Under the pieces are notes generated by a model that saw only the letters and a list, made by a program, of their open reading frames with translations, was not told the origin of the DNA and made no database searches. Position numbers and translations under genes: made by a program. DNA of 64,000 nt, from contig CACMKG010000002.1 of NCBI GenBank assembly GCA_902614235.1, positions 1 through 64,000 on the forward strand, read 5' to 3'. Below, in pieces: positions 1 through 64,000 of this stretch. Every line of letters starts with the position of its first letter. Positions within the stretch are counted from its first letter, which is position 1. The stretch comes from an uncultured SAR86 cluster bacterium (GTDB lineage: Bacteria; Pseudomonadota; Gammaproteobacteria; Magnimaribacterales; AG-339-G14).

Positions 1-1984
1 ATCTATTTTTAAGTTCAGTTATCTTATCTCTCATATTAGCGGCTTCTTCAAATTCTAATTTATTAGCATGCTCGATCATTAATTTTTCCAATGAATCAAT
101 TTGTTTAGCTAATTCTTTAGGAGATAAATAATCTTCCTCAATTTTTTTATCCATTTCGGAAATAAATTGTTTTTTGGTAAAGTTTTTAGAACCTTCCATG
201 ACATCTGAAACTGGTTTAATTATTCCCGTCGGAATAATTTTATTTTTTTTATTGAATTCGAGTTGAATCTTTCTTCTCTTTTCAGTTGTTTTGATTGCTC
301 TTTCTATTGATCCTGTTTCTTTGTCAGCATATAAAATAGCATGTCCATTGATATGTCTTGCAGCCCTTCCTATAGTTTGAATTATTGAAGTTTCAGATCT
401 TAAAAACCCTTCTTTATCCGCATCAAGAATTGCGACAAGAGAGACTTCTGGAAGATCTAGGCCTTCTCTTAATAAATTAATACCTACCAATACATCAAAA
501 TTACCAAGTCTCAAATCTCTTAAGATTTCAATTCTTTCTACTGTATCAATGTCAGAATGAAGATATCGCACATTGATATCTCTTTCAAACAAGTACTGAC
601 TCAGATCTTCAGCCATTCTTTTGGTTAAAACAGTTGCCAGAACTCTTTCTTTTTTCTTAACTTTTTCACTTATTTCTGACATCAAGTCGTCGACTTGATT
701 GGTCGCAGGTCTTATTTCTATAGTTGGATCTACTAATCCAGTTGGTCGAACAATCAAATCTACTTTCTGTTCCATATTATTTTCTTCATATTCTCCTGGA
801 GTTGCTGAAACAAATATTTTTTGACCCGAAATCGATTCCCATTCGTCAAATCTTAAAGGCCTGTTGTCTAATGCACTTGGCAGTCTAAACCCATACTCTG
901 TTAAAGTTTCTTTTCTTGATCTATCACCTCGATACATTCCTTTTATTTGAGGTAACGAAACATGAGACTCATCAACAAAAACTATTGCATCTTCTGGTAA
1001 GTATTCATAAAGAGTGGGAGGAGATTCTCCCTCTTTCCTTCCAGAAAGATATCTTGAATAATTTTCAATACCCGAACAAAATCCAAGTTCCTTTATCATT
1101 TCAATGTCATATTTTGTTCTTTCTTCAATTCTTTGCGCTTCTATAAATTTTTCGTTTTTTTTGAAAAATCTCACTCTTTCCCGCATTTCACTTCTAATTT
1201 CTTTGGTGGCATTCAACATAATTTCTCGTGAAGTAACGTAGTGTGTTTTAGGAAAAATTGTAATTCTAGGAACCTCTTTAAAAATTTCACCCGTAAGAGG
1301 ATCAAACATTTTTAACGATTCTATTTCATTATCAAACAGCTCTATTCTAAGAGCCTCTGCTTCAGATTCTGCAGGAAATACGTCTATTACATCTCCTTTC
1401 ACTCTATAAGTTGCTCTGGAGAATTCAATATCATTTCTTTTATATTGAAGTTCAGCTAGTCTAAGTAGCAGAACATTTTGATCTATCTCATCCCCTCTAT
1501 CTAAATGAAGGACCATTTGAAGATAAGATTTAGGGTCGCCAAGACCATAGATTGCAGATACCGATGCAACAATCACAACGTCTCTTCTTTCCATAATCGC
1601 CTTTGTTGCTGAAAGACGCATCTGCTCAATGTGTTCATTAATAGAAGCATCTTTCTCAATGAACGTATCTGAGGTGGGTACGTACGCTTCAGGCTGATAG
1701 TAATCATAATAAGATACAAAATATTCAACTGCATTGTTAGGAAAGAATTCTTTAAATTCGCCGTAAAGCTGCGCTGCAAGGGTTTTATTGTGTGCCATGA
1801 CTATTGCGGGTCTTTGTACTTCTTGAATTACATTGGCCATAGCAAAGGTTTTTCCGGATCCTGTCACCCCTTGTAGTGTCTGATTTAAAAGACCATCATT
1901 TAGGCCTTTAACAAGTTCTGAAATCGCATTTGGCTGATCTCCAGCAGGCTTAAAATCTGATTTTATTTCAAATGTTTTACTCAT
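1..1984 (-). CDS. uvrB: UvrABC excision nuclease subunit B (3' end cut by window edge)
   Basis: UvrB is the damage-verifying helicase-like subunit of nucleotide excision repair; it is loaded by UvrA and recruits UvrC. My translation begins [20 protein letters not shown]. It shows Walker A TGSGKT at residues 41-46, the damage-probing beta-hairpin region with [10 protein letters not shown], helicase motif DESH, and the RAARH motif. The visible end has the UVR motif ([13 protein letters not shown]) that contacts UvrC. 661 codons are visible; Escherichia coli UvrB has 673, so only a short tail is missing. The start is the first ATG after the divergent tRNA promoter; the ribosome site is weak. Identity is very secure. 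Confidence 0.97.
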
Positions 1985-2002
1985 ATTTCATACTTTTTTG
2001 CT

Positions 2003-2009
2003 TATAATA
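2003..2009. promoter_or_regulatory. Overlapping -10 elements of divergent tRNA-Asn and uvrB promoters
   Basis: The plus strand reads TATAAT at 2003-2008, 11 bases before the tRNA 5' end, as expected for a sigma70 -10 box. The opposite strand reads TATTAT over 2009-2004, about 20 bases before the uvrB start codon. No good -35 hexamer is visible for either direction. The two promoters would share the same bases and so compete for polymerase. This is inferred from sequence match only. Confidence 0.5.
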
Positions 2010-2019
2010 CACCTCGTTT

Positions 2020-2095
2020 TCCGCGATAGCTCAGTTGGTAGAGCAAATGACTGTTAATCATTGGGTCGCAGGTTCGAGCCCTGCTCGCGGAGCCA
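2020..2095 (+). tRNA. tRNA-Asn (anticodon GTT)
   Basis: A full cloverleaf can be drawn. The acceptor stem TCCGCGA (2020-2026) pairs with TCGCGGA (2085-2091). The D arm has GCTC/GAGC, and the anticodon stem ATGA/TCAT encloses the loop CTGTTAA with anticodon GTT at 2053-2055. The T arm has GGTTCGAGCC. The discriminator base is G and the terminal CCA (2093-2095) is encoded. The next gene starts eight bases after CCA, so the tRNA and that mRNA probably come from one transcript. Confidence 0.97.
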
Positions 2096-2103
2096 GCTCA
2101 AAA

Positions 2104-2820
2104 ATGCCTATTTATAATAAAGATAACACAGACCCTTATAAACTTAGTAGAACAAGGATAGAAAATTTTTGTAGATGTAAGAAATGTTTCTATCTTGAAG
2201 AAAAATTAGGAATCTCAAGGCCTGCTTCCTTCCCCTTTAATTTAAATAATGCGGTTGATGAATTATTAAAGGAAGAATTTGATTCTTTCAGAGGCACCAA
2301 TAAAAACCATCCATATATCGAAGAAAACGGCTTAGATGCTAAACCTTTTGATCATCCTAATATAGAAGATTGGCGAACTAGAAACAAAGGCATTGGCTTT
2401 TTAGACGAAGAAACAAATTTATATTTTTACGGCTTAGTGGATGATGTTTGGATTAATACAAAAACAGATCAATTGATTTTAGTAGACTATAAAGCCACCT
2501 CAAAAAAGGGAGAAGTAACTTTAGATGCGCCATGGCAGATTTCTTATAAAAGACAAATAGAAATATATCAATGGTTGTTTAGAAAAAATGGATTTGATGT
2601 TCAAAATATTGGATATTTTGTTTATTGCAACGGCATAAAAGAAAATGTTTTATTCAATAATGAATTGAAATTTAAAGTTAAAATCATACCTCATAAAGGG
2701 GATGATTCATGGTTAGATAAAACTGTGAAAGAAATTTACCAGGTTTTAAACTCTGAAGAAATTCCAGAACCGAGCCCAAATTGTGAATACTGTAGATATG
2801 TTAAAAAAGCTAATTTATAA
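2104..2820 (+). CDS. PD-(D/E)XK nuclease-like protein with possible Fe-S cysteines
   Basis: A 238-residue protein. The nuclease core is visible as GLVDDVW, then LILVDYKATSK (the D...D/E-x-K site), then QISYKRQIEIYQWLF (QxxxY motif IV, as in RecB and Cas4). Cysteines lie at the N-terminus (FCRCKKCFY) and C-terminus (NCEYCRY). This layout resembles the 4Fe-4S clamp of Cas4/AddB-type nucleases, but the cluster is inferred. No CRISPR or cas gene is nearby, so a general DNA repair role is more likely than adaptation. I chose the ATG at 2104 because the longer frame would start inside the tRNA. The only ribosome-site-like bases, GGAG, lie in the tRNA acceptor stem. Confidence 0.75.
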   Translation: MPIYNKDNTDPYKLSRTRIENFCRCKKCFYLEEKLGISRPASFPFNLNNAVDELLKEEFDSFRGTNKNHPYIEENGLDAKPFDHPNIEDWRTRNKGIGFLDEETNLYFYGLVDDVWINTKTDQLILVDYKATSKKGEVTLDAPWQISYKRQIEIYQWLFRKNGFDVQNIGYFVYCNGIKENVLFNNELKFKVKIIPHKGDDSWLDKTVKEIYQVLNSEEIPEPSPNCEYCRYVKKANL

Positions 2821-2823
2821 AAC

Positions 2824-3759
2824 ATGCTAATAAATTTCCTAATTTTAATATCCGGTCTAGGTTTATTGGTACTAGGCGCAGAGTATTTTGTTTCCAACAC
2901 GTCAAAACTTGGAGCTAAGTTAAAATTAAATGATATGTTTCTTGGAATCACCGTGGTTGCTCTCGGAACCTCTATTCCAGAAGTTTTTGTAAGTATTTCA
3001 TCCATAATTAATGATTCACCAGAATTAGCAGTTGGAAATTCAATTGGCTCAAACATAGCCAATATTGGTCTAATTTTTGGTATCAGTTGTTTTTTTCTTT
3101 CTAAGTCTGTGCTTGATATTAATTTAAGAGATATATTTTTACTAATTTTATCGGTTTTAATTTCAGGTTATGTCATCTTTGATTTTTCAATCTCTAAAAG
3201 TGATTCATTTATATTAGTTTGTTTCTTAATTCTTTTCATACTCCACCTTCTTAGACAGAAATCTAGTGATGAAAATAATCCTGAAGAAGATGGAATAGGA
3301 AAAAATATTTTTTTTATTCTCTTGAGTCTATTGATCCTACTTTCAGGATCAGAATTAACAGTTAATGGTGGAAAAAATCTTGCTTTAGCTTTTGGAGTAT
3401 CTAATACGGTTATAGGACTTACTCTTGTTGCTATTGGAACAAGTTTGCCCGAGTTAGCAGCATCATTTTCTGCATTAAAAAGAAAAAAAGGCAATATGGT
3501 TATTGGAAATATAATCGGATCAAATATCCTAAACCTAGTTTTAATTTTTCCGATAATAGGTTTTGCAACAAAAGTCATCTTAGATTCGAAAATATTCGAA
3601 AGAGACTTTCTTTTAATGAGTCTTTTTACAGCAATTTTTGTAATTTTTATAACTTTTGGTGAAAACCAAAATAGAATAAAAAAATTAATTTATCCTTTCT
3701 TAGGTTTGGGTCTTGTCATCTGGACCTTTTACTATCAAGCGAGTTTATTTTTAAACTAG
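2824..3759 (+). CDS. Calcium/sodium antiporter, CaCA family (YrbG-like)
   Basis: An inner-membrane exchanger of 311 residues with about ten hydrophobic segments and two inverted alpha repeats, the family signature. Repeat 1 contains GTSIPEVFVSISS and repeat 2 contains GTSLPELAASFSA; each is followed by a GNxxGSN motif (GNSIGSNIANIG, GNIIGSNILNLV). The acidic residues in these repeats bind the cation. It likely exports Ca2+ in exchange for Na+ or H+, but the ion cannot be fixed from sequence. It starts four bases after the nuclease stop and probably shares its transcript. Its 3' end overlaps cysS, which runs towards it. Confidence 0.88.
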   Translation: MLINFLILISGLGLLVLGAEYFVSNTSKLGAKLKLNDMFLGITVVALGTSIPEVFVSISSIINDSPELAVGNSIGSNIANIGLIFGISCFFLSKSVLDINLRDIFLLILSVLISGYVIFDFSISKSDSFILVCFLILFILHLLRQKSSDENNPEEDGIGKNIFFILLSLLILLSGSELTVNGGKNLALAFGVSNTVIGLTLVAIGTSLPELAASFSALKRKKGNMVIGNIIGSNILNLVLIFPIIGFATKVILDSKIFERDFLLMSLFTAIFVIFITFGENQNRIKKLIYPFLGLGLVIWTFYYQASLFLN

Positions 3760-5127
3760 TTTTTTCCAGATAGTTTTCTCGCCGTCATCTTCTAAGGCAA
3801 TATTTAAAGAGGAAAGTTTTTCCCTAATCAAATCAGCTTTCTTAAAGTCTTTGTTGAGTCTTGCTTGATCTCTTTCTTTGATCATCAATTCAATATCTTC
3901 GTTAGATATTTTTTTACTTGAATCATATTGAAAATAATCCTGCGAAGAATTATTTAAGATACCTAAAAGATTACCCAAAACTTTTAAAGTATTTGAAAGC
4001 TTTTCTTTAGCTTTCTTATCCGATTTATTTGAATTAATCCCTTGAGAAATTTTTTGAAGAATTTTAAGAGCTTTTGAAGTATTGAAGTCATCTTTAAGCG
4101 CAGATTTAAATGAGTCGATAATCTCATTATCAACTTCTGAGGAATTAAATTTTTTTAAATCTTTTAAGGATTCATATAGTTTGTCTAAAATATTTTTTGA
4201 CTCCTTAATCGAATCATTAGTGTAATTGATTGGTTTTCTATAATGAGTTAAGAGAAAAAAGGTCTTTAAGACTTCAGGGTGATAATCATTGAGAAGGTCC
4301 CTAATAGTGAGATAATTACCTAGAGACTTAGACATTTTCTTTCCATCTACGTTTAAAGGAGCAACATGAATCCAGTAATTTGCAAAATCAGAATTGTTGG
4401 CACATTCTGATTGAGCTATTTCGTTTTCGTGATGAGGAAACTTTAAATCTAAACCACCGCCATGAATGTCAAAGTTAGCACCTAGATATTTATTGCTCAT
4501 CGCGGAACATTCTATATGCCAGCCTGGCCTACCTGGCCCCCACTTTGAATTCCACGAAGGCTCTTCATTTGTTTTTTTCCACAAAACAAAATCATTTGGA
4601 TTTTTTTTATTTTTATCTATTTCTACTCTAGATCCTGAGTCTAAATCGTCTTGAACTCTATTAGAGAGTTTTCCATAATCAGGAAACTTTTCTATGTCAA
4701 AGTAAACATCTGAGCCTTCTTTGGAGTAAGCAAATTCGTTAGATTCCAAATTTTCAATCATTTTAAGAATATCTTCGATATGCTCAGACACTTTGGGTTC
4801 TAAACTGGGTGGTTGTATATCCAAAGCTTTAAAATCATCATTCATAGCTTCAATAAATTTGTCTGTTATCAAATTGAATGGCACGTGTTCTTCTTTGGCT
4901 TTTTCAATTATTTTGTCATCGATATCTGTAATATTTCTTAGGTAATTAACTTCATATCCCAGAAATTTAAAAAAATTTACCATCACATCAAAACTAAAAA
5001 AAGTTCTAGCATGTCCAATATGACAAAAATCATAAATTGTCATGCCGCAAACATACATGTTAATTTTTCCTTTTTTTATGGACTTAAATTCTTCTTTGAG
5101 ACTTGATTGAGAATTAAAAATTTTCAT
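3751..5127 (-). CDS. cysS: Cysteinyl-tRNA synthetase
   Basis: A class I aminoacyl-tRNA synthetase that charges tRNA-Cys; 458 residues, normal for the family. It has the HIGH motif (HIGH, residues 36-39) and KMSKS (KKMSKSLGN). The zinc-binding cysteine selector is visible as MYVCGMT near residue 27 plus ECSAMSN and the HHENEIAQSEC segment. The C-terminal anticodon-binding part is lysine-rich. The last nine bases overlap the antiporter gene, which converges on it. Identity is secure. Confidence 0.97.
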   Translation of the reverse strand: MKIFNSQSSLKEEFKSIKKGKINMYVCGMTIYDFCHIGHARTFFSFDVMVNFFKFLGYEVNYLRNITDIDDKIIEKAKEEHVPFNLITDKFIEAMNDDFKALDIQPPSLEPKVSEHIEDILKMIENLESNEFAYSKEGSDVYFDIEKFPDYGKLSNRVQDDLDSGSRVEIDKNKKNPNDFVLWKKTNEEPSWNSKWGPGRPGWHIECSAMSNKYLGANFDIHGGGLDLKFPHHENEIAQSECANNSDFANYWIHVAPLNVDGKKMSKSLGNYLTIRDLLNDYHPEVLKTFFLLTHYRKPINYTNDSIKESKNILDKLYESLKDLKKFNSSEVDNEIIDSFKSALKDDFNTSKALKILQKISQGINSNKSDKKAKEKLSNTLKVLGNLLGILNNSSQDYFQYDSSKKISNEDIELMIKERDQARLNKDFKKADLIREKLSSLNIALEDDGEKTIWKKLV

Positions 5128-5148
5128 TTATCTAAATTGTCTAATAAG

Positions 5149-5154
5149 TATTAT
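5149..5154 (+). promoter_or_regulatory. Candidate -10 box for ppiB-lpxH
   Basis: TATTAT sits 11 bases before the ATG at 5166, in the short gap between the divergent cysS and ppiB genes. A start site 6-8 bases downstream would give an mRNA with almost no leader, and no Shine-Dalgarno sequence is seen. The -35 region is not recognisable. Confidence 0.35.
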
Positions 5155-5165
5155 ACTGCGTGATT

Positions 5166-5660
5166 ATGAATGAAATAATTATTTTAGCTTTAACAACTTC
5201 TTTGGGAAATTTTGAAATAGAACTTTATCCTGAACAAGCGCCAGTCACTTCGGCAAATTTTCTCGAATATGCAGAGGAAGGCTTTTTTGAAAATGTACTT
5301 TTTCATCGAGTCATTCCAGGTTTTGTAATTCAAGGCGGAGGATTTGAAATTGGAATGGAGCAAAAACCTACCAAGGATCCAATTGTTAACGAAGCTGATA
5401 ATGGCTTGAAAAATGAAAAGTATACGCTATCTATGGCAAGAACTAGTGAACCAAACTCTGCTACTTCTCAGTTTTTTATCAATCTAACTGATAATAAATC
5501 TTTAGACTATCCTTCGATGGGAGGTTATGCTGTTTTCGGAAAAGTAATCAGCGGCTTTGAAGTCATTGATAAAATTGCTGAAGTAGAAACAGCAAATGCA
5601 GGATATCACCAAGATGTTCCTATAGAAGACGTTTACATTATCAGTGTAGAAAAAAAATAA
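5166..5660 (+). CDS. ppiB: Cyclophilin-type peptidyl-prolyl cis-trans isomerase
   Basis: A single cyclophilin domain of about 164 residues that catalyses proline isomerisation during folding. The catalytic block is clear: FENVLFHRVIPGFVIQGG (with the active Arg), then SMARTSEPNSATSQFFIN and GYAVFGKVISG. There is no convincing signal peptide, so it is probably the cytoplasmic PpiB type. I prefer ATG 5166; a GTG at 5160 in the same frame would add two residues. The stop codon is followed directly by the lpxH ATG, so the two form an operon. Confidence 0.93.
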   Translation: MNEIIILALTTSLGNFEIELYPEQAPVTSANFLEYAEEGFFENVLFHRVIPGFVIQGGGFEIGMEQKPTKDPIVNEADNGLKNEKYTLSMARTSEPNSATSQFFINLTDNKSLDYPSMGGYAVFGKVISGFEVIDKIAEVETANAGYHQDVPIEDVYIISVEKK

Positions 5661-6371
5661 ATGTCTGCGTGCTTAATTTCTGACTTACATTTACAAGAAA
5701 ATAGACCGGAATTAACCAAAGCATTTAAAAAATTTCTTGTTTCTCATGCAGCAAATGTCGATTCCCTATACATATTAGGAGATTTATTCGAGGCTTGGAT
5801 AGGAGATGACTACGAAAATGACTTCATTGCAGAAGTAAAGTTTGAACTAAAAAGATATACGTCCCTTGGAAAAAAAATCTATTTGATGCATGGTAATAGA
5901 GATTTTCTCCTTGGGGATAAATTTTGCGATGAAATTGGAGGGCTATTATTAGATGATCCAACTACAATAAAAATCAATGATTTTGAAGTCATTCTGATGC
6001 ATGGAGATTCTCTGTGTACAGACGATTTAGATTACCAATCTTTTCGAACAGTGGTCAGAGATCAAACATGGAAAAATGATTTTTTAGAAAAAGAAATTTC
6101 AGAAAGAATTGAATTAGCGCAAAGTCTTAGAGAGGTTAGTAAGAGTGAAAATAAGGATAAAGCATACGAAATAATGGATGTTAATCTAATGACAGTAAAC
6201 GAAATTTTTCAGAAATTTAAGCATGATATTTTAATTCATGGCCATACTCATCGACCAAAAATTCATCAGGAAAAATACGGAACTAGATATGTTTTAGGCG
6301 ATTGGGAAAAAGAATATTACTTCTTAAAGATCAATAAATCTATAGAATTTATAAATGAAAAAATAGAATAG
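5661..6371 (+). CDS. lpxH: UDP-2,3-diacylglucosamine diphosphatase
   Basis: LpxH cleaves UDP-2,3-diacylglucosamine to lipid X, the fourth step of lipid A synthesis, at the inner face of the cytoplasmic membrane. The calcineurin-like metallophosphatase motifs appear in order: SDLHL near the N-terminus, GDLFEAWIGDD, GNRDFLLG, HGDSLCTDD, and HGHTHRP near the C-terminus. 236 residues is close to E. coli (240). It abuts ppiB as in many gammaproteobacteria. It shows that the cell makes lipid A and so has a true outer membrane, which fits the T2SS and TonB receptors here. Confidence 0.96.
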   Translation: MSACLISDLHLQENRPELTKAFKKFLVSHAANVDSLYILGDLFEAWIGDDYENDFIAEVKFELKRYTSLGKKIYLMHGNRDFLLGDKFCDEIGGLLLDDPTTIKINDFEVILMHGDSLCTDDLDYQSFRTVVRDQTWKNDFLEKEISERIELAQSLREVSKSENKDKAYEIMDVNLMTVNEIFQKFKHDILIHGHTHRPKIHQEKYGTRYVLGDWEKEYYFLKINKSIEFINEKIE

Positions 6372-6698
6372 TTAATCTGAGCTTTCTTCTATCGCTTCGT
6401 CTATAACTTTTTGCATTTCTCCACTTTGATACATATCCATCATAATATCGCTTCCACCAATTAATTCTCCATTGATGAAAAGTTGTGGAAAAGTTGGCCA
6501 GTTCGATATTGAAGGCAAAGTTTCTCTTATGTCTTGGTTGCTAAGAATATCAACAAAAGAAAATTCTTTACCACAAGCCATGAGAATTTGAGTGGCTCTC
6601 TGAGAAAATCCACATTGGGGCTTATCTGGAGATCCTTTCATAAACAATAGGATTGAATTATCTGATATTTGTTTTTTGATTCTTTCTTCTGTGCTCAT
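6372..6698 (-). CDS. grxD: Monothiol glutaredoxin
   Basis: A 108-residue Grx4-type protein with the CGFS active site at residues 29-32, followed by the conserved FVDI, WPTFPQLFINGELIGGSD glutathione-binding block. Family members carry and pass on 2Fe-2S clusters, often with BolA. It is the last gene of the long minus-strand run that begins at gspC, two bases after pdxJ. Its stop codon directly abuts the lpxH stop from the other strand. Confidence 0.95.
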   Translation of the reverse strand: MSTEERIKKQISDNSILLFMKGSPDKPQCGFSQRATQILMACGKEFSFVDILSNQDIRETLPSISNWPTFPQLFINGELIGGSDIMMDMYQSGEMQKVIDEAIEESSD

Positions 6699-6700
6699 AA

Positions 6701-7444
6701 TTATTTATTTGTAAGTTTTATATAGTTCTTTATAGTGTCACTTAGCCCAGAAATCAAGGCTTCTGAGACTAAAGCATGTCCGATTGAAACTTCTTCAATA
6801 TCCCCTAGGCTTAAAAATTTTTCTAAATTTAATAAACTCAAATCGTGGCCAGCGTTAAGTTCTAGGTTGATACTTTTCGCAAAATCTATAGCTTCTTGGA
6901 AGTCATTAATAACTTTCAAATCATTGTCTTTGAAAGCTTTTGCAAATGGGCCGGTATAAATTTCAACCCGATCAACTCCAATTTCCTTGGCACCCTCAAG
7001 TTGATCGATATCATGATCAATGAAAAGAACTGTTCTAATCTTAAGTGAGTTCAATTGTTGAATGATTGGGATCAATCTCTTTTTTTCAGATAAAACATTC
7101 CATCCATGATCTGAAGTTAATTGATCGCTTGCGTCAGGAACTAAAGTGCATTGTGTAGGAATAAAACTTTCTACCAAGTTCATAAATCCTGGATAGTCGC
7201 CTGAACTTCCTTCAAATGGATTTCCTTCAATATTAAATTCCACGTCTAGTTCGTTTGTAACCTTGGATAATAATTCAAGATCGTAAGGACGAATGTGTCT
7301 TAGATCTGGTCTCGGGTGAGCTGTAATTCCTTTAGCTCCATTTTGAATACAAATTCTAGAAAAATTTTCTATACAGGGAACTTCTCCCTTACGGGAGTTC
7401 CTTATGAGAGCTACTTTGTTTACATTAACGCTTAAATTGGTCAT
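6701..7444 (-). CDS. pdxJ: Pyridoxine 5'-phosphate synthase
   Basis: PdxJ condenses 1-deoxyxylulose 5-phosphate with 3-amino-1-hydroxyacetone phosphate to pyridoxine 5'-phosphate. Visible family blocks are the N-terminal strand LSVNVNKVA, HPRPDLRHIR (phosphate and substrate binding), EFNIEGNP, TLVPDAS and the C-terminal NAGHDLSLLN and SIGHALVSEAL. The segment wording (VNVNKVALIRNSR, HPRPD, NIEGNP) resembles the form I recall from Bacteroidetes more than the E. coli form (NIDHVATLRQARGT, HLREDRRHI). It overlaps tauE by four bases (ATGA), not the usual recO-acpS neighbours. Confidence 0.93.
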   Translation of the reverse strand: MTNLSVNVNKVALIRNSRKGEVPCIENFSRICIQNGAKGITAHPRPDLRHIRPYDLELLSKVTNELDVEFNIEGNPFEGSSGDYPGFMNLVESFIPTQCTLVPDASDQLTSDHGWNVLSEKKRLIPIIQQLNSLKIRTVLFIDHDIDQLEGAKEIGVDRVEIYTGPFAKAFKDNDLKVINDFQEAIDFAKSINLELNAGHDLSLLNLEKFLSLGDIEEVSIGHALVSEALISGLSDTIKNYIKLTNK

Positions 7445-8199
7445 TGAAATAATGATACTCCTGTTCCGTCATAAACCAACTTTAATCCAGCAAGGATCAA
7501 ACAAAAGTAACTAAGATTATAAAAAAAATCCTGACTAACTTTATTAGTCAAATAGGCTCCAAAATAAACTCCAAGTGGAGCTAAAGGAAGAAGAACAGCA
7601 GAGATATAAAAATTTTGTAAATTAATTTGTCCAAAATATGCATAAGGGATTAATTTAATTAAATTTAATGATAAAAAGAATACGGCTGTTGTCGCAACAT
7701 AAATTCTTCTATCTAGTCGCATCGGCAACAAATAAAAACTTATTGGCAAACCCCCAGCGTGAATTGAAAAACTTGTAAAGCCAGAAAGAATAGACCAGAA
7801 ACTGCCAATTTTTTTTGATGAATTAAAAGCTACCTCTTGAATGGATGTTAAAAAATAATTTAACCCAAATCCTAATGCTATTAGTCCTAATATAACTCTT
7901 AAAGAATTCTCAGAGAGATACTGAAAAGTAATTGTTCCAATTACTATACCTAGAAGAGAAAAAGGAATAATAAACTTTAAAATTTCTTTATTCCATAATC
8001 CCTTAAACCTATGGATTGTTATTAAATCCATAAATATTAAAGGAATTACCAATATTGATAATGCTTGTATAGGTGAGATGAAAAGAGACATCATTGGAAT
8101 TGCTAGAATAGGCAAGCCCATTCCAAATCCAGCCTTTCCCATTCCATGGACAAATACCGAAAGAAGAGCGACAACATAAAATAAAGGCTCTAAAACCAT
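7441..8199 (-). CDS. TauE/SafE-family membrane permease
   Basis: A 252-residue integral membrane protein with seven to eight hydrophobic segments and the paired half-repeat layout of the TauE/SafE (DUF81) family. Conserved glycine-rich turns such as GKAGFGMGLPILAIP and SGFTSFSIHAGGLP are visible. The family includes exporters of sulfite, sulfoacetate and other small organosulfur anions; the substrate here is not known. It is packed between the serine hydrolase gene (two-base gap) and pdxJ (four-base overlap), so it is cotranscribed with them. Confidence 0.8.
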   Translation of the reverse strand: MVLEPLFYVVALLSVFVHGMGKAGFGMGLPILAIPMMSLFISPIQALSILVIPLIFMDLITIHRFKGLWNKEILKFIIPFSLLGIVIGTITFQYLSENSLRVILGLIALGFGLNYFLTSIQEVAFNSSKKIGSFWSILSGFTSFSIHAGGLPISFYLLPMRLDRRIYVATTAVFFLSLNLIKLIPYAYFGQINLQNFYISAVLLPLAPLGVYFGAYLTNKVSQDFFYNLSYFCLILAGLKLVYDGTGVSLFQ

Positions 8200-8201
8200 A
8201 T

Positions 8202-9389
8202 CTACAAAATTGAATAGAATAACTCTGTTAAATCATTAGCTGATTTAAATAATTTACCAGGTGGGTGCATGTAATTCTTTGTGAATCCAAATCCAATGCC
8301 CCTTTTTTTATCAGCAAACCCAACAGAACCTCCAACGCCTGAGTGACCAAAAAGATCGGGGTTTTGTCCTAAAGGGGAGTATGGGTTTTCTATCATGAAA
8401 CCAAGACCAAATTTAATTGGAAGATTTAATAAAACTGTATCCGGACCAGAAGAGTGGACCTTAATAGCTTGTTCAAGAGTCTCCCTTTTGATAAAAGAGT
8501 TGTCATTCAAATCGCTCAAAACACTATAAAATCTTGAAATGCCTTTTGCTGAAGCAAATCCATTAGCAGCTGGAATCTCAGCTTTTTTCCAAGCGTTGCT
8601 ATTGACAGAATTTTTTTCTGTTTGCGTATTAAAGAATGCTTTCTGAAAATCACTTTCTTTTAAGAGATTTACAACAGGTCTGATCCTTTTTGGAAGAAGC
8701 CAAGAAGGCATACTAAAAAAAGCTTTTGCTAAGATCGGTGATCTTATTTTTGACATGACAATGTCCGAAGTACGTTTGATATCCTCATTATCAAGTCCGA
8801 ATATAAAATCTATATTATAAGCATCTGCAATCTTCTCTTTGAAATAGGTACCCAGAGATCTTCCGTCCACCCTTCTTACAACCTCCCCAACAAGAAAGCC
8901 AAAAGTTAAAGCATGATAGCTTTGGGCAGAGCCAGGGGTGTAAAAAGGTTTTTGTTTTGCTAATTTGGTGACAAACAAATTCCAATTAGTCCAGTCTTCA
9001 TTGGTAATTTTAAAATTATCTTCAAAAGCGAACATTCCAGCTCTATGAGTTAGTAGATCTTTAATTTTAGTATCTTCTTTCCCGTTGCAACCATATTCTG
9101 GCCAGTAGAAAGATACTTTTTCATTTAAATCAATTTTTCTTTCTTCTATAAGTTTAAGAATGCAAGCAGAAGTCATAGCTTTAGATACAGAAAAAGTATT
9201 GCACAAAGTGTCTTCTTCCCAAGAGCGCCTTCTGTTGGCATCCTGGTAGCCACCCCATAGATTTATAACGCTTTCTCCTTCTATTTCAATGGAAATAGCT
9301 GCACCAAGTTCGAATTTTGAATTTATGGATTCTTCGAAATATTCTCTTAATTCAATAAATTTAGGATCGCAATATCCGTTTACGCTCAT
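8202..9389 (-). CDS. Serine hydrolase of the beta-lactamase (class C/EstB) family
   Basis: A 395-residue protein with the penicillin-binding-protein fold. The nucleophile motif SxxK is SVSK at residues 67-70, the tyrosine motif is near residue 158 (SYHALTFG), and a late HSGVGGSVGF takes the place of the KTG box. This set is typical of EstB-type esterases and similar enzymes of family PF00144. True beta-lactamase activity is unlikely because there is no signal peptide and no YxN. The natural substrate is unknown. It sits three bases after the alpha/beta hydrolase gene in the T2SS-led operon. Confidence 0.82.
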   Translation of the reverse strand: MSVNGYCDPKFIELREYFEESINSKFELGAAISIEIEGESVINLWGGYQDANRRRSWEEDTLCNTFSVSKAMTSACILKLIEERKIDLNEKVSFYWPEYGCNGKEDTKIKDLLTHRAGMFAFEDNFKITNEDWTNWNLFVTKLAKQKPFYTPGSAQSYHALTFGFLVGEVVRRVDGRSLGTYFKEKIADAYNIDFIFGLDNEDIKRTSDIVMSKIRSPILAKAFFSMPSWLLPKRIRPVVNLLKESDFQKAFFNTQTEKNSVNSNAWKKAEIPAANGFASAKGISRFYSVLSDLNDNSFIKRETLEQAIKVHSSGPDTVLLNLPIKFGLGFMIENPYSPLGQNPDLFGHSGVGGSVGFADKKRGIGFGFTKNYMHPPGKLFKSANDLTELFYSIL

Positions 9390-9392
9390 TTA

Positions 9393-10277
9393 TTAATTTT
9401 CTAAAATTTTTAAAACTAAATCTTTAAATTCCAAAGGTCTATCTAAAAATAAATGATGCATTGCTCCATCTAATCTATGAATCTTAGTTTCATCTAGTTG
9501 TCCTGCATATTTCATATAGTCAAGCACATCTGGAGTGAATACTTGACTGAGTTGGCCATAAATAATTTCAAGATCTGTTTTTGGATTCATCATCATCTCA
9601 TGCAAATCATTGTATTTGTATGTGTTTGAAATTTTTGGATCAGATTTTAATATCCAACCTTGCTCTGTTTCTTTATAAGATGTTTTAGCTATATATTCTA
9701 AGACATACTCTTGCGCACAAGGTTGAGGAGGCATTAATCGGAATCGAGATATTGCATTATCGATTGAATCAGAGGCTATCTCCATTCTTGATTTTGGTCT
9801 TCTAGATTTCATCATTTCTGCTTTTTCAGGTGGCAAAACTACAACCGAATCCAACAAAATTATTTTAGAAAAAAGGTCTGGAAACATTGACGTGCTGAAC
9901 ATTGCAATAGCTCCTCCCATGCTGTGAGCTAAACAAATTGGTTTAGTACATTTCATTTCATCAACAACAGCTTTAATTTCTTTTGAATACATCGCTTGAG
10001 AATATTCTTCTCGATGCTCGCTTTCTCCCATTCCACTAAAATCCAAAGCAACGACACAATATTTGGCATTAAAAAAAGGAGCAATGTGACTCCACCAATA
10101 ACTATGGGCATTAAAACCATGGAGAAAAATTAATTTTGGTAGAGACTCATCGCCCCAAATGAAATATTTAATTTTTTTATTTTCAACTTCAACATGCTTA
10201 GTTTGAGGGCTAATCTCTATATTTTTTTTAAACCATTCAGGTTTCTCGTTGAGCGGGTTATTTCCAATGAGCATCAA
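9393..10277 (-). CDS. Alpha/beta-fold hydrolase
   Basis: A 294-residue hydrolase. The oxyanion HG is at residues 53-54 (FLHGFNAHS), the nucleophile elbow is AHSMGG with Ser119, and the late histidine lies in GAMHHLFLDRP. No signal peptide is seen, so it is cytoplasmic. It probably acts on an ester, epoxide or C-C bond; the substrate is not readable. Its ATG overlaps the gspN stop (ATGA), so it is translated as part of the T2SS operon even though it is not a known secretion component. Confidence 0.85.
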   Translation of the reverse strand: MMLIGNNPLNEKPEWFKKNIEISPQTKHVEVENKKIKYFIWGDESLPKLIFLHGFNAHSYWWSHIAPFFNAKYCVVALDFSGMGESEHREEYSQAMYSKEIKAVVDEMKCTKPICLAHSMGGAIAMFSTSMFPDLFSKIILLDSVVVLPPEKAEMMKSRRPKSRMEIASDSIDNAISRFRLMPPQPCAQEYVLEYIAKTSYKETEQGWILKSDPKISNTYKYNDLHEMMMNPKTDLEIIYGQLSQVFTPDVLDYMKYAGQLDETKIHRLDGAMHHLFLDRPLEFKDLVLKILEN

Positions 10278-10999
10278 TTATCTCCGTAAAAAAAACTATA
10301 TAAATTTCCTTTAATTTTAACGTCTGGCGCACGACTCAACGGCTTTGTTATGAGTTTTGAGATTTTTGATATAACCATTGCCGAATTGGCTACTAATACG
10401 TAGTTTAACTCATTATCCACGTTGAAATTTCCCTTCAATATATCTTGATTTGGTGTACTGTAAAAATCACCAATTAATTTTTTATCTTTACATCCTAAGA
10501 TAACTTCCATTTCTGTAGTTACTGCTTGATTTAAAAGCCCACGTCTATCCAAATCAGCAAAAAGATTGCCAGAAGCTTCGTAACAACCGTCTATATCAAA
10601 AGTCATATTGATGTTATTGCCAGAGAAAGAAGAAATAGAAGGTATTCTTTGTAAAAACCTTCTAGATCCAATTTCAAAATTAACTTCTCTAAGATTGATT
10701 CGTCTTTCTATCAATGTGCCAATTAAATTAAGCTTTCCCTCTACTAGAACTTCATTATCATTAAGATAAAATTCTAAGCTTCTCAAATCGGTTTCGGTTT
10801 TGAGGTCTCCAAGATATTCATTAGCAAAAGATAAATCAGAAATTTCTCCTGACCAGACAGTTCCTTCAATTTTGCTATAAGTTATCTCTGGAAAATTTTC
10901 AGACAATAGCGGTTTTATAACACTAAGTGGCAAGTTAATAGTCACTACGAAGAGAGTTATAAAAAGACTGGAAAGAATAATAAAAATAAAATATTTCAT
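10274..10999 (-). CDS. gspN: Type II secretion system protein N
   Basis: A 241-residue protein with one N-terminal membrane anchor (residues about 4-24) and a periplasmic beta-rich region. Features shared with GspN/PulN proteins are the TYSKIEGTVWSGEI block and FADLDRRGLLN. GspN is an accessory inner-membrane component found in only some T2SSs. Assignment rests mainly on position after gspM, the single anchor and the VWSG motif. Its stop overlaps the next start. Confidence 0.8.
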   Translation of the reverse strand: MKYFIFIILSSLFITLFVVTINLPLSVIKPLLSENFPEITYSKIEGTVWSGEISDLSFANEYLGDLKTETDLRSLEFYLNDNEVLVEGKLNLIGTLIERRINLREVNFEIGSRRFLQRIPSISSFSGNNINMTFDIDGCYEASGNLFADLDRRGLLNQAVTTEMEVILGCKDKKLIGDFYSTPNQDILKGNFNVDNELNYVLVANSAMVISKISKLITKPLSRAPDVKIKGNLYSFFYGDN

Positions 11000-11003
11000 T
11001 TGA

Positions 11004-11462
11004 TTAAGATTTAAAAGTTAACTGAGCACTAACTGTATCTCCGGAAACTCTTCTTATGTTCATTTTTGTAATCTCAACATTATTATTATTAATCTCTAAA
11101 AGCCAATTAAATAAATCAACAAAATTAGATTCATTTATCCAAATGGATATTTCGCCATCTGACAATGGTAAAGAACGATCAATTTTGAGATTCTTATCCA
11201 GTGCGGATGTATTTAAAGAAGACGCAAAATTACTCGAGAAATTTGATCTTGAAATTATCTCTTGATCCTTTATTGAAGATAAAAATTCTATTCTACTAAT
11301 AGTAATTTCATTTTCTTTTTTTATATCCAAAATACTATTATTTAGAGTAAAAATTATAAAAATTAAAAAATAAAAACTTATAAAAAGAAAAGTTCCAAAA
11401 AGAATGATTTGATGCAATCTCGTTAGTTTTATATTGAACATGTTTTTAAAAATTTCCAACAT
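11004..11462 (-). CDS. gspM: Type II secretion system protein M
   Basis: A 152-residue bitopic protein: a short cytoplasmic N-terminus, one hydrophobic segment near residues 20-42, then a periplasmic coiled and ferredoxin-like domain. GspM dimerises with GspL and helps tether the GspE ATPase at the inner membrane. The sequence is poorly conserved in this family, so the call depends on size, topology and its place between gspL and gspN. It overlaps gspL by 17 bases. Confidence 0.82.
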   Translation of the reverse strand: MLEIFKNMFNIKLTRLHQIILFGTFLFISFYFLIFIIFTLNNSILDIKKENEITISRIEFLSSIKDQEIISRSNFSSNFASSLNTSALDKNLKIDRSLPLSDGEISIWINESNFVDLFNWLLEINNNNVEITKMNIRRVSGDTVSAQLTFKS

Positions 11463-12582
11463 CCAACTCCCCTATAAGCAAGTTATTTGATCTTCTCGAA
11501 CTACCAATGGATATATCAACACCTGAATTAGCCATAAGCCTTACCAAATTTTCAATTTCTTGATAGTCAGTAGCCTCTACTTCGATAGACAACTTATTTG
11601 AATCTGAATTAATTGAGATCAGGCTAATATTATCCATGATAGAAATTTCATTGGATATAAGTCCCAGCAAATCTAAATTTTTTTTCGTAAATGAATTTAT
11701 ATTAACTAAATTATTTACCTGAGAAATTAAGTCATTTCTTAAAGTTTCATTGGGAAATTTTTCATTAAATATTCCAGAAAGTTGATTTTTAAATTGATAA
11801 TTTGAAATTGATAAAGCGCTAATTTGAATTAAAGCTGAAAATAGAAAAATTGAATAAACCGCTATGCTAGTATAAAAAAGGATTTTCCATTCTTTAAATT
11901 TTTTTAACCAATCTATTTTGGGCTCAAAAGTTCCTTTTAAAATGTTAATTTCTTTTTTGATATCGGGTATGTTTTCGCTCCAAAGAGATTGAATATCTTT
12001 ATGAGATTTAAACTTTAAAAAATTTTTACTTTTTAAAGCCTCAGGAATTTTTTCTAAAACATGACATTGAATTATCTGATTTTTTGAATATTCTTCTAAA
12101 TAAGGTAAATAAGATTCAAAAATTTCTAGATTTCCCGACCAATACCATTTTTTATTCAAAGCTACGATTACTTTATCTCTGATAATTATTAACTTATCTT
12201 CTTCAAAAGAAGCTTCCATGGGTTGCAAAGACGAAGTAGAAAATAAATCAATATCTTTGATAAGTTCTTCCAAATCATTTTTTTTTGCTAGCAATAAAAT
12301 TCCCTCTTCGTTGTTCAAATACTTTGAATAATTTTCGCCTTCGTCAAGTAATTGATCTTCTATGAGAAATGGTATGGCTTTTTTTTGATTTGCTAGACTT
12401 GTATCAGGAAGTTTTATTTCAAAGGAATTAAATAAATCAGATATTAAAAAGAAATTTTTTTGAACTCTAGGAAAATTATTGATTTCATTTTCGCTAATTA
12501 TATTTTTTTTGCCGTCAGTCTCTAGAAAAAATAATTTTTCTTTCGAATAGTAGTTATAAATAACATAAATTAATTTATTCAT
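11446..12582 (-). CDS. gspL: Type II secretion system protein L
   Basis: A 378-residue inner-membrane protein. The N-terminal cytoplasmic region, about 230 residues, corresponds to the actin-like domain that binds GspE. One membrane segment (ILFYTSIAVYSIFLFSALIQ) follows, then a periplasmic ferredoxin-like domain. GspL recruits the ATPase and links it to GspM. The start overlaps the gspK stop by four bases. The sequence is divergent but topology and order fit well. Confidence 0.85.
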   Translation of the reverse strand: MNKLIYVIYNYYSKEKLFFLETDGKKNIISENEINNFPRVQKNFFLISDLFNSFEIKLPDTSLANQKKAIPFLIEDQLLDEGENYSKYLNNEEGILLLAKKNDLEELIKDIDLFSTSSLQPMEASFEEDKLIIIRDKVIVALNKKWYWSGNLEIFESYLPYLEEYSKNQIIQCHVLEKIPEALKSKNFLKFKSHKDIQSLWSENIPDIKKEINILKGTFEPKIDWLKKFKEWKILFYTSIAVYSIFLFSALIQISALSISNYQFKNQLSGIFNEKFPNETLRNDLISQVNNLVNINSFTKKNLDLLGLISNEISIMDNISLISINSDSNKLSIEVEATDYQEIENLVRLMANSGVDISIGSSRRSNNLLIGELDVGNF

Positions 12583-13571
12583 AATGAATTACCTTTCTTT
12601 CTTGAGATAATTTGCATAGTTTCTTTTTCTTTCAAAAATCCAGTGTTCATTATAAATGTGAACTCATCAAATTTTATCTGAGTTTTTAAATTAAAATAAA
12701 ATGGTTCGGTCGTAAGTTTTTCCTTGGCAAATTTTGTCTCAAAACTTTTTTTTATAAAGTCATCATTAAAAAAATCTCCTATTTCTTTAAAACCTTCTAA
12801 AGGTCTATTCTCAATAATATTGATAGCATCTTGATCAGTTATTTTATTCTCGCTTAGTGCAACTAAAATTTTTGGCTTTAAAGGCGAAATAGAATTCAAA
12901 TTTATTAAATTTGACTCATTTGGCAACGCGCAAATGTAAGGCTTTAAGTTTTGATATATGTCTTCACTAATTCCTTTAACTTGTCTGATTTCATTGATAT
13001 TTTGAAAATAATCATTAGCTGGTAAATATGGAGATTCTAAATTTGAGTAGTAAAAATCTTCTGCTCCGTTGTAATTATCAGGAAAGTCATCAAAATCCAT
13101 CCAGTCTGTGAGAGACGCAGATATGATTTCAACTTTTTCTTCTGGTGTATCCAGACTTATTAATAAGTTTTTAAAAAATTTTAACTCTTCTTGATTTACG
13201 ATTTTCTTATTACTTTTTTCTATGTTAGTTACCAACACATTGATGTTAAAACAATCGCTTTTATCTTCGATTTGAGCCAGAACATCGCCTCTCTCTATTG
13301 GAATTTTTATAGGACTATAAGGATCATATTTATTTGTCATTAATGATAATGAATTTCTTTTTTCTGAAGAACTTATGAAGTCTAAGGTGTATTCCTCCAA
13401 ACTCAGCACTAAAAGAAGTGATTGCTGGTCACTTATATATTTTTTTTCTAACTCAGATGTAAAAATTGTAATGTCAAAAAGCCTATAACCTATTAAAGAT
13501 ACAACAGAGGTTATCAACAACGATAAAAGAAGAGCTGCCCCTCTTTCAATTTTTATATCTTTCTTAAGCAT
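12579..13571 (-). CDS. gspK: Type II secretion minor pseudopilin K
   Basis: A 330-residue minor pseudopilin, the large one that caps the pseudopilus tip. The prepilin leader ends at ERG, with cleavage before AALLLSLLITSVV. As usual for GspK, position +5 is not glutamate. The globular part contains the helix-hairpin-helix-like inserts typical of this protein (INEIRQVKGI, LNSISPLKPKILVALS) and acidic residues (DWMDFDDFPD) where Ca2+ binding is known in GspK. It overlaps gspJ by eight bases. Confidence 0.9.
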   Translation of the reverse strand: MLKKDIKIERGAALLLSLLITSVVSLIGYRLFDITIFTSELEKKYISDQQSLLLVLSLEEYTLDFISSSEKRNSLSLMTNKYDPYSPIKIPIERGDVLAQIEDKSDCFNINVLVTNIEKSNKKIVNQEELKFFKNLLISLDTPEEKVEIISASLTDWMDFDDFPDNYNGAEDFYYSNLESPYLPANDYFQNINEIRQVKGISEDIYQNLKPYICALPNESNLINLNSISPLKPKILVALSENKITDQDAINIIENRPLEGFKEIGDFFNDDFIKKSFETKFAKEKLTTEPFYFNLKTQIKFDEFTFIMNTGFLKEKETMQIISRKKGNSL

Positions 13572-14136
13572 TGGAAACTATAAAAATTTTTTTAAAAAAA
13601 ACTTCTCCTATTTTTATGTTGAATTTGAGTAGTTTTGGAATATTTTCAGGTTCAAAAGAAGAAAAAGAACTCGATAAAGGTTTTTGTATCTCAATTTCAG
13701 AAACATCTGAAATTAATGCTAATGGGTTACTTGAATATGGAGAATTTAGAAAATTACTTACATATCGATTTAAAGTTCCATTTTCTAAAATATATTTTAC
13801 TTTGAACATAGATCCAGTATTTCCCAATCCGTCGCTGGAAGAAAACCTAACAAACTCTATAGCTGTTCCATTTTCAATTAAAAAAGGTGAAATAAAGAAA
13901 ATTTGTTTTTTAACTCCAAATTCATTTCGAGCTAATTTATCTGAAGCATGAACTAAGTCGTCTCTTATTACTTCCGTAGCAACGATAAGTTGTTTTAAAT
14001 TGTCTGTTTTAGAATTTATTTGAAAAAAAGAATTTGCCGAAGAAGATAAAAAGGATAAAGAAATTAAGGCAATCATACTAAAAATGAATAAGACAATTAA
14101 CATTTCTATCAAAGAGTAGCCTCTGCTGATTTTCAT
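13564..14136 (-). CDS. gspJ: Type II secretion minor pseudopilin J
   Basis: A 190-residue minor pseudopilin. The leader is MKISRG, cleaved before YSLIEMLIVLFIFSMIALIS; glutamate is at position +5 of the mature protein. The beta-rich globular domain follows. GspJ forms the tip complex with GspI and GspK. The start overlaps the gspI stop by four bases. The body is divergent, so the subtype call leans on order and length. Confidence 0.9.
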   Translation of the reverse strand: MKISRGYSLIEMLIVLFIFSMIALISLSFLSSSANSFFQINSKTDNLKQLIVATEVIRDDLVHASDKLARNEFGVKKQIFFISPFLIENGTAIEFVRFSSSDGLGNTGSMFKVKYILENGTLNRYVSNFLNSPYSSNPLALISDVSEIEIQKPLSSSFSSFEPENIPKLLKFNIKIGEVFFKKIFIVSNA

Positions 14137-14483
14137 TTTAGTGTTTTGAATATTTCTAATTTGTATGGATTGGACTTAGTTTCAGATGCTACTTCCACTG
14201 ATATGCTCAAAGAATTCTGAGATCTGTTGATATTAATATTCCTTCTCCAAATATAAGAATTACCCATCATAATTTCTGATTGAGTGGAGATGTTATTAGT
14301 TAGAAAGTTATTGTCGTAAAAAGAAAGCAGTAAAATATTTTCTGCAATGGTTGAAGAATAAAAATCATCTTTTAATTTCAAATAACTATTTGTTGAAAAA
14401 CTAATACTCGATAGTCCTGCAGCAGCAACTATAGATAAAATCAATAACGAAACTAAAACTTCTACTAAGGTAAAACCTTTCAC
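14133..14483 (-). CDS. gspI: Type II secretion minor pseudopilin I
   Basis: A 116-residue minor pseudopilin. The very short leader MKG is cut before FTLVEVLVSLLILSIVAAAG, with Glu at +5. GspI starts assembly of the I-J-K tip. It starts only five bases after the gspG stop. In most T2SS operons gspH lies between these two genes; here there is no room for it. Confidence 0.9.
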   Translation of the reverse strand: MKGFTLVEVLVSLLILSIVAAAGLSSISFSTNSYLKLKDDFYSSTIAENILLLSFYDNNFLTNNISTQSEIMMGNSYIWRRNININRSQNSLSISVEVASETKSNPYKLEIFKTLK

Positions 14484-14488
14484 TCAAG

Positions 14489-14944
14489 TCAATCCAAATT
14501 AGATATGTCACTCTCAAGACCTTCTCCCCCTTTTTGGCCATCTGCACCAAAGGAAATAATCTCAAATGGACTATTGTTTTTTCCTGGCCTTTCGTATTGA
14601 TAGTCATTGCCCCATGGGTCAAGCTCTAACCTCCTTATGTAGCCGCCTTGTCGATATCTATCTGAAAATCTATTGTTGGAGGGTTTTTCTATCAGCGCTT
14701 TCAAACCTTCTTGTTTCGTTGGGTAAGAGAACATATCTAACCTATAAAGCTCTAAAGCTTGTTCCATAATCCTGATATCGGCCTTTGCTTTATCAACTCT
14801 TGCTCGGTCTTGACTAGGCAAGACATTTATAGCTACAACGGCAGTTAACATTCCTATAATCATAAGAACAACTAATATTTCAATGAGGCTGAATCCATTT
14901 TCCAGTGATTTAAAATTAAAATTTTTTCTTACCTTTTTTTTCAT
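14489..14944 (-). CDS. gspG: Type II secretion major pseudopilin G
   Basis: A 151-residue major pseudopilin. The leader ends SLENG and is cleaved before FSLIEILVVLMIIGMLTAVV, with Glu at +5. The mature part has the conserved ALELYRLDMFSYPT, the LDPWGNDYQYERPG block and the C-terminal Ca2+-binding loop (SFGADGQKGGEG). This is the subunit that polymerises to push substrates through the secretin. Its ATG overlaps the gspF stop by four bases. Identity is secure. Confidence 0.96.
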   Translation of the reverse strand: MKKKVRKNFNFKSLENGFSLIEILVVLMIIGMLTAVVAINVLPSQDRARVDKAKADIRIMEQALELYRLDMFSYPTKQEGLKALIEKPSNNRFSDRYRQGGYIRRLELDPWGNDYQYERPGKNNSPFEIISFGADGQKGGEGLESDISNLD

Positions 14945-16149
14945 AACGTTGTCGTAAAAGTATTTAGTTGGATTAATGGCAAAAGAATTGCCAAAACAAT
15001 CAAAGCAACAAAGACTCCTAGAATAATAATAACTAATGGTTCAAGAAGATTCATTGCAATTTTAGTTGAATTTTTAAATCTTGTTTCTAAATAATCTGAG
15101 AGCTTAGATAACATCTCTTCGAGTTTTCCTGAATTTTCTCCATTTTGAATCATCTGAATAACTAACGGCGGCACAACATCAACTTTTTCCAAAGATCTCG
15201 CAATAGATTCTCCTTCTTTAACGTTATTTGATGCTTTTTTTATTGAGCTTCTCAAGTAGCTATTCGAAATTGTATCAGATGAAATCTGTAAAGCATTTAG
15301 GATAGAAACATTTCCCATCCTAAGTAGACTCAGCGAACTAGTAAATCTAGATAAATCAGCGTCTAACAAAAAATCTTTTATAACTGGAATTTTTAATAAA
15401 ACCTTATCAAATTTAGTTTTTACTTTTTCAGCTCCTAAATATCTTACTAGAATAAAAAAAGATAAGAGAGGAATCATTAATGAAAATAAAAAAAACGGAC
15501 TTCTGATCATTTCAGAAAGATTAATAAGATATTTGGTTAAAAAAGGGAGTTCTCTATTCAAAGAGGAAAATTGTGAAACTACGTCTGGAACTACATAAAC
15601 AAGCAACATACTTATTATTCCCAAAGCAACAGTAAAGAGAATGGCAGGATAAACTAAAGCTCCTGTGATTTCCTGAGTCATGTTTGCTCTTCTTTCTAAG
15701 AAGTCTGATGTTTTTTCTAAAATTAATCCCAACTCACCGGAAGATTCTCCAGCTTTTATGAGCGAGCAGTATAGTTTGTCAAAAGACTCAGGGTGTTCTT
15801 CTAATGATTCAGAAAATTTGAAACCTGATTTTACTTTTAAAGAAACCTGTTTCAGTTTATTTTTAACTCGAAGAGGTTCAATTTGATTTGAAACTGAATC
15901 TAAAGCTTGATCAACAGGTATGCCGCTATTGATTAAAGTAGATAATTGTCTTGAAATTAATGACAATTTTGAAAATCCGATCGATGAAAAAAAACTAAAA
16001 TTAAATCTTGTGTTTGATTTTTTTAGTTTGAGTGGAATTAGTTTTCTATTTTTTAGTTCGTTTTGAGCTTCATTAATATTTTCGGCTACTAGGTAGCCAT
16101 TTTCGGTTTCACCGTTATGATCAATTGCCTTGTATGTAAAACTAGCCAT
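14941..16149 (-). CDS. gspF: Type II secretion inner-membrane platform protein F
   Basis: A 402-residue polytopic protein with two GspF/PilC cytoplasmic domains and three membrane segments. Visible marks are SRQLSTLINSGIPVDQAL and LIKAGESSGELGLIL in the first domain, and MIQNGENSGKLEEML in the second. GspF is the platform on which the GspE ATPase drives pseudopilin assembly. It sits two bases after gspE. Confidence 0.95.
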   Translation of the reverse strand: MASFTYKAIDHNGETENGYLVAENINEAQNELKNRKLIPLKLKKSNTRFNFSFFSSIGFSKLSLISRQLSTLINSGIPVDQALDSVSNQIEPLRVKNKLKQVSLKVKSGFKFSESLEEHPESFDKLYCSLIKAGESSGELGLILEKTSDFLERRANMTQEITGALVYPAILFTVALGIISMLLVYVVPDVVSQFSSLNRELPFLTKYLINLSEMIRSPFFLFSLMIPLLSFFILVRYLGAEKVKTKFDKVLLKIPVIKDFLLDADLSRFTSSLSLLRMGNVSILNALQISSDTISNSYLRSSIKKASNNVKEGESIARSLEKVDVVPPLVIQMIQNGENSGKLEEMLSKLSDYLETRFKNSTKIAMNLLEPLVIIILGVFVALIVLAILLPLIQLNTFTTTL

Positions 16150-16151
16150 AA

Positions 16152-17519
16152 TTAATCAACTTGCTTAAGAACTCTTTTTATCTCTAATTCCGAAGTAATG
16201 CCCTTTTTGACTTTTTCTTCGCCATCATTCAGCAAAGAATTATATTTTTTGAAAGCTACTTTTCTAATTTTATCTTCGTCTATAGTTTCATTTATAAAAT
16301 TTCTAATATCGCTATCTATTTTAATCATCTCGAAAATTCCAACTCTTCCAGAGAATTCATTTTTGTTGGTTAATTTTCTTACGAGTCTCTGCGCTATAAC
16401 CATTTTTAAAGTACTGGCTAGAAGGTACGGCTCAACCCCCATATCAATCAATCTTGTGATGGCTCCAACCGAATCATTCGTATGGATAGTAGACAAGACT
16501 AAGTGACCGGTTAAACTCGCTTGAATAGCAGTTTCAGCAGTTTCCTTATCTCTAATCTCACCGACCATAACAACATCTGGATCTTGTCTCAATATTGCTC
16601 TTAATCCTTTAGAGAAGGACAAGCCTACTTTGTTATTTACTTGAGTTTGGCCTACACCTTCCAAAGCATACTCAATAGGATCTTCAACGGTTAATATATT
16701 TCTCGTCTGATCATTTAGAAAATTCAGTCCAGAATAAAGAGTAGTTGTTTTTCCTGAACCGGTGGGTCCCGTTACCAAGATTATTCCACTTGTACTTTTA
16801 AGTTGTTGCAAATAATCTTTTGTCATTTCACTAGTCATTCCCAGATCTTCTAGATCAAGGCTCGCATCTGCTTTATCTAACAACCTTAAAACAAGCCTTT
16901 CTCCAAAACTTGAAGGCAAAGTGGAAACTCTAATATCGACCCACTTTTCTCCTAATTTTAATGACATTCTTCCATCTTGAGGTATTCGTCGTTCAGCAAT
17001 ATCAAGATTAGACATAACTTTTATTCTTGCATTCAATAAAGGTGCAATTCTGCTACTGGGATTTAATTTTTCTTTTAAGATGCCATCAATCCTAAATCTT
17101 ACAGATAAATTTTCTTCGTATGGTTCTATGTGGATATCTGAAGCACCATCTTTAATTGCCTCAGATAAAATAGCATTAATTAATCTAATGACAGGAGCAT
17201 CGTTACTATCATCTAACAAGTCTTCAGTTTTAGGAAGATTAGAGACCAAAGAATCAAGATCAATATTTTCATCGATATTTTCGATCAAGTCTTCTGAAGC
17301 AGAAGTATTGTTTGTGAAGTTATCAGATAAAGCTTTGTTAAATTTATTAAGGGGCAGCTTAGATAAGTTCAATGGCAGATCAAAATGTTTTTGCAAATAA
17401 GAAATAGCAGAAATTTTAGTATCGTTTGTGTATTTAATGATCAATTGGTTATGATCTTTCTCCAATAAAATTTGATTTTCTTTGCAATATTTGTAACTTA
17501 AATCGATTTCATTTTTCAT
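16152..17519 (-). CDS. gspE: Type II secretion ATPase E, lacking the zinc-binding insert
   Basis: The hexameric ATPase that powers pseudopilus assembly; 455 residues. Walker A is GPTGSGKT at 251-258. The Asp box (SDIHIEPYEENLSVRFRIDG), Walker B region (RQDPDVVMVGEIRD) and His box (GHLVLSTIHTND) are intact. In Vibrio EpsE and E. coli GspE a domain with two CxxC pairs of roughly 45 residues sits between RLVR and the GR(T/V)GI motif. Here only a few residues (about 384-390) separate them and no cysteine pair is left, which explains the short length. The N-terminal part that binds GspL is present but divergent. Confidence 0.95.
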   Translation of the reverse strand: MKNEIDLSYKYCKENQILLEKDHNQLIIKYTNDTKISAISYLQKHFDLPLNLSKLPLNKFNKALSDNFTNNTSASEDLIENIDENIDLDSLVSNLPKTEDLLDDSNDAPVIRLINAILSEAIKDGASDIHIEPYEENLSVRFRIDGILKEKLNPSSRIAPLLNARIKVMSNLDIAERRIPQDGRMSLKLGEKWVDIRVSTLPSSFGERLVLRLLDKADASLDLEDLGMTSEMTKDYLQQLKSTSGIILVTGPTGSGKTTTLYSGLNFLNDQTRNILTVEDPIEYALEGVGQTQVNNKVGLSFSKGLRAILRQDPDVVMVGEIRDKETAETAIQASLTGHLVLSTIHTNDSVGAITRLIDMGVEPYLLASTLKMVIAQRLVRKLTNKNEFSGRVGIFEMIKIDSDIRNFINETIDEDKIRKVAFKKYNSLLNDGEEKVKKGITSELEIKRVLKQVD

Positions 17520-17526
17520 CTGATTT

Positions 17527-19419
17527 TTAATTATTAATTAAGTCTTCTAATACCTTTAAATCAGGTGTGGGTCGCCCTCTTTTAGTTTTTAAAATTTGTT
17601 CAGCTTTTAAAAGGTTGTATTTCTCATTTGTAATCGTTTGCATGTCTGTTACATCTCGAACAATAGTTGGTTTCAAGAAGACAACTAAATTCTTTTTTGA
17701 TCTTGAAGTCGTAGTAGATTTAAACAACCTACCTAATAAGGGAATATCTCCTAATAATGGGACTTTTCTCTCTGATTCCTGCACGTCATCGCTTATCAAA
17801 CCACCCAAAACAATAATCTCACTATCTTCTACCATCACGGCCGTTTTAATTTCTCTTTTATTTGTAGCTATTTCGGAAGCTCCAATCAACAAAGGTCCAA
17901 ACACGCTTGATACTTCTTGTTCTATATCTAACCGAATGGAGTTTCCCTCATTAATTTGTGGTTTAACAAGTAACTTGACGCCAACTTCTTCTCTGCTGAC
18001 CGTTCTAAAAGGATTTGTATTGTCAGAACCTAAAGATTCTCCAGTTGTGATTGGTATTTCTTGGCCAACTATAATTGAGGATTCTTCGTTATCCATTGTG
18101 AGAATAGAAGGAGTTGATAACACATTAGAATCTGTATCTTTTCGAAGAACATTAAGAATTGCAGCAAAACTTTTTCCATCCTTTTTATATTTTCCAACTC
18201 CAGCAGCGAATCCATCTAAGGTTAATAGTGATTGTGCTGAAATTGGAATAGAAGATGAACCGGACGTAGTATCGTAAACTTCTCCTCCTACAATCGCAGT
18301 TAGATCAGGATTTGGGTTTCCAAATCGTTGAGAAACAATTGGGGTATCAGACCCATCGCCCGAGAAAAGGATTTGAACACCGAGCTCTTTTGCTAAAGTA
18401 TCTGAAATTTCTACAATAATAGCCTCCACCAAAACTTGGGCTCTTTTGATATCTAAGCTTGCAATAACATCTTCAATTGCTGTCATTACTTCAGGGTCGG
18501 CAGAGATTACTAGTGAATTGGTACCTTCATGTGCTTCGATGCTAGTTGTTATTTTACTGGTACTTCTATCTTGTGCTGTTAAATTTTCTGATAAATTCTT
18601 TAAAATCTTTTCGAGAGACTTTGCATCGGCATATTTAAGATATTTCACTTTCAGGGTGCTTGAACCACTTTGCTCGGTATCTAAATTCTGTATGAGATTT
18701 TTCATCCTATCCACTATAGGTTCGTCTCCAACCAAAAGGATGCTATTGCTTCGATCAATTGAATATGAAGTGAATTGATTGGGATTCATTCCTCCTGAAT
18801 TATCATTGAAAATTTTATCAATTATCTTTGAGACTTCTTTTGAGGAAGAATAATTAAGTTTGATAAACTCATATTTTTCACCAGGTGTTTTGTCAAGTTC
18901 ATTAATAATGCCTCTTAACTTTTCTACATTTCCAGCTCGGTCTGCAATTATCAGCGAATTAGTCGGCTCATAAACTGCCAGATGACCCTGCGAAGAAATA
19001 ATCGGCCTCAATAGTGAAATTAAAGAGTTCACTGAAGCAAATTTAGGTTTAATAATATCTGTCACAAAGGAGTCAGCTGGGCTATTTGACCTAGGGAATG
19101 TATTAAAGGCTTGCCTTCCGATAATCTCAGGAACTATTTTAGTAGCGTTATCTTGTTCTACAGCAGCATATCCATGCACAGCTAAAACAGAGAGCATAAC
19201 TTCATAGGCTTCATCAATGGATAAATCCTCACGAGAAATTATTGTTATTTTTGCATTTATTCTTGGGTCGACTATAAAAGTCTTACCCGTTAAAGATGAA
19301 ATATCAGATATAAAAGCTCTGATATCAGCATCACGCATATTAATAGTAACGGCATGGCTATATAGAGATAGTATAAGCGTCAGAGTCGCGCAAAATTTTA
19401 AGTAATTTCTTAAATACAT
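17527..19419 (-). CDS. gspD: Type II secretion outer-membrane secretin D
   Basis: A 630-residue secretin that forms the outer-membrane channel. A signal peptide (about residues 1-23) is followed by the N0 domain (TINMRDADIRAFISDISSL), N1-N3 repeats, then the secretin core with VEAIIVEI, GQEIPITTG and VPLLGDIPLLGRLF. The C-terminal tail after the core is short, with no clear pilotin-binding S domain, and no gspS is seen. Either another targeting route or a distant pilotin is needed. It lies between gspC and gspE with gaps of seven bases. Confidence 0.96.
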   Translation of the reverse strand: MYLRNYLKFCATLTLILSLYSHAVTINMRDADIRAFISDISSLTGKTFIVDPRINAKITIISREDLSIDEAYEVMLSVLAVHGYAAVEQDNATKIVPEIIGRQAFNTFPRSNSPADSFVTDIIKPKFASVNSLISLLRPIISSQGHLAVYEPTNSLIIADRAGNVEKLRGIINELDKTPGEKYEFIKLNYSSSKEVSKIIDKIFNDNSGGMNPNQFTSYSIDRSNSILLVGDEPIVDRMKNLIQNLDTEQSGSSTLKVKYLKYADAKSLEKILKNLSENLTAQDRSTSKITTSIEAHEGTNSLVISADPEVMTAIEDVIASLDIKRAQVLVEAIIVEISDTLAKELGVQILFSGDGSDTPIVSQRFGNPNPDLTAIVGGEVYDTTSGSSSIPISAQSLLTLDGFAAGVGKYKKDGKSFAAILNVLRKDTDSNVLSTPSILTMDNEESSIIVGQEIPITTGESLGSDNTNPFRTVSREEVGVKLLVKPQINEGNSIRLDIEQEVSSVFGPLLIGASEIATNKREIKTAVMVEDSEIIVLGGLISDDVQESERKVPLLGDIPLLGRLFKSTTTSRSKKNLVVFLKPTIVRDVTDMQTITNEKYNLLKAEQILKTKRGRPTPDLKVLEDLINN

Positions 19420-19426
19420 ATTTTGT

Positions 19427-20257
19427 TTAATTTACTTTTATACCGATTGAAATTGGATTGTTATCTCTCAAAATCGAAAGATTAAGATCCCTGGCTTCAC
19501 TGAAAAAAGTCTCTAGGTTTGAAAGGTAATTTTCATTTAGATCAGAGACTAGAGCACCATTTATTGAAACAAGAACATCTCCTGGCATAAGATCTAAGTT
19601 AACCAAAAAGTCTTTATTTTCTCCAGGATTGACTTCCAGTCCAGACAAAGTACCGTTTGAAAAAATTGGAACAAAAGAAATCGCTTCAAGAATATTTTGA
19701 TTTGATAACCACTCCGCAGAAATTATATTGTCATTTTTATTTGCAGGATTCTTTAAAATTTCAGTTTCTATTCCAGAAATTAGGTTCGGTTTATTAAATG
19801 AAAGACTCTCTGCAACCCCAGATCTATTGATCGTTACATAATCTTTATGTATCGACTCTAAAAAAACATTATCTAAGATGCGATCTCCTGTCTGATACTC
19901 TTTTTGATCTGATTTACTTAGGCCAATGATTGCAAAATTTTTATCCTCGGAGGAAGTCACGCCAAATAACTTCAAAGATAATGATGTTTCTGGAGCTTTG
20001 ATAGCGTTTAAAAGAGCATTGGAATTTTCTTTAGATTCATAATTTGACAAGAAAGGATTTCGATCTATCTTTTTGATTTGGATCTTTGCGGCGGTGGACT
20101 GATTTAGAACGGGTGTGTCAGCAAAGATTATTTCTAAAACTACATTTGAAGTCTCAAAAGAAAATATTAAAACAACGATAGCAATAGCAATTGTTTTGGC
20201 CTTTTTAGAAACGAAATCAGCGATTTCATTGTAAATATTAAAAAAATTTATATTCAT
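19427..20257 (-). CDS. gspC: Type II secretion protein C with PDZ domain
   Basis: A 276-residue bitopic protein that links the inner-membrane platform to the secretin and helps select substrates. One membrane segment lies near residues 22-45. The HR domain (LKLFGVTSSEDKNFAIIG, YQTGDRI) follows, and the C-terminal PDZ domain has LMPGDVLVSINGALV. The first gene of the operon, it is transcribed away from the prepilin peptidase gene. A PhoB-like box lies about 62 bases upstream. Confidence 0.92.
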   Translation of the reverse strand: MNINFFNIYNEIADFVSKKAKTIAIAIVVLIFSFETSNVVLEIIFADTPVLNQSTAAKIQIKKIDRNPFLSNYESKENSNALLNAIKAPETSLSLKLFGVTSSEDKNFAIIGLSKSDQKEYQTGDRILDNVFLESIHKDYVTINRSGVAESLSFNKPNLISGIETEILKNPANKNDNIISAEWLSNQNILEAISFVPIFSNGTLSGLEVNPGENKDFLVNLDLMPGDVLVSINGALVSDLNENYLSNLETFFSEARDLNLSILRDNNPISIGIKVN

Positions 20258-20318
20258 AATTTAAATATACTAGTTTGACCTTTAGCGGATATATTATCTA
20301 CTAAATATGCGATTTTGA

Positions 20319-20341
20319 ATGACAATTAAGTGACAATTTGA
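20319..20341 (-). promoter_or_regulatory. Candidate PhoB box facing the T2SS operon
   Basis: Read towards gspC the sequence is TTGTCACTTAATTGTCATT: two TGTCA half-sites exactly 11 bases apart with an AT-rich spacer. This is close to the E. coli Pho box (CTGTCAT, four bases, CTGTCAT). A possible -10 (TATTTA, 20307-20302) begins 17 bases after the second half-site, near the spacing known for PhoB promoters. On the other strand the same bases lie just before TATTAT/TATAAT and the prepilin peptidase ATG. Confidence 0.6.
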
Positions 20342-20354
20342 ATATTATAATTTT

Positions 20355-21104
20355 ATGGAAATTTTATATGCTTTCTTGCTAGGACTTATATTTGGAAGCT
20401 TTCTCAATAGCTTGTCATATCGCATGCCTATTATCCTTAATTATCGTAATGCTTTGAAGGAGTTTCCAGATATGGGACTTTCTTTTCCCAGGTCGTTTTG
20501 TCCAAATTGCAAAACACCTTTATCAGTATTTTCGCTCATACCGGTTTTAAGTTTTTTTATTCAAATGGGCAAATGTAAATCTTGCAAACAAAGTATTTCA
20601 ATCAGTTACCCTTTTTTCGAAATTTTGCTTGGAATTTTATTTGCTTTAATTTTGATCAAAGCAGGCTCGATAAATTATATCTTTCTTTTAGATTGTCTTT
20701 TTATTTTTACCTTAATCTTAATAGCTCGCTTGGACGAAATTTTTTTCAAAATTCCCTTCTCGCTTAATTTAATCGTTTTTTTTAATGGAATTCTTACCAA
20801 TTTTTATTTCACTTCTTTAGGCCTAGGGTTTGTCTCTTTCTTGATATGCCTTGCCGTGTTATCTGCTATCAAATTTTTAGCAGACTATATATTGAAGAAA
20901 GATTCTTTTGGTTGGGGGGATATAATATTGATATCTAATCTATCTCTGTTTTTTGGTATCTACAATTTACCCTTTATTTTATTTGTCTCTTCTTTATCAG
21001 GAATAATTTGGTATTTTTTTAAAAAAAGAAATGTTTCAGAAAAAACTATTGCTTTTGGTCCGCACATTACTTTGTCTGGAATCTGGTTGTTATTTATTCT
21101 TTAA
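20355..21104 (+). CDS. gspO: Prepilin peptidase / N-methyltransferase (GspO/PilD)
   Basis: A 249-residue polytopic enzyme that removes prepilin leaders and methylates the new N-terminus; it serves GspG, I, J and K. The N-terminal FGSFLNSLSYRMP block, the zinc domain with two CxxC pairs (FCPNCKTPL, KCKSCKQSI) and YPFFEILLG match the family. The two catalytic aspartates are probably in LIARLDEIFFKIP and GWGDIILIS. The usual lysine after the second Asp pair (GxGDxK) is isoleucine here. The TATTAT/TATAAT box ends a few bases before the ATG, so the message may be leaderless. Confidence 0.92.
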   Translation: MEILYAFLLGLIFGSFLNSLSYRMPIILNYRNALKEFPDMGLSFPRSFCPNCKTPLSVFSLIPVLSFFIQMGKCKSCKQSISISYPFFEILLGILFALILIKAGSINYIFLLDCLFIFTLILIARLDEIFFKIPFSLNLIVFFNGILTNFYFTSLGLGFVSFLICLAVLSAIKFLADYILKKDSFGWGDIILISNLSLFFGIYNLPFILFVSSLSGIIWYFFKKRNVSEKTIAFGPHITLSGIWLLFIL

Positions 21105-21111
21105 ATTAATT

Positions 21112-22362
21112 TTATACACCAAAAATTATTCTTAATAAAATATAGAAGAGAATTGTAAATGCCGCACCAGTAGGAATAGTTACTAACCAAGAAGCAATTA
21201 TTCTCCTTATCGAAGCATAATCTAAGTGTTCTGCGCCTTTAGCTAGCCCAACGCCTATAACTCCACCGACCAGTGTATGTGTAGTTGAAATAGGAAACCC
21301 AAGATAAGTCGCAGCAACAACAGTAGACGCTGTAGCCATTTCCGCGGAGAAGCCAAGACTAGGTGTTAGAGCTGTAATTTTTTTTCCGACTGTTGAGATG
21401 ACCCTAGAACCTAGAGTTGCTAAACCAAAAACGATCCCAATACCTCCAACAAGTAAAACCCATGGGCTGATCGAAGATTTAGATCCTATTTCGCCAGTAT
21501 CCACTACACTTACAACTGCTGCCAAAGGTCCAATTGCATTTGCAACATCATTTGAACCATGAGCAAAAGCCATAGCGCTAGCAGAAACTATCATCAGCAA
21601 TCCAAATGCAAATTCAATGCCGCCTTCTCTCATTATTTGATCTTTATTCCTTCTTAAAAAAAATGCTGTTCCAGTTGCAACAATAATGCTAAAAATTAAA
21701 ATAAATAAATAAATTTCATTTTCTGAAAATTCTATTCCTACATGTTTAAGACCTTTCCTTGCTGTGACGAGTGAAATAACGACTGCTACTAGAAAACTAT
21801 ATAATGGAATAAAAGTGATAGCTGCTTTTCCAGGATTGGCTCTATCTAAAATTAATTTTTTTGCAGATATATAGAGTCCAAAAGCTAAAGTTCCAGAAAA
21901 TAAAGGGGAAGTTACCCAACTCATTGCTATATTACCAACCTTGCCCCAAGATACAGCATCTACTCCCTTAGAAATTAGTACGAAACCAATAATAGCTCCC
22001 ACTATTGAGTGAGTAGTAGAAACAGGCCAGCCTCTTAAACTCGCGATAAACAACCAAGTACCTCCTGCTAAAAGAGCAGATATCATGCCCATTACAAATA
22101 TATTTACATCATTGGTATATAGATTTGGATCTACGATGCCTTTTCTAATTGTAGAAGTTACTTCTCCACCTGCTAAAAAAGCTCCTAAAAATTCAAAAAT
22201 AGCCGCAATTATTACTGCTTGTTTAAGGGTTATAGCTTTGCTTCCTACAGAAGTCCCCATGGAGTTTGCAACATCGTTAGCACCAATGCCGAAAGCCATA
22301 AAAAAACCAATAAATCCTGCAATCAAAAGTATATTAAAAGGATCCAAAAACAAAGTTTCCAT
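21112..22362 (-). CDS. Inorganic phosphate transporter, PiT family
   Basis: A 416-residue permease with about ten membrane segments and the duplicated PiT signature. The first copy is GANDVANSMGTSVG with STTHSIVGAIIG; the second is HGSNDVANAIGPLAA with STTHTLVGGVIGVG. PiT proteins import metal-phosphate complexes with H+ or Na+. It converges on the prepilin peptidase gene. A 43-base element with 11-base repeats lies 34-76 bases upstream of its start and has a near copy in front of the TonB receptor at 26.5 kb. Confidence 0.95.
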   Translation of the reverse strand: METLFLDPFNILLIAGFIGFFMAFGIGANDVANSMGTSVGSKAITLKQAVIIAAIFEFLGAFLAGGEVTSTIRKGIVDPNLYTNDVNIFVMGMISALLAGGTWLFIASLRGWPVSTTHSIVGAIIGFVLISKGVDAVSWGKVGNIAMSWVTSPLFSGTLAFGLYISAKKLILDRANPGKAAITFIPLYSFLVAVVISLVTARKGLKHVGIEFSENEIYLFILIFSIIVATGTAFFLRRNKDQIMREGGIEFAFGLLMIVSASAMAFAHGSNDVANAIGPLAAVVSVVDTGEIGSKSSISPWVLLVGGIGIVFGLATLGSRVISTVGKKITALTPSLGFSAEMATASTVVAATYLGFPISTTHTLVGGVIGVGLAKGAEHLDYASIRRIIASWLVTIPTGAAFTILFYILLRIIFGV

Positions 22363-22395
22363 ATTGAGAGTCTCTAAATTAAAAATAATTTTACT

Positions 22396-22438
22396 ACAAA
22401 ATTGTTGAGAAACTGTTGCCTTAATGTGACTTAATTTT
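22396..22438 (-). promoter_or_regulatory. 43-base upstream element of the PiT gene (candidate PhoB-type site)
   Basis: Read on the minus strand, three 11-base units follow each other: GTCACATTAAG, GCAACAGTTTC, TCAACAATTTT. A -10-like TAAAAT begins 15 bases after the start of the third unit. The element matches 34 of 43 positions with 26682-26724. Conservation outside genes at two loci of one phosphate cluster argues for a shared regulator; PhoB is the natural candidate, but TGTCA cores are weaker than at 20319. Confidence 0.5.
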
Positions 22439-22531
22439 AGATATAAAAGTAAAATTTAGATGAAATAGTGAATAATTCAAATCCTTGCAATTTATGGATA
22501 AATTAAAAGACTTAGTTTTTTTCAGAAATAT

Positions 22532-22657
22532 TTATGAAAAATAAAGAACTGCCACCAAAACTATCCATAAAGAAATAAAACCAAATATAATCATCTCTTG
22601 TAATTGAGACTTTGCAGGTATTAATCTTTGATCTTTAAGAACAGTTTTAGTATTCAT
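22532..22657 (-). CDS. Small single-span membrane protein, 41 residues
   Basis: An open frame with ATG start in an otherwise empty 536-base gap. The first 21 residues are polar (MNTKTVLKDQRLIPAKSQ and on); residues about 22-40 form one hydrophobic helix (MIIFGFISLWIVLVAVLYF). I do not recognise the family. Three TGTCA-like repeats at 11-base spacing lie 19 bases upstream and point at it. The PiT gene is downstream on the same strand. The ribosome site is weak, so this is plausible rather than proven. Confidence 0.5.
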   Translation of the reverse strand: MNTKTVLKDQRLIPAKSQLQEMIIFGFISLWIVLVAVLYFS

Positions 22658-22675
22658 ATCTTTTTTGTAACTTAA

Positions 22676-22711
22676 ATGACACTTTTATGTCACATAATAG
22701 ACACAATAGAC
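22676..22711 (-). promoter_or_regulatory. Candidate PhoB box, three tandem 11-base repeats
   Basis: Read on the minus strand: TGTCTATTATG, TGACATAAAAG, TGTCATTTAAG. Units two and three together resemble the E. coli Pho box closely. The repeats end 19 bases before the ATG of the 41-residue gene, so there is little room for a standard -10 and leader; the promoter may use the first two units. The rest of the gap up to the phytase stop (22712-22898) shows only AT-rich sequence. Confidence 0.55.
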
Positions 22712-22898
22712 TAATTTTATATAAAAAACTAGCATTTTTTTTAAAACTATAAAATTTAAATATTTTAAAATTTAATTCAATTCCAATTTCAGTTTAGTCC
22801 TTAGGCTGATAAGAAATAGATTTATCCAGAACAATAAAAGGCAAAGGTAAGAATTAATGGATATGAGTGTTTGAATTATTAGATATAAACTCTATAAG

Positions 22899-24020
22899 TT
22901 ATCTAGGAACAGTTAAGGCATCAAGTACATCTTTGAAAGAGACAATTTTGAAGTTTTGTCTTTTAGTTTCATACCCATCTTTATTAAAACCATCTTGTGC
23001 AATCATAATACCTTCTGGATACTCATCACTCAGTTTAAAGTTGATTGTTTCTATACCGTCAGTATCAGTAACATTATCTATACTTTTTGAAGAGCCTATT
23101 CTAAAACTGGTTATATAATCATATGGATAATTCCTATCATACAAATTAAATTTACTATCTCCTTGGGAGGATAAAATTAAATAACCAGAATTGTTTGATG
23201 TTTTATATAAAGATACACCCTCTGGGTCGCCACCAATTTGACCTTCTCTAGAATCGACAATATATGGCTCAGAGAAATCAAAACTATCATCGAGTCTATA
23301 AGCTTTTAAAACCCCTCTTACTTCTTCTTCTGATATAAAAAGAGTCCTATTGAAATCATCATAAACACACCCTTCCGATTCTCCACCATTATTAAAAGTT
23401 GTTATAAGATCGAGGCCATTTTCAGTCAGGTTCCATACTTCAACTCGCGGACCGGTGTCTTCTGTTAAAAAAGCAACTAATCCATACTTTGGATCGATTC
23501 CAGCGCATATACCGTATACGATAATATTTGATTTACCTCTAAATGATGGTTTTGATGGGACTTCCCATAAATTATTTTTAAGTTTTTGTCTTATTTTATT
23601 ATCTTCAAATACCCATAAATCTACCGATCCTAATGTTCTATTAGACCCAAAAAGGAAAGTAAAATCAGAGACATTCTCATCGTCTCCAAGATTCATACTT
23701 CTTGTATCAACATTATTAATCCTACCAAGATTTGTATAGCTCAACTCTTGTCCTTGAAGATTGTAACTATAAATTCCGCTTTTTTTATCAGTTCCAAAGA
23801 TAATTGAATTTGAAGGATTATTTTTATTTACCCATATTGCAGGATCATCAGCTGCATCTCCCTCAGTTATAACTGGCGGTGTCTCGTAAATTGCCTCAAC
23901 CTCAACATAATCTGCAAAAGTAAAAGTAGAAAGGAAAAAGGCAAGTATGAAACTTGCCTTTTTAGGGAGAATATAATTTTTAGTACTTATAAGTGAAACC
24001 AATTGTCGCACTTCTACCAT
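22899..24020 (-). CDS. Beta-propeller phytase (3-phytase-like), exported
   Basis: A phosphatase that removes phosphate from inositol phosphates in a Ca2+-dependent six-blade propeller. Matches to the family run the whole length: DDPAIWVNKNNPSNSIIFGT, DKKSGIYSYNLQG, GRINNVDTRS, then ESEGCVYDDFNRTLFISEEE, GGDPEGVSLY, LILSSQGDSKFNLYDR, DNVTDTDGIETINF and EGIMIAQDGFN. A signal peptide is visible (LPKKASFILAFFLSTFTFA before DYVEVE). The start is unclear: all usable ATG, GTG or TTG codons overlap the receptor gene; I give ATG 24020, alternatives are GTG 24011, TTG 24002 and ATG 24080. It probably acts outside the inner membrane, feeding the neighbouring TonB receptor. Confidence 0.9.
   Translation of the reverse strand: MVEVRQLVSLISTKNYILPKKASFILAFFLSTFTFADYVEVEAIYETPPVITEGDAADDPAIWVNKNNPSNSIIFGTDKKSGIYSYNLQGQELSYTNLGRINNVDTRSMNLGDDENVSDFTFLFGSNRTLGSVDLWVFEDNKIRQKLKNNLWEVPSKPSFRGKSNIIVYGICAGIDPKYGLVAFLTEDTGPRVEVWNLTENGLDLITTFNNGGESEGCVYDDFNRTLFISEEEVRGVLKAYRLDDSFDFSEPYIVDSREGQIGGDPEGVSLYKTSNNSGYLILSSQGDSKFNLYDRNYPYDYITSFRIGSSKSIDNVTDTDGIETINFKLSDEYPEGIMIAQDGFNKDGYETKRQNFKIVSFKDVLDALTVPR
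23935..23963. terminator. Hairpin with T-tract between TonB receptor and phytase
   Basis: A perfect 12-base stem, AAAAAGGCAAGT with ACTTGCCTTTTT, and a five-base loop, 17 bases after the receptor stop codon. It looks like a bidirectional intrinsic terminator, yet it lies inside the part of the phytase gene that encodes the signal peptide. If it works, only read-through transcripts would make phytase, giving receptor in excess over enzyme. Confidence 0.6.
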
Positions 24021-26532
24021 ATTCATCATATTGAGAAAGTCTTGAAGGATTGCCCCAATAATAGAATTCTGGTTCGTCATTTATATTAATTAAGTCTAAT
24101 TTAAGAGTTAAATTATCATTCAAATAATATTTGGCTGTAAAGTCTATTTGCGAATGATCGTCAGTAAATCTGATATTGTCATAATTTAGATTATCTACAG
24201 TAGTTTCTATATCATCATCAGCAAGATAATCTAAGTAATCGCTTCTTTGAGCTAACGAGAGTCTCATGTCAACTTTTCCTTTGTCGTACCCAATTGATAA
24301 ATTTCTTGTGCTATCAGCGAGTTTTCTAAATGGAACGGTAAACACACCGGCAGCGCTAGGAACATCACTTTCAGCGTCAACTTCAGTTAAATTTAATGAG
24401 ATGAATAAACCATCAAATGGTTCAGGAAGATTCACAAATTCACTGAAAAAATTGAATTCAATTCCATCAACTGTTGACTTTTCACTGTTAATGTATGTTT
24501 CTAATTCGCTAAAGTTAATCCCTCCAACAACACCTGCTGTAACTTGAGGATAAATAGCATTTTTAACATCTTTCCTAAAATAACCTATTGATACTGCGCC
24601 ATTTTCATAATATCTTTCAAAGCTAAGATCTAGATTTGTAGATTCATATGGTTCTAAGTCAGGATTACCCATTTCTCCCTTATAAATTGTACTTCCATCC
24701 GCTGCAGTTCCATCCGATTTAAAGTCTGCTACGGGAGCAGTTTCACCAAATCCAGGTCTAGATAAAGATCGAAAAATTGCACCACGAACTATTGTGTCGT
24801 CATTGACGAAGTATTTTACGTTTACACTTGGTGATACGAATGTGTAATTTTTAGAAGCTCTAATAGTAGAGTCATCTTCTTTATTGTATCCAAGTGTATC
24901 AAATGAAGTGTCCTCTGCCCTTAGACCAGCAATCACAACTGCATTTTCAAATTCCATTGTGCCCATTAAATAAAGTGCTGTGATATCTTCTTCAGAAACA
25001 AAATCTTTGTCAAAGTTAGGTTTTGCATAGTTATTTGTTAATGAACCAAATGTGCCCTGAAGAGCGAAGATTGTTGCAGGATCTGCCATGGGACCAAAAA
25101 CATTTGGCCAAGGCCAGTTAACTGGTGTAGTAATTGGATTGTAATTTGATTGAGAAGTACCAGGATCCGAAGCGAAACCTGAAACAGTTTTTTCTTTTTC
25201 TCGAGTGCTATATTTGAAGCCAAATTTTAAAGTCGTTGGAACATCAGAAACCGTAAAACCTTCTTTTGTAAAATCAGCCTGAAATGATGATATTGTGTCA
25301 TCAATTACAGAATCTTCCTCTTCAATCTCATCTACTCCCATGCTTGCTGGATCATAAATATTTCCAGCCCCAGTAGTAATTGCAGTAGCTAGAGTCATAC
25401 GTGGTATTTGAGGATTTGAATAATCAAAAGATCCGCAAGGTCCTCCACAAGCAGCTGCCTTAAAGGTACTACTTCTAAACTTTGCATCAACATTGTCTGT
25501 ATCATCTTCTTCAGCAAAAGAATTCGAAAATGCGAACTCTGCATCCCAGCCGTTGACTATTGTGTTACCACCTAGAATGAATGTTCTGATTGTTCTAACT
25601 TCCTCCCTAACTCTTACTTCTGCATCTCTTCTTATTTCTGTAATAGTGCTTCCTGTAGCAGTAACATTACTGTTTTTTAACTTCCCGTACTCGTCTTTAT
25701 ACCTGAGCTCATCATCCACGTATTCATTCCATAAAATATTTGCATACATAGATGATTCATCATTGATCCTATAGTCAATGTCGTAAGTAATACCTAATCT
25801 TTCTCTGGTTAAATCATAATATCTGCTTTCAAAATCATCATCTATTGCAAAGTTTCCACCAGTGGCAGCCCAAGCAGGAAAACCGGTTTCATTGTTGTAA
25901 GTAATTACTTGTTTTTTAGAATAAGTAAGACCAATTATATGTCCTGCATTTTCACTAATCAGATCTCCGTAGGTAAGGGAGATTTTAGGATTATCATTAT
26001 TATATGTTTGATCGTTGTATTGGGTATTTACTTTTAGTTTTAAATACGTGCCATCCAAGTCTAGAGCGCTTTTCGTATTGAACTCAACTCTTCCGCCAAT
26101 AGAATCAAGATCTTGATCAGGAGTTAAAGATTTGTATACTTCAATAGAATCTAGAAGTTCTGTTGGTAGACCGTCAAGCATCACTTTTCTTCCACCTTCT
26201 GGTGCTGGAATAGTTGCGCCATTGACAGAAATGTTGTTTAAGTCTCCAGAAAGACCTCTAACGGTAACATAACGGCCCTCACCTTGGTCGTTTTCAACTG
26301 AAATACCTGAGATTCTTCTTAGAGCCTCTGCAGCGGTAGTATCTGGAAATTCACCTAAGGCATCTGAATCTATAACAGATAAAATCTGATTGGAATCCCT
26401 TTGCTTTTCTATAGCAGAGATGATGCTAGCTTTTGTTCCAACTACCAACAATTCCTCAGTAATTTCTGAGTCTTCTTGTGAAAATACAAAAGGGTTTGCA
26501 AAAATTAAAATAAATAAATATATTTTTTTCAT
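23980..26532 (-). CDS. TonB-dependent receptor (TonB-Xanth-Caul type), phytase partner
   Basis: An outer-membrane gated channel of 850 residues. A signal peptide (MKKIYLFILIFANPFVFS) is followed by the plug domain with SVIDSDALGEFPDTTAAEAL, RRISGISVENDQGEGRYVTV and VYKSLTPDQDLDSIGGRVEF, then a 22-strand barrel ending in the aromatic SATIGFTYKY. The plug wording matches the group often called TonB-Xanth-Caul. I start at ATG 26532 because AAGGAT stands eight bases upstream; a longer frame from 26553 adds seven residues before this signal peptide. The phytase gene behind it suggests uptake of inositol phosphates or their products; that is inference. Confidence 0.93.
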   Translation of the reverse strand: MKKIYLFILIFANPFVFSQEDSEITEELLVVGTKASIISAIEKQRDSNQILSVIDSDALGEFPDTTAAEALRRISGISVENDQGEGRYVTVRGLSGDLNNISVNGATIPAPEGGRKVMLDGLPTELLDSIEVYKSLTPDQDLDSIGGRVEFNTKSALDLDGTYLKLKVNTQYNDQTYNNDNPKISLTYGDLISENAGHIIGLTYSKKQVITYNNETGFPAWAATGGNFAIDDDFESRYYDLTRERLGITYDIDYRINDESSMYANILWNEYVDDELRYKDEYGKLKNSNVTATGSTITEIRRDAEVRVREEVRTIRTFILGGNTIVNGWDAEFAFSNSFAEEDDTDNVDAKFRSSTFKAAACGGPCGSFDYSNPQIPRMTLATAITTGAGNIYDPASMGVDEIEEEDSVIDDTISSFQADFTKEGFTVSDVPTTLKFGFKYSTREKEKTVSGFASDPGTSQSNYNPITTPVNWPWPNVFGPMADPATIFALQGTFGSLTNNYAKPNFDKDFVSEEDITALYLMGTMEFENAVVIAGLRAEDTSFDTLGYNKEDDSTIRASKNYTFVSPSVNVKYFVNDDTIVRGAIFRSLSRPGFGETAPVADFKSDGTAADGSTIYKGEMGNPDLEPYESTNLDLSFERYYENGAVSIGYFRKDVKNAIYPQVTAGVVGGINFSELETYINSEKSTVDGIEFNFFSEFVNLPEPFDGLFISLNLTEVDAESDVPSAAGVFTVPFRKLADSTRNLSIGYDKGKVDMRLSLAQRSDYLDYLADDDIETTVDNLNYDNIRFTDDHSQIDFTAKYYLNDNLTLKLDLININDEPEFYYWGNPSRLSQYDEYGRSATIGFTYKY

Positions 26533-26559
26533 AGTAATAATCCTTAATTCCATATAAAT

Positions 26560-26590
26560 TTACAGGAAGATTGTTACAGAGATGTTACGA
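26560..26590 (-). promoter_or_regulatory. Direct-repeat operator upstream of the phytase-linked TonB receptor
   Basis: On the plus strand TTAC occurs at 26560, 26574 and 26585 (spacings 14 and 11). On the minus strand this reads CGTAACATCTC, TGTAACAATCT and then CTGTAAATTTA. The same 14-then-11 spacing and near-identical bases occur at 33811-33850 before the lipoprotein gene. TGTAACA differs by one base from the TGTCACA form of the Pho box. It ends 28 bases before the start codon. Confidence 0.5.
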
Positions 26591-26681
26591 ATAAAAAAAT
26601 TAATGAGTAAATTTTAGCTGGAAAGAAATTTAAAAATAAAGAATCCTTATTTTATTTCTCTAAATTGAAAAATAATACACG

Positions 26682-26724
26682 ACAAAATTGCTGTGAAACT
26701 ATTGTCCCAGTGTGACTAAATTTA
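26682..26724 (-). promoter_or_regulatory. Second copy of the 43-base element
   Basis: Thirty-four of 43 bases match 22396-22438. On the minus strand it reads AGTCACACTGGGACAATAG and so on, followed by a -10-like TATTAT at about 26676-26671. It starts at the arsC stop codon and lies 150-190 bases before the TonB receptor start, so the receptor may have two control regions. The bases between (26591-26681) are AT-rich with no other signal that I can see. Confidence 0.5.
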
Positions 26725-27141
26725 AATGTAATGATTGATATTAAGAATGAAATCAAGAATTTCATCCCTTACCCTTCTATAAATATTTAATATTTTTTTC
26801 TCATCATTTATATTTTCTGAGAGCTTAGGAGGATCTTCAAAACCTTTGTGTATGGTCTTTCCTTTGAACAAGACTGGACAGTTTTCTTCAGCATCAGAAC
26901 ATAAAGTAAAAACATAATCAAAATCTTTGTCTTCCAATTCGTTTATGGTTTTAGAGAATTGATCAGATATATCAATTTTGACTTCTGACATTACTTTGAT
27001 TGCATATGAATTTAAGTTAGATTTTCTAGTGCCAGCTGAATAAGCCTGAAAACTAGTAAATTTTTTTGCAAAACCTTCAGCCATTTGCGATCTACAAGAA
27101 TTTCCAGTGCAGAGAAATAATATTTTCTTCGATTCTCTCAT
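26722..27141 (-). CDS. arsC: Arsenate reductase, thioredoxin-coupled (LMW phosphatase fold)
   Basis: A 139-residue enzyme that reduces arsenate to arsenite. The phosphatase-like P-loop CTGNSCRS is at residues 11-18 (CX5R). The redox cysteine pair Cys81 and Cys88 is in FTLCSDAEENCPV, as in Staphylococcus aureus ArsC, so it should use thioredoxin. GFEDPPKL matches the conserved HWGFDDP block. The start overlaps the channel gene by four bases. It fits the phosphate cluster because arsenate enters by phosphate transporters. Confidence 0.93.
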   Translation of the reverse strand: MRESKKILFLCTGNSCRSQMAEGFAKKFTSFQAYSAGTRKSNLNSYAIKVMSEVKIDISDQFSKTINELEDKDFDYVFTLCSDAEENCPVLFKGKTIHKGFEDPPKLSENINDEKKILNIYRRVRDEILDFILNINHYI

Positions 27142-27782
27142 CTTAAAAATTTATAAATATACAAAGCAATGAACAAACCAATTAATTGGCCTGAAAAGAA
27201 ATAAATAATCGACTCTGGTGAAATTCCAGTAAAGGTATCCGTAAATGTCCTAGCTAGAGTTACTGCTGGATTTGCGAATGAAGTAGACGATGTAAACCAA
27301 TAACCTGCTGTAATAAATAAAGCCACTGAAATAGCTACATTAGACTTATTATTTTTTCTAACCATTAAGATAGTTAAAATTAATCCCAATGATGCAATTA
27401 TTTCACTTAAAACCATGCTGATCCCCATCCTGGGTTTGGATGAGATTTGAAGCAAACTAAGTTCAAATATGAAATGGATTAATATTACTGCGAAAATTCC
27501 TGCAATGAATTGAATAACTAAATAGAAGAGTAAATCCTTTAAGTTGATCTCTTTTAAAAAATAAAAGACTATTGAGACAATTGGATTAAAGTGAGCTCCT
27601 GATAAATCTTCAAAAGATTTAATGATGACGTAAAGAATTGCTCCGGTTGCAATCGTATTACCTAATAAAGCCACTGCCACGTTACCAGAAGATAAATTAT
27701 CACCCATGATCCCGGAACCAATGACTGTAGCCACTAAGAAAAAGGTTCCTAAGAATTCAGCAATGTATTTTTTTATTTTCAT
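27138..27782 (-). CDS. Aquaporin-family channel, possibly AqpS-like arsenite exit channel
   Basis: A 214-residue MIP-family channel with six membrane segments. The two pore loops are HFNPIVS (NPI in place of the usual NPA) and FANPAVT. The altered first motif points to solutes other than water. It is translationally coupled to arsC. In Sinorhizobium meliloti AqpS lets arsenite made by ArsC leave the cell; the same arrangement is inferred here. No arsR, arsB or acr3 is in the window. Glycerol or urea transport remains possible. Confidence 0.85.
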   Translation of the reverse strand: MKIKKYIAEFLGTFFLVATVIGSGIMGDNLSSGNVAVALLGNTIATGAILYVIIKSFEDLSGAHFNPIVSIVFYFLKEINLKDLLFYLVIQFIAGIFAVILIHFIFELSLLQISSKPRMGISMVLSEIIASLGLILTILMVRKNNKSNVAISVALFITAGYWFTSSTSFANPAVTLARTFTDTFTGISPESIIYFFSGQLIGLFIALYIYKFLR

Positions 27783-27967
27783 TAATTCCTAAAATCAAAC
27801 TTTTTTTCTTTAACTTAATATAAAAGCTCTCACAATTTCCCTGTTACTAATTCATATTTTTACATCAATATTAAGGAAACTACTTCTTGTGTTTTATTTA
27901 AATTCATTTCGATAAGTAGCTCTCTTTGTCTTTAACAGTAATTAAATTAATTTAATGTTTATATTAG

Positions 27968-27995
27968 AAAAGGCCATATCTAAATATGGCCTTTT
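27968..27995. terminator. Strong intrinsic terminator after the second TonB receptor
   Basis: The stem AAAAGGCCATAT pairs perfectly with ATATGGCCTTTT around a CTAA loop, with T-runs on both strands. It lies 67 bases past the receptor stop and upstream of the channel gene, so it separates the two minus-strand units. The rest of the 279-base gap (27783-28061) is AT-rich and must hold the promoter of the channel-arsC unit, which I could not pin down. Confidence 0.85.
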
Positions 27996-28061
27996 TGAAG
28001 TGTTTTTATTATAAACAGAGAAAAAACAAAAACTTAACTTCGATTCATAGAAATAAACCTC

Positions 28062-30689
28062 CTATTTAAAGGAGAATTTAAATCCTAATGAAGCTGATTG
28101 ACCAAGATCATATTGATCGTATATTGCAATATTTCTCATAGAAGCATAATACTCCTCGTCAAGTAAATTTCTTAATTCAAGCGACAATTTCAAATCGTAA
28201 TTAGGGTAAGCTAAAACTCTTGAATATGTAAAATCAACCAATAATGGAGGTTCTTCAATAATATCTGGTAAAACATCAATACCTCTAGCCCTTACTCTAT
28301 CACTAACATAGTTAAAGATTAGGGTAGCTTCAGATTGATCTTGTAAATTATCTAAACCAATTTGAAAGTTTGCAATTGAATCTGATTGACCCTGTAATCT
28401 GGTATCTCTTCCATTCGCTAGAAGAGTTTGAGCATTTACTGAAGTACCAAGATTATTTATATAAGTATCTCCAGGATTCACAATTACTTCAGAGTCAGTA
28501 TCCGTATAATTGAACTTAACGATTAAGTCGTTTTTAGAGTCCATTATCGCCTCAAATATTTGTTCATATTCAATTTCAAAACCAGTGATTTCAGCCGTAG
28601 GAACGTTTTGGTATGAAGTAATAATTAAATCACCTGACTCATTAACAGTTTCTTCGATGGGATTAAGAATATCCTTATAAAAAATTCCAGCTGTTAAAAA
28701 TTGATTTAAACCAAAATAGTATTCAGCTCTTAAATCAATATTGTCAATCTCACTATCTTGCAAATATAGTGAACCAGCTATTACTCTGTCAGTATCAACA
28801 TCTATAAATAGTGTCGGAGAAAGCTCTCTGAAGGTTGGCCTAGCAATTGTCTGAGAAAGACCCAATCTAAATTGAAGGTTTTCATCAAATTCAGGAAGAT
28901 AAGTTAATGTCATTGAAGGTAGCGTGTAATCTTCTTCTATTGATTTATCAATAGTAGAGTCAACGCCTGTAAATAAATCAAATGTATTAACTTGCTGAAG
29001 GCCGTCTTCTTGCCTAATTCCAGCAGTAATTTCAAAATTATCTCCAATTTTAGATTCAAAGCTGATATACGCTGCATCAACTTCCAACAATCCTAAGTAC
29101 CCAGCTGGCGATGAACTTGCCGTATTCTCAATTACCATCAATCTATTAGGATCAAAATTTTGATCAGCAAAAATATAATCTATTCTATTATCTAGACCAT
29201 CTCGAGGTATGGGACCGCCAGCAGCCAGAAATCTATAACTTCTAACTTCAGCCGATCTGTCATTTTCAAGACTTTCAACTCCAGCTCTTAAAAATGTTGA
29301 AGAACCAAAGGGTATCTCTAAAGGTATTTCTAAATCTATAACAACATTTGTAGTTTGATCTTCGACCATACTAAACTGGGTTTGGTTCCTACCTGTATTA
29401 ACATCGTATAAGTAAACTCCGTCACTGTTTCCATCTTCATAGAAAGCAACTCTTTCATAAGGAGAATCTCTCTCTGCCTCTCCATCACTCAAACCTACAT
29501 TTAAATTCCAGCCATTTTCAAAAGTCTTATTAAAATTTAACTGATGATTTGTTAATTCTCTTTCGTAAAATTCTAGAAAATCTTCTCGAACATTAGCCGA
29601 ATCACTTGAGTCATACCCTTGCAAGATACGAGCTTCTTTTGATCCTTTATGAATATATAATCCGGTGTATTTTAATTCAGATAAATCCGTTTCAACCCCA
29701 AGAACAGCCATTGCATATGCTGTAATGTCATTCGTTGTGCTTCTAAAAGTTTTGTTATTTTGAACTACTACATTAACAATACCGCCCAGACTTTGTAAAT
29801 CACCGGTTTGTCTGATTCCTTCTTGTGTATCCCAAGAATTTTTGTAACCTCCTGTAACCATAAATCCCATTGTTGCACTTGGAATATTAATGATTTGATC
29901 AATTCCTAAACCGTCAAGACTATCTCCATAAGTCAAACTATAAGATTCATCTAGAGGAACCTCTCCTGATTGTATGACCCATAGCTTTGAATTTTCAAAC
30001 TCTCGACCAAAGTTAGCCAATTGTGTGGTATTAAAGTTAGATCTATCAAGTTTAAGTCTGCTATTGATAGCGTCCTGAACACTGCTTGGAATTGATCTGA
30101 TCCCGTCATCGTACCCAAAACTATCCTCTCCGCCGTCGTACATTAACCCATCATCTTTTAACGAAGTAGCGGAGTTGAAACTTGCTGAAGCTGAAAATTC
30201 AAAGATTCTATCTAAAGGCACAGCCTTTGTTTTTATCTCAACCATACCTCCGCCAAACTCACCAGGCATGTCAGCTGAATAAGTTTTTTGTACTACAGAC
30301 GATTCAATGATGCTTGTTGGAAAAAGATCAAGTGGTACAACTCTTTTGAGTGGTTCTGGGCTTGGAAGATTAAGGCCGTTTAGTGAAGCAGATGAATATC
30401 TATCACCTAAACCTCTTACATATACGTATTTACCTCGCACTAGGCTGAGACCCGCAAGTCTTGTAAGGGCGATAGCAATATTGTCATCACCAGCTCTTTC
30501 GATACTTGATGAATCTAATATTGCAGAAATCTCAGATGTATTCCTTTTTGCGTCTGGTATAAAAGATCCACTTACAACCAACTCTTCATCAGCTTCCTGA
30601 GCATTAATAATTAATGGGAAAACTATTATGAAAGGTAAAGCAAACTTTAAAAAACCCATGATTTTGTTTATTTTTTTTGTAGATTTCAT
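28062..30689 (-). CDS. TonB-dependent receptor paired with the large lipoprotein
   Basis: An 875-residue outer-membrane receptor. It has a signal peptide (cleavage near INAQ), a plug with RGKYVYVRGLGDRYSSASLN, LNLPSPEPLKRVVPLDLFPT and EFGGGMVEIKTKAVP, and a barrel ending in ASLGFKFSFK. GGAG stands seven bases before the ATG. The gene follows the lipoprotein gene by 28 bases, so the two form one transcript, as in SusC/SusD-like pairs though the lipoprotein is not SusD. The substrate is not known; the phosphate context suggests an organic phosphate. Confidence 0.92.
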   Translation of the reverse strand: MKSTKKINKIMGFLKFALPFIIVFPLIINAQEADEELVVSGSFIPDAKRNTSEISAILDSSSIERAGDDNIAIALTRLAGLSLVRGKYVYVRGLGDRYSSASLNGLNLPSPEPLKRVVPLDLFPTSIIESSVVQKTYSADMPGEFGGGMVEIKTKAVPLDRIFEFSASASFNSATSLKDDGLMYDGGEDSFGYDDGIRSIPSSVQDAINSRLKLDRSNFNTTQLANFGREFENSKLWVIQSGEVPLDESYSLTYGDSLDGLGIDQIINIPSATMGFMVTGGYKNSWDTQEGIRQTGDLQSLGGIVNVVVQNNKTFRSTTNDITAYAMAVLGVETDLSELKYTGLYIHKGSKEARILQGYDSSDSANVREDFLEFYERELTNHQLNFNKTFENGWNLNVGLSDGEAERDSPYERVAFYEDGNSDGVYLYDVNTGRNQTQFSMVEDQTTNVVIDLEIPLEIPFGSSTFLRAGVESLENDRSAEVRSYRFLAAGGPIPRDGLDNRIDYIFADQNFDPNRLMVIENTASSSPAGYLGLLEVDAAYISFESKIGDNFEITAGIRQEDGLQQVNTFDLFTGVDSTIDKSIEEDYTLPSMTLTYLPEFDENLQFRLGLSQTIARPTFRELSPTLFIDVDTDRVIAGSLYLQDSEIDNIDLRAEYYFGLNQFLTAGIFYKDILNPIEETVNESGDLIITSYQNVPTAEITGFEIEYEQIFEAIMDSKNDLIVKFNYTDTDSEVIVNPGDTYINNLGTSVNAQTLLANGRDTRLQGQSDSIANFQIGLDNLQDQSEATLIFNYVSDRVRARGIDVLPDIIEEPPLLVDFTYSRVLAYPNYDLKLSLELRNLLDEEYYASMRNIAIYDQYDLGQSASLGFKFSFK

Positions 30690-30718
30690 TTTGACTCCAA
30701 AATAGGTTTTAAAAGGTG

Positions 30719-33700
30719 TTAGTTAAGTTTAATTGATCCAGGTACTGTCCATACTTTGTACCAGTCATCAGTAGCTCCACTAACTGCACCTATATGTGTA
30801 GTAGTGTCAAAAAATCCATCGGCATTGTATGTTGAAGGAATAGCTGTCACAGTAGCTGCGGTCTCAGCAGGACCGTTTATAGCTACACCGTTACCGCTGT
30901 ATACAAGTGCATTGCTACTATTGAGCTCTTTTCCTAAATTATTTACATAATTACCACCGCCAGAATTAGCTCCATAGAGATTATTTGATCCTGCCTTAAC
31001 GATCGTTTCTACATCTGAAGCTGTTTTACCTCCTGCTGTGTCTGAATCTACAGTGACAAAACTAGGACAATCAAATGCAACGGAATTAAAGGAGAAATTA
31101 GGAGTGGTTGCTCCATCAGCAATAGTTTGCGCCGTGTATGTTGTTTCAATGCAACCCTTTGTTAAGCCAGAAGCTGCGTTAAGGACTGCAGCAACTCCAT
31201 TGTAATATTGACCCGATACACCCTCTTTTAACTTGAATACCTCGTCATGGCCTCTACTTATGAAAGTAAAGTTAGCAACAATGGGGTTTGATCTAGGCTC
31301 TGTTAGGTAGACTACTCCAGCTCTAGTATCAGAGTTTGTGTTGTCTGATTCCACAATGTGATCACCTGTATCGTTGGACTGTTGAATTAATACGTGTTGA
31401 AGTCTTCCTTGATAACCCCAATCAATGTCCAAGTTATCATCACCCGCTCCAGTACATATCAAACGTTTCACATCGACTGTTCCACCAAAGAACTCAACGC
31501 AATCGTCAGCATTGTTATGCACTTGAACATATTCAACCGAAGTACCGTTTCCAACACCACCAAAAGTAATTCCATTTAGCTCATTACCTGGAAATATTTC
31601 ATATCCTGCATACTGAACTCTTACATATTTGAGTGATCCACTGCTGTCAGCAGGTATTTCACCACCCATTACATCTCCAGCTGATCCCTCAACCTCTTTT
31701 TGACAAGGGACAGCTTTTGCTCCTGCTGTGTATGTACACTTATTAATAGGTGCTTGACCAAGGATGACTAATCCACCCCAAAGACCTCGTGTTGAGTTAA
31801 CATCTGCTTGACCAAGAATATCTTGTTTTCCAGTCATTATAATTGGAGCTGATTTTGTTCCAACAGCATTAATATCGGACCCTCTCATAACAACTAAATA
31901 GTCATTACCTGATTCACCAAAAATTGTAACGCCAGGGTTAACAGTTAGTGTAGCTGTATCACCGTTTGTAGCAGTGCCATCTGCTCCTACATCAACACCG
32001 ATTTGAACTTTACCATCAAGCTTATAATAGTTTCCTGCAACTAGAGTTAGGTCATCTTTAACAATTCCGCTTAAGTCACAGACTTTTCTACCTTGGAGAA
32101 TTCCTGATTCAAGGGTTCCAGCTGGACATGCAGGATCGGCAAATAAACCAATTGTCCAACCTGCAGCCCAGTTATTTTCTACATCAGATCCAGGTGCAAA
32201 TGCACCAATATAATTTGTAGCAGAGAAGAATGTATCGACTGCATAAGTATAGTCGGGAGTGTTTGTGTCAGAAACGTCTGTTCCTGCACCACACAATCCT
32301 GATTTTGGTGCAGCACCGGCTGCATGAGTTCCAACTTCACACATAGCGTTCTTTTGTCCTGTGGCGAAAGCGCTAGGAACAGCAGACTCTGCATTACCCA
32401 AGAAATATGTATCCACCAAAGTATTGGTTCCAACGGTTAAATTAGTTGATCTTGAATTAAGTGATGTAGCAAAAGCTGGTTTAGTTACTGAGGTATCATC
32501 TCCATACGTTACTAGTGTCGCATCTAACGCTGTAGGTTGTCCTGTCTCAGCTGAATCAAAAAATATGGAATGATGGGCAATTTTATCTGTTAATGCACCA
32601 TCTTGGATAGTTTCTGCAAAAGTACCGTCTATGAGATCTTTTGCTGTTTGGTTTACAACAATACCATTGATATAAATTCCAGATACACCTTCTTTATACT
32701 TAAGTGGTTCGTCAACCCCACCACCAATAAAGGTAAAATTAGCAACCATTGGTTGTGATCTAGGTTCTGTTAGGTAGCCTACTGATGCATCAGAGTTTGT
32801 GTTGTCTGATTCCACAATGTGATCACCTGTGCCAACCTTTTGTTTAACAACAACAAATTGCATTTTTCCTTGATAACCCCAATCAATGTCAAGATTATCA
32901 TCGCCTGCATTCGTGCAAACTAAATGTTTGACATTTACAGTTCCACCGAAAAACTCTACGCAATCATCTTGGTTGTTATGAACTTGAACGTAATCTACTG
33001 AGGTACCAGAACCAACGCCACCAAAAGTAATACCATTTAATTCGTTGCCTGGGAATATTTCTTTACCAGCATATTCAACTCTTACAAAGTTTAAAACACC
33101 AGAGTTATCAGTTGGAGTAGCTCCACCCATAATAGCAGTAGTCGAACCCTCAACCACTCTTTCACAATCAGCAGTGTTTAAATTAGCAGCAGCACACTTA
33201 TTAATTGGTGCTTTTCCTAAAATTACTATTCCTCCCCATAGACCAGATGCAGTATCCGGATTAGTTAAAGATCCATCAATTGCAGAAGCTGCAGTAAATC
33301 TGATAGGTTGAGATCTTGTTCCATTAGCAATAATTTTTGAACCTCTTTGAACAACAAGGTAATCATCAGGTGTTTTTTGAGCAAGCGTTACACCGGCTGG
33401 AATCGTTAATGTTGCTGAAACTCCTCCAGCTTTTTGACCGTTTCCGCCCATATCCTTTCCAACATCAACCAAACCAGATAAACGATACATTACATCAGTT
33501 GTCAAAGTAAGATCTGAAGTAATTGGTCCCGTGATTGCACATAATGTGTTACCACCAAGAGTTGCATTATCAGAAATAAACGGAGAAGAAGGACACGTTC
33601 CTGTTAATAAGGTGCTAGTAGTAGCTCCAAAATTATCAGTGCCACTTGGGGCTGTTAGTGGTGCTAGTTCACCAGGCGATGCAACATTGGTATCACCTGA

Positions 33701-33769
33701 ACCGCCACAAGAAACTACAACGAAGATTGAAAGAACTGACAATAAGTATTTAATTGATTTTGGGTTCAT
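30719..33769 (-). CDS. Large two-domain surface lipoprotein (beta-helix-like)
   Basis: A 1016-residue lipoprotein. The lipobox is VVSC with the acylated cysteine near residue 21, followed by GGSGDTN, compatible with outer-membrane sorting. Two homologous domains (about residues 57-540 and 545-1010) repeat the same landmarks: LWGGIVILGKAPINKC and LWGGLVILGQAPINKC, FPGNELNGITFGGVG, VQVHNN.DDCVEFFGGTV, GDDNLDIDWGYQG and GDHIVESDNTNSD. The pattern of short strands suggests a right-handed parallel beta helix. The function is unknown. Pairing with a TonB receptor, the upstream repeats and the nearby T2SS recall the phosphate-starvation lipoprotein ElpS of Caulobacter, but I cannot verify homology. 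Confidence 0.85.
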   Translation of the reverse strand: MNPKSIKYLLSVLSIFVVVSCGGSGDTNVASPGELAPLTAPSGTDNFGATTSTLLTGTCPSSPFISDNATLGGNTLCAITGPITSDLTLTTDVMYRLSGLVDVGKDMGGNGQKAGGVSATLTIPAGVTLAQKTPDDYLVVQRGSKIIANGTRSQPIRFTAASAIDGSLTNPDTASGLWGGIVILGKAPINKCAAANLNTADCERVVEGSTTAIMGGATPTDNSGVLNFVRVEYAGKEIFPGNELNGITFGGVGSGTSVDYVQVHNNQDDCVEFFGGTVNVKHLVCTNAGDDNLDIDWGYQGKMQFVVVKQKVGTGDHIVESDNTNSDASVGYLTEPRSQPMVANFTFIGGGVDEPLKYKEGVSGIYINGIVVNQTAKDLIDGTFAETIQDGALTDKIAHHSIFFDSAETGQPTALDATLVTYGDDTSVTKPAFATSLNSRSTNLTVGTNTLVDTYFLGNAESAVPSAFATGQKNAMCEVGTHAAGAAPKSGLCGAGTDVSDTNTPDYTYAVDTFFSATNYIGAFAPGSDVENNWAAGWTIGLFADPACPAGTLESGILQGRKVCDLSGIVKDDLTLVAGNYYKLDGKVQIGVDVGADGTATNGDTATLTVNPGVTIFGESGNDYLVVMRGSDINAVGTKSAPIIMTGKQDILGQADVNSTRGLWGGLVILGQAPINKCTYTAGAKAVPCQKEVEGSAGDVMGGEIPADSSGSLKYVRVQYAGYEIFPGNELNGITFGGVGNGTSVEYVQVHNNADDCVEFFGGTVDVKRLICTGAGDDNLDIDWGYQGRLQHVLIQQSNDTGDHIVESDNTNSDTRAGVVYLTEPRSNPIVANFTFISRGHDEVFKLKEGVSGQYYNGVAAVLNAASGLTKGCIETTYTAQTIADGATTPNFSFNSVAFDCPSFVTVDSDTAGGKTASDVETIVKAGSNNLYGANSGGGNYVNNLGKELNSSNALVYSGNGVAINGPAETAATVTAIPSTYNADGFFDTTTHIGAVSGATDDWYKVWTVPGSIKLN
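31328..31369 (-). repeat. Intragenic 42-base identical repeat, copy in domain 2
   Basis: These 42 bases are identical to 32789-32830 in the same gene. They encode the TGDHIVESDNTNSD block of the second lipoprotein domain. Flanks diverge quickly at the DNA level, so a recent conversion or strong codon-level constraint kept this stretch the same. Confidence 0.9.
32789..32830 (-). repeat. Intragenic 42-base identical repeat, copy in domain 1
   Basis: This is the partner of 31328-31369, in the first domain. The two copies are 1461 bases apart, a multiple of three, so exchange between them would delete or duplicate one whole domain in frame. Confidence 0.9.
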
Positions 33770-33797
33770 AAGATTTCCTCTTTAACTAATAAAAAAA

Positions 33798-33803
33798 TAG
33801 TAG
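33798..33803 (-). promoter_or_regulatory. Candidate -10 box of the lipoprotein operon
   Basis: TACTAT on the minus strand, about seven bases after the last operator unit and 29 bases before the ATG, with AGAGGAAA as ribosome site between. This resembles the layout of activator-dependent promoters where PhoB replaces the -35 box. Confidence 0.4.
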
Positions 33804-33810
33804 AGCAACT

Positions 33811-33850
33811 TTACGCAGAGATAGTTACAGAAATATTACGAAACCGTTAC
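33811..33850 (-). promoter_or_regulatory. Direct-repeat operator of the lipoprotein-TonB receptor operon
   Basis: Plus-strand TTAC occurs at 33811, 33825, 33836 and 33847 (spacings 14, 11, 11). The segment TTACAG.AAT.TTACGAA is nearly the same as at 26574-26590. Read towards the gene it gives CGTAACGGTTT, CGTAATATTTC, TGTAACTATCT. Winged-helix response regulators such as PhoB bind such 11-base tandem sites. Confidence 0.5.
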
Positions 33851-33958
33851 GTCTTTTTAAAGATAATGAAAATTATTACAAAAAAAAGTCAAAAAAAAAT
33901 TTTGTTTTGAAATAAGAGATTTAGTTACGGTTTAAAACTTTAACTAAAAAGTTCTAAT

Positions 33959-34020
33959 TTGACATAAATGTTACATATATGTTACATTTATGTAAATTAT
34001 GTTACGTTTATGTTACATTT
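33959..34020 (+). promoter_or_regulatory. Five tandem TGTTACA units before the small secreted protein
   Basis: TGT-starting units lie at 33969, 33980, 33991, 34000 and 34011 (spacings 11, 11, 9, 11): TGTTACATATA, TGTTACATTTA, TGTAAATTA, TGTTACGTTTA, TGTTACATTT. A TTGACA hexamer at 33959 and TACATT at 33983 could be a sigma70 promoter under the repeats, in which case bound protein would repress. If the first two units act as a Pho box, the -10 would be near 33993-34003. Both readings are open. Confidence 0.55.
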
Positions 34021-34038
34021 AAAAGAGGGAGAATTGTT

Positions 34039-34464
34039 ATGAAATACTTTAAAAATATTATTTTTTTATCAATCATTTTAGCTAGTACAACTGTCATGGC
34101 TAATAAAGTAATTTTTGAAAGTGCTAAAAAACATTTAAATTTAGACTCAAAATATATAGAGATTGAATATGATTTAAATCTAGTTAAAGACTTTTGTCCA
34201 AAACAATCAGTAGGCTGCTATATATCTGCTGACATGGGTAGAATATTTGTAGAAAATGATTTATCGAAAACGTATCATGATGTTGTGATTTTTGGTCTAT
34301 ATAGCGATTATCTTCAACATTCAAATATTGGATTAATAGATAGTTCTTTGACTTGTGATTTAAAAGTTAACTATCTAATAGAGGAAAAGCAAAATGATCT
34401 CGCAGATCTTTTTTCTAATCATTGTAACGATATTAAACGAAATAAATTCTTGGCATTTAATTAA
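34039..34464 (+). CDS. Small exported protein of unknown function
   Basis: A 141-residue protein with a clear signal peptide (MKYFKNIIFLSIILASTTVMA, cut before NKVIFES). The mature part has four cysteines (two in DFCPKQSVGCYIS, then LTCDLK and NHCND), likely two disulfides in the periplasm or outside. I recognise no family. I reject the longer frame starting at 33979 because it would translate the operator repeats; ATG 34039 has GAGGGAG six to seven bases upstream. A strong terminator follows, so it is a single-gene unit. Confidence 0.8.
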   Translation: MKYFKNIIFLSIILASTTVMANKVIFESAKKHLNLDSKYIEIEYDLNLVKDFCPKQSVGCYISADMGRIFVENDLSKTYHDVVIFGLYSDYLQHSNIGLIDSSLTCDLKVNYLIEEKQNDLADLFSNHCNDIKRNKFLAFN

Positions 34465-34479
34465 TAGATATGAGTAAGT

Positions 34480-34510
34480 TATAAAAGGGCAAAGTTTTAG
34501 CCCTTTTATA
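34480..34510 (+). terminator. Intrinsic terminator of the small exported protein gene
   Basis: TATAAAAGGGC and GCCCTTTTATA form a perfect 11-base stem around a nine-base loop, 16 bases after the stop codon, with T-rich 3' side. It could act on both strands. Confidence 0.85.
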
Positions 34511-34511
34511 T

Positions 34512-34785
34512 ACATGAGATCTTTTCAAACTTAGTCCGTTACAACACCGTTGGAATTTTTTACTTCATCTCATACATGACCATCGGTAAGATCTAATTCT
34601 TATTGAACTTAGTAAATTTTAGTCAATCCGTCAAAACCCAAAATTCCTTTATCTCCTTATCTAGGTGCATTGATAAAATAATTACCAGTGCCATTACCGT
34701 CATTAGCAGCCATATTTATTTGGCCATAAACATTTAGAATAGCTTATGAATTAGTGTTAAGAAGCGCAAATAAAATTGTTTACAA
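34512..34785 (-). pseudogene. Decayed outer-membrane porin fragment
   Basis: The 376-base gap before ppk2 is not empty. Minus-strand translation in one frame gives ILNVYGQINMAANDGNGTGN, then YFINAPR, stop, GDKGILGFDGLTKIY, stop, VQ, stop, ELDLTDGHV, stop, DEVKNSNGVVTD. This follows the N-terminus of Gram-negative porins (a signal-peptide alanine, then VYG, an SRxGxKG block, a GLxAIYQLE block, VDLTDG). At least six in-frame stops and the missing C-terminal two thirds mark it as dead. A signal-peptide remnant may reach 34785. The type of porin cannot be told. Confidence 0.6.
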
Positions 34786-34840
34786 TAAAAATTTAATCTT
34801 CCATAAAAACTTAGCTAGAATAGGTCCTCGCCAAAAAAAC

Positions 34841-35674
34841 ATGATTGAATTTGATATACCAAACTACAGGAGAATTGATTCTAAGCTTTATGATAAAGAA
34901 AAGAGAAAGCTTTTAATTGAACTCGTCAAACTTCAGAATTGGATCATACAAGAGAAAAAAAAGATTGCCGTAGTATTTGAAGGAAGGGACACAGCTGGCA
35001 AGACTGGGAGTATTTCTGTTTTATCTAAATACTTAATACCAAAACACTGTCGTCTAGTTAAATTAGGGATTCCTACTGCAAGAGAATCAAAAAACTGGTT
35101 TCAAAGATATGAGAAACAGTTACCAGATGTAGGTGAATTAGTTTTTTTTGATCGATCTTGGTATACCAGAGCTTTAGTTGAATCAACCATGGGCTATTGT
35201 ACAAAGGGACAATACAAATCTTTTATGAAAAAAGTTGTGCCCTGGGAAAAAAAACTTAGAGAAAATGGTACAGAAATACTTAAGTTTTATTTATCCATAG
35301 AAAAAGGAACTCAAAAAATGAGAATAGAAAAACGCAAAAATAGTCCTTTGGTATATTGGAAAATAAGTGAAAACGATTTAAAAGGTTTAGACAGATGGGA
35401 TATTTTTACCCTGTATAAAGAGCAAATGTTTAAAAATACTTCCTATTCTGAAGCACCTTGGATAGTTTTAAATGCAAACGATAAAAAGATAGCGGTGCTG
35501 CACGCATTACGCTATATCCTAGGAAGATTTGATTATCCTGATAAAAAATTACCAAAGCCAAAGGTTTGGACAGAGAATATTAATGATTACTCTCTAAAGA
35601 TAAATAAAGTTCCTTTTGATAACTTAAGTTATCAGCAATACAAGGTATTAAAAGTTATGGCAGATGCAGAATAA
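34841..35674 (+). CDS. ppk2: Polyphosphate kinase 2 family protein
   Basis: A 277-residue PPK2, which moves phosphate between polyphosphate and nucleotides. Walker A is EGRDTAGKT at residues 47-55, Walker B is VFFDRSWYTRALVE (Asp104), and the lid region RIEKRKNSPLVYWKISENDL followed by LDRWD is present. PPK2 subclass (I for NDP, II for NMP, III for both) cannot be settled by eye. ATG 34841 gives the usual length; a GTG at 34754 would add 29 residues encoded by the porin remnant. It overlaps ppx by 11 bases. Confidence 0.92.
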   Translation: MIEFDIPNYRRIDSKLYDKEKRKLLIELVKLQNWIIQEKKKIAVVFEGRDTAGKTGSISVLSKYLIPKHCRLVKLGIPTARESKNWFQRYEKQLPDVGELVFFDRSWYTRALVESTMGYCTKGQYKSFMKKVVPWEKKLRENGTEILKFYLSIEKGTQKMRIEKRKNSPLVYWKISENDLKGLDRWDIFTLYKEQMFKNTSYSEAPWIVLNANDKKIAVLHALRYILGRFDYPDKKLPKPKVWTENINDYSLKINKVPFDNLSYQQYKVLKVMADAE

Positions 35675-36554
35675 AACTCAACGCTTAGCTTGTATTGATA
35701 TTGGTTCAAACGCAATTAAATATCGTCAATATCGTATATCAAAACAAAAAAGTACAAATTTTACTGAGCTAGATACTTTTAAAAGAATTTCAGTGAGACT
35801 TGGAACCGATGCATTTAAATTTAAAAAAATTTCTTCTGAAACTGAACAGAAATTATTAAAAAGCATAATGAAACTCAAAGTTAAGGCCGATAAAAAAGAT
35901 GTAAAAATAATTACTGGGGTAGCTACCTCTGCAATGAGAACAGCTTCAAATGGACATAAAATTTGTAAAAAAATAAGAAAAAAAACCGATATAGAAATAA
36001 AAATCTTATCCGGAAATGAAGAAGCGCAGCTGCTAAATTTTTTTAATTACAAAGATTTTAATAAAGAAGAAACCTTGGTCGTGGATATTGGTGGTGGCAG
36101 TACCGAGTTGTTCCATCGAGGAAACGGCAAACATCTTGCAAAGTCTTTTCCGCTTGGTGCAGTGCGAATTTTAGAAGGAAAAGACTCACCCAAGCATTGG
36201 AATAATTTAAAAGAATGGCTAACAAAAGTTCCATCTGAAAATATAAGAAATATAGTTGGTGTTGGTGGAAACGCTAGACTCATCAATGAAATTATCAACA
36301 GACAAGATAGAAAATCATCCTTAGAGGAATTAAAAGTTTTAAAAAAAGAACTAGAGAACAAGAATTTTGAAGAAAAAGTATCATTTTATTCTCTACCCGA
36401 GGATAGAGCCGATATTCTTGAACATGCTATAGCTATTTTTATAGAAATCATTGGATTTTTTCCTAACTCTTTCTTATTCGATAGTTCTTGGAATATTGCT
36501 GACGCAGTGATAGAAAAAGAACTACAGGAAAACAAGAATATTCAAGCAGCTTGA
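35664..36554 (+). CDS. Ppx/GppA-family phosphatase
   Basis: A 296-residue protein of the exopolyphosphatase/pppGpp phosphatase family in the short form of about 300 residues. The ASKHA-fold motifs are all present: CIDIGSNAIKYRQY (phosphate 1), GVATSAMRTASNG, LVVDIGGGSTEL (phosphate 2), and SLPEDRADILEHAIAIF. It likely hydrolyses polyphosphate, which is the reverse of the job of its translationally coupled partner PPK2. Preference for pppGpp over polyphosphate cannot be excluded. Its 3' end overlaps phoR from the other strand by 13 bases. Confidence 0.9.
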   Translation: MQNKTQRLACIDIGSNAIKYRQYRISKQKSTNFTELDTFKRISVRLGTDAFKFKKISSETEQKLLKSIMKLKVKADKKDVKIITGVATSAMRTASNGHKICKKIRKKTDIEIKILSGNEEAQLLNFFNYKDFNKEETLVVDIGGGSTELFHRGNGKHLAKSFPLGAVRILEGKDSPKHWNNLKEWLTKVPSENIRNIVGVGGNARLINEIINRQDRKSSLEELKVLKKELENKNFEEKVSFYSLPEDRADILEHAIAIFIEIIGFFPNSFLFDSSWNIADAVIEKELQENKNIQAA

Positions 36555-37894
36555 ATTGATTTTTCTTCATCGATTTTTACATCGATAAAGAAAGTTGCAC
36601 CTTTAGGCTTATTCGATCCAATTCCTAAGGAATACCCCATCATCAAAGCTAAATTTTTACTGATCGAAAGGCCTAAACCTGTACCGCCTATTTTTGTCGA
36701 TCGACCTTTGTCTATTCTGTAAAATCTTTCAAAAATTCTTTCTCTGTATTTTTTTGGTACGCCTTTACCTTGATCTGATACGGATAGTCTTATAAAACCC
36801 TTAGAAGAGTATGATTCTTCTATGTTTATGAGGCTTTTTTTAGGCGAATGTTTGATAGCATTACTTAAGAAATTTGTCAGGATAATGTTCAAAGCAGCTG
36901 CATCAGCCATTACCCTAGTTTGTTTGTTCAAATTATTTTGCACAGTTAATTTTTTCTCTTCTAAATTGGATTTAAATCCTTCAATTAAGTTATTGACAAT
37001 TGAAAATGAATCTAAAGACTCAATTGAGATCGGATATTCCCCTGCTTCCATGCTTGAAATTTTAAGCAAATCATTAACAATTACTTTCATACGTTCTGAT
37101 TGAGAAGATATTGCTTCCGTGAAGAACTTAGCGTTTTCATCATCTTTAATTAATTTATTGTTAATCAAAGTTTCAGCATTAGCTTTGATAACACTAATTG
37201 GTGTTCTCAATTCATGAGAGACGTTTCCAATAAAATCTTCTCTCATTTTTTCAAGGTTTTTAGATTTGGATATGTCACTAAAAACAATCAACAATTCATC
37301 TCTGATGTCATCTTTTTTAGCACTTACCAGATAAACAGTCTTTATAGATTTAGGGCCTGAAATCTCTCTAACCAAGTCTTCTTTAAACCAGGCTTTTTCA
37401 ATAAATTTTTTTAATTGAGGGTAACTAACTTTTTGAAAGAGCTTATCGCCAATTTTTAAGTCAGACCAAAATTCTGAATTAATAGTCTTATTCGCAAACA
37501 ATACTTGATGGTTTCTATCGACTAAAATAACTCCTTGTCCCATTTTTGATAACACAGAGCTAAATTGTTCAGTTTGTTGAGAGTAATTAACTAGCTCATC
37601 TTTAACTTGCCTAGATTCCTTAAGAAGGTTATCAAAAATTTCTTCAGAAGCCACTGAAGGATGATCCATATTATTTTTGGCGATAAACTGAGCTGCTGAA
37701 TTTAATAGTCTTTTAAAATATTGATAAATTAAATAGGTTGCGACAATTGTGATAAGCAATAATAAACCGATGCCTACGATTAGGTTTTCATTCAGAGAGA
37801 TATCCTCTCTATAAAATATAGATGCAACCAAGCTTACTGAAGATACAAGTATTAATATCAACAGAAACAGTCTCAATTTTACCGAAAATTTCAT
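36542..37894 (-). CDS. phoR: Phosphate-regulon sensor histidine kinase PhoR
   Basis: A 450-residue membrane kinase. Two hydrophobic segments (about residues 8-27 and 38-58) with almost no periplasmic loop, as in PhoR, are followed by a PAS domain (about 105-210), the HisKA box FIGNVSHELRTPIS with His227, and the ATPase domain with DQGKGVPKKYRERIFERFYR and GGTGLGLSI. The minimal sensor and pairing with phoB fit PhoR, which senses phosphate through the Pst system and PhoU. Neither pst nor phoU is in the window. It starts one base after phoB. Confidence 0.93.
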   Translation of the reverse strand: MKFSVKLRLFLLILILVSSVSLVASIFYREDISLNENLIVGIGLLLLITIVATYLIYQYFKRLLNSAAQFIAKNNMDHPSVASEEIFDNLLKESRQVKDELVNYSQQTEQFSSVLSKMGQGVILVDRNHQVLFANKTINSEFWSDLKIGDKLFQKVSYPQLKKFIEKAWFKEDLVREISGPKSIKTVYLVSAKKDDIRDELLIVFSDISKSKNLEKMREDFIGNVSHELRTPISVIKANAETLINNKLIKDDENAKFFTEAISSQSERMKVIVNDLLKISSMEAGEYPISIESLDSFSIVNNLIEGFKSNLEEKKLTVQNNLNKQTRVMADAAALNIILTNFLSNAIKHSPKKSLINIEESYSSKGFIRLSVSDQGKGVPKKYRERIFERFYRIDKGRSTKIGGTGLGLSISKNLALMMGYSLGIGSNKPKGATFFIDVKIDEEKSIQAA

Positions 37895-38593
37895 TTATTC
37901 TGATTTATTAAAGAGATATCCTTCTCCTCTGACTGTTTCTATTTTGTCACCGTATTTTCCAATTTTTGATCTCAATCTTTTAATATGCGTATCGACAGTT
38001 CTGGTTGTGACATCCTGGTCATAGCCCCATACTTTATTTAGTAGATTGTCTCTAGTTTGAACTTTGTCAGCTTTGGATAAGAGATGTTTGAGAAGTTTGA
38101 ACTCTTTTGAGGTTAAAGATATTTTTTTATCGAATAAGTAAACTTTATGCTTATTGGTATCTATTTTTAGGTTTTCAAAAATAAGCACTTCTTTATCGCT
38201 TTCTTCTTTTTCTTTCGAGGATCTTTTAAGCATGCCACTAACTCTAAGCAATAACTCTCTGACACTATAAGGCTTAACAACGTAATCATCTGCCCCTACT
38301 TCAAAACCTACCACCCTATCTACTTCTTCTCCTTTGGCAGTGACCATAATAACCAAGAGATTTTTTAGGTCGTTTTTATTTCTAATGTGTCGACAAATAT
38401 CTAAACCGCTGGTATCTGGCAGCATTAGATCAAGAATAACTAGAGCTATAGAATCATTTTTCTCAAGCACCTTCATGGCCTCTTTGCCATTCAATGCTTT
38501 TGAAACTTTGTAGCCTTCACTTTCAAAATTAAAAGAAAGAGTCTGAAGCAAATCAGGTTCGTCTTCTACCAATAAAATGTGTTCTTTACTCAT
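37895..38593 (-). CDS. phoB: Phosphate-regulon response regulator PhoB
   Basis: A 232-residue OmpR-type regulator. The receiver domain has the acidic pocket (VEDEPD), phospho-acceptor Asp55 (LVILDLMLPDTSG) and MVTAKGEEVDRV. The C-terminal winged helix has LTSKEFKLLKHLLSK and the recognition region VWGYDQDVTTRTVDTHIKRL, close to E. coli PhoB. PhoB binds 11-base direct repeats, the kind seen at several promoters here. I see no clear Pho box in its own upstream gap (38594-38679). Confidence 0.94.
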   Translation of the reverse strand: MSKEHILLVEDEPDLLQTLSFNFESEGYKVSKALNGKEAMKVLEKNDSIALVILDLMLPDTSGLDICRHIRNKNDLKNLLVIMVTAKGEEVDRVVGFEVGADDYVVKPYSVRELLLRVSGMLKRSSKEKEESDKEVLIFENLKIDTNKHKVYLFDKKISLTSKEFKLLKHLLSKADKVQTRDNLLNKVWGYDQDVTTRTVDTHIKRLRSKIGKYGDKIETVRGEGYLFNKSE

Positions 38594-38679
38594 ACTCTAA
38601 TTTTACTAGAAATAATTTTTTCTTGTTAGAAAAACAATTTAATTTGCAATCTTATAAAGCTGTCTTACTAGTTTAACAC

Positions 38680-39147
38680 TCAGGTTAGCTCTTTTGGGCT
38701 TTTAATAAAATTAAGCTCTCCAGATAGAGTATCCGGCTCTACTAGATTTATCTGACAGATTGAGCAAGTTTTTAGATTAACATATTTGGTTTTCAACATC
38801 TCTTCAGCGACCTGAGAAATTGTAGGATTGTGTCCAAAAATAACAATATGCTTCTCACTGTTGTTTTCTAAAATTAAACTTTCATAATCTTGTAAATTTG
38901 CATGATAGAGATCATCAACAATATTAAATTTTATTGGGGTCAATACCTTTTCAAAACATTTCGCCGTTGATAAGGCTCGATTGGCTGGACTAGAAAAAAG
39001 AATGGGTCTCTCTTGAGTATTCTCAGAAAACCATTGAGCCATTTTTGGCGCATCTCTGTTACCCCTTTCATTTAATGGTCTATCAAAATCGTCTAGAGAA
39101 AGATCTGACCAAGAAGATTTGGCATGACGTATCAGGGTCAAAATCAT
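38680..39147 (-). CDS. sixA: Histidine phosphatase, SixA type
   Basis: A 155-residue phosphohistidine phosphatase. The RHG-type catalytic motif is RHAKSSW (Arg7, His8), followed by DFDRPLNERGNRDAP and a late GHNPTISQ with the second histidine. In E. coli SixA acts on phosphohistidine in phosphotransfer proteins. Being next to phoBR suggests, but does not show, an effect on that signalling. The ATG overlaps the stop of a 37-residue gene. Confidence 0.88.
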   Translation of the reverse strand: MILTLIRHAKSSWSDLSLDDFDRPLNERGNRDAPKMAQWFSENTQERPILFSSPANRALSTAKCFEKVLTPIKFNIVDDLYHANLQDYESLILENNSEKHIVIFGHNPTISQVAEEMLKTKYVNLKTCSICQINLVEPDTLSGELNFIKSPKELT

Positions 39148-39260
39148 TAATAAATATAATCAATTACATAACTAATCACTGCTAAAAAAACTGTGACTGA
39201 GACCAATAAAATGATAAGCCCCCATAAGTTAAATTGTTTATCTTTTTCTTGATCTGGCAT
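39147..39260 (-). CDS. Small single-span membrane protein, 37 residues
   Basis: An ATG-started frame that ends TAATG, the last base pairs being the sixA start, a sign of coupled translation. A polar N-terminus (MPDQEKDKQFN) precedes one hydrophobic helix (LWGLIILLVSVTVFLAVISY). No family recognised. No clear ribosome site is visible. The gap to infA (39261-39286) must hold divergent promoters. Confidence 0.5.
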   Translation of the reverse strand: MPDQEKDKQFNLWGLIILLVSVTVFLAVISYVIDYIY

Positions 39261-39286
39261 AATAATTTTTTTTACAACAATAACAT

Positions 39287-39505
39287 ATGGCAAAAGAAGA
39301 TTTAATAGAAATGGAAGGTGAAGTCATAGATACAATGCCTAATACTACTTTCAAAGTTAAATTAGAAAACGATCATGTAATCACTGCTCATATATCTGGA
39401 AAGATGAGAAAAAATTACATAAGAATTCTGACTGGAGACAAAGTGAAAGTCGAAATGACCCCTTACGATCTATCAAAAGGAAGAATAACGTTTCGTTCTA
39501 AATAG
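39287..39505 (+). CDS. infA: Translation initiation factor IF-1
   Basis: A 72-residue single OB-fold protein that occupies the ribosomal A site during initiation. [20 protein letters not shown] and the [20 protein letters not shown] block are standard. It converges on clpA, as in many gammaproteobacteria. Confidence 0.98.
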
Positions 39506-39508
39506 TTT

Positions 39509-41770
39509 TTACTTATCAGCTTTTACTTCTTCTTCTGAAGATTCAAGTTCAAACGAAATCACTAAGTCGTCTTTTTTTTCTGAAACAAGCACCACTCCAC
39601 CCTTTTTAGAAAGATCTCCAAATAAGATTGATTCCGCAAGATTCTTTTTAATTTTATCTTGAATCAAGCGTTGCATTGGTCTAGCGCCCATTTTTTCATC
39701 GTAACCATTTTTAACGAGCCAAGCTCTAGCTTTGTCATCGACTTCAAGCGTGACTTTCTTCTCATCCAATTGAGCTTGCAACTCAGTTAGGAATTTATCA
39801 AGGACCGTATGAATGACTTCTTCACTTAACGAATCAAACTGAACTATGGCATCAAGTCTATTTCTAAACTCTGGTGTGAAAGTTTTTTTGATTACTTCGG
39901 AACCATCAGTGGTGTTGTCTTGCTTTTGAAAGCCCATAGACTCTCTAGCCATTTCTTGTGCACCGGAGTTTGTCGTCATGACCAACACACAATTTCTGAA
40001 ACTTGCCTTTCTACCATTGTTATCAGTCAAGGTTCCATGGTCCATTACCTGCAACAAAACGTTGAAGACTTCTGGGTGCGCTTTTTCTATTTCATCTAAG
40101 AGAATTACAGAGTGAGGATTTTTAGTGATGGCCTCTGTTAACAGTCCCCCTTCATCGTAACCAACGTATCCTGGAGGTGCCCCAATCAAACGTGAAACAG
40201 TATGTCTTTCCATATATTCAGACATATCAAATCTTATCAATTCGACTCCTAATAATTGAGCCAGTTGTCTTGAAACTTCAGTTTTACCAACTCCTGTAGG
40301 TCCAGAGAATAGAAAAGAGCCCATCGGCTTTTCATCGTTACCCAATCCTGCTCGAGACATCATTATCGAGCTCGCTAGTTTATTGATTGCTTGATCTTGT
40401 CCAAAAATGACTCTCTTTAAATCTTCTTCGAGTTTTCCTAAAGAAACTCTGTCTTTGACTGAGATGCTCTTCTCAGGAATTTTTGCTATCTGTGAAATAA
40501 CTTTTTGAATGTCCTGTTCTCCCACAGTTTTTCTTTTTTTGTCAGAAGAAAGCCTAATTCTTGCGCCCGCCTCATCAATCACATCAATTGCTTTGTCTGG
40601 TAAATATTTATCGTTAATATGCTTTGCTGAAAGTTCAGCTGCTGCTTTTAAAGCCGATTGCGAATATTTCAATTCATGATGCTCTTCGAATCTAGACTTG
40701 AGACCTTCTAAAATTTTTACAGTTTCCTCAATGCTAGGTTCGTCTAAATCAACTTTTTGAAATCTTCTAGCCAAAGCTCGATCTTTTTCAAAAACAGTTC
40801 TGTATTCTTTAAAAGTTGTAGAGCCAATGAATTTAATAGGACTTTTGCCAAGAATTGGTTTGAGCAAATTCGAAGCATCCATAACACCGCCAGAAGTTGC
40901 TCCAGCGCCAATAATCGTGTGAATTTCGTCAATAAATAATATGGCGTTATCTATTTTTGAAAGATCTTTTAAGATCACTTTCAATCTTTTTTCAAAATCG
41001 CCTCTGTATTTTGTACCCGCAAGAAGTGATCCCATATCAAGAGAGAATATTTGTGCATTGGCTAAAGTTTCTGGAACTTTTTTGTCAATAATATTTTTTG
41101 CTAAGCCCTCGATTAAAGCAGTTTTTCCAACTCCTGATTCACCTACTAAAATTGGATTATTTTTAGATCTACGAGCAAGAATTTGTGTGATTCTTACCAG
41201 TTCGCTCTCACGACCTATGACAGGGTCAATACGTCCTTGAAGAGCTTCTTCATTTAAGTTCAAAGCAAACTTAGAAATGTTTGAATCGGTTTTGCTTTCC
41301 ACTTCCTTTTCTTCAGTAAACTCTGAAAAACTTTCATCTTCTAATTTTTTTTCGCCGTGACTTAGAAATGCAACCGCATCCAATCTATTCATACCTTGTT
41401 TTTTTAGTAAGAAAACGCTTTGACTTTCTTTTTCACTAAAAAGCGCTACCAAAACATTGGCACCCGTTACTTCTCCGGCGCCAGTCGACTGCACATGAAA
41501 AACTGCTCTTTGAATTACTCTTTGGTAGCTTAAAGTTGGTTGAATTTCTTTGGCTTCGTCTTGAGTCAAAGGCGTGTTGTCTTCTATAAATTTTGTCAGT
41601 TCAGTTCTTAGCGTTTCGATATTAACGTTGCATGAAGTCAAAACTTTAATCGACTCATCGTTATCTAGGATGGATAAAAGCAAATGCTCAGTGGTTACGA
41701 ATTCATGTTTCTTAGAGTGAGCATATTTGAATGAATTATTCAGGCAGGTTTCAAGGTTTTTTTCTAACAT
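39509..41770 (-). CDS. clpA: ATP-dependent Clp protease ATP-binding subunit ClpA
   Basis: A 753-residue AAA+ unfoldase that feeds substrates to ClpP. The N-domain repeats are followed by two ATPase modules with Walker A GESGVGKT and GPTGVGKT. The second module has the sensor and arginine-finger segments and an IGAPPGYVGYDEGG loop for substrate grip. Length is close to E. coli (758). It overlaps the clpS stop by one base. The ClpP-binding loop is expected near residue 615 but was not read out in detail. Confidence 0.97.
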   Translation of the reverse strand: MLEKNLETCLNNSFKYAHSKKHEFVTTEHLLLSILDNDESIKVLTSCNVNIETLRTELTKFIEDNTPLTQDEAKEIQPTLSYQRVIQRAVFHVQSTGAGEVTGANVLVALFSEKESQSVFLLKKQGMNRLDAVAFLSHGEKKLEDESFSEFTEEKEVESKTDSNISKFALNLNEEALQGRIDPVIGRESELVRITQILARRSKNNPILVGESGVGKTALIEGLAKNIIDKKVPETLANAQIFSLDMGSLLAGTKYRGDFEKRLKVILKDLSKIDNAILFIDEIHTIIGAGATSGGVMDASNLLKPILGKSPIKFIGSTTFKEYRTVFEKDRALARRFQKVDLDEPSIEETVKILEGLKSRFEEHHELKYSQSALKAAAELSAKHINDKYLPDKAIDVIDEAGARIRLSSDKKRKTVGEQDIQKVISQIAKIPEKSISVKDRVSLGKLEEDLKRVIFGQDQAINKLASSIMMSRAGLGNDEKPMGSFLFSGPTGVGKTEVSRQLAQLLGVELIRFDMSEYMERHTVSRLIGAPPGYVGYDEGGLLTEAITKNPHSVILLDEIEKAHPEVFNVLLQVMDHGTLTDNNGRKASFRNCVLVMTTNSGAQEMARESMGFQKQDNTTDGSEVIKKTFTPEFRNRLDAIVQFDSLSEEVIHTVLDKFLTELQAQLDEKKVTLEVDDKARAWLVKNGYDEKMGARPMQRLIQDKIKKNLAESILFGDLSKKGGVVLVSEKKDDLVISFELESSEEEVKADK

Positions 41771-42120
41771 TATTCGTCCTCTGCTGGTTCAATCTCACTA
41801 ATTAAAGGGTGTTCATTTTGTTGGGCAAAATTGTTAATGTGCATTGATTTTGTCTCAGCCACTTCCCTAGTAAAAACTCCACATATGCCTTTGCCTTTGG
41901 TATGAACGGACAACATGATTTGCGTTGCCTTTTCTTTATCGAATCCAAAGAACGATTGTAAAACATAAATTACAAATTCCATGGGAGTGTAATCATCGTT
42001 CAATAATACTACATGATACAAAGGGGGTCTTTTAAGGATTGGGTCTGAAGGTTTGACTAAAACTGATGAGTTATCATCAAATTCGTTGGCATTATTATTT
42101 TTCAAATAATTGTGTGACAT
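41770..42120 (-). CDS. clpS: ClpA adaptor ClpS
   Basis: A 116-residue N-end-rule adaptor that hands substrates to ClpA. The conserved core [20 protein letters not shown] with the binding-pocket residues, and the [20 protein letters not shown] helix, are clear. The disordered N-terminal tail needed for delivery is present. Its stop overlaps the clpA start, the usual coupling. Confidence 0.97.
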
Positions 42121-42129
42121 TTTTTAATT

Positions 42130-43449
42130 TTATATTTCGTCTTTCACTAATTTAATCTTAGGCTCCTCATTAGCATCTGTTTTATCTATTATTTCCATAC
42201 CAGAAATTATTGATTCACCGAACTCTGAACATTTTAATAAAGTTGCACCATCCATCAATCTATCTAAATCATAAGTTACTAGCTTAGATTGAATGGACCA
42301 ACTAATACCTTTGAGAACGTAATCAGCTGCCTCTTGCCAACCTAGGTGTTCTAACATCATGTGTGCAGAAAGGATCAATGAGGAAGGATTTATTTTGTCT
42401 TTACCAGCATACTTTGGCGCTGTGCCATGCGTTGCTTCGAATAAAGCCACTGAATCTCCTATATTTGCTCCTGGTGCTAATCCTAAGCCTCCGACTTTTG
42501 CAGCCAAGGCATCCGATATAAAATCTCCGTTCAAGTTCATCGTTGCAATCACATCGTAATCTACTGGTCTAATAAGAATTTGTTGCAGAAAATTATCGGT
42601 AATAACGTCTTTAATTATGATCGGCCTATTTGTTTTTGGGTTTCTAATTTCCATCCACTCTCCACCATCCAAACTAGAAGCCTCGAATTCTTTTTCTGCT
42701 AGGCTGTAGCCCCATTCCTTAAAAGAACCTTCAGTGAATTTCATGATATTACCTTTGTGAACCAGTGTGACAGAGGATCTATCATGATCAATTGCATATT
42801 CAATTGCTTTTCTTACCAATCTCTCAGAGCCTTCTTTTGAAATATTTTTGACTCCAATTCCACAATTTTGCTCAAAGCGAATGTTTTCAACTTTCATCTC
42901 TTCAACTAAAAATTTGATAACCTTTTCAGCTTCTTCGCTTCCAGCTTGAAATTCAATGCCAGTGTAGATATCTTCAGAATTTTCACGAAAGACAGTCATA
43001 TCAGTGAGTTCTGGTTTTAGTACTGGAGTTGGCACGCCCTCAAAGTATCGAATGGGGCGTTGACACAGAAAAAGGTCTAATTTCTGTCTCAAAGCAACGT
43101 TTAGAGATCTTATCCCTCCTCCGATTGGAGTTGTTAATGGACCTTTTATACCTACTGAAAACTCTTTTAAAGCATCAATGGTTTCTTCCGGAAGCCATTC
43201 GTCATCGCCGTATACTTTCAAAGATTTTTCTCCGCAATAAACTTCCATCCAATTAATTTTCTTTTTGCCGCCATATGCTTTTTGTACGGCATGATCGATA
43301 ACCTTGAGCATAACTGGGGTGATGTCTGTTCCAATGCCATCTCCCTCTATGAAAGGAATGATTGGATTGTCAGGGACAATCAAGTTTCCCTTGTAATCAT
43401 GAGTTATTTTTTCCCCACTTTCTGGGACTGTAATATTTTTAAATTCCAT
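42130..43449 (-). CDS. icd: NADP-dependent isocitrate dehydrogenase
   Basis: A 439-residue TCA-cycle enzyme of the E. coli Icd type. Substrate-binding [12 protein letters not shown] contains the serine that IDH kinase/phosphatase modifies in E. coli; the cofactor loop has [17 protein letters not shown]. With isocitrate lyase 2.5 kb away it stands at the branch to the glyoxylate shunt. It is slightly longer than E. coli Icd (416) because of an N-terminal and a C-terminal extension. Confidence 0.96.
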
Positions 43450-43509
43450 ATAAACGATTTAGAATTGCAAATCTTTTAACTATTATAACATTTTTTAAAG
43501 GTCAAAGTT

Positions 43510-44577
43510 ATGGCAAATAAAGTACTGGTGGGTGTCTCAGGAGGAGTTGATTCTTCGGTTTCTGCTGCAATTTTAAAAGATAAAGGTTTTGAAGTAACTG
43601 GTGCTTTCATGAAAAATTGGGAAGACGACGATGGTACTCCCTATTGCAGTGTGAAAGAAGATTTTTTTGACGCTGCTCGAGTTTGCGATAAATTAGGTAT
43701 CGAGCTCATTCAACTCAACTTTGCAAAAGAATACAAAAAGAAAGTTTTTGAATATTTTTTAGATAGCTTGAAAAATGGAAAAACTCCTAATCCGGATATA
43801 TTTTGCAACAAATTTATAAAATTTGATGCTTTTTACGATTACGCAATTGAGAACAATTTTGATCAGATTGCCACTGGTCACTATTGTCAAGTTGAACAAA
43901 AAGAACCCTCATGTTTACTAAAAAAGTCTCACGATCAATCGAAAGATCAAACTTACTTCTTAAATGACATAAATAAAGAGGTTTTAAATAAATGTTTATT
44001 TCCTATTGGCGATATAGAAAAAAGCCAAGTTAGAGAAATAGCTAAAAGTAGAGATCTGGTTACTTATGACAAAAAAGATAGCACCGGCATTTGTTTTATT
44101 GGAGAAAGACCATTTCCAGAATTTTTATCTAATTATTTACCCATAAAAAAAGGAGATATTTATGATGAAAACCAAAATTTAATTGGTGAACATAATGGTG
44201 TTTATTTTTATACTCTTGGTCAAAGACAAGGACTTGGAATTGGAGGCATCAAAGGGTCTTTAGAACAACCCTGGTATGTCGCAGCTAAAGATAATCAAAA
44301 AAATTCTCTGACTGTTGTACAAGATAATAATCACCCTTTGCTTTTTAAATCTGAGTTAACTGTAAAAAAAATAAATTGGCTAGTTGAAACTATCCCTAAT
44401 CTAAAAAATATAACTGCAAAAATTCGATACCGACAAAAAGAGCAAGCTTGTACTCTACAAGAAACAGCTAGTGGCTGGAGTGTTAAATTTGATATACCGC
44501 AACGTGCTATTACTCCGGGGCAATCTGTAGTTTTATACTCTGGAGATATCTGTTTGGGTGGAGGCGAAATTGAATAA
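43510..44577 (+). CDS. mnmA: tRNA-specific 2-thiouridylase MnmA
   Basis: A 355-residue enzyme that adds sulfur to the wobble uridine of Lys, Glu and Gln tRNAs. The PP-loop is SGGVDSSV (10-17), the catalytic cysteines are Cys99 (NPDIFCNKFIKF) and Cys195 (STGICFIGER), and FYTLGQRQGLGIGG matches the family. AAAGG precedes the ATG. It is divergent from icd. Confidence 0.97.
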   Translation: MANKVLVGVSGGVDSSVSAAILKDKGFEVTGAFMKNWEDDDGTPYCSVKEDFFDAARVCDKLGIELIQLNFAKEYKKKVFEYFLDSLKNGKTPNPDIFCNKFIKFDAFYDYAIENNFDQIATGHYCQVEQKEPSCLLKKSHDQSKDQTYFLNDINKEVLNKCLFPIGDIEKSQVREIAKSRDLVTYDKKDSTGICFIGERPFPEFLSNYLPIKKGDIYDENQNLIGEHNGVYFYTLGQRQGLGIGGIKGSLEQPWYVAAKDNQKNSLTVVQDNNHPLLFKSELTVKKINWLVETIPNLKNITAKIRYRQKEQACTLQETASGWSVKFDIPQRAITPGQSVVLYSGDICLGGGEIE

Positions 44578-44595
44578 TATATCGACGATTTAATG

Positions 44596-44601
44596 TATAA
44601 T
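44596..44601 (+). promoter_or_regulatory. Perfect -10 box directly before purB
   Basis: TATAAT ends 13 bases before the purB ATG and no Shine-Dalgarno sequence lies between. The expected start site leaves a leader of about seven bases, so purB may be translated from a near-leaderless mRNA. No matching -35 box was found. Confidence 0.45.
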
Positions 44602-44614
44602 TATTCAGCTTCTC

Positions 44615-45979
44615 ATGCTGAAAAATACTCTTAATTCAATCTCTCCTTTAGATGGAAGATACGCAACTAAGTTAAGGGATCTGGAACAACATTTCAGCGA
44701 ATTTGCCTTAATAAAAAATAGAGTTCTTGTTGAAATCAACTGGCTTATTTTTATGTCTCGCACTAAAAGTTTGCGTTTTATTCCTGCATTGTCTAAAAAC
44801 AAAGAAACTTCATTATTGAAAATAATTAATGAGTTTTCTGTGAAAGATGCCGAGCAGATAAAAAAAATAGAAGCTAAAACTAATCATGATGTTAAAGCGG
44901 TAGAAATATTTATTGGGAAAAAGTTAGAAAGTCTTAATCTTAAAAAATACTCAGAATTTGTGCATTTATTTTGTACTTCTGAAGATATCAATAACCTGTC
45001 TTACAATTTAATGCTAAAAGGTTATCTAGACAATGAATTCAAAGAAATAAATTCATTGCTTTTGAAAGATTTAAAATCTAAATCTAAAAAGTGGTCTAAG
45101 TTATCCATGTTATCTTTTACTCATGGTCAAACTGCATCACCTACAACTTTGGGTAAAGAAATTGCAAATTTTCATGAGAGAGTTAAATACCATTTGAATC
45201 TTTTAAAATTTTTAAATCCTAGCGGAAAATTTAATGGTGCAGTAGGTAATTATAATGCACATGTAATTACTGATGATAAGGTGAATTGGCAATCTTTATC
45301 TGAAAAGTTTGTAAAATCCCTTGGCTTGAATTGGTCCAAATACTCAACCCAGATCGAATTGAAAGATGAAATGGTAACTATCATTTCGACAATGGAAAAT
45401 CTTAATAACGTTCTGTTAGATCTATCGAAAGATTGTTGGTTGTATATTTCGAAAGGATATTTAAAACAATCAATTGTTGCTGGAGAGGTAGGCTCATCAA
45501 CTATGCCTCATAAGGTAAATCCTATAGATTTTGAAAATGCAGAAGGAAACTTGACTATTTCAAACTCTATTTCTTCAGCTATAAGAGATAAGATTCAAAT
45601 TTCAAGGTTGCAAAGAGATTTATCCGATTCGACAACATTAAGAAATTTGGGCTCTGCTTTTGGATATTCCTATTTAGCATACAAATCTTTACTTAAAGGA
45701 TTTTCTAAAATTGAGGCAAATAAAAAACAAATTAAAGAGGATTTAGAAAATAGCTGGGAGGTTCTTGCTGAGCCGCTTCAAACGATAATGAGAAAAAATA
45801 AAATTGCCAATAGTTATGACTTGATTAAAAAGATTTCAAGAGGAAAACCGTTTGATAAAAAAATCTATTTAGATATCATAGCAGCCTTGGATATTAGTGA
45901 AAAAGATAAAGCTAAACTTTCTCAGTTAACTCCATTAAAATATACCGGCCTGGCTGAGAAATTAGCCAAAGAGATTTAA
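44615..45979 (+). CDS. purB: Adenylosuccinate lyase
   Basis: A 454-residue enzyme acting twice in purine synthesis (SAICAR to AICAR, adenylosuccinate to AMP). The fumarase-superfamily signature GSSTMPHKVNPIDFENAEGN with the mobile catalytic serine is present, as are LFCTSEDINN and SFTHGQTASPTT. The E. coli-type layout (mnmA before purB) is conserved. The start at 44615 gives the standard N-terminus NSISPLDGRY. Confidence 0.97.
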   Translation: MLKNTLNSISPLDGRYATKLRDLEQHFSEFALIKNRVLVEINWLIFMSRTKSLRFIPALSKNKETSLLKIINEFSVKDAEQIKKIEAKTNHDVKAVEIFIGKKLESLNLKKYSEFVHLFCTSEDINNLSYNLMLKGYLDNEFKEINSLLLKDLKSKSKKWSKLSMLSFTHGQTASPTTLGKEIANFHERVKYHLNLLKFLNPSGKFNGAVGNYNAHVITDDKVNWQSLSEKFVKSLGLNWSKYSTQIELKDEMVTIISTMENLNNVLLDLSKDCWLYISKGYLKQSIVAGEVGSSTMPHKVNPIDFENAEGNLTISNSISSAIRDKIQISRLQRDLSDSTTLRNLGSAFGYSYLAYKSLLKGFSKIEANKKQIKEDLENSWEVLAEPLQTIMRKNKIANSYDLIKKISRGKPFDKKIYLDIIAALDISEKDKAKLSQLTPLKYTGLAEKLAKEI

Positions 45980-46008
45980 AACTTACAAATACAATTTAGG
46001 GGAACTCC

Positions 46009-47613
46009 ATGTTGAAATACAAAGAAATGCTTGATCATTACACTGATCTCAGAGAGAAAGAACCTAATCTTCTTAAGCATATCAACGCTGAAAGTGCTGC
46101 AAGAATGAGACTTCAAAACAGATTTCATTCGGGCTTAGATATTGCTAGGTACACCGCCGATATCATGCATGCTGACATGAAAGATTACGATGGAGATTCC
46201 TCAAAATATACTCAATCTCTTGGTTGTTGGCATGGTTTTACAGCCCAACAAATGATGATGGAGATAAAAAAATCTCAAAAAACCACGGCAAAATCATATG
46301 TCTACCTGAGTGGTTGGATGGTTGCAGCATTAAGATCTGAATTCGGTCCTCTGCCTGACCAAAGCATGCATGAAAAAACAACCGTGCCAAATCTAATTAA
46401 AGAAATTTACACTTTTTTAAAAAGAGCCGATTCAGTTCAACTTCAACATCTATTCAATGAATTAGATGAAGCTTACAAGAGTGGTTCTAAAACAGATGAA
46501 ATCATTTCTAGAATAGATAATTTTGAAACTCATGTCGTACCTATTATTGCTGACATTGATGCCGGTTTTGGAAATGAAGAAGCAACTTATTTATTGGCTA
46601 AAAAAATGATTCAAGCAGGTGCGTGTTGCATTCAAATAGAAAATCAGGTGTCAGATGAAAAACAATGTGGTCACCAAGATGGAAAAGTTACCGTTCCGCA
46701 TGAAGATTTTCTTTCGAAAATAAATGCTGTTCGTTATGCTTTTTTGGAATTGGGAGTTGAAAATGGAATTATTGTTGCAAGAACAGATTCCTTAGGTGCT
46801 GGACTTACTCAAAAAGTTCCTGTTTCGAAGGAACCGGGAGATTTAGCCGATCAATACAATTCTTTTCTTGAAACTGAAGAAATTCAAGATTTAAATCAGT
46901 TAAATGAAAATGACATTACGATTCATCAAAATGGTATTTTAGTTAAGCCTGTCAGATTAGCTAATGGATTGTATAAATTTAGAGATGGTACTGGTTTCGA
47001 CCGAGTGGTTTTAGACTGTATAACAAGTCTTCAAAACGGGGCGGATCTGCTATGGATAGAAACTGAAAAACCCAATGTCGCTCAAATTGCCGAGATGGTT
47101 AACAAAATAAGAGAAACTGAACCAAGTGCTAAGCTTGTTTACAACAACTCACCTTCTTTCAACTGGACTTTATCTTTCAGAGAACAAGTCTATGGAGAAT
47201 GGGTAGCTGCTGGAAAAGACGTAAGCAATTATCCAGATCCAGCTAAAGCTCCAAGAGGTCTTATGGATGTAAAATTTGACGATAGTGAGTTAGCGGCAGA
47301 GGCCGATCAATTAATACAAAATTTTCAAAAGGATGCGGCCAGAGAAGCTGGAATATTCCACCACCTCATTACTTTGCCTACTTATCATGAAACAGCTCTA
47401 GGAACAGCTGTTCTATCGGAAGGTTATTTTGGTGATAAAGGCATGTTGGCTTACGTGAAAGAAATTCAAAGAGCAGAAATCAGACGAGAAATGTCTTCAG
47501 TTAAACACCAGGATTTGGCTGGTTCAACTGTTGGTGATACTCACAAAGAATATTTCTCTGGTGAAAATGCATTGAAAGCTGGTGGTGCAGATAACACCAT
47601 GAATCAGTTTTAA
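46009..47613 (+). CDS. aceA: Isocitrate lyase (long form)
   Basis: A 534-residue enzyme that splits isocitrate into glyoxylate and succinate, letting the cell grow on fatty acids or acetate. The catalytic loop is KQCGHQDGK (family KKCGH) and metal-binding ADIDAGFGNEEATY is clear. The length fits the AceA type of Pseudomonas (about 530) rather than E. coli (434). AGGGGA lies before the ATG. Malate synthase is not in the window. The last four bases overlap nqrM from the other strand. Confidence 0.95.
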   Translation: MLKYKEMLDHYTDLREKEPNLLKHINAESAARMRLQNRFHSGLDIARYTADIMHADMKDYDGDSSKYTQSLGCWHGFTAQQMMMEIKKSQKTTAKSYVYLSGWMVAALRSEFGPLPDQSMHEKTTVPNLIKEIYTFLKRADSVQLQHLFNELDEAYKSGSKTDEIISRIDNFETHVVPIIADIDAGFGNEEATYLLAKKMIQAGACCIQIENQVSDEKQCGHQDGKVTVPHEDFLSKINAVRYAFLELGVENGIIVARTDSLGAGLTQKVPVSKEPGDLADQYNSFLETEEIQDLNQLNENDITIHQNGILVKPVRLANGLYKFRDGTGFDRVVLDCITSLQNGADLLWIETEKPNVAQIAEMVNKIRETEPSAKLVYNNSPSFNWTLSFREQVYGEWVAAGKDVSNYPDPAKAPRGLMDVKFDDSELAAEADQLIQNFQKDAAREAGIFHHLITLPTYHETALGTAVLSEGYFGDKGMLAYVKEIQRAEIRREMSSVKHQDLAGSTVGDTHKEYFSGENALKAGGADNTMNQF

Positions 47614-47768
47614 TCTTTTACTTTACCGCAAATACTGCAAGTATCTCCCTTTTCAAGGTAGATTCCTCCGCAGCTAGGCTGTAAGGGTTTTTTGTTTAAA
47701 ATCAAGCCAATTGCCATGCCTCCTATAGACAAAGCAACTACTATTAATGCAAAAACCACTGTAGCCAT
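47610..47768 (-). CDS. nqrM: Na+-NQR maturation protein NqrM
   Basis: A 52-residue protein with one N-terminal membrane helix (TVVFALIVVALSIGGMAIGL), then KKPLQPSCGG and a tail with DTCSICG. The SCGG motif and later cysteines match NqrM (DUF539), which delivers iron for the Cys4 Fe centre between NqrD and NqrE. Its position after apbE at the end of the nqr operon is the usual one. It starts four bases past the apbE stop. Confidence 0.88.
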   Translation of the reverse strand: MATVVFALIVVALSIGGMAIGLILNKKPLQPSCGGIYLEKGDTCSICGKVKD

Positions 47769-47772
47769 GAAT

Positions 47773-48594
47773 TTATTCTACCAACTCAAACCACTTAGAA
47801 GTAGCGATAATTTTAACTTTTTCTTCTTCTCCATATATAAAATAAGCATTTAAGTTGTTTTGCTTAGCCAAATTTAGCCAGTCATCGCTTTGTGAAGCAT
47901 AAAGAGCAGTAGCCCAGGCATCTGCAAGAGTTGTTGAGTTCTCATCAATCACTGTGACACTTAATAAGTTTGTCTTGGAAGGTTTATAAGTATTTGGATC
48001 GAGTATATGTCCTGGATTTCTATAATTTCCTGAAGATGCGATTGATAGATTTTTTAAAACAGAAAACTTTTTATGAATAGTTTTAGATAAAGATGGATCT
48101 TCAATTGCAAAAGACCAAGGTTTGGATTTGTTCAGACCTTCAAACCTTAATTCTCCCCCTATCTCAACCATAAAATTATTAATGTTATTGGCTTTTAAAA
48201 GATCAGAAACTTTATCTACAGCATATCCTTTCGCAAAAGAATTAAAGTCATAATTACCCGTAATTTTATGATTAAAGTAACCTTTTGATTTGCTGTGAAC
48301 ATTCCATCCAAGTTGATCTAATTTTTTCCATTCCTCATTTGCTTCTCTAAAATCAATCTCGTTATTATTTATAAGGGAAGTCAGTGAATCGTCTTTATAA
48401 TGAGAAAAGAGGTCATCAATTCTATTCAACTCCTCGGTTATGATTGCTTCTACAGGAACTTCATTATTTTCAGAAAAGTACTTTAACTGCCAAGTGGTAC
48501 CATAAATCTCTCCTTGAATTATTTTTTGGCTAGACTCGTTTGAACAACTTAATACGAAGAAACTAAAAAAAAGAAAGAGAAAGATTTTTGGCAT
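47773..48594 (-). CDS. apbE: FAD:protein FMN transferase ApbE
   Basis: A 273-residue lipoprotein (lipobox VLSC, Cys17) that attaches FMN by a phosphoester bond to threonines of NqrB and NqrC in the periplasm. Family marks are YGTTWQLKYF, the FNSFAKGYAVDKVSDLL stretch, IASSGNYRN and TTLADAWATALY (Mg2+ binding). It lies two bases after nqrF. Confidence 0.95.
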   Translation of the reverse strand: MPKIFLFLFFSFFVLSCSNESSQKIIQGEIYGTTWQLKYFSENNEVPVEAIITEELNRIDDLFSHYKDDSLTSLINNNEIDFREANEEWKKLDQLGWNVHSKSKGYFNHKITGNYDFNSFAKGYAVDKVSDLLKANNINNFMVEIGGELRFEGLNKSKPWSFAIEDPSLSKTIHKKFSVLKNLSIASSGNYRNPGHILDPNTYKPSKTNLLSVTVIDENSTTLADAWATALYASQSDDWLNLAKQNNLNAYFIYGEEEKVKIIATSKWFELVE

Positions 48595-48596
48595 TA

Positions 48597-49829
48597 CTAG
48601 CCGCCGAAATCATCAAACATGATGTTTTCAGGCTCAACCCCAAGACTATCAAGCATTTTGAATGCTGCATCCATCATCATAGGTGGTCCACACATATAGT
48701 ACTCGCAATCTTCAGGTGTTGGGTGATTAACCAAATAATTATCATGGAGAACGTGGCTTATGAAACCTGTATAACCGCTCCAACTATCTTCCGGAAGTGG
48801 GTCGGATAAGGCAGTATGATAAGAGAAATTTTCGTATTTTTTTTCAAGTTCTCTAAATTCTTCATCATAAAACATCTCTTTGAGACTTCTTGCCCCATAC
48901 CAGAATGATATTTTTCTTGAGGAATCTAATCGTAAAAGCTGGTCAAAAATATGGGATCTCATTGGTGCCATACCTGCTCCACCGCCAATGAATACCATTT
49001 CATTTTGAGTATCCTTAGCCATGAATTCTCCAAATGGTCCAAAAATGGTTAATTTATCGCCTTTTTTTAGATTGAATAAATATGATGATGCTTCACCAGG
49101 GGGAAAATCTGTTCCTGGAGGGGGGCTAGCAATTCTGATATTGAATTTCATAATACCCTTCTCCTCAGGGTAATTTGCCATTGAATAAGCTCTTATTACA
49201 GGTTCTTTTACAATGGACTTATTTTCAAGAACTTTAAATTTTTCCCAGTCTTCTAAGTACTCTTTTTCAATTTCAAAGTTTTTATAATCAGCCTCATAGG
49301 CAGGAATTTCCATTTGAACATAACCTCCTGCGTCAAAGCCTACAGCTTCTCCTTCAGGCAGTTCTAATATTAGTTCTTTAATAAAAGTGGCAACATTTTC
49401 GTTTGATTTGACAGTGGTTTCCCATTTTTTGGCTCCAAAAACTTCATCGGGTACGGTGATTTTCATATCACTTTTAACAGGAACCTGACATGACAATCGC
49501 CAAAAATCTTTCTTTTCTCTATTATTAAAATGCGCTTCTTCCGTCGCTAAAATTGAGCCTCCACCATCAAAAACCTGACATCTGCATTGGGCACAAGTTC
49601 CGCCACCACCACAAGCTGAAGATAAAAATAAATCTTGTTCTGCGAGCGTTTGAAGTAATTTGCCACCTGCTGGCACCGTAATAGTTTTTTCAGGGTCACC
49701 GTTGATCTCAACTGTCACGTCTCCTGTGGAAACTAATCTAGTTCTAGCAAACAAAATAACGAAAATCATCATGTTTACTATTAATGTGAATGCTACGATG
49801 CCCAGTGCTATTTCAATCATATCAACCAT
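48597..49829 (-). CDS. nqrF: Na+-NQR subunit F
   Basis: The NADH-oxidising subunit, 410 residues. After one membrane helix come the 2Fe-2S cysteines (Cys73, 79, 82, 114; [12 protein letters not shown]), the FAD domain ([13 protein letters not shown]) and the NADH domain ([23 protein letters not shown]). I use ATG 49829, which overlaps the nqrE stop (TAATG) and gives the family N-terminus. A longer frame to 49868 would run back into nqrE. Confidence 0.95.
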
Positions 49830-50440
49830 TAAATACTTATACCCCCAAAAGACATAAATCCAAAGCACATCAAACCAACAGTTATAAAGGTAATACCTAA
49901 TCCTTGTAAACCATCGGGAATATCGCTGTATTTAAGCTTTTCTCTAATTCCTGCAAGCATAGCAATTGCAAGGGCCCAACCAACTCCAGCACCTAATCCG
50001 TATACAACACTTTCTCCAAAAGCTAGACTCTTCTCGACCATGAATAAAGAGGCACCCAAAATTGCACAATTAACTGTAATTAATGGTAGAAAAATTCCCA
50101 GGGCGTTGTATAACACTGGCACATATCTATCTAAAAACATTTCTAAAATTTGAACGGTAGCCGCTATGACGCCTATATAACTTATAAGTCCAACAAACTC
50201 TAAGGAAACTTCTGGGAAACCCAACCAAGCCAATGCGCCTTCTTTAAGAATGTATGTATAAATTAAATTATTTAAAGGAACTGTGATTCCAATAATTACT
50301 ATGACAGCTATTCCAAGACCGATTGCAGCATCTATTTTTTTTGAAATTGCAATAAAGGTGCACATTCCAAGAAAAACCGAAAGCGCGATATTCTCTATAA
50401 AAACAGCATTGATAAATATACTTAAATAACTCTCAAGCAT
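49829..50440 (-). CDS. nqrE: Na+-NQR subunit E
   Basis: A 203-residue membrane subunit with six helices. The half-channel cysteines that share the Fe centre with NqrD are in [13 protein letters not shown] and [11 protein letters not shown]. It is homologous to NqrD in opposite topology. It overlaps nqrD by eight bases. Confidence 0.96.
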
Positions 50441-51104
50441 GATCTGCCTTCACTTCTTTAGGTGCGTTCTTGCTCATTTTAAATTCAGCTGGCTCTACTT
50501 GTTCGGTCTTCCAAGATCTTAAAAACCATATAAATAATCCAATTATCAAAAAAGAGCTTGGTGGCAATAGAAAAAAATTATTACTTACGTACCATCCACC
50601 TTCAGAGACTAATGGAAGAATTTGTACCCCTAATAATTGTCCGCTTCCTATCAACTCTCTTATAGAACCAACGATAATCAAAATCACGCTATAACCCAAA
50701 CCATTTCCAAAGCCATCGACCATACTCATGTAAGGACCATTTTGCATGGCATAAGCTTCAGCACGTCCCATGACAATACAATTGGTGATAATTAAACCTA
50801 CAAATACTGAAAGAGTTTTACTCGTCTCGTAATCATAAGCTTTCAAAAGCTGATCAACGATAATTACTAAAGAAGAAATAATTGTCATTTGAACGATAAT
50901 CCTTATGTTGCTCGGGACTATGTTTCTTATTAATGAAATAAAAAAATTGGATAACGTAATAGTCGCAGTTAAGGCGACACACATAATTAAAGTTGGATAG
51001 AGCTTGCTAGTTACTGCCAAAGCAGAACAGATACCCAAAACTTGCAATGCAATTGGGTTGTCTTTGAATATCGGAGATAACAATACTTCCGAAGTTTTAG
51101 CCAT
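50433..51104 (-). CDS. nqrD: Na+-NQR subunit D
   Basis: A 223-residue membrane subunit with six helices. Cysteines in [15 protein letters not shown] and [15 protein letters not shown] match the Fe-centre ligands. It overlaps nqrC by eight bases. Confidence 0.96.
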
Positions 51105-51873
51105 TTATATTTTCCTGTTTTAAATTATTTAAAAACTTTTTGAAACCACTATCACCCAACCAGTAAGCCAATAAATTAGATACCCCGTTGCTGGTTAAAG
51201 TTGCTCCAGATAAACCATCTACCTCATAAGTGGACATATCACTATTATTATCCACTTTTCCCTTTACAACTTTAATAAGAATTTCACCGTTTTCGTCATA
51301 AATCTTTTTCCCTCTCCAAAGAGCCTTCCATTTGGGATTATCTACCTCAGCTCCAAGACCAGGAGTTTCTTTATGTTGATAGAATTCGAGACCGACGATC
51401 GTATTTAAATCGCTAGAAATTGCTAAATATCCGTATAGAATTCCCCACAATCCATACCCTCTAACAGGCAGAATCACTGTATTTAATTGATCTTCACGGT
51501 ATTCAAGGAACACTTTTGAAAAATTTTCTCTTTTCTTAATGGTGGCAATGTCCTCTATGGAGCTTAGCGCTATATAGCGAGATGGATCTTTCAATTCCTT
51601 AGAAAGATCGTATTTTTCGGTTGAAAGATCAGTAATAAGCCCTCCTTCTATATCAATAATTTTTTCTTCTATAGAGTCAAAAGCAGATTCTGTAGTACCA
51701 TAAAAACCTTTTAAGTCTGCTGCTGCAACAATTTTTTTTTGTTGATCTAATATGGCATTACTCTTTTGGAGTTCCTTTAAGCCTACAGCTATGACTGAAA
51801 TGACAGCGGCGCAAATTAAACAAAGTCCAATTCCAATGAGCAAAGTGTTTTTAATGCTATCTTTATTCTGCAT
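51097..51873 (-). CDS. nqrC: Na+-NQR subunit C
   Basis: A 258-residue subunit with one N-terminal membrane helix and a periplasmic FMN domain. The FMN-acceptor motif is [12 protein letters not shown] near residue 228; ApbE modifies the threonine. [10 protein letters not shown] and the ETPGLGAE block are typical. It overlaps nqrB by 11 bases. Confidence 0.96.
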
Positions 51874-53080
51874 TGAGCACTCTCACTCTTTGTTTAATAT
51901 TTCTTGAAACAAAATAATGATCTATGAGAGGAGAAAGTAAATTTCCAAATAAAATAGCAAGCATCATACCCTCTGGGTAAGCAGGATTAAGAACTCTAAT
52001 CATAATTACCATGAAACCGATTACAAACCCATAGACCCATCTTCCTTGGTTGGTGTGTGAACCTGAAACTGGTTCTGTTGCCATAAAGACTAGGCCAAAC
52101 ATATAACCACCCATGACCATATGCCACCAAAAAGGAATAGCAAACATTGGATTAGTATCGCTGCCAGCCAAGTTAAATAGCGTGGCTGTAAACATTGTAC
52201 CCAAGACAACACCTGCGACGATCCTCCATGAAGCTATCTTTGTATATAACAAAATAGCCAGTCCTATTAATATTGCTACAACTGATGTTTCGCCGATTGA
52301 TCCAGGAATAAAACCTAAAAAAGCATCACTCCATGTATAAGACATGTTCATATATGATTCTTGAGCTGACATTCCTAACATTGTTGCTGCTGTATAGCCA
52401 TCGACTGCCACCCAAGCCATATCACCTGACCATGATGCTGGGTATGCAAAATATAAAAATGCTCTTCCCGTTAAAGCTGGATTTAAGAAATTCTTTCCGG
52501 TACCACCGAATATTTCTTTACCTATTACCAAGCCGACACTGATACCTAAAGCTACTTGCCACAGAGGCGCATCCGGTGGGCAAGATAGAGCAAAGAGAAT
52601 GGTTGTAACAAAAGCACCTTCGCTTATTTCATGTTTTCTGATGACAGCGAAAATCATCTCCCAACCTATTCCGACAATAAAAGTGACTAAGTAAATTGGT
52701 ATGAAATAAACCGCCCCATAACTAATACAATCTAGAAGATTGTTTGGGTTCAAACCTGAAACAAGTTGTATTATTGGCCAATGCCAGTCTGTTTCAAAGA
52801 CTCCTCCATTGAGGTTTATTTCCTCCAATGCAGATAAAGCTTGGAACCCTACGTTATACATCCCAAAAAAAGCAGCAGGAAAAGTTGCCAACCAAACCAC
52901 TACCATGATCCTTTGAATGTCGCTGCCGTCTCTTATGTGAGTGAGTCCTGAGGTTTTTCGATCAGAAGAATAAAAAAGGTTTTCAAATACATCGAAAAGA
53001 GGAAAATACTTCGCTAGTTTTCCTGAGCCTTGAAAAGATGGCTTTAATTTATCAAAGAAATTTCTTAGAGGATCTGACAT
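51863..53080 (-). CDS. nqrB: Na+-NQR subunit B
   Basis: A 405-residue membrane subunit with ten helices that carries covalent FMN and the Na+ path. Conserved blocks include GKEIFGGTGKNFLNPALTGR and MATEPVSGSHTNQGRWVYG. The FMN-threonine motif reads DGYTAATMLG, a small change from the common S/T-G-A-T. It starts two bases after nqrA. Confidence 0.96.
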   Translation of the reverse strand: MSDPLRNFFDKLKPSFQGSGKLAKYFPLFDVFENLFYSSDRKTSGLTHIRDGSDIQRIMVVVWLATFPAAFFGMYNVGFQALSALEEINLNGGVFETDWHWPIIQLVSGLNPNNLLDCISYGAVYFIPIYLVTFIVGIGWEMIFAVIRKHEISEGAFVTTILFALSCPPDAPLWQVALGISVGLVIGKEIFGGTGKNFLNPALTGRAFLYFAYPASWSGDMAWVAVDGYTAATMLGMSAQESYMNMSYTWSDAFLGFIPGSIGETSVVAILIGLAILLYTKIASWRIVAGVVLGTMFTATLFNLAGSDTNPMFAIPFWWHMVMGGYMFGLVFMATEPVSGSHTNQGRWVYGFVIGFMVIMIRVLNPAYPEGMMLAILFGNLLSPLIDHYFVSRNIKQRVRVLNAE

Positions 53081-53082
53081 TA

Positions 53083-54438
53083 TTAACCTTCCTCCTCTAT
53101 CTTGGTTAACATTTCTCTTAAGAGCGATCCGTAATCATATTTACTAGGGCAAGCATAAGTACATAGAGCTAAATCTTCTTCATCTAATTCTAAAATGCCA
53201 AGTTTTTGTGCTAATTCAGTATCGCCAATGACAATACTTTTAAGAAGCTGAGTAACCATAATATTATAAGGAAATATATCTTCAAAAATGCCAATAGGAA
53301 CTATTGCTCTGTCTGCGCCATTCATCGCAGTTGTATAATTGAGTTTTAAAAATTTTTCTTTTAATTTGGTTAAGAAAACAGGAAGAACAGAATGTTTTTC
53401 TAATCCTGGTCTTAAAAAATTTAAAAATTCTCTATCATCTTTTTCAACCTCTCTTAAAACTGAAATTTGTGAGTTATACCTTCCCAAGTAATTTGTATAA
53501 CTATTAGCCTCTCTCCCACATAAAACTGATCCTGATATAAATCTATTATTTCCTTGAAGTGTCTTACCTGCCGAAACCTCTGATATTGATGCACCAATTT
53601 CAGTTTCTATGAGACATGGGGTTTCAACTTGTGGACCGCATAAAGCTACCATTCTAGTTGTGTCTAGCGATCCTGTTTTAAATAGTCTACCTATCATAGC
53701 TACGTCTTGATAATTTATTGTCCATACAGTTCTGTTTAAACTTACCGGTGAAATTCTATGAATTTGAGTGCCAACCAATCCAACAGGATGAATTCCATCA
53801 AACTCATGATATTGAATTTTATCAGACGTAATTTTCGAAAAGTTACTAGTGCTAGAAGTTGAAATATGTACACAATTTTTTGGAATATATGAAATCACTT
53901 CTAATCCAAAGTTAAAATCGTCTGCCTTATGATAAAGGTAATCATCGGGGTTTAAGCTCAAAGGATCAGAGCTAATTAAAGAAATAAATATTTCTTCGGG
54001 AATTGTGTCTATTTTTGGAATTTTAGAAAAAGGTCTTGTTTTAAATGATGTCCAAGTTCCTGACTCTATCAAGTTTTTAACTACTGAATCTTTCGATAAC
54101 TCAGAAGAATCCTGAAAAGACTCAAATTTAACTTCTGAAGTACTATTTAAATTTTTTTCAATAACCATAGAAAGGAATGATCTTCGCTCTCCTCTATTTA
54201 TCTCAACAATTTTTCCAGAAACTGGAGAGGTGAACTTTACTCCAGGATTTTTTTTATCTTCAAATAAATTCTGTCCTTTAATGACAACATTGCCTTCTTT
54301 CACCAACATCGTTGGTTTCAAACCATGGTAATCCTCTCCTAATAGAGCAACATTTCTTACAGAAACAGAATTCTTTTTATCAGGGTTTATGTTTCCACTG
54401 ATCGGTATATTCAAACCTTTTGAAACTTTAAACTTCAT
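53083..54438 (-). CDS. nqrA: Na+-NQR subunit A
   Basis: A 451-residue peripheral subunit that binds quinone. Recognisable blocks are the N-terminal KGLNIPISGN, the PGVKFTSPVSGKIVEINRGE stretch and, later, HPVGLVGTQIHRISPVSLN. It leads the nqrABCDEF operon, which couples NADH oxidation to Na+ export and fits a marine, sodium-based bioenergetics. Confidence 0.96.
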   Translation of the reverse strand: MKFKVSKGLNIPISGNINPDKKNSVSVRNVALLGEDYHGLKPTMLVKEGNVVIKGQNLFEDKKNPGVKFTSPVSGKIVEINRGERRSFLSMVIEKNLNSTSEVKFESFQDSSELSKDSVVKNLIESGTWTSFKTRPFSKIPKIDTIPEEIFISLISSDPLSLNPDDYLYHKADDFNFGLEVISYIPKNCVHISTSSTSNFSKITSDKIQYHEFDGIHPVGLVGTQIHRISPVSLNRTVWTINYQDVAMIGRLFKTGSLDTTRMVALCGPQVETPCLIETEIGASISEVSAGKTLQGNNRFISGSVLCGREANSYTNYLGRYNSQISVLREVEKDDREFLNFLRPGLEKHSVLPVFLTKLKEKFLKLNYTTAMNGADRAIVPIGIFEDIFPYNIMVTQLLKSIVIGDTELAQKLGILELDEEDLALCTYACPSKYDYGSLLREMLTKIEEEG

Positions 54439-54462
54439 TAATAGAGGAGATATTCAATATTT

Positions 54463-55947
54463 TTATAAAAAATTAGGTAACTTTCTATACTGTATTCCTG
54501 ACATTTTTTTAATTACTTTTAATAATTGAGCACAGTAACCGAATTCATTATCGTACCAAACATAAACTACCGCATTTCTGTCTTTTATAATTGTCGATTG
54601 ACCATCTATTACAGCCGCATATTTACTTCCTACAAAATCAGAAGAAACATTTTCTGTTGAAATTGAAAAATCAATTTGATCCTTTAATAAACTGTGAAAG
54701 GCTGTTTGTTTTAAAAACTCATTGAATTTTTCTAGCTCCGTAGGTTTTTCTAAATATAATTTTAAGATTGCTAAAGAAACATTAGGTGTTGGGACTCGAA
54801 TTGCATTTGCAGATATCTTTCCTTCTAAATTAGGTAAAACTTGAGAAACTGCACTTGCGGCTCCAGTTTCTGTTAAGACCATGTTAAGAGCTGCTGCTCT
54901 TCCTCTCCTATTTTTACTGTGATAATTATCAATGAGGTTTTGATCGTTAGTATAAGCATGAACTGTTTCGACGTGTCCATTATCAATTTTAAACTCTTTA
55001 TCAATAGCGCTTAGGACAGGAACGATTGCATTAGTGGTACAAGATGCTGCACCAATGATTTTATCTGTATCTTGAATATCGTCATGATTTACGCCATAAA
55101 CAATATTTTTTAAAACACCTTTTACAGGAGCAGTTAATAAAACTTTTTTGATTTCTTTATTTTTTAAGTGCGCAGACAAACCTTTTTCATCTGAGACTAT
55201 TCCAGTATTATCAATTAATAATGCGTCTTTAATTCCATATTTAGAATAATCAACATCACTTGGATCTTCGGCATTTATGAATTTAACTGTATTACCATTC
55301 ATTATTAAGGCGTTTTGTTCTTCGTCTACCCTTATGGTTCCTTTAAAACGACCATGTACTGAATCTTTTCTAATTAGTTCTGCTCTCTTGAGTAAATCAT
55401 TGCTAGATTTTTGTCTGGTTACTACTGCTTTGAGATTCAGAGTTTCGCCTGCACCGCTATCTTCTAGCAACAATCTCGTGATCAATCTACCTATGCGCCC
55501 AAATCCAAATAAAACTAAATCTTGTGGGCTATCCAAAATTGGGTCATGCGCTCCAATTACGTCTTTTATTTGACTATGAACAAATTCATCAATATTTAGT
55601 CCATTATCATCAAACATAAAACCAGCTGCTAGAATGCCAATGTCTATCTGACATGGGCCAACGTCAACTTTATCTATTGCTGCCAGTACTAAAGAGGTTT
55701 CATATTCACTAAGTTCATTTGCCTCAACTTCACGAACCTTCCTGTGAAGTTGCATAATTTCAATCACTGACAGGTTCATCAGCGGATTGCCATAAAGAAG
55801 AATTCTTACGTTATTTCTGTGCCATTTTCCAATGACTGGAATCATAGATTCAACTAAGGATTGCCTTTCAATCCAATTTTCTAAGTAGTTTTCTGGTTTT
55901 GCCCTAGATCTCTTATCAGGGTTATTATCCGAATCGGTTGGGACCAT
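54463..55947 (-). CDS. Glyceraldehyde-3-phosphate dehydrogenase, long form
   Basis: A 494-residue GAPDH. A roughly 130-residue N-terminal extension of unclear role precedes the NAD-binding LFGFGRIGRLITRLLL; the active site is GAASCTTNAIVPV, with the histidine in HAYTNDQNLID, and WYDNEFGY at the end. Such long forms occur in Pseudomonas and Bacteroidetes and are thought to serve gluconeogenesis, which would fit aceA and the acyl-CoA dehydrogenases here. It lies 24 bases before nqrA on the same strand. Confidence 0.92.
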   Translation of the reverse strand: MVPTDSDNNPDKRSRAKPENYLENWIERQSLVESMIPVIGKWHRNNVRILLYGNPLMNLSVIEIMQLHRKVREVEANELSEYETSLVLAAIDKVDVGPCQIDIGILAAGFMFDDNGLNIDEFVHSQIKDVIGAHDPILDSPQDLVLFGFGRIGRLITRLLLEDSGAGETLNLKAVVTRQKSSNDLLKRAELIRKDSVHGRFKGTIRVDEEQNALIMNGNTVKFINAEDPSDVDYSKYGIKDALLIDNTGIVSDEKGLSAHLKNKEIKKVLLTAPVKGVLKNIVYGVNHDDIQDTDKIIGAASCTTNAIVPVLSAIDKEFKIDNGHVETVHAYTNDQNLIDNYHSKNRRGRAAALNMVLTETGAASAVSQVLPNLEGKISANAIRVPTPNVSLAILKLYLEKPTELEKFNEFLKQTAFHSLLKDQIDFSISTENVSSDFVGSKYAAVIDGQSTIIKDRNAVVYVWYDNEFGYCAQLLKVIKKMSGIQYRKLPNFL

Positions 55948-55951
55948 TTTC

Positions 55952-57079
55952 TTATAAGGAAGAATATTTTTTTAGATGATAGTCTGCGTTTCCAAAAATA
56001 GTTCTTATCGTAGTTAATCTCTTAAAGTAATGACCAATGCTCATTTCTTCTGTAACTCCCATTCCGCCATGCAATTGAATAGCTTCTTCCCCGATCAATT
56101 TAGCTGCATTTCCTACTTGATATTTTAGGGCCGAAATCGATTTCACTGCATCTTCTGATTTATCGTTCATTTTAGCTGCTGCCATTAGGAGCAAAGATTT
56201 AGTTTGCTCATGTACCATGAAGGTATCAACCATTCTGTGCTGAAGAGCTTGAAATTGGCTAAGCGCTTGACCAAATTGTTCTCTAGTTTTTGTATATTCT
56301 AAAGTTAACTCATTCATTTTTTGCATAATACCAATTGCTTCGGCAGATATAGCTAAAGTTGCAAGATTTACAACCTCTTCAATGGTTGAAAATGCCTTAT
56401 CTTGTTTACCAAGAAGCGCGTCTTTAGTTAAGACAACATCCTCTAGTGTAAGTTCAGAAGCTTTTGAACCATCAACATTAGAGTAGTCTCTTAAAGATAA
56501 TCCCTTAGTCTCTCTGTCAACTATAAATAAACTGATACCATTTTCATCTAGTTGAGATCCTGCAGTTCTAGCAGAGACAATCAACTTATCTGCAGCAGGT
56601 CCGTTCATGACCACACACTTATAGCCATTGAGTTTATATCCATCTCCATCTTTTTCAGCAGCAGTAGTCACATCGTTCAAATTAAACCTACTTTGAGGCT
56701 CAGAAAAAGCAAAAGCTAATTGCATGTCACCATTTAATAAATTTGGAAGAATAGCGTCTTTTTGATCTTTAGAGCCCAGCTTGCTGACAAGATTTCCAGA
56801 AAGCACAATATTTGGAATATAAGGCTCGACAATCAAACCGGTTCCAAATGCCTCAAGTATGATCATTATATCTACTGGACCACCATTAAACCCTCCATCC
56901 TCTTCTGAGAAAGGCATTGCTAAAAGACCAAATTGAGAGAAAGTTTTCCAGAAATCTTTACTAAATCCTTCTTCTGTCTTGACCAGCTTTTCTCTGACAT
57001 CAAAGGGATAGTCTTTTTGAATAAACTGGTGAATTAAGTCTTGAAGCTGTTTTTGCTCGTCGGAGATTAAAAAATCCAT
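55952..57079 (-). CDS. Acyl-CoA dehydrogenase, probable non-catalytic subunit
   Basis: A 375-residue acyl-CoA dehydrogenase fold protein. FAFSEPQSRFNLNDV and the QFGQALSQFQALQHRMVD helix mark the family, as does GEEAIQLHGGMGVTEEM. Neither usual position for the catalytic Glu is filled (NLATLAISAEAIG; IRTIFGNADYHL). This matches the beta subunit of alpha2-beta2 heterotetrameric enzymes known from steroid side-chain degradation. It starts 18 bases after the catalytic partner gene. Confidence 0.88.
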   Translation of the reverse strand: MDFLISDEQKQLQDLIHQFIQKDYPFDVREKLVKTEEGFSKDFWKTFSQFGLLAMPFSEEDGGFNGGPVDIMIILEAFGTGLIVEPYIPNIVLSGNLVSKLGSKDQKDAILPNLLNGDMQLAFAFSEPQSRFNLNDVTTAAEKDGDGYKLNGYKCVVMNGPAADKLIVSARTAGSQLDENGISLFIVDRETKGLSLRDYSNVDGSKASELTLEDVVLTKDALLGKQDKAFSTIEEVVNLATLAISAEAIGIMQKMNELTLEYTKTREQFGQALSQFQALQHRMVDTFMVHEQTKSLLLMAAAKMNDKSEDAVKSISALKYQVGNAAKLIGEEAIQLHGGMGVTEEMSIGHYFKRLTTIRTIFGNADYHLKKYSSL

Positions 57080-57097
57080 AACTTACACCCAGCGGTT

Positions 57098-58291
57098 TTA
57101 AAGGCCTAAAACAGCTTTTGCAATAACATTCCTTTGAACTTCATTACTTCCACCATAGATAGATACTTTTCTATAATTTAGATAATGAGGCATGACATTA
57201 GCTGCAAAATCAGGACCTATTCTTTTTTCATTTGATTTTAAATCTTCCTCGCTCATGAAAGGATGAGCATAATAACCTAATGCTTCAACATAAAGATCGG
57301 ATAAAGATTGTTGTAAATCTGTTCCTCCGATTTTTAAAATAGAAGATTCAGGACCAGGATGACCTCCTGCAGATATAGAAGCTAATGTTCTTAGTTCTGT
57401 AAACTCTGCTGACAACAAATCAATCTCAACTTTGTTCAGTTTATCCATAAATAGTTGATCGTCCTTTAAAAAACCTTCGTTTAAAGGAAGTTCTTCTGTA
57501 ATCTGTCTCAACCTTCTAATTTCTCTTTTGAGATGGGGGATACCACCGATACCAGTTCTTTCATGAGCAAGTAAAAACTTGGCTATGCTCCATCCGGCAC
57601 CTTCCTCACCAATTAAGTTTTCAGCAGGAACTTCAACATTATCAAGATAAACCATATTTACTTCATGAGAACCATCGATTGTTATTATTGGTTTTACTTC
57701 TACACCAGGAGATTTCATGTCTATCAATAAGAAACTTATTCCTTGTTGTTTAATTCCTGAAGAGTCAGTTCTGACTAAACAGAAAATCCAATCTGCATGT
57801 TGTGCCATAGTTGTCCAAGTCTTGGTGCCGTTAACTATGTATTTATCTCCTTTTTTTTCTGCTTTTGTCTTCAAAGACGCTAAATCAGATCCTGATCCAG
57901 GTTCAGAATAGCCCTGACACCACCAAACATTGTTATCTCTGATATCAGGTAAGAATCTCTCTTTTTGTTCTTCTGTTCCAAATGTGTAAATTACTGGTCC
58001 ACACATACTTACTCCAAAAGGAACGATATTAGGGGTGTTGGCTTCAGCCAACTCATTTTGAAAAATAAATTTTTGAGTTACAGACCAGCCTGAGCCGCCA
58101 TGTTCTTCAGGCCAATTGATCGCAAACCAGCCTTTCTTGCTGAGAATTTTTTGCCAAGTAACAATGTCATCTTTAGATACTGGCACACCATTATCCATTT
58201 TTTCTTTGATTTCAGATGGGTAGTTTTCTTTAATAAACGATCGAACTTCTGATTGAAATTTTAAGTCTTCTTCTGAAAAAGATAAGTTCAT
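57098..58291 (-). CDS. Acyl-CoA dehydrogenase, probable catalytic subunit
   Basis: A 397-residue flavoenzyme that would introduce the alpha-beta double bond in an acyl-CoA. CQGYSEPGSGSDLASLKTKA (FAD and substrate binding), GTKTWTT and the C-terminal IYGGSNEVQRNVIAKAVLGL are family marks. The likely catalytic Glu is in LAHERTGIGG, the position used by isovaleryl-CoA dehydrogenase. Substrate is unknown; bulky or branched acyl groups are likely for such pairs. Confidence 0.9.
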   Translation of the reverse strand: MNLSFSEEDLKFQSEVRSFIKENYPSEIKEKMDNGVPVSKDDIVTWQKILSKKGWFAINWPEEHGGSGWSVTQKFIFQNELAEANTPNIVPFGVSMCGPVIYTFGTEEQKERFLPDIRDNNVWWCQGYSEPGSGSDLASLKTKAEKKGDKYIVNGTKTWTTMAQHADWIFCLVRTDSSGIKQQGISFLLIDMKSPGVEVKPIITIDGSHEVNMVYLDNVEVPAENLIGEEGAGWSIAKFLLAHERTGIGGIPHLKREIRRLRQITEELPLNEGFLKDDQLFMDKLNKVEIDLLSAEFTELRTLASISAGGHPGPESSILKIGGTDLQQSLSDLYVEALGYYAHPFMSEEDLKSNEKRIGPDFAANVMPHYLNYRKVSIYGGSNEVQRNVIAKAVLGL

Positions 58292-58332
58292 AATTAACCT
58301 CTATAAAGTATTTGATTTGTATCTGAGGTAGG

Positions 58333-58338
58333 TATTAT
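58333..58338 (+). promoter_or_regulatory. Candidate -10 box for mfd
   Basis: TATTAT in the 87-base gap between the divergent acyl-CoA dehydrogenase and mfd genes, 40 bases before the mfd ATG. A weak TTGATT lies 15 bases upstream. AAAGGTG before the ATG may be the ribosome site although spacing is long. Confidence 0.35.
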
Positions 58339-58378
58339 ACACACAGAATTAAACTTCAAAAGGTGTAAAGACACTCAT

Positions 58379-61315
58379 ATGCATAGAATTTTAGGACATC
58401 AAAAATCTCTAGTAATTTGTGAGAATCAATTTTTTTTAAATGATTTTGCTAACTTTTTGGAAGATAAGAAAATCAATGATTATTTTATTTTAAATGACCT
58501 TGAAGTTTTGCCTTATGATCTTTTTTCACCTCATCCAGAAAAATTATCTACGCGTCTTGAAACAATGGCAAAAATTACAAGTGAAGATGAAATTATTGTT
58601 CTTGCGACCATAAATTCACTAATTCAACCCTATTTTGATAAGAATTCCTTTAATAGATTTTCGTATGAATTTAGCGAAGGAGATTTGTTAGATAGAAATC
58701 ATCTTATAAATTCGTTATCAAAATCTGGCTATAAAGCATCTGAAATAGTATCTGAGCGATCTGAATATGCTATCAGAGGCTCTGTCATAGATATTTTTCC
58801 CGCAAACTCTAATTTGCCTCTTAGAATTGACCTTGATGACGAAAAGATAGAATCCATTAGAATTTTCGACAAAGATTCTCAAATTTCATTTCAAACGATC
58901 AATAAATACAAATGTAGGCCCAGCAAAGGTTTTGAATTGGATAAAGAAGCAATAGCGTTGTTTAAGAAAAATTGGCGGAGAGAGTTTAATGAAGATGGAG
59001 ATTTTTTTGATCAAATATCTAAAGGCAAATTTCCTGAAGGAATTGAATCTTACTTCCCATTGTTTTATGAAAAAAAACCCGCTTTCGAAGATTTTTTTTC
59101 ACTTTTCTCTATTTTCTCCTACGGAAAAGTAGATAGTGGTGCAGAAAAATATTGGGAATTAATAAATAGAAGGTTTGAAGATTTTATTTCTGATAAAAAT
59201 CGTCCTCCTCTCAAACCTAAATTATTATATAACGACCCAGCAGAAGTTTTAAAAAATCATGAAATTTTACCTGTCAAAAAAGAAATTGAGACAACTAGTG
59301 GAGTTAATAAAGAAGCAGAAGTAGAGAAGAATTTAAATCAAAATCAAACCACCATTGATGATTTTAACGAATTTACAATTGATAAAAAAATAGTTCACTC
59401 TAATTATGGTATTGGAATTTATAAAGGTCTAAAAAATCTTAACAACACTGAGTGTTTTGTTATTGAATATGAGGGTGAAGAAATTTTATATATCCCGGTT
59501 GATTCAATAAATGTTTTGACTCCATATGTTGGAAACCAAGATATAAAACTCGATTCTCTAAGTAAAAATAATTGGAAACTTAAAAAAGAAAAATCTGAGA
59601 AAAAGGCCTACGATATAGCTACCGAATTACTTGAAGCTGAAGCAAAAAGAAAAATTGAGAAATCAGAACAATTAATTATCCCTGATCAAGACAAGTACCA
59701 AGCTTTTAAAGATGGTTTTGGATTCTCGGAGACGCCAGATCAAGCGATTACAATTTCTCAGGTTATAGATGATTTATCTATATCGAAACCTCAAGATCGT
59801 TTAATTTGTGGAGAAGTTGGATTTGGAAAAACTGAAATTGCACTAAGAGCATCTTACGTTTGTTCAGAAAATTTAAAACAAGTTTGTATTCTTGCCCCAA
59901 CAACTCTTTTAGCCAGACAACATTATGAGTTATTTAAAGAAAGATTCAAAAATTTCAATGTCAAAGTTGATTTTTTATCCAGAGAAAGAAGTCAAAAAGA
60001 AAAGAAAATAATTATTGATGAATTAAAGAGTGGCGACATCTCTATTATTATCGGTACTCATTCTCTGCTAGGAGATTCTATAACTTTTGCTGATCTTGGG
60101 TTATTAGTTATTGATGAAGAACATAGGTTTGGAGTGAGACAAAAAGAAAAATTAAGAAATTTAAAAAAAGGGGTAAATGTGATCTATCTTTCCGCAACTC
60201 CAATTCCTAGATCACTAAATTTGGCTCTATCTAAAGTCAGAGATATTTCCATCATTTCATCTCCTCCTCCAGGAAGGAAAACAGTGGAAACAATAGTTTC
60301 TAGGTATTCAAATGCGTTGATTAAAGAAGCTCTTGAAAGAGAATTTCATAGATCAGGACAATCTTTCTACTTACTCAATAGCGTCTCTAACTTGAACTTT
60401 AAAGTTGAGGAAATTAGAAAAATACTTCCTGATGCAATCGTTTCATCGGCTCATGGTCAAATGTCGCCCAAAGATCTAAAAGAAATCATGATCAAATTCC
60501 ACAATAAAGAAATAGATATCTTGGTTTGTACAACCATCATAGAGAGCGGCCTAGACATTCCTAACGCAAATACTTTAATAGTTGAAAGTGCTGAGAACTT
60601 TGGATTGTCTCAGCTCCATCAAATAAGAGGCAGAGTCGGAAGATCAAAAAGGCAAGCATATGCATATTTTTTAACTTCAGAAGATAAAAATCTTTCAAAA
60701 AACGCTGTTTCAAGAATTGATGCTCTTAAATTTGGAGATTCTCTTAATTCAGGTTTTAACCTAGCAATGAGAGATCTAGAAATTAGAGGAGCAGGAGAAT
60801 TATTAGGAGAAAAACAAAGTGGAATGATTGATTTTGTTGGCTTAACTCTTTTTACTTCTTTGATTGATAAATCAATAAAACTTCTTAAAGGAGATCTTGA
60901 AACTAGTCTTGATGAAATTGAAATTAAGTTAGGAGTAAATGGATATATCACAGAGGAATCGATCCCCCAACCTGAAGTAAGATTATCTCTCTACAAAAAA
61001 ATGACTTCGTTCAAAGAAGAAAAAGATTTATTTGAGTTAAAAAAAGAACTGGAGGATAGATTTGGAAAACTTCCCGAAGAAACAGAAAATTTAATAAAAA
61101 TAGCAAGAATAAGAATCTTGAGTAGCAAGCTATCAATTTATAAGATTTTGTCAGAACAAGATCGAATCTTTCTTTTCTTGAATTCTAAAAGCCCTCTGAA
61201 ACCAAAAGATTCTAACCTAGAAAAAATATTTCTTAACTATTCAACTAAAGAAGTAGATAAAATAGATTTTGTCTTAGATAAACTAGTTTCTTTTGATGAA
61301 CAAAATAAATCTTAA
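58379..61315 (+). CDS. mfd: Transcription-repair coupling factor, compact form
   Basis: A DNA translocase that removes stalled RNA polymerase and recruits UvrA. The UvrB-like N-terminus (EVLPYDLFSPHPEKLSTRLE), polymerase-interaction domain (KKIVHSNYGIGIYKGLKN), RecG-like motor (GEVGFGKTE, VIDEEHRFGVRQKEK, SATPIPRSLN, RGRVGRSKRQAYAYF) and C-terminal TRCF domain are present. It has 978 residues against 1148 in E. coli. About 35-40 N-terminal residues are lacking, and the D3 domain before the interaction domain is replaced by a roughly 25-residue linker. No earlier start codon is in frame before a stop at 58313. Confidence 0.95.
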   Translation: MHRILGHQKSLVICENQFFLNDFANFLEDKKINDYFILNDLEVLPYDLFSPHPEKLSTRLETMAKITSEDEIIVLATINSLIQPYFDKNSFNRFSYEFSEGDLLDRNHLINSLSKSGYKASEIVSERSEYAIRGSVIDIFPANSNLPLRIDLDDEKIESIRIFDKDSQISFQTINKYKCRPSKGFELDKEAIALFKKNWRREFNEDGDFFDQISKGKFPEGIESYFPLFYEKKPAFEDFFSLFSIFSYGKVDSGAEKYWELINRRFEDFISDKNRPPLKPKLLYNDPAEVLKNHEILPVKKEIETTSGVNKEAEVEKNLNQNQTTIDDFNEFTIDKKIVHSNYGIGIYKGLKNLNNTECFVIEYEGEEILYIPVDSINVLTPYVGNQDIKLDSLSKNNWKLKKEKSEKKAYDIATELLEAEAKRKIEKSEQLIIPDQDKYQAFKDGFGFSETPDQAITISQVIDDLSISKPQDRLICGEVGFGKTEIALRASYVCSENLKQVCILAPTTLLARQHYELFKERFKNFNVKVDFLSRERSQKEKKIIIDELKSGDISIIIGTHSLLGDSITFADLGLLVIDEEHRFGVRQKEKLRNLKKGVNVIYLSATPIPRSLNLALSKVRDISIISSPPPGRKTVETIVSRYSNALIKEALEREFHRSGQSFYLLNSVSNLNFKVEEIRKILPDAIVSSAHGQMSPKDLKEIMIKFHNKEIDILVCTTIIESGLDIPNANTLIVESAENFGLSQLHQIRGRVGRSKRQAYAYFLTSEDKNLSKNAVSRIDALKFGDSLNSGFNLAMRDLEIRGAGELLGEKQSGMIDFVGLTLFTSLIDKSIKLLKGDLETSLDEIEIKLGVNGYITEESIPQPEVRLSLYKKMTSFKEEKDLFELKKELEDRFGKLPEETENLIKIARIRILSSKLSIYKILSEQDRIFLFLNSKSPLKPKDSNLEKIFLNYSTKEVDKIDFVLDKLVSFDEQNKS

Positions 61316-62102
61316 TTTAATCGTTATTTTCAGCTCTATTGTTTTTTCGAATTTCTCTTTTTCAGATGAGAGTATTTATAGAATTGACTATATTATTTTT
61401 AAATTTTTGCCAGACATTGCTTCCAAGGAAAAATTCGAAGCTCCTGAAATAACTTTTTCTGATGAGTTAATAAATATCACCGACTTAAAATATCCTGAAT
61501 TTAATAAGCCAGATTCTTTAAATAATAATTTACCTTATCAGGAATTATTTCAGGATATTTCAATTTCAAGAGTAATAAATCAATCAAATCTTCAGGAAGA
61601 AAGTACTGAAGATCAAGTTCGAATGTCTAAAAATCAGGTTTTTTTTCAAAATGATTCTGGTGTCGACTTTGCAATGGAAGAAATTGTTCAGAAATTAAAA
61701 AGAAGCAAAAATTATAGAGTAATTGACCAGAATTCATGGTTTCAAGAAATAAAAGATCAGTCTCAAGCACCAGCAGTTTTAATAAAAACTAAAATAGATG
61801 ATGGAGATATTGTTGTCGGAGAAATCAAAGCCTATAAAAAAAGATTTTTACATTTACATGCAAATCTTTATTTTGCTGAAGAATCTATAAACCCTGCTTC
61901 ATTTGAAAAAATAGTTATACTTAAAGAGCAATTCAAGAAAGGAGAATTTGTAATCAATCAAATAAATCTCTTTGAAAATGAAGAATTAGAATTTTTGTAT
62001 CAAATTAACCATTCTAGAAAGGTAAGATCTAAAGAACTGCATTACATAGACCATCCAAAATTCGGTGTTATTTTTCAGATATCGCCAACTAAGAATATAT
62101 AG
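61296..62102 (+). CDS. CsiV-like exported protein
   Basis: A 268-residue protein with a signal peptide (MNKINLNLIVIFSSIVFSNFSFS before DESIYRI). The opening YRIDYIIFKFL resembles the Y-x-V-E-V-I-V-F pattern of CsiV-family periplasmic proteins, which often follow mfd in gammaproteobacteria and are tied to cell-wall work. The body is divergent, so this is a weak family call. It overlaps the mfd end by 20 bases. I prefer ATG 61296 over the TTG at 61293. Confidence 0.65.
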   Translation: MNKINLNLIVIFSSIVFSNFSFSDESIYRIDYIIFKFLPDIASKEKFEAPEITFSDELINITDLKYPEFNKPDSLNNNLPYQELFQDISISRVINQSNLQEESTEDQVRMSKNQVFFQNDSGVDFAMEEIVQKLKRSKNYRVIDQNSWFQEIKDQSQAPAVLIKTKIDDGDIVVGEIKAYKKRFLHLHANLYFAEESINPASFEKIVILKEQFKKGEFVINQINLFENEELEFLYQINHSRKVRSKELHYIDHPKFGVIFQISPTKNI

Positions 62103-63504
62103 ATTTCTTTTCTTTGTAGTGATCGAGAAGTTTTTCTAAAATTTCTACATCCTCTTCTGAATTTTCCTCAGTCAGAGACGTTTCAGCTTCTATAATGGCT
62201 TGATCTAAAGTTTGTCCTCGATCCTTAAGCCAAGGTCCCTTTGAAAAGAGTCTTGTCTTTACAAAAGACTCAAATCTATCAATCATTTCTTTAGAAGCAA
62301 ATTCTGGCTTTTGATAACAAACAATCCTCTCAGCTAATTCTCGATATCTTTCATCTTCGAAGCCCTCAATCAATTTAGCTTTTTCAGCCCATGGCGCTAA
62401 TTCAAACCTTTCCCTCCATAATTTATCAGCCTCCGAAGGAAAGCCATCATAGATCCTTTGCTCAACAATTTCTTGTGCTGGCCAATTAAATTGAGTTTCT
62501 CCTAAGACATTAGAAATTCTTTCTTGAAAATCTATATTTTCTTTTACTAACTTTGCTCTTTCTTCTAATTGCTTTTCTGGGACGTCTAAAAATTCAAACA
62601 AATTAGGTATGTTTTTTGCGTTAATAAGAGGAATAGTTTTATTGATTGCTATCTTTTTAAATGCACCTGATCTACCAAATTGTCCCTTTAGTTCGCTATC
62701 TTTCATTTCAAAAAGCTCCTTGGGATCAAAATACAGATCAAGAAGGATTATTTCGTTTTTATTGTTGGGATTTTGGCCACATGGCACAACAGGATAGGTA
62801 AATTTTTTACCGCCATATAACTCTCCTTGCATACAAAAAGGTTCTGAATTAAGTAGCTTCATACAACCTTCTTTAGATGATGCTGATACTGCAGAGGACC
62901 AAACTTCAGGAATTTTTTCTTTGATGACTCTTAGAAGGTTAATCATTAAATAACAGTCAACTACAGCATCATGTGCATTTTGAGCAGAAATTCCATTTTC
63001 TTCTGCAAGCAGTTCTAACTTATATTTTATTTTTCCTTCATCATCCGTAGGAAAAAGAATTTGATCGGAATAAAAATTAGCAATTATCATCATCACCACC
63101 ATTAAATCTATTCGACTAGCGCCATTTGTGTTGGTCATATAGGGGTCATAGAGATTCCAATAAAATTGTCTTCGTAATAACTCTTCATCAAATTTCATTC
63201 CATTGTAAGTTACATGAATTAAATTCTTTTCTTTGCTCCATAGTGACCATTTGTCTTTTAAAGTAGTCATCATATCAAGATGAGACATATTGCTATTTAA
63301 GCTATCTAGCTGTTTGTGAACTTTATATGCTCCTACTGTAGGAACAACCCAAGGCAAAACCTTTGAAGAAATATCCAATTCTTCTAAAACTTCAAAGTTT
63401 TCATCACTTAGAACAGATCCAATTTGAATAATTTGGGAAAACCAAGTATTCAAACCGGTGGTTTCCGTATCATTAAATACGTAGAGTTTATTTTCGTCGC
63501 TCAT
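62089..63504 (-). CDS. sbcB: Exodeoxyribonuclease I
   Basis: A 471-residue 3'-5' single-strand exonuclease of the DEDD family. The exonuclease motifs are FNDTETTGLN (Asp, Glu), a middle NGMKFDEELLRRQFYW, and HDAVVDCYLMINLL. The C-terminal SH3-like and helical parts typical of ExoI follow (QGELYGGKKFTYPVVPCG). It acts in mismatch repair and recombination. It converges on the CsiV-like gene with a 14-base overlap. Confidence 0.95.
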   Translation of the reverse strand: MSDENKLYVFNDTETTGLNTWFSQIIQIGSVLSDENFEVLEELDISSKVLPWVVPTVGAYKVHKQLDSLNSNMSHLDMMTTLKDKWSLWSKEKNLIHVTYNGMKFDEELLRRQFYWNLYDPYMTNTNGASRIDLMVVMMIIANFYSDQILFPTDDEGKIKYKLELLAEENGISAQNAHDAVVDCYLMINLLRVIKEKIPEVWSSAVSASSKEGCMKLLNSEPFCMQGELYGGKKFTYPVVPCGQNPNNKNEIILLDLYFDPKELFEMKDSELKGQFGRSGAFKKIAINKTIPLINAKNIPNLFEFLDVPEKQLEERAKLVKENIDFQERISNVLGETQFNWPAQEIVEQRIYDGFPSEADKLWRERFELAPWAEKAKLIEGFEDERYRELAERIVCYQKPEFASKEMIDRFESFVKTRLFSKGPWLKDRGQTLDQAIIEAETSLTEENSEEDVEILEKLLDHYKEKKSIYS

Positions 63505-63552
63505 TAATTTAATTATATTAAATAATTACGACAGATAGTGTCCAATGAAAGA

Positions 63553-64000
63553 CTATTTATAATAAGCGTTTTCTCTTTGAGAGTGATCGGTAGAGTCTAC
63601 TATTTCGGTTAATTCAGGAATATTATCTTTAAGAGTTTTTTCTACGCCGTCTCTGAGCGTTAAATCAACCATGCCACAACCTTGACATCCTCCACCGAAC
63701 CTTAAGACTGCTTTAGAATTTTCAATAACCTCGACTAAATGGACCTCTCCTCCGTGAGAAGCTAAAGAAGGATTTACCTCGCTGTATAGATAGTAATTAA
63801 TTTTATCTTCAATCGAGCTATCTTCTTTTAAATTCGGCGTCTTAGCGTTTGGCGCTCTTATTGTTAACTGACCCCCAAACTTATCGGGATTGTAATCAAC
63901 TTTAGTATCCTCTAAAAAAGGCAAGCTTAGATTTTCTAAATAAACTTTTATTTTTTTTAATTTTAAAAGTTTGTCATCTTTTTCCTGCTCCCCTTCTTTA
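63553..64000 (-). CDS. nfuA: Fe-S cluster carrier NfuA (5' part beyond window edge)
   Basis: The frame is open through the right edge, so this is the C-terminal part (148 codons visible). The carrier domain has [16 protein letters not shown] and the cluster-binding CxxC in [20 protein letters not shown]. Upstream residues ([20 protein letters not shown] and [12 protein letters not shown]) match the end of the degenerate A-type domain of E. coli NfuA. A TTG at 63924 gives a shorter frame but lies in the middle of this conserved stretch, so it is not the start. Confidence 0.93.

Follow-up and report, generated by a model that had tools for sequence, protein, structure and literature searches.

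The analysed window, a 64,000-nucleotide stretch of the genome of an uncultured SAR86 cluster bacterium, encodes a type II secretion system (T2SS) whose genes gspC-D-E-F-G-(H/I)-J-K-(L)-M-N form a minus-strand operon (10274..20257). All of these were assigned with Pfam, including gspC itself (19427-20257, minus strand), with the exception of GspL and one pseudopilin, which were assigned by position only. The prepilin peptidase gene gspO (20355..21104, plus strand; Pfam A24_N_bact and Peptidase_A24) is divergent from gspC. Thus gspC, D, E, F, G, K and M and a prepilin peptidase, the set by which we recognised a T2SS, are all present, and a single copy of gspC was found in the genome. The 97-bp intergenic region between the two divergent genes (20258..20354) carries, on the minus strand, a conserved -10-like element, GATAATAT, recognised from the sequence and its relatives, and a PhoB-box-like direct repeat, TTGTCACTTAATTGTCATT (20318..20336), identified by exact pattern search and by alignment of the relatives. 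Its two TGTCA half-sites recur with an 11-bp period (core TGTCA-N6-TGTCA at 20335..20320), which agrees with the definition of a Pho box as at least two TGTCA-like direct-repeat half-sites at that period, and it is the only exact copy of this pattern in the window. The original prediction of two TGTCA half-sites 11 bp apart on the minus strand, 62 bp from gspC, is confirmed (the gspC ATG is at 20257); the site that it placed at 20319-20341 is real but lies a few bases away, at 20336-20318.

Beyond gspO lies a cluster of phosphate-related genes. A PHO4-family (Pit-like) phosphate transporter (21112..22362, minus strand; E=4e-111) is preceded by a small membrane ORF of 41 amino acids that is conserved among relatives (MNTKTVLKDQ..., 22532..22657, minus strand, by sequence reading) and by a four-unit array of 11-bp period, GTGTCTATTAT GTGACATAAAA GTGTCATTTAA GTTACAAAAAA (22661..22704, minus strand; sequence and matrix). 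The contrast drawn originally between secretion genes and a transporter is therefore misplaced, as the transporter next door has a stronger array of its own. The small ORF encodes a single-span protein directly behind this strongest Pho array, and the proximity of the array to its ATG could reflect repression or leaderless transcription. The array is conserved in relatives with and without the phytase island. A relic of 14 codons from the end of a porin gene (3' end, QPKD*TEIGIELNF, 22766..22808, minus strand) comes next; the porin gene is intact in the relatives G005 and G002. Further along are a beta-propeller phytase (22899..24080, minus strand; Pfam PF02333, E=6e-54) and, by profile matches, the TonB-dependent receptors tonB857 (23980..26553, minus strand) and tonB875 (28062..30689, minus strand). 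Just upstream of tonB857 is another 11-bp pair, GTAACATCTCTGTAACAATCTT (also given as GTAACATCTCTGTAACA; 26567..26588, minus strand), which was found by matrix and spacing count and stood outside the matrix training.

Next to a TonB receptor gene lies a gene for a predicted surface lipoprotein of 1016 amino acids (30719..33769, minus strand; lipobox VVSCGG, from the sequence), which consists of two similar halves, gave no Pfam match and could be a T2SS substrate. Two arrays stand before it on the minus strand, both recognised from sequence and matrix: a second 11-bp array, CGTAACGGTTT CGTAATATTTC TGTAACTATCT (33818..33850), and a TGTAACA array of the same period (33953..34016) that overlaps the divergent orf161. 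The polyphosphate genes for PPK2 and Ppx/GppA follow (34754..36554, plus strand; profile match). Within the window no boxes were seen ahead of phoB and ppk2, and no phage similarity of the region was found. Elsewhere, at G000:C1:337192-337218 (L025/L026), a three-unit 11-bp array, TGACTATGAAGTGACAATATGGTGTCA, lies upstream of a 266-aa ORF that has no Pfam match and adjoins a PhyH-family gene; this ORF is a possible further member of the regulon.

The box could serve gspC, gspO or both. In a Pho box the repeats stand in for the -35 element, and a -10 follows at a fixed short distance. On the gspC side, GATAAT begins 26 bp past the start of the second half-site, as opposed to about 16 bp for the corresponding -10 distance at E. 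coli phoA, CATATT and TATTTA at 15-17 bp are weak, and the promoter scan returned no minus-strand sigma-70 match at the box; the originally proposed -10 is thus not clearly at the right distance. Read towards gspO, the site is TGACA-N6-TGACA, ATGACAATTAAGTGACA, with TATTAT/TATAAT just downstream, and the plus-strand match ATGACA-18-TATTAT is the only consensus promoter over the box. These features would suit a PhoB site that acts mainly on the divergent gspO or on both genes, or that serves as a repressor or steric site, and the mixture of TGTCA and TGACA units in the PHO4 array means that the orientation of the gspC box is not set by sequence. However, the -10-like element on the gspO side is only 6 bp from the gspO ATG, so that leaderless transcription would be needed, and all nine aligned taxa have an unchanged GATAATAT on the side of gspC. 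Overall, we consider a site of this kind fairly unlikely. Of the original description of a PhoB box pointing at the T2SS operon, the link to a PhoB site stands, but the direction is not supported, as the site lies between two divergent genes.

Another possibility is that two TTGTCA-like hexamers arose by chance in an A+T-rich promoter and were retained only through recent transfer of the segment. Exact pairs are in line with this: the whole genome (1.09 Mb) contains two, compared with ~2.3 expected from its base composition (33% G+C), so the exact-consensus scan by itself gives no support to a PhoB site. The second of these pairs lies within a GST-like coding gene, leaving the gspC/gspO pair as the only intergenic one, and in shuffles of the 97-bp intergenic region, which was chosen by eye, an exact pair occurred with P=0.00015. 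The picture differs for loose T[GTA][TA]CA pairs at exactly 11-bp period, of which the interval 20250-34100 contains 13 as opposed to 1.45 expected (~9-fold; background rate from 392 kb of this genome). Spacings other than 11 bp are nearer background, the next highest being 9 vs 3.2. In intergenic DNA of the phosphate cluster there are seven such pairs, compared with 0.41 in shuffles, none of 1000 of which reached as high a number; in these counts self-complementary sites were scored on both strands, in cluster and background alike, and the independent sites number about five. Such pairs occur in 4/7 intergenic regions of the phosphate cluster and in 4/113 elsewhere. The original prediction would fall if such pairs were equally common in random DNA, which holds for exact pairs genome-wide but not for the local cluster with its 11-bp spacing, and this surrounding sequence context argues against a chance origin of the gspC box.

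A scan with a matrix of the genome's own sites had also been proposed. We built one by eye from the local phosphate-gene sites, excluding the gspC box, and applied it to 20 sample stretches and the window (457 kb). The gspC pair exceeds all other non-training intergenic sites in this sample, but its score is fragile, falling from 14.8 to 6.8 without the porin site (see below), because the remaining local sites favour G before the half-site. An argument from the matrix alone was dropped for that reason. With this matrix the arrays at 22661-22704 and 33953-34016, both of them training sites, outscore the gspC box by far, so the latter is the best Pho box of the window by the E. coli consensus but not by the local matrix.

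Among nine aligned taxa including the window, the gspC box is letter-identical in L041, L042, L046 and L047 and absent from L043, L044, L045 and L048. As 4/9 aligned gspC promoters lack it, which would also suit a chance origin, we discarded conservation as a simple proof; the identical boxes are one transferred allele, and their conservation may reflect shared descent. L046 (NZKG01000032.1) is titled Marinoscillum sp. yet carries SAR86-type T2SS genes and is probably mislabelled or contaminated. In G013, whose T2SS genes are only 43-57% identical, the same intergenic region holds a different 11-bp pair, GTTACAGATTCGTAACA (GTTACA/GTAACA; P=0.036 when taken alone). When genomes with the gspC/gspO arrangement are compared, a box is present in 5/5 of those with the phytase island (G000, G006, G012, G013 and G014, four of which share one allele) and in 0/17 of those without phytase (G002, G005, G004, G011 and 13 genomes of genus g4), some of the genomes being incomplete; G018, a member of genus g3 in which phytase is present and gspC lies behind a TonB gene, was left out of this count. 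G012 (L141, G012:C6) carries another gspC copy (64% identity) whose promoter lacks the box, which could mean either a second T2SS or a mixed assembly.

No box was found before gspC in the 13 g4 genomes, whose gspC promoters have a conserved sigma-70-like TTGTCA-18-TAAAAT; a lone TTGTCA is a plausible -35 there, another point for chance. Genus g3 has no box directly before gspC, because it is a TonB receptor gene that precedes gspC there, and phased TGACA-N6-AGTCA or TGACA-N6-TGTAA is found ahead of the lipoprotein gene. In G018 (L142, G018:C5, 282-7069) the lipoprotein, TonB, gspC and gspD genes are co-directional, and the first of them has phased TTGACACAAATAAGTCA upstream; in three other g3 genomes (L068, L070 and L073), TTGACACATTCTTGTAAC stands before the lipoprotein homologue. 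In G005 and G002 a phosphate-adjacent porin occupies the place of the island, and upstream of it is TTTCACTTAATTGTCA (also given as TTTCACTTAATTGTCACA) in G005 and, with one base different, TTTCACTAAATTGTCA in G002. The G005 porin site and the gspC box have the 14-mer TCACTTAATTGTCA in common. This shared 14-mer, the independent G013 pair, the enrichment specific to 11 bp and the shuffling result speak against chance, which we regard as quite unlikely. There is good support for a PhoB site tied to the T2SS operon from the local enrichment of 11-bp pairs, the invariance of the box in the window and four relatives, the independent pair in G013 and the co-occurrence with the phytase island.

Identity profiles against relatives also put the box immediately within one end of a segment that has been exchanged. 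G014, a member of another genus, is 70-90% identical to the window in the T2SS operon, 96-98% from ~20,300, mostly >90% up to ~34.5 kb (parts of the lipoprotein gene are lower) and 75-83% beyond 37.5 kb. L046 likewise jumps to at least 94% at ~20,300, with a T2SS only ~75% identical, and G005 has the reverse pattern, with gspC mostly at least 90% identical to the window and the promoter 62-70%. The two jumps and the fall in G005 at the same point show that the resident T2SS promoter was displaced by the segment, and the region 20300-37500 of the window is an apparent phosphate-acquisition cassette exchanged between lineages. The porin C-terminus relic at 22766-22808 was left where the phytase island displaced a porin of the G005/G002 type.

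The regulator that would read these sites is encoded nearby, where a PhoR-like histidine kinase (36542..37894, minus strand; profile match, below the NCBIfam cut-off) adjoins a PhoB-like response regulator (37895..38593, minus strand; Pfam and NCBIfam TIGR02154). The latter combines a receiver and a winged-helix domain, by Pfam and alignment, with a PhoB-like recognition helix, RTVDTHIKRLRSKI, and wing, ETVRGEGY; its DNA-binding domain is 38% identical to that of E. coli PhoB and keeps RTVDxHIxRLR and TVRGxGY. Its TIGR02154 score is below the cut-off (238 vs 296.2 bits), yet this is the best among NCBIfam models, and we therefore limit the assignment to 'PhoB-like'. Orthologues are present in 34/40 genomes. 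The T[GT][TA]CA direct repeats could instead be read by another member of the OmpR/PhoB family, or by a regulator of some other kind, that is not linked to phosphate. This reading would accord with the TIGR02154 score and with the drift of local half-sites such as GTAACA and GTTACA from the E. coli CTGTCAT consensus, but is very improbable, given that the only full-length OmpR/PhoB-type protein found in the genome by the PhoB model sits among ppx, ppk2 and PhoR-like genes and that arrays stand before the PHO4 and phytase units. A profile search of the 90% complete genome (G000) detected no PstB over the family cut-off, and thus no Pst-coupled Pho system with PstSCAB and PhoU acting on PhoR was recognised. 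Phosphate sensing may therefore bypass Pst, unlike in E. coli. In a published survey, Pit was core to SAR86 and Pst was restricted (PMC11582366).

We consider it reasonably likely that the gspC box is a PhoB site that activates the T2SS promoter together with the other phosphate units and is carried on the exchanged segment. Under phosphate limitation, the PhoR/PhoB pair at 36.5-38.6 kb would generate PhoB~P. Bound to both direct repeats as a dimer in head-to-tail arrangement, PhoB~P would then activate the T2SS promoter, for the gspC operon and perhaps gspO too. The PHO4, tonB-phytase and lipoprotein-tonB units would be activated alongside, so that phosphate-releasing proteins would be produced and exported together, with the phytase or the lipoprotein as a presumptive T2SS substrate. 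As part of the exchanged phosphate segment, whose left edge would supplant the resident T2SS promoter, the box would bring low-phosphate induction with it, and SAR86 cells of this kind probably turn on secretion under phosphate shortage. More tentatively, and in our view possible rather than probable, the cassette (gspC promoter, gspO, PHO4, phytase, TonB receptors and lipoprotein) may be swapped among SAR86 lineages by homologous recombination, its PhoB-dependent edge promoter capturing the resident T2SS operon.

In E. coli, the Pho boxes of pstS and phoA consist of TGTCA direct repeats with an 11-bp period. The SAR86 sites match these repeats and this period, and the PhoB recognition helix is largely conserved; they differ in that the SAR86 arrays also contain GTAACA, GTTACA and GTGACA half-sites and in the -10 spacing at gspC. 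Another parallel is the PhoB regulon of Caulobacter crescentus, which includes the T2SS, TonB receptors and degradation of phosphate compounds; when starved of phosphate, Caulobacter releases a lipoprotein, ElpS (PMC11208175). The SAR86 cluster holds the same ingredients. However, PhoB control in Caulobacter was established experimentally, whereas in SAR86 it is predicted from sequence; sensing is Pst-coupled in Caulobacter, while no Pst ATPase over the cut-off was found in the SAR86 genome; and, unlike in Caulobacter, the SAR86 genes form one recombining segment. In Pseudomonas aeruginosa, the Hxc and Xcp T2SS proteins and the secreted phosphatase LapA rise at low phosphate (PMC9769906). Hxc is a second, dedicated T2SS there, in contrast to the single GspC found in SAR86. 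The link between phosphate and T2SS is not universal, since hxcR of P. fluorescens SBW25 is not phosphate-induced (PMC2225411).

Phosphate or PhoB control of a T2SS is thus already known from Caulobacter and P. aeruginosa; what would be new is a Pho-dependent promoter delivered on an exchanged cassette. SAR86 bacteria are among the most abundant in the surface ocean and hard to culture. A connection between their T2SS and phosphate stress would suggest that this system has a role in scavenging organic phosphate. It would also show a streamlined genome rewiring a core secretion system through a promoter imported together with the substrates. If the exchange of the cassette is as outlined above, a single step would have sufficed to make a core secretion machine phosphate-controlled, which would amount to a promoter swap in nature.
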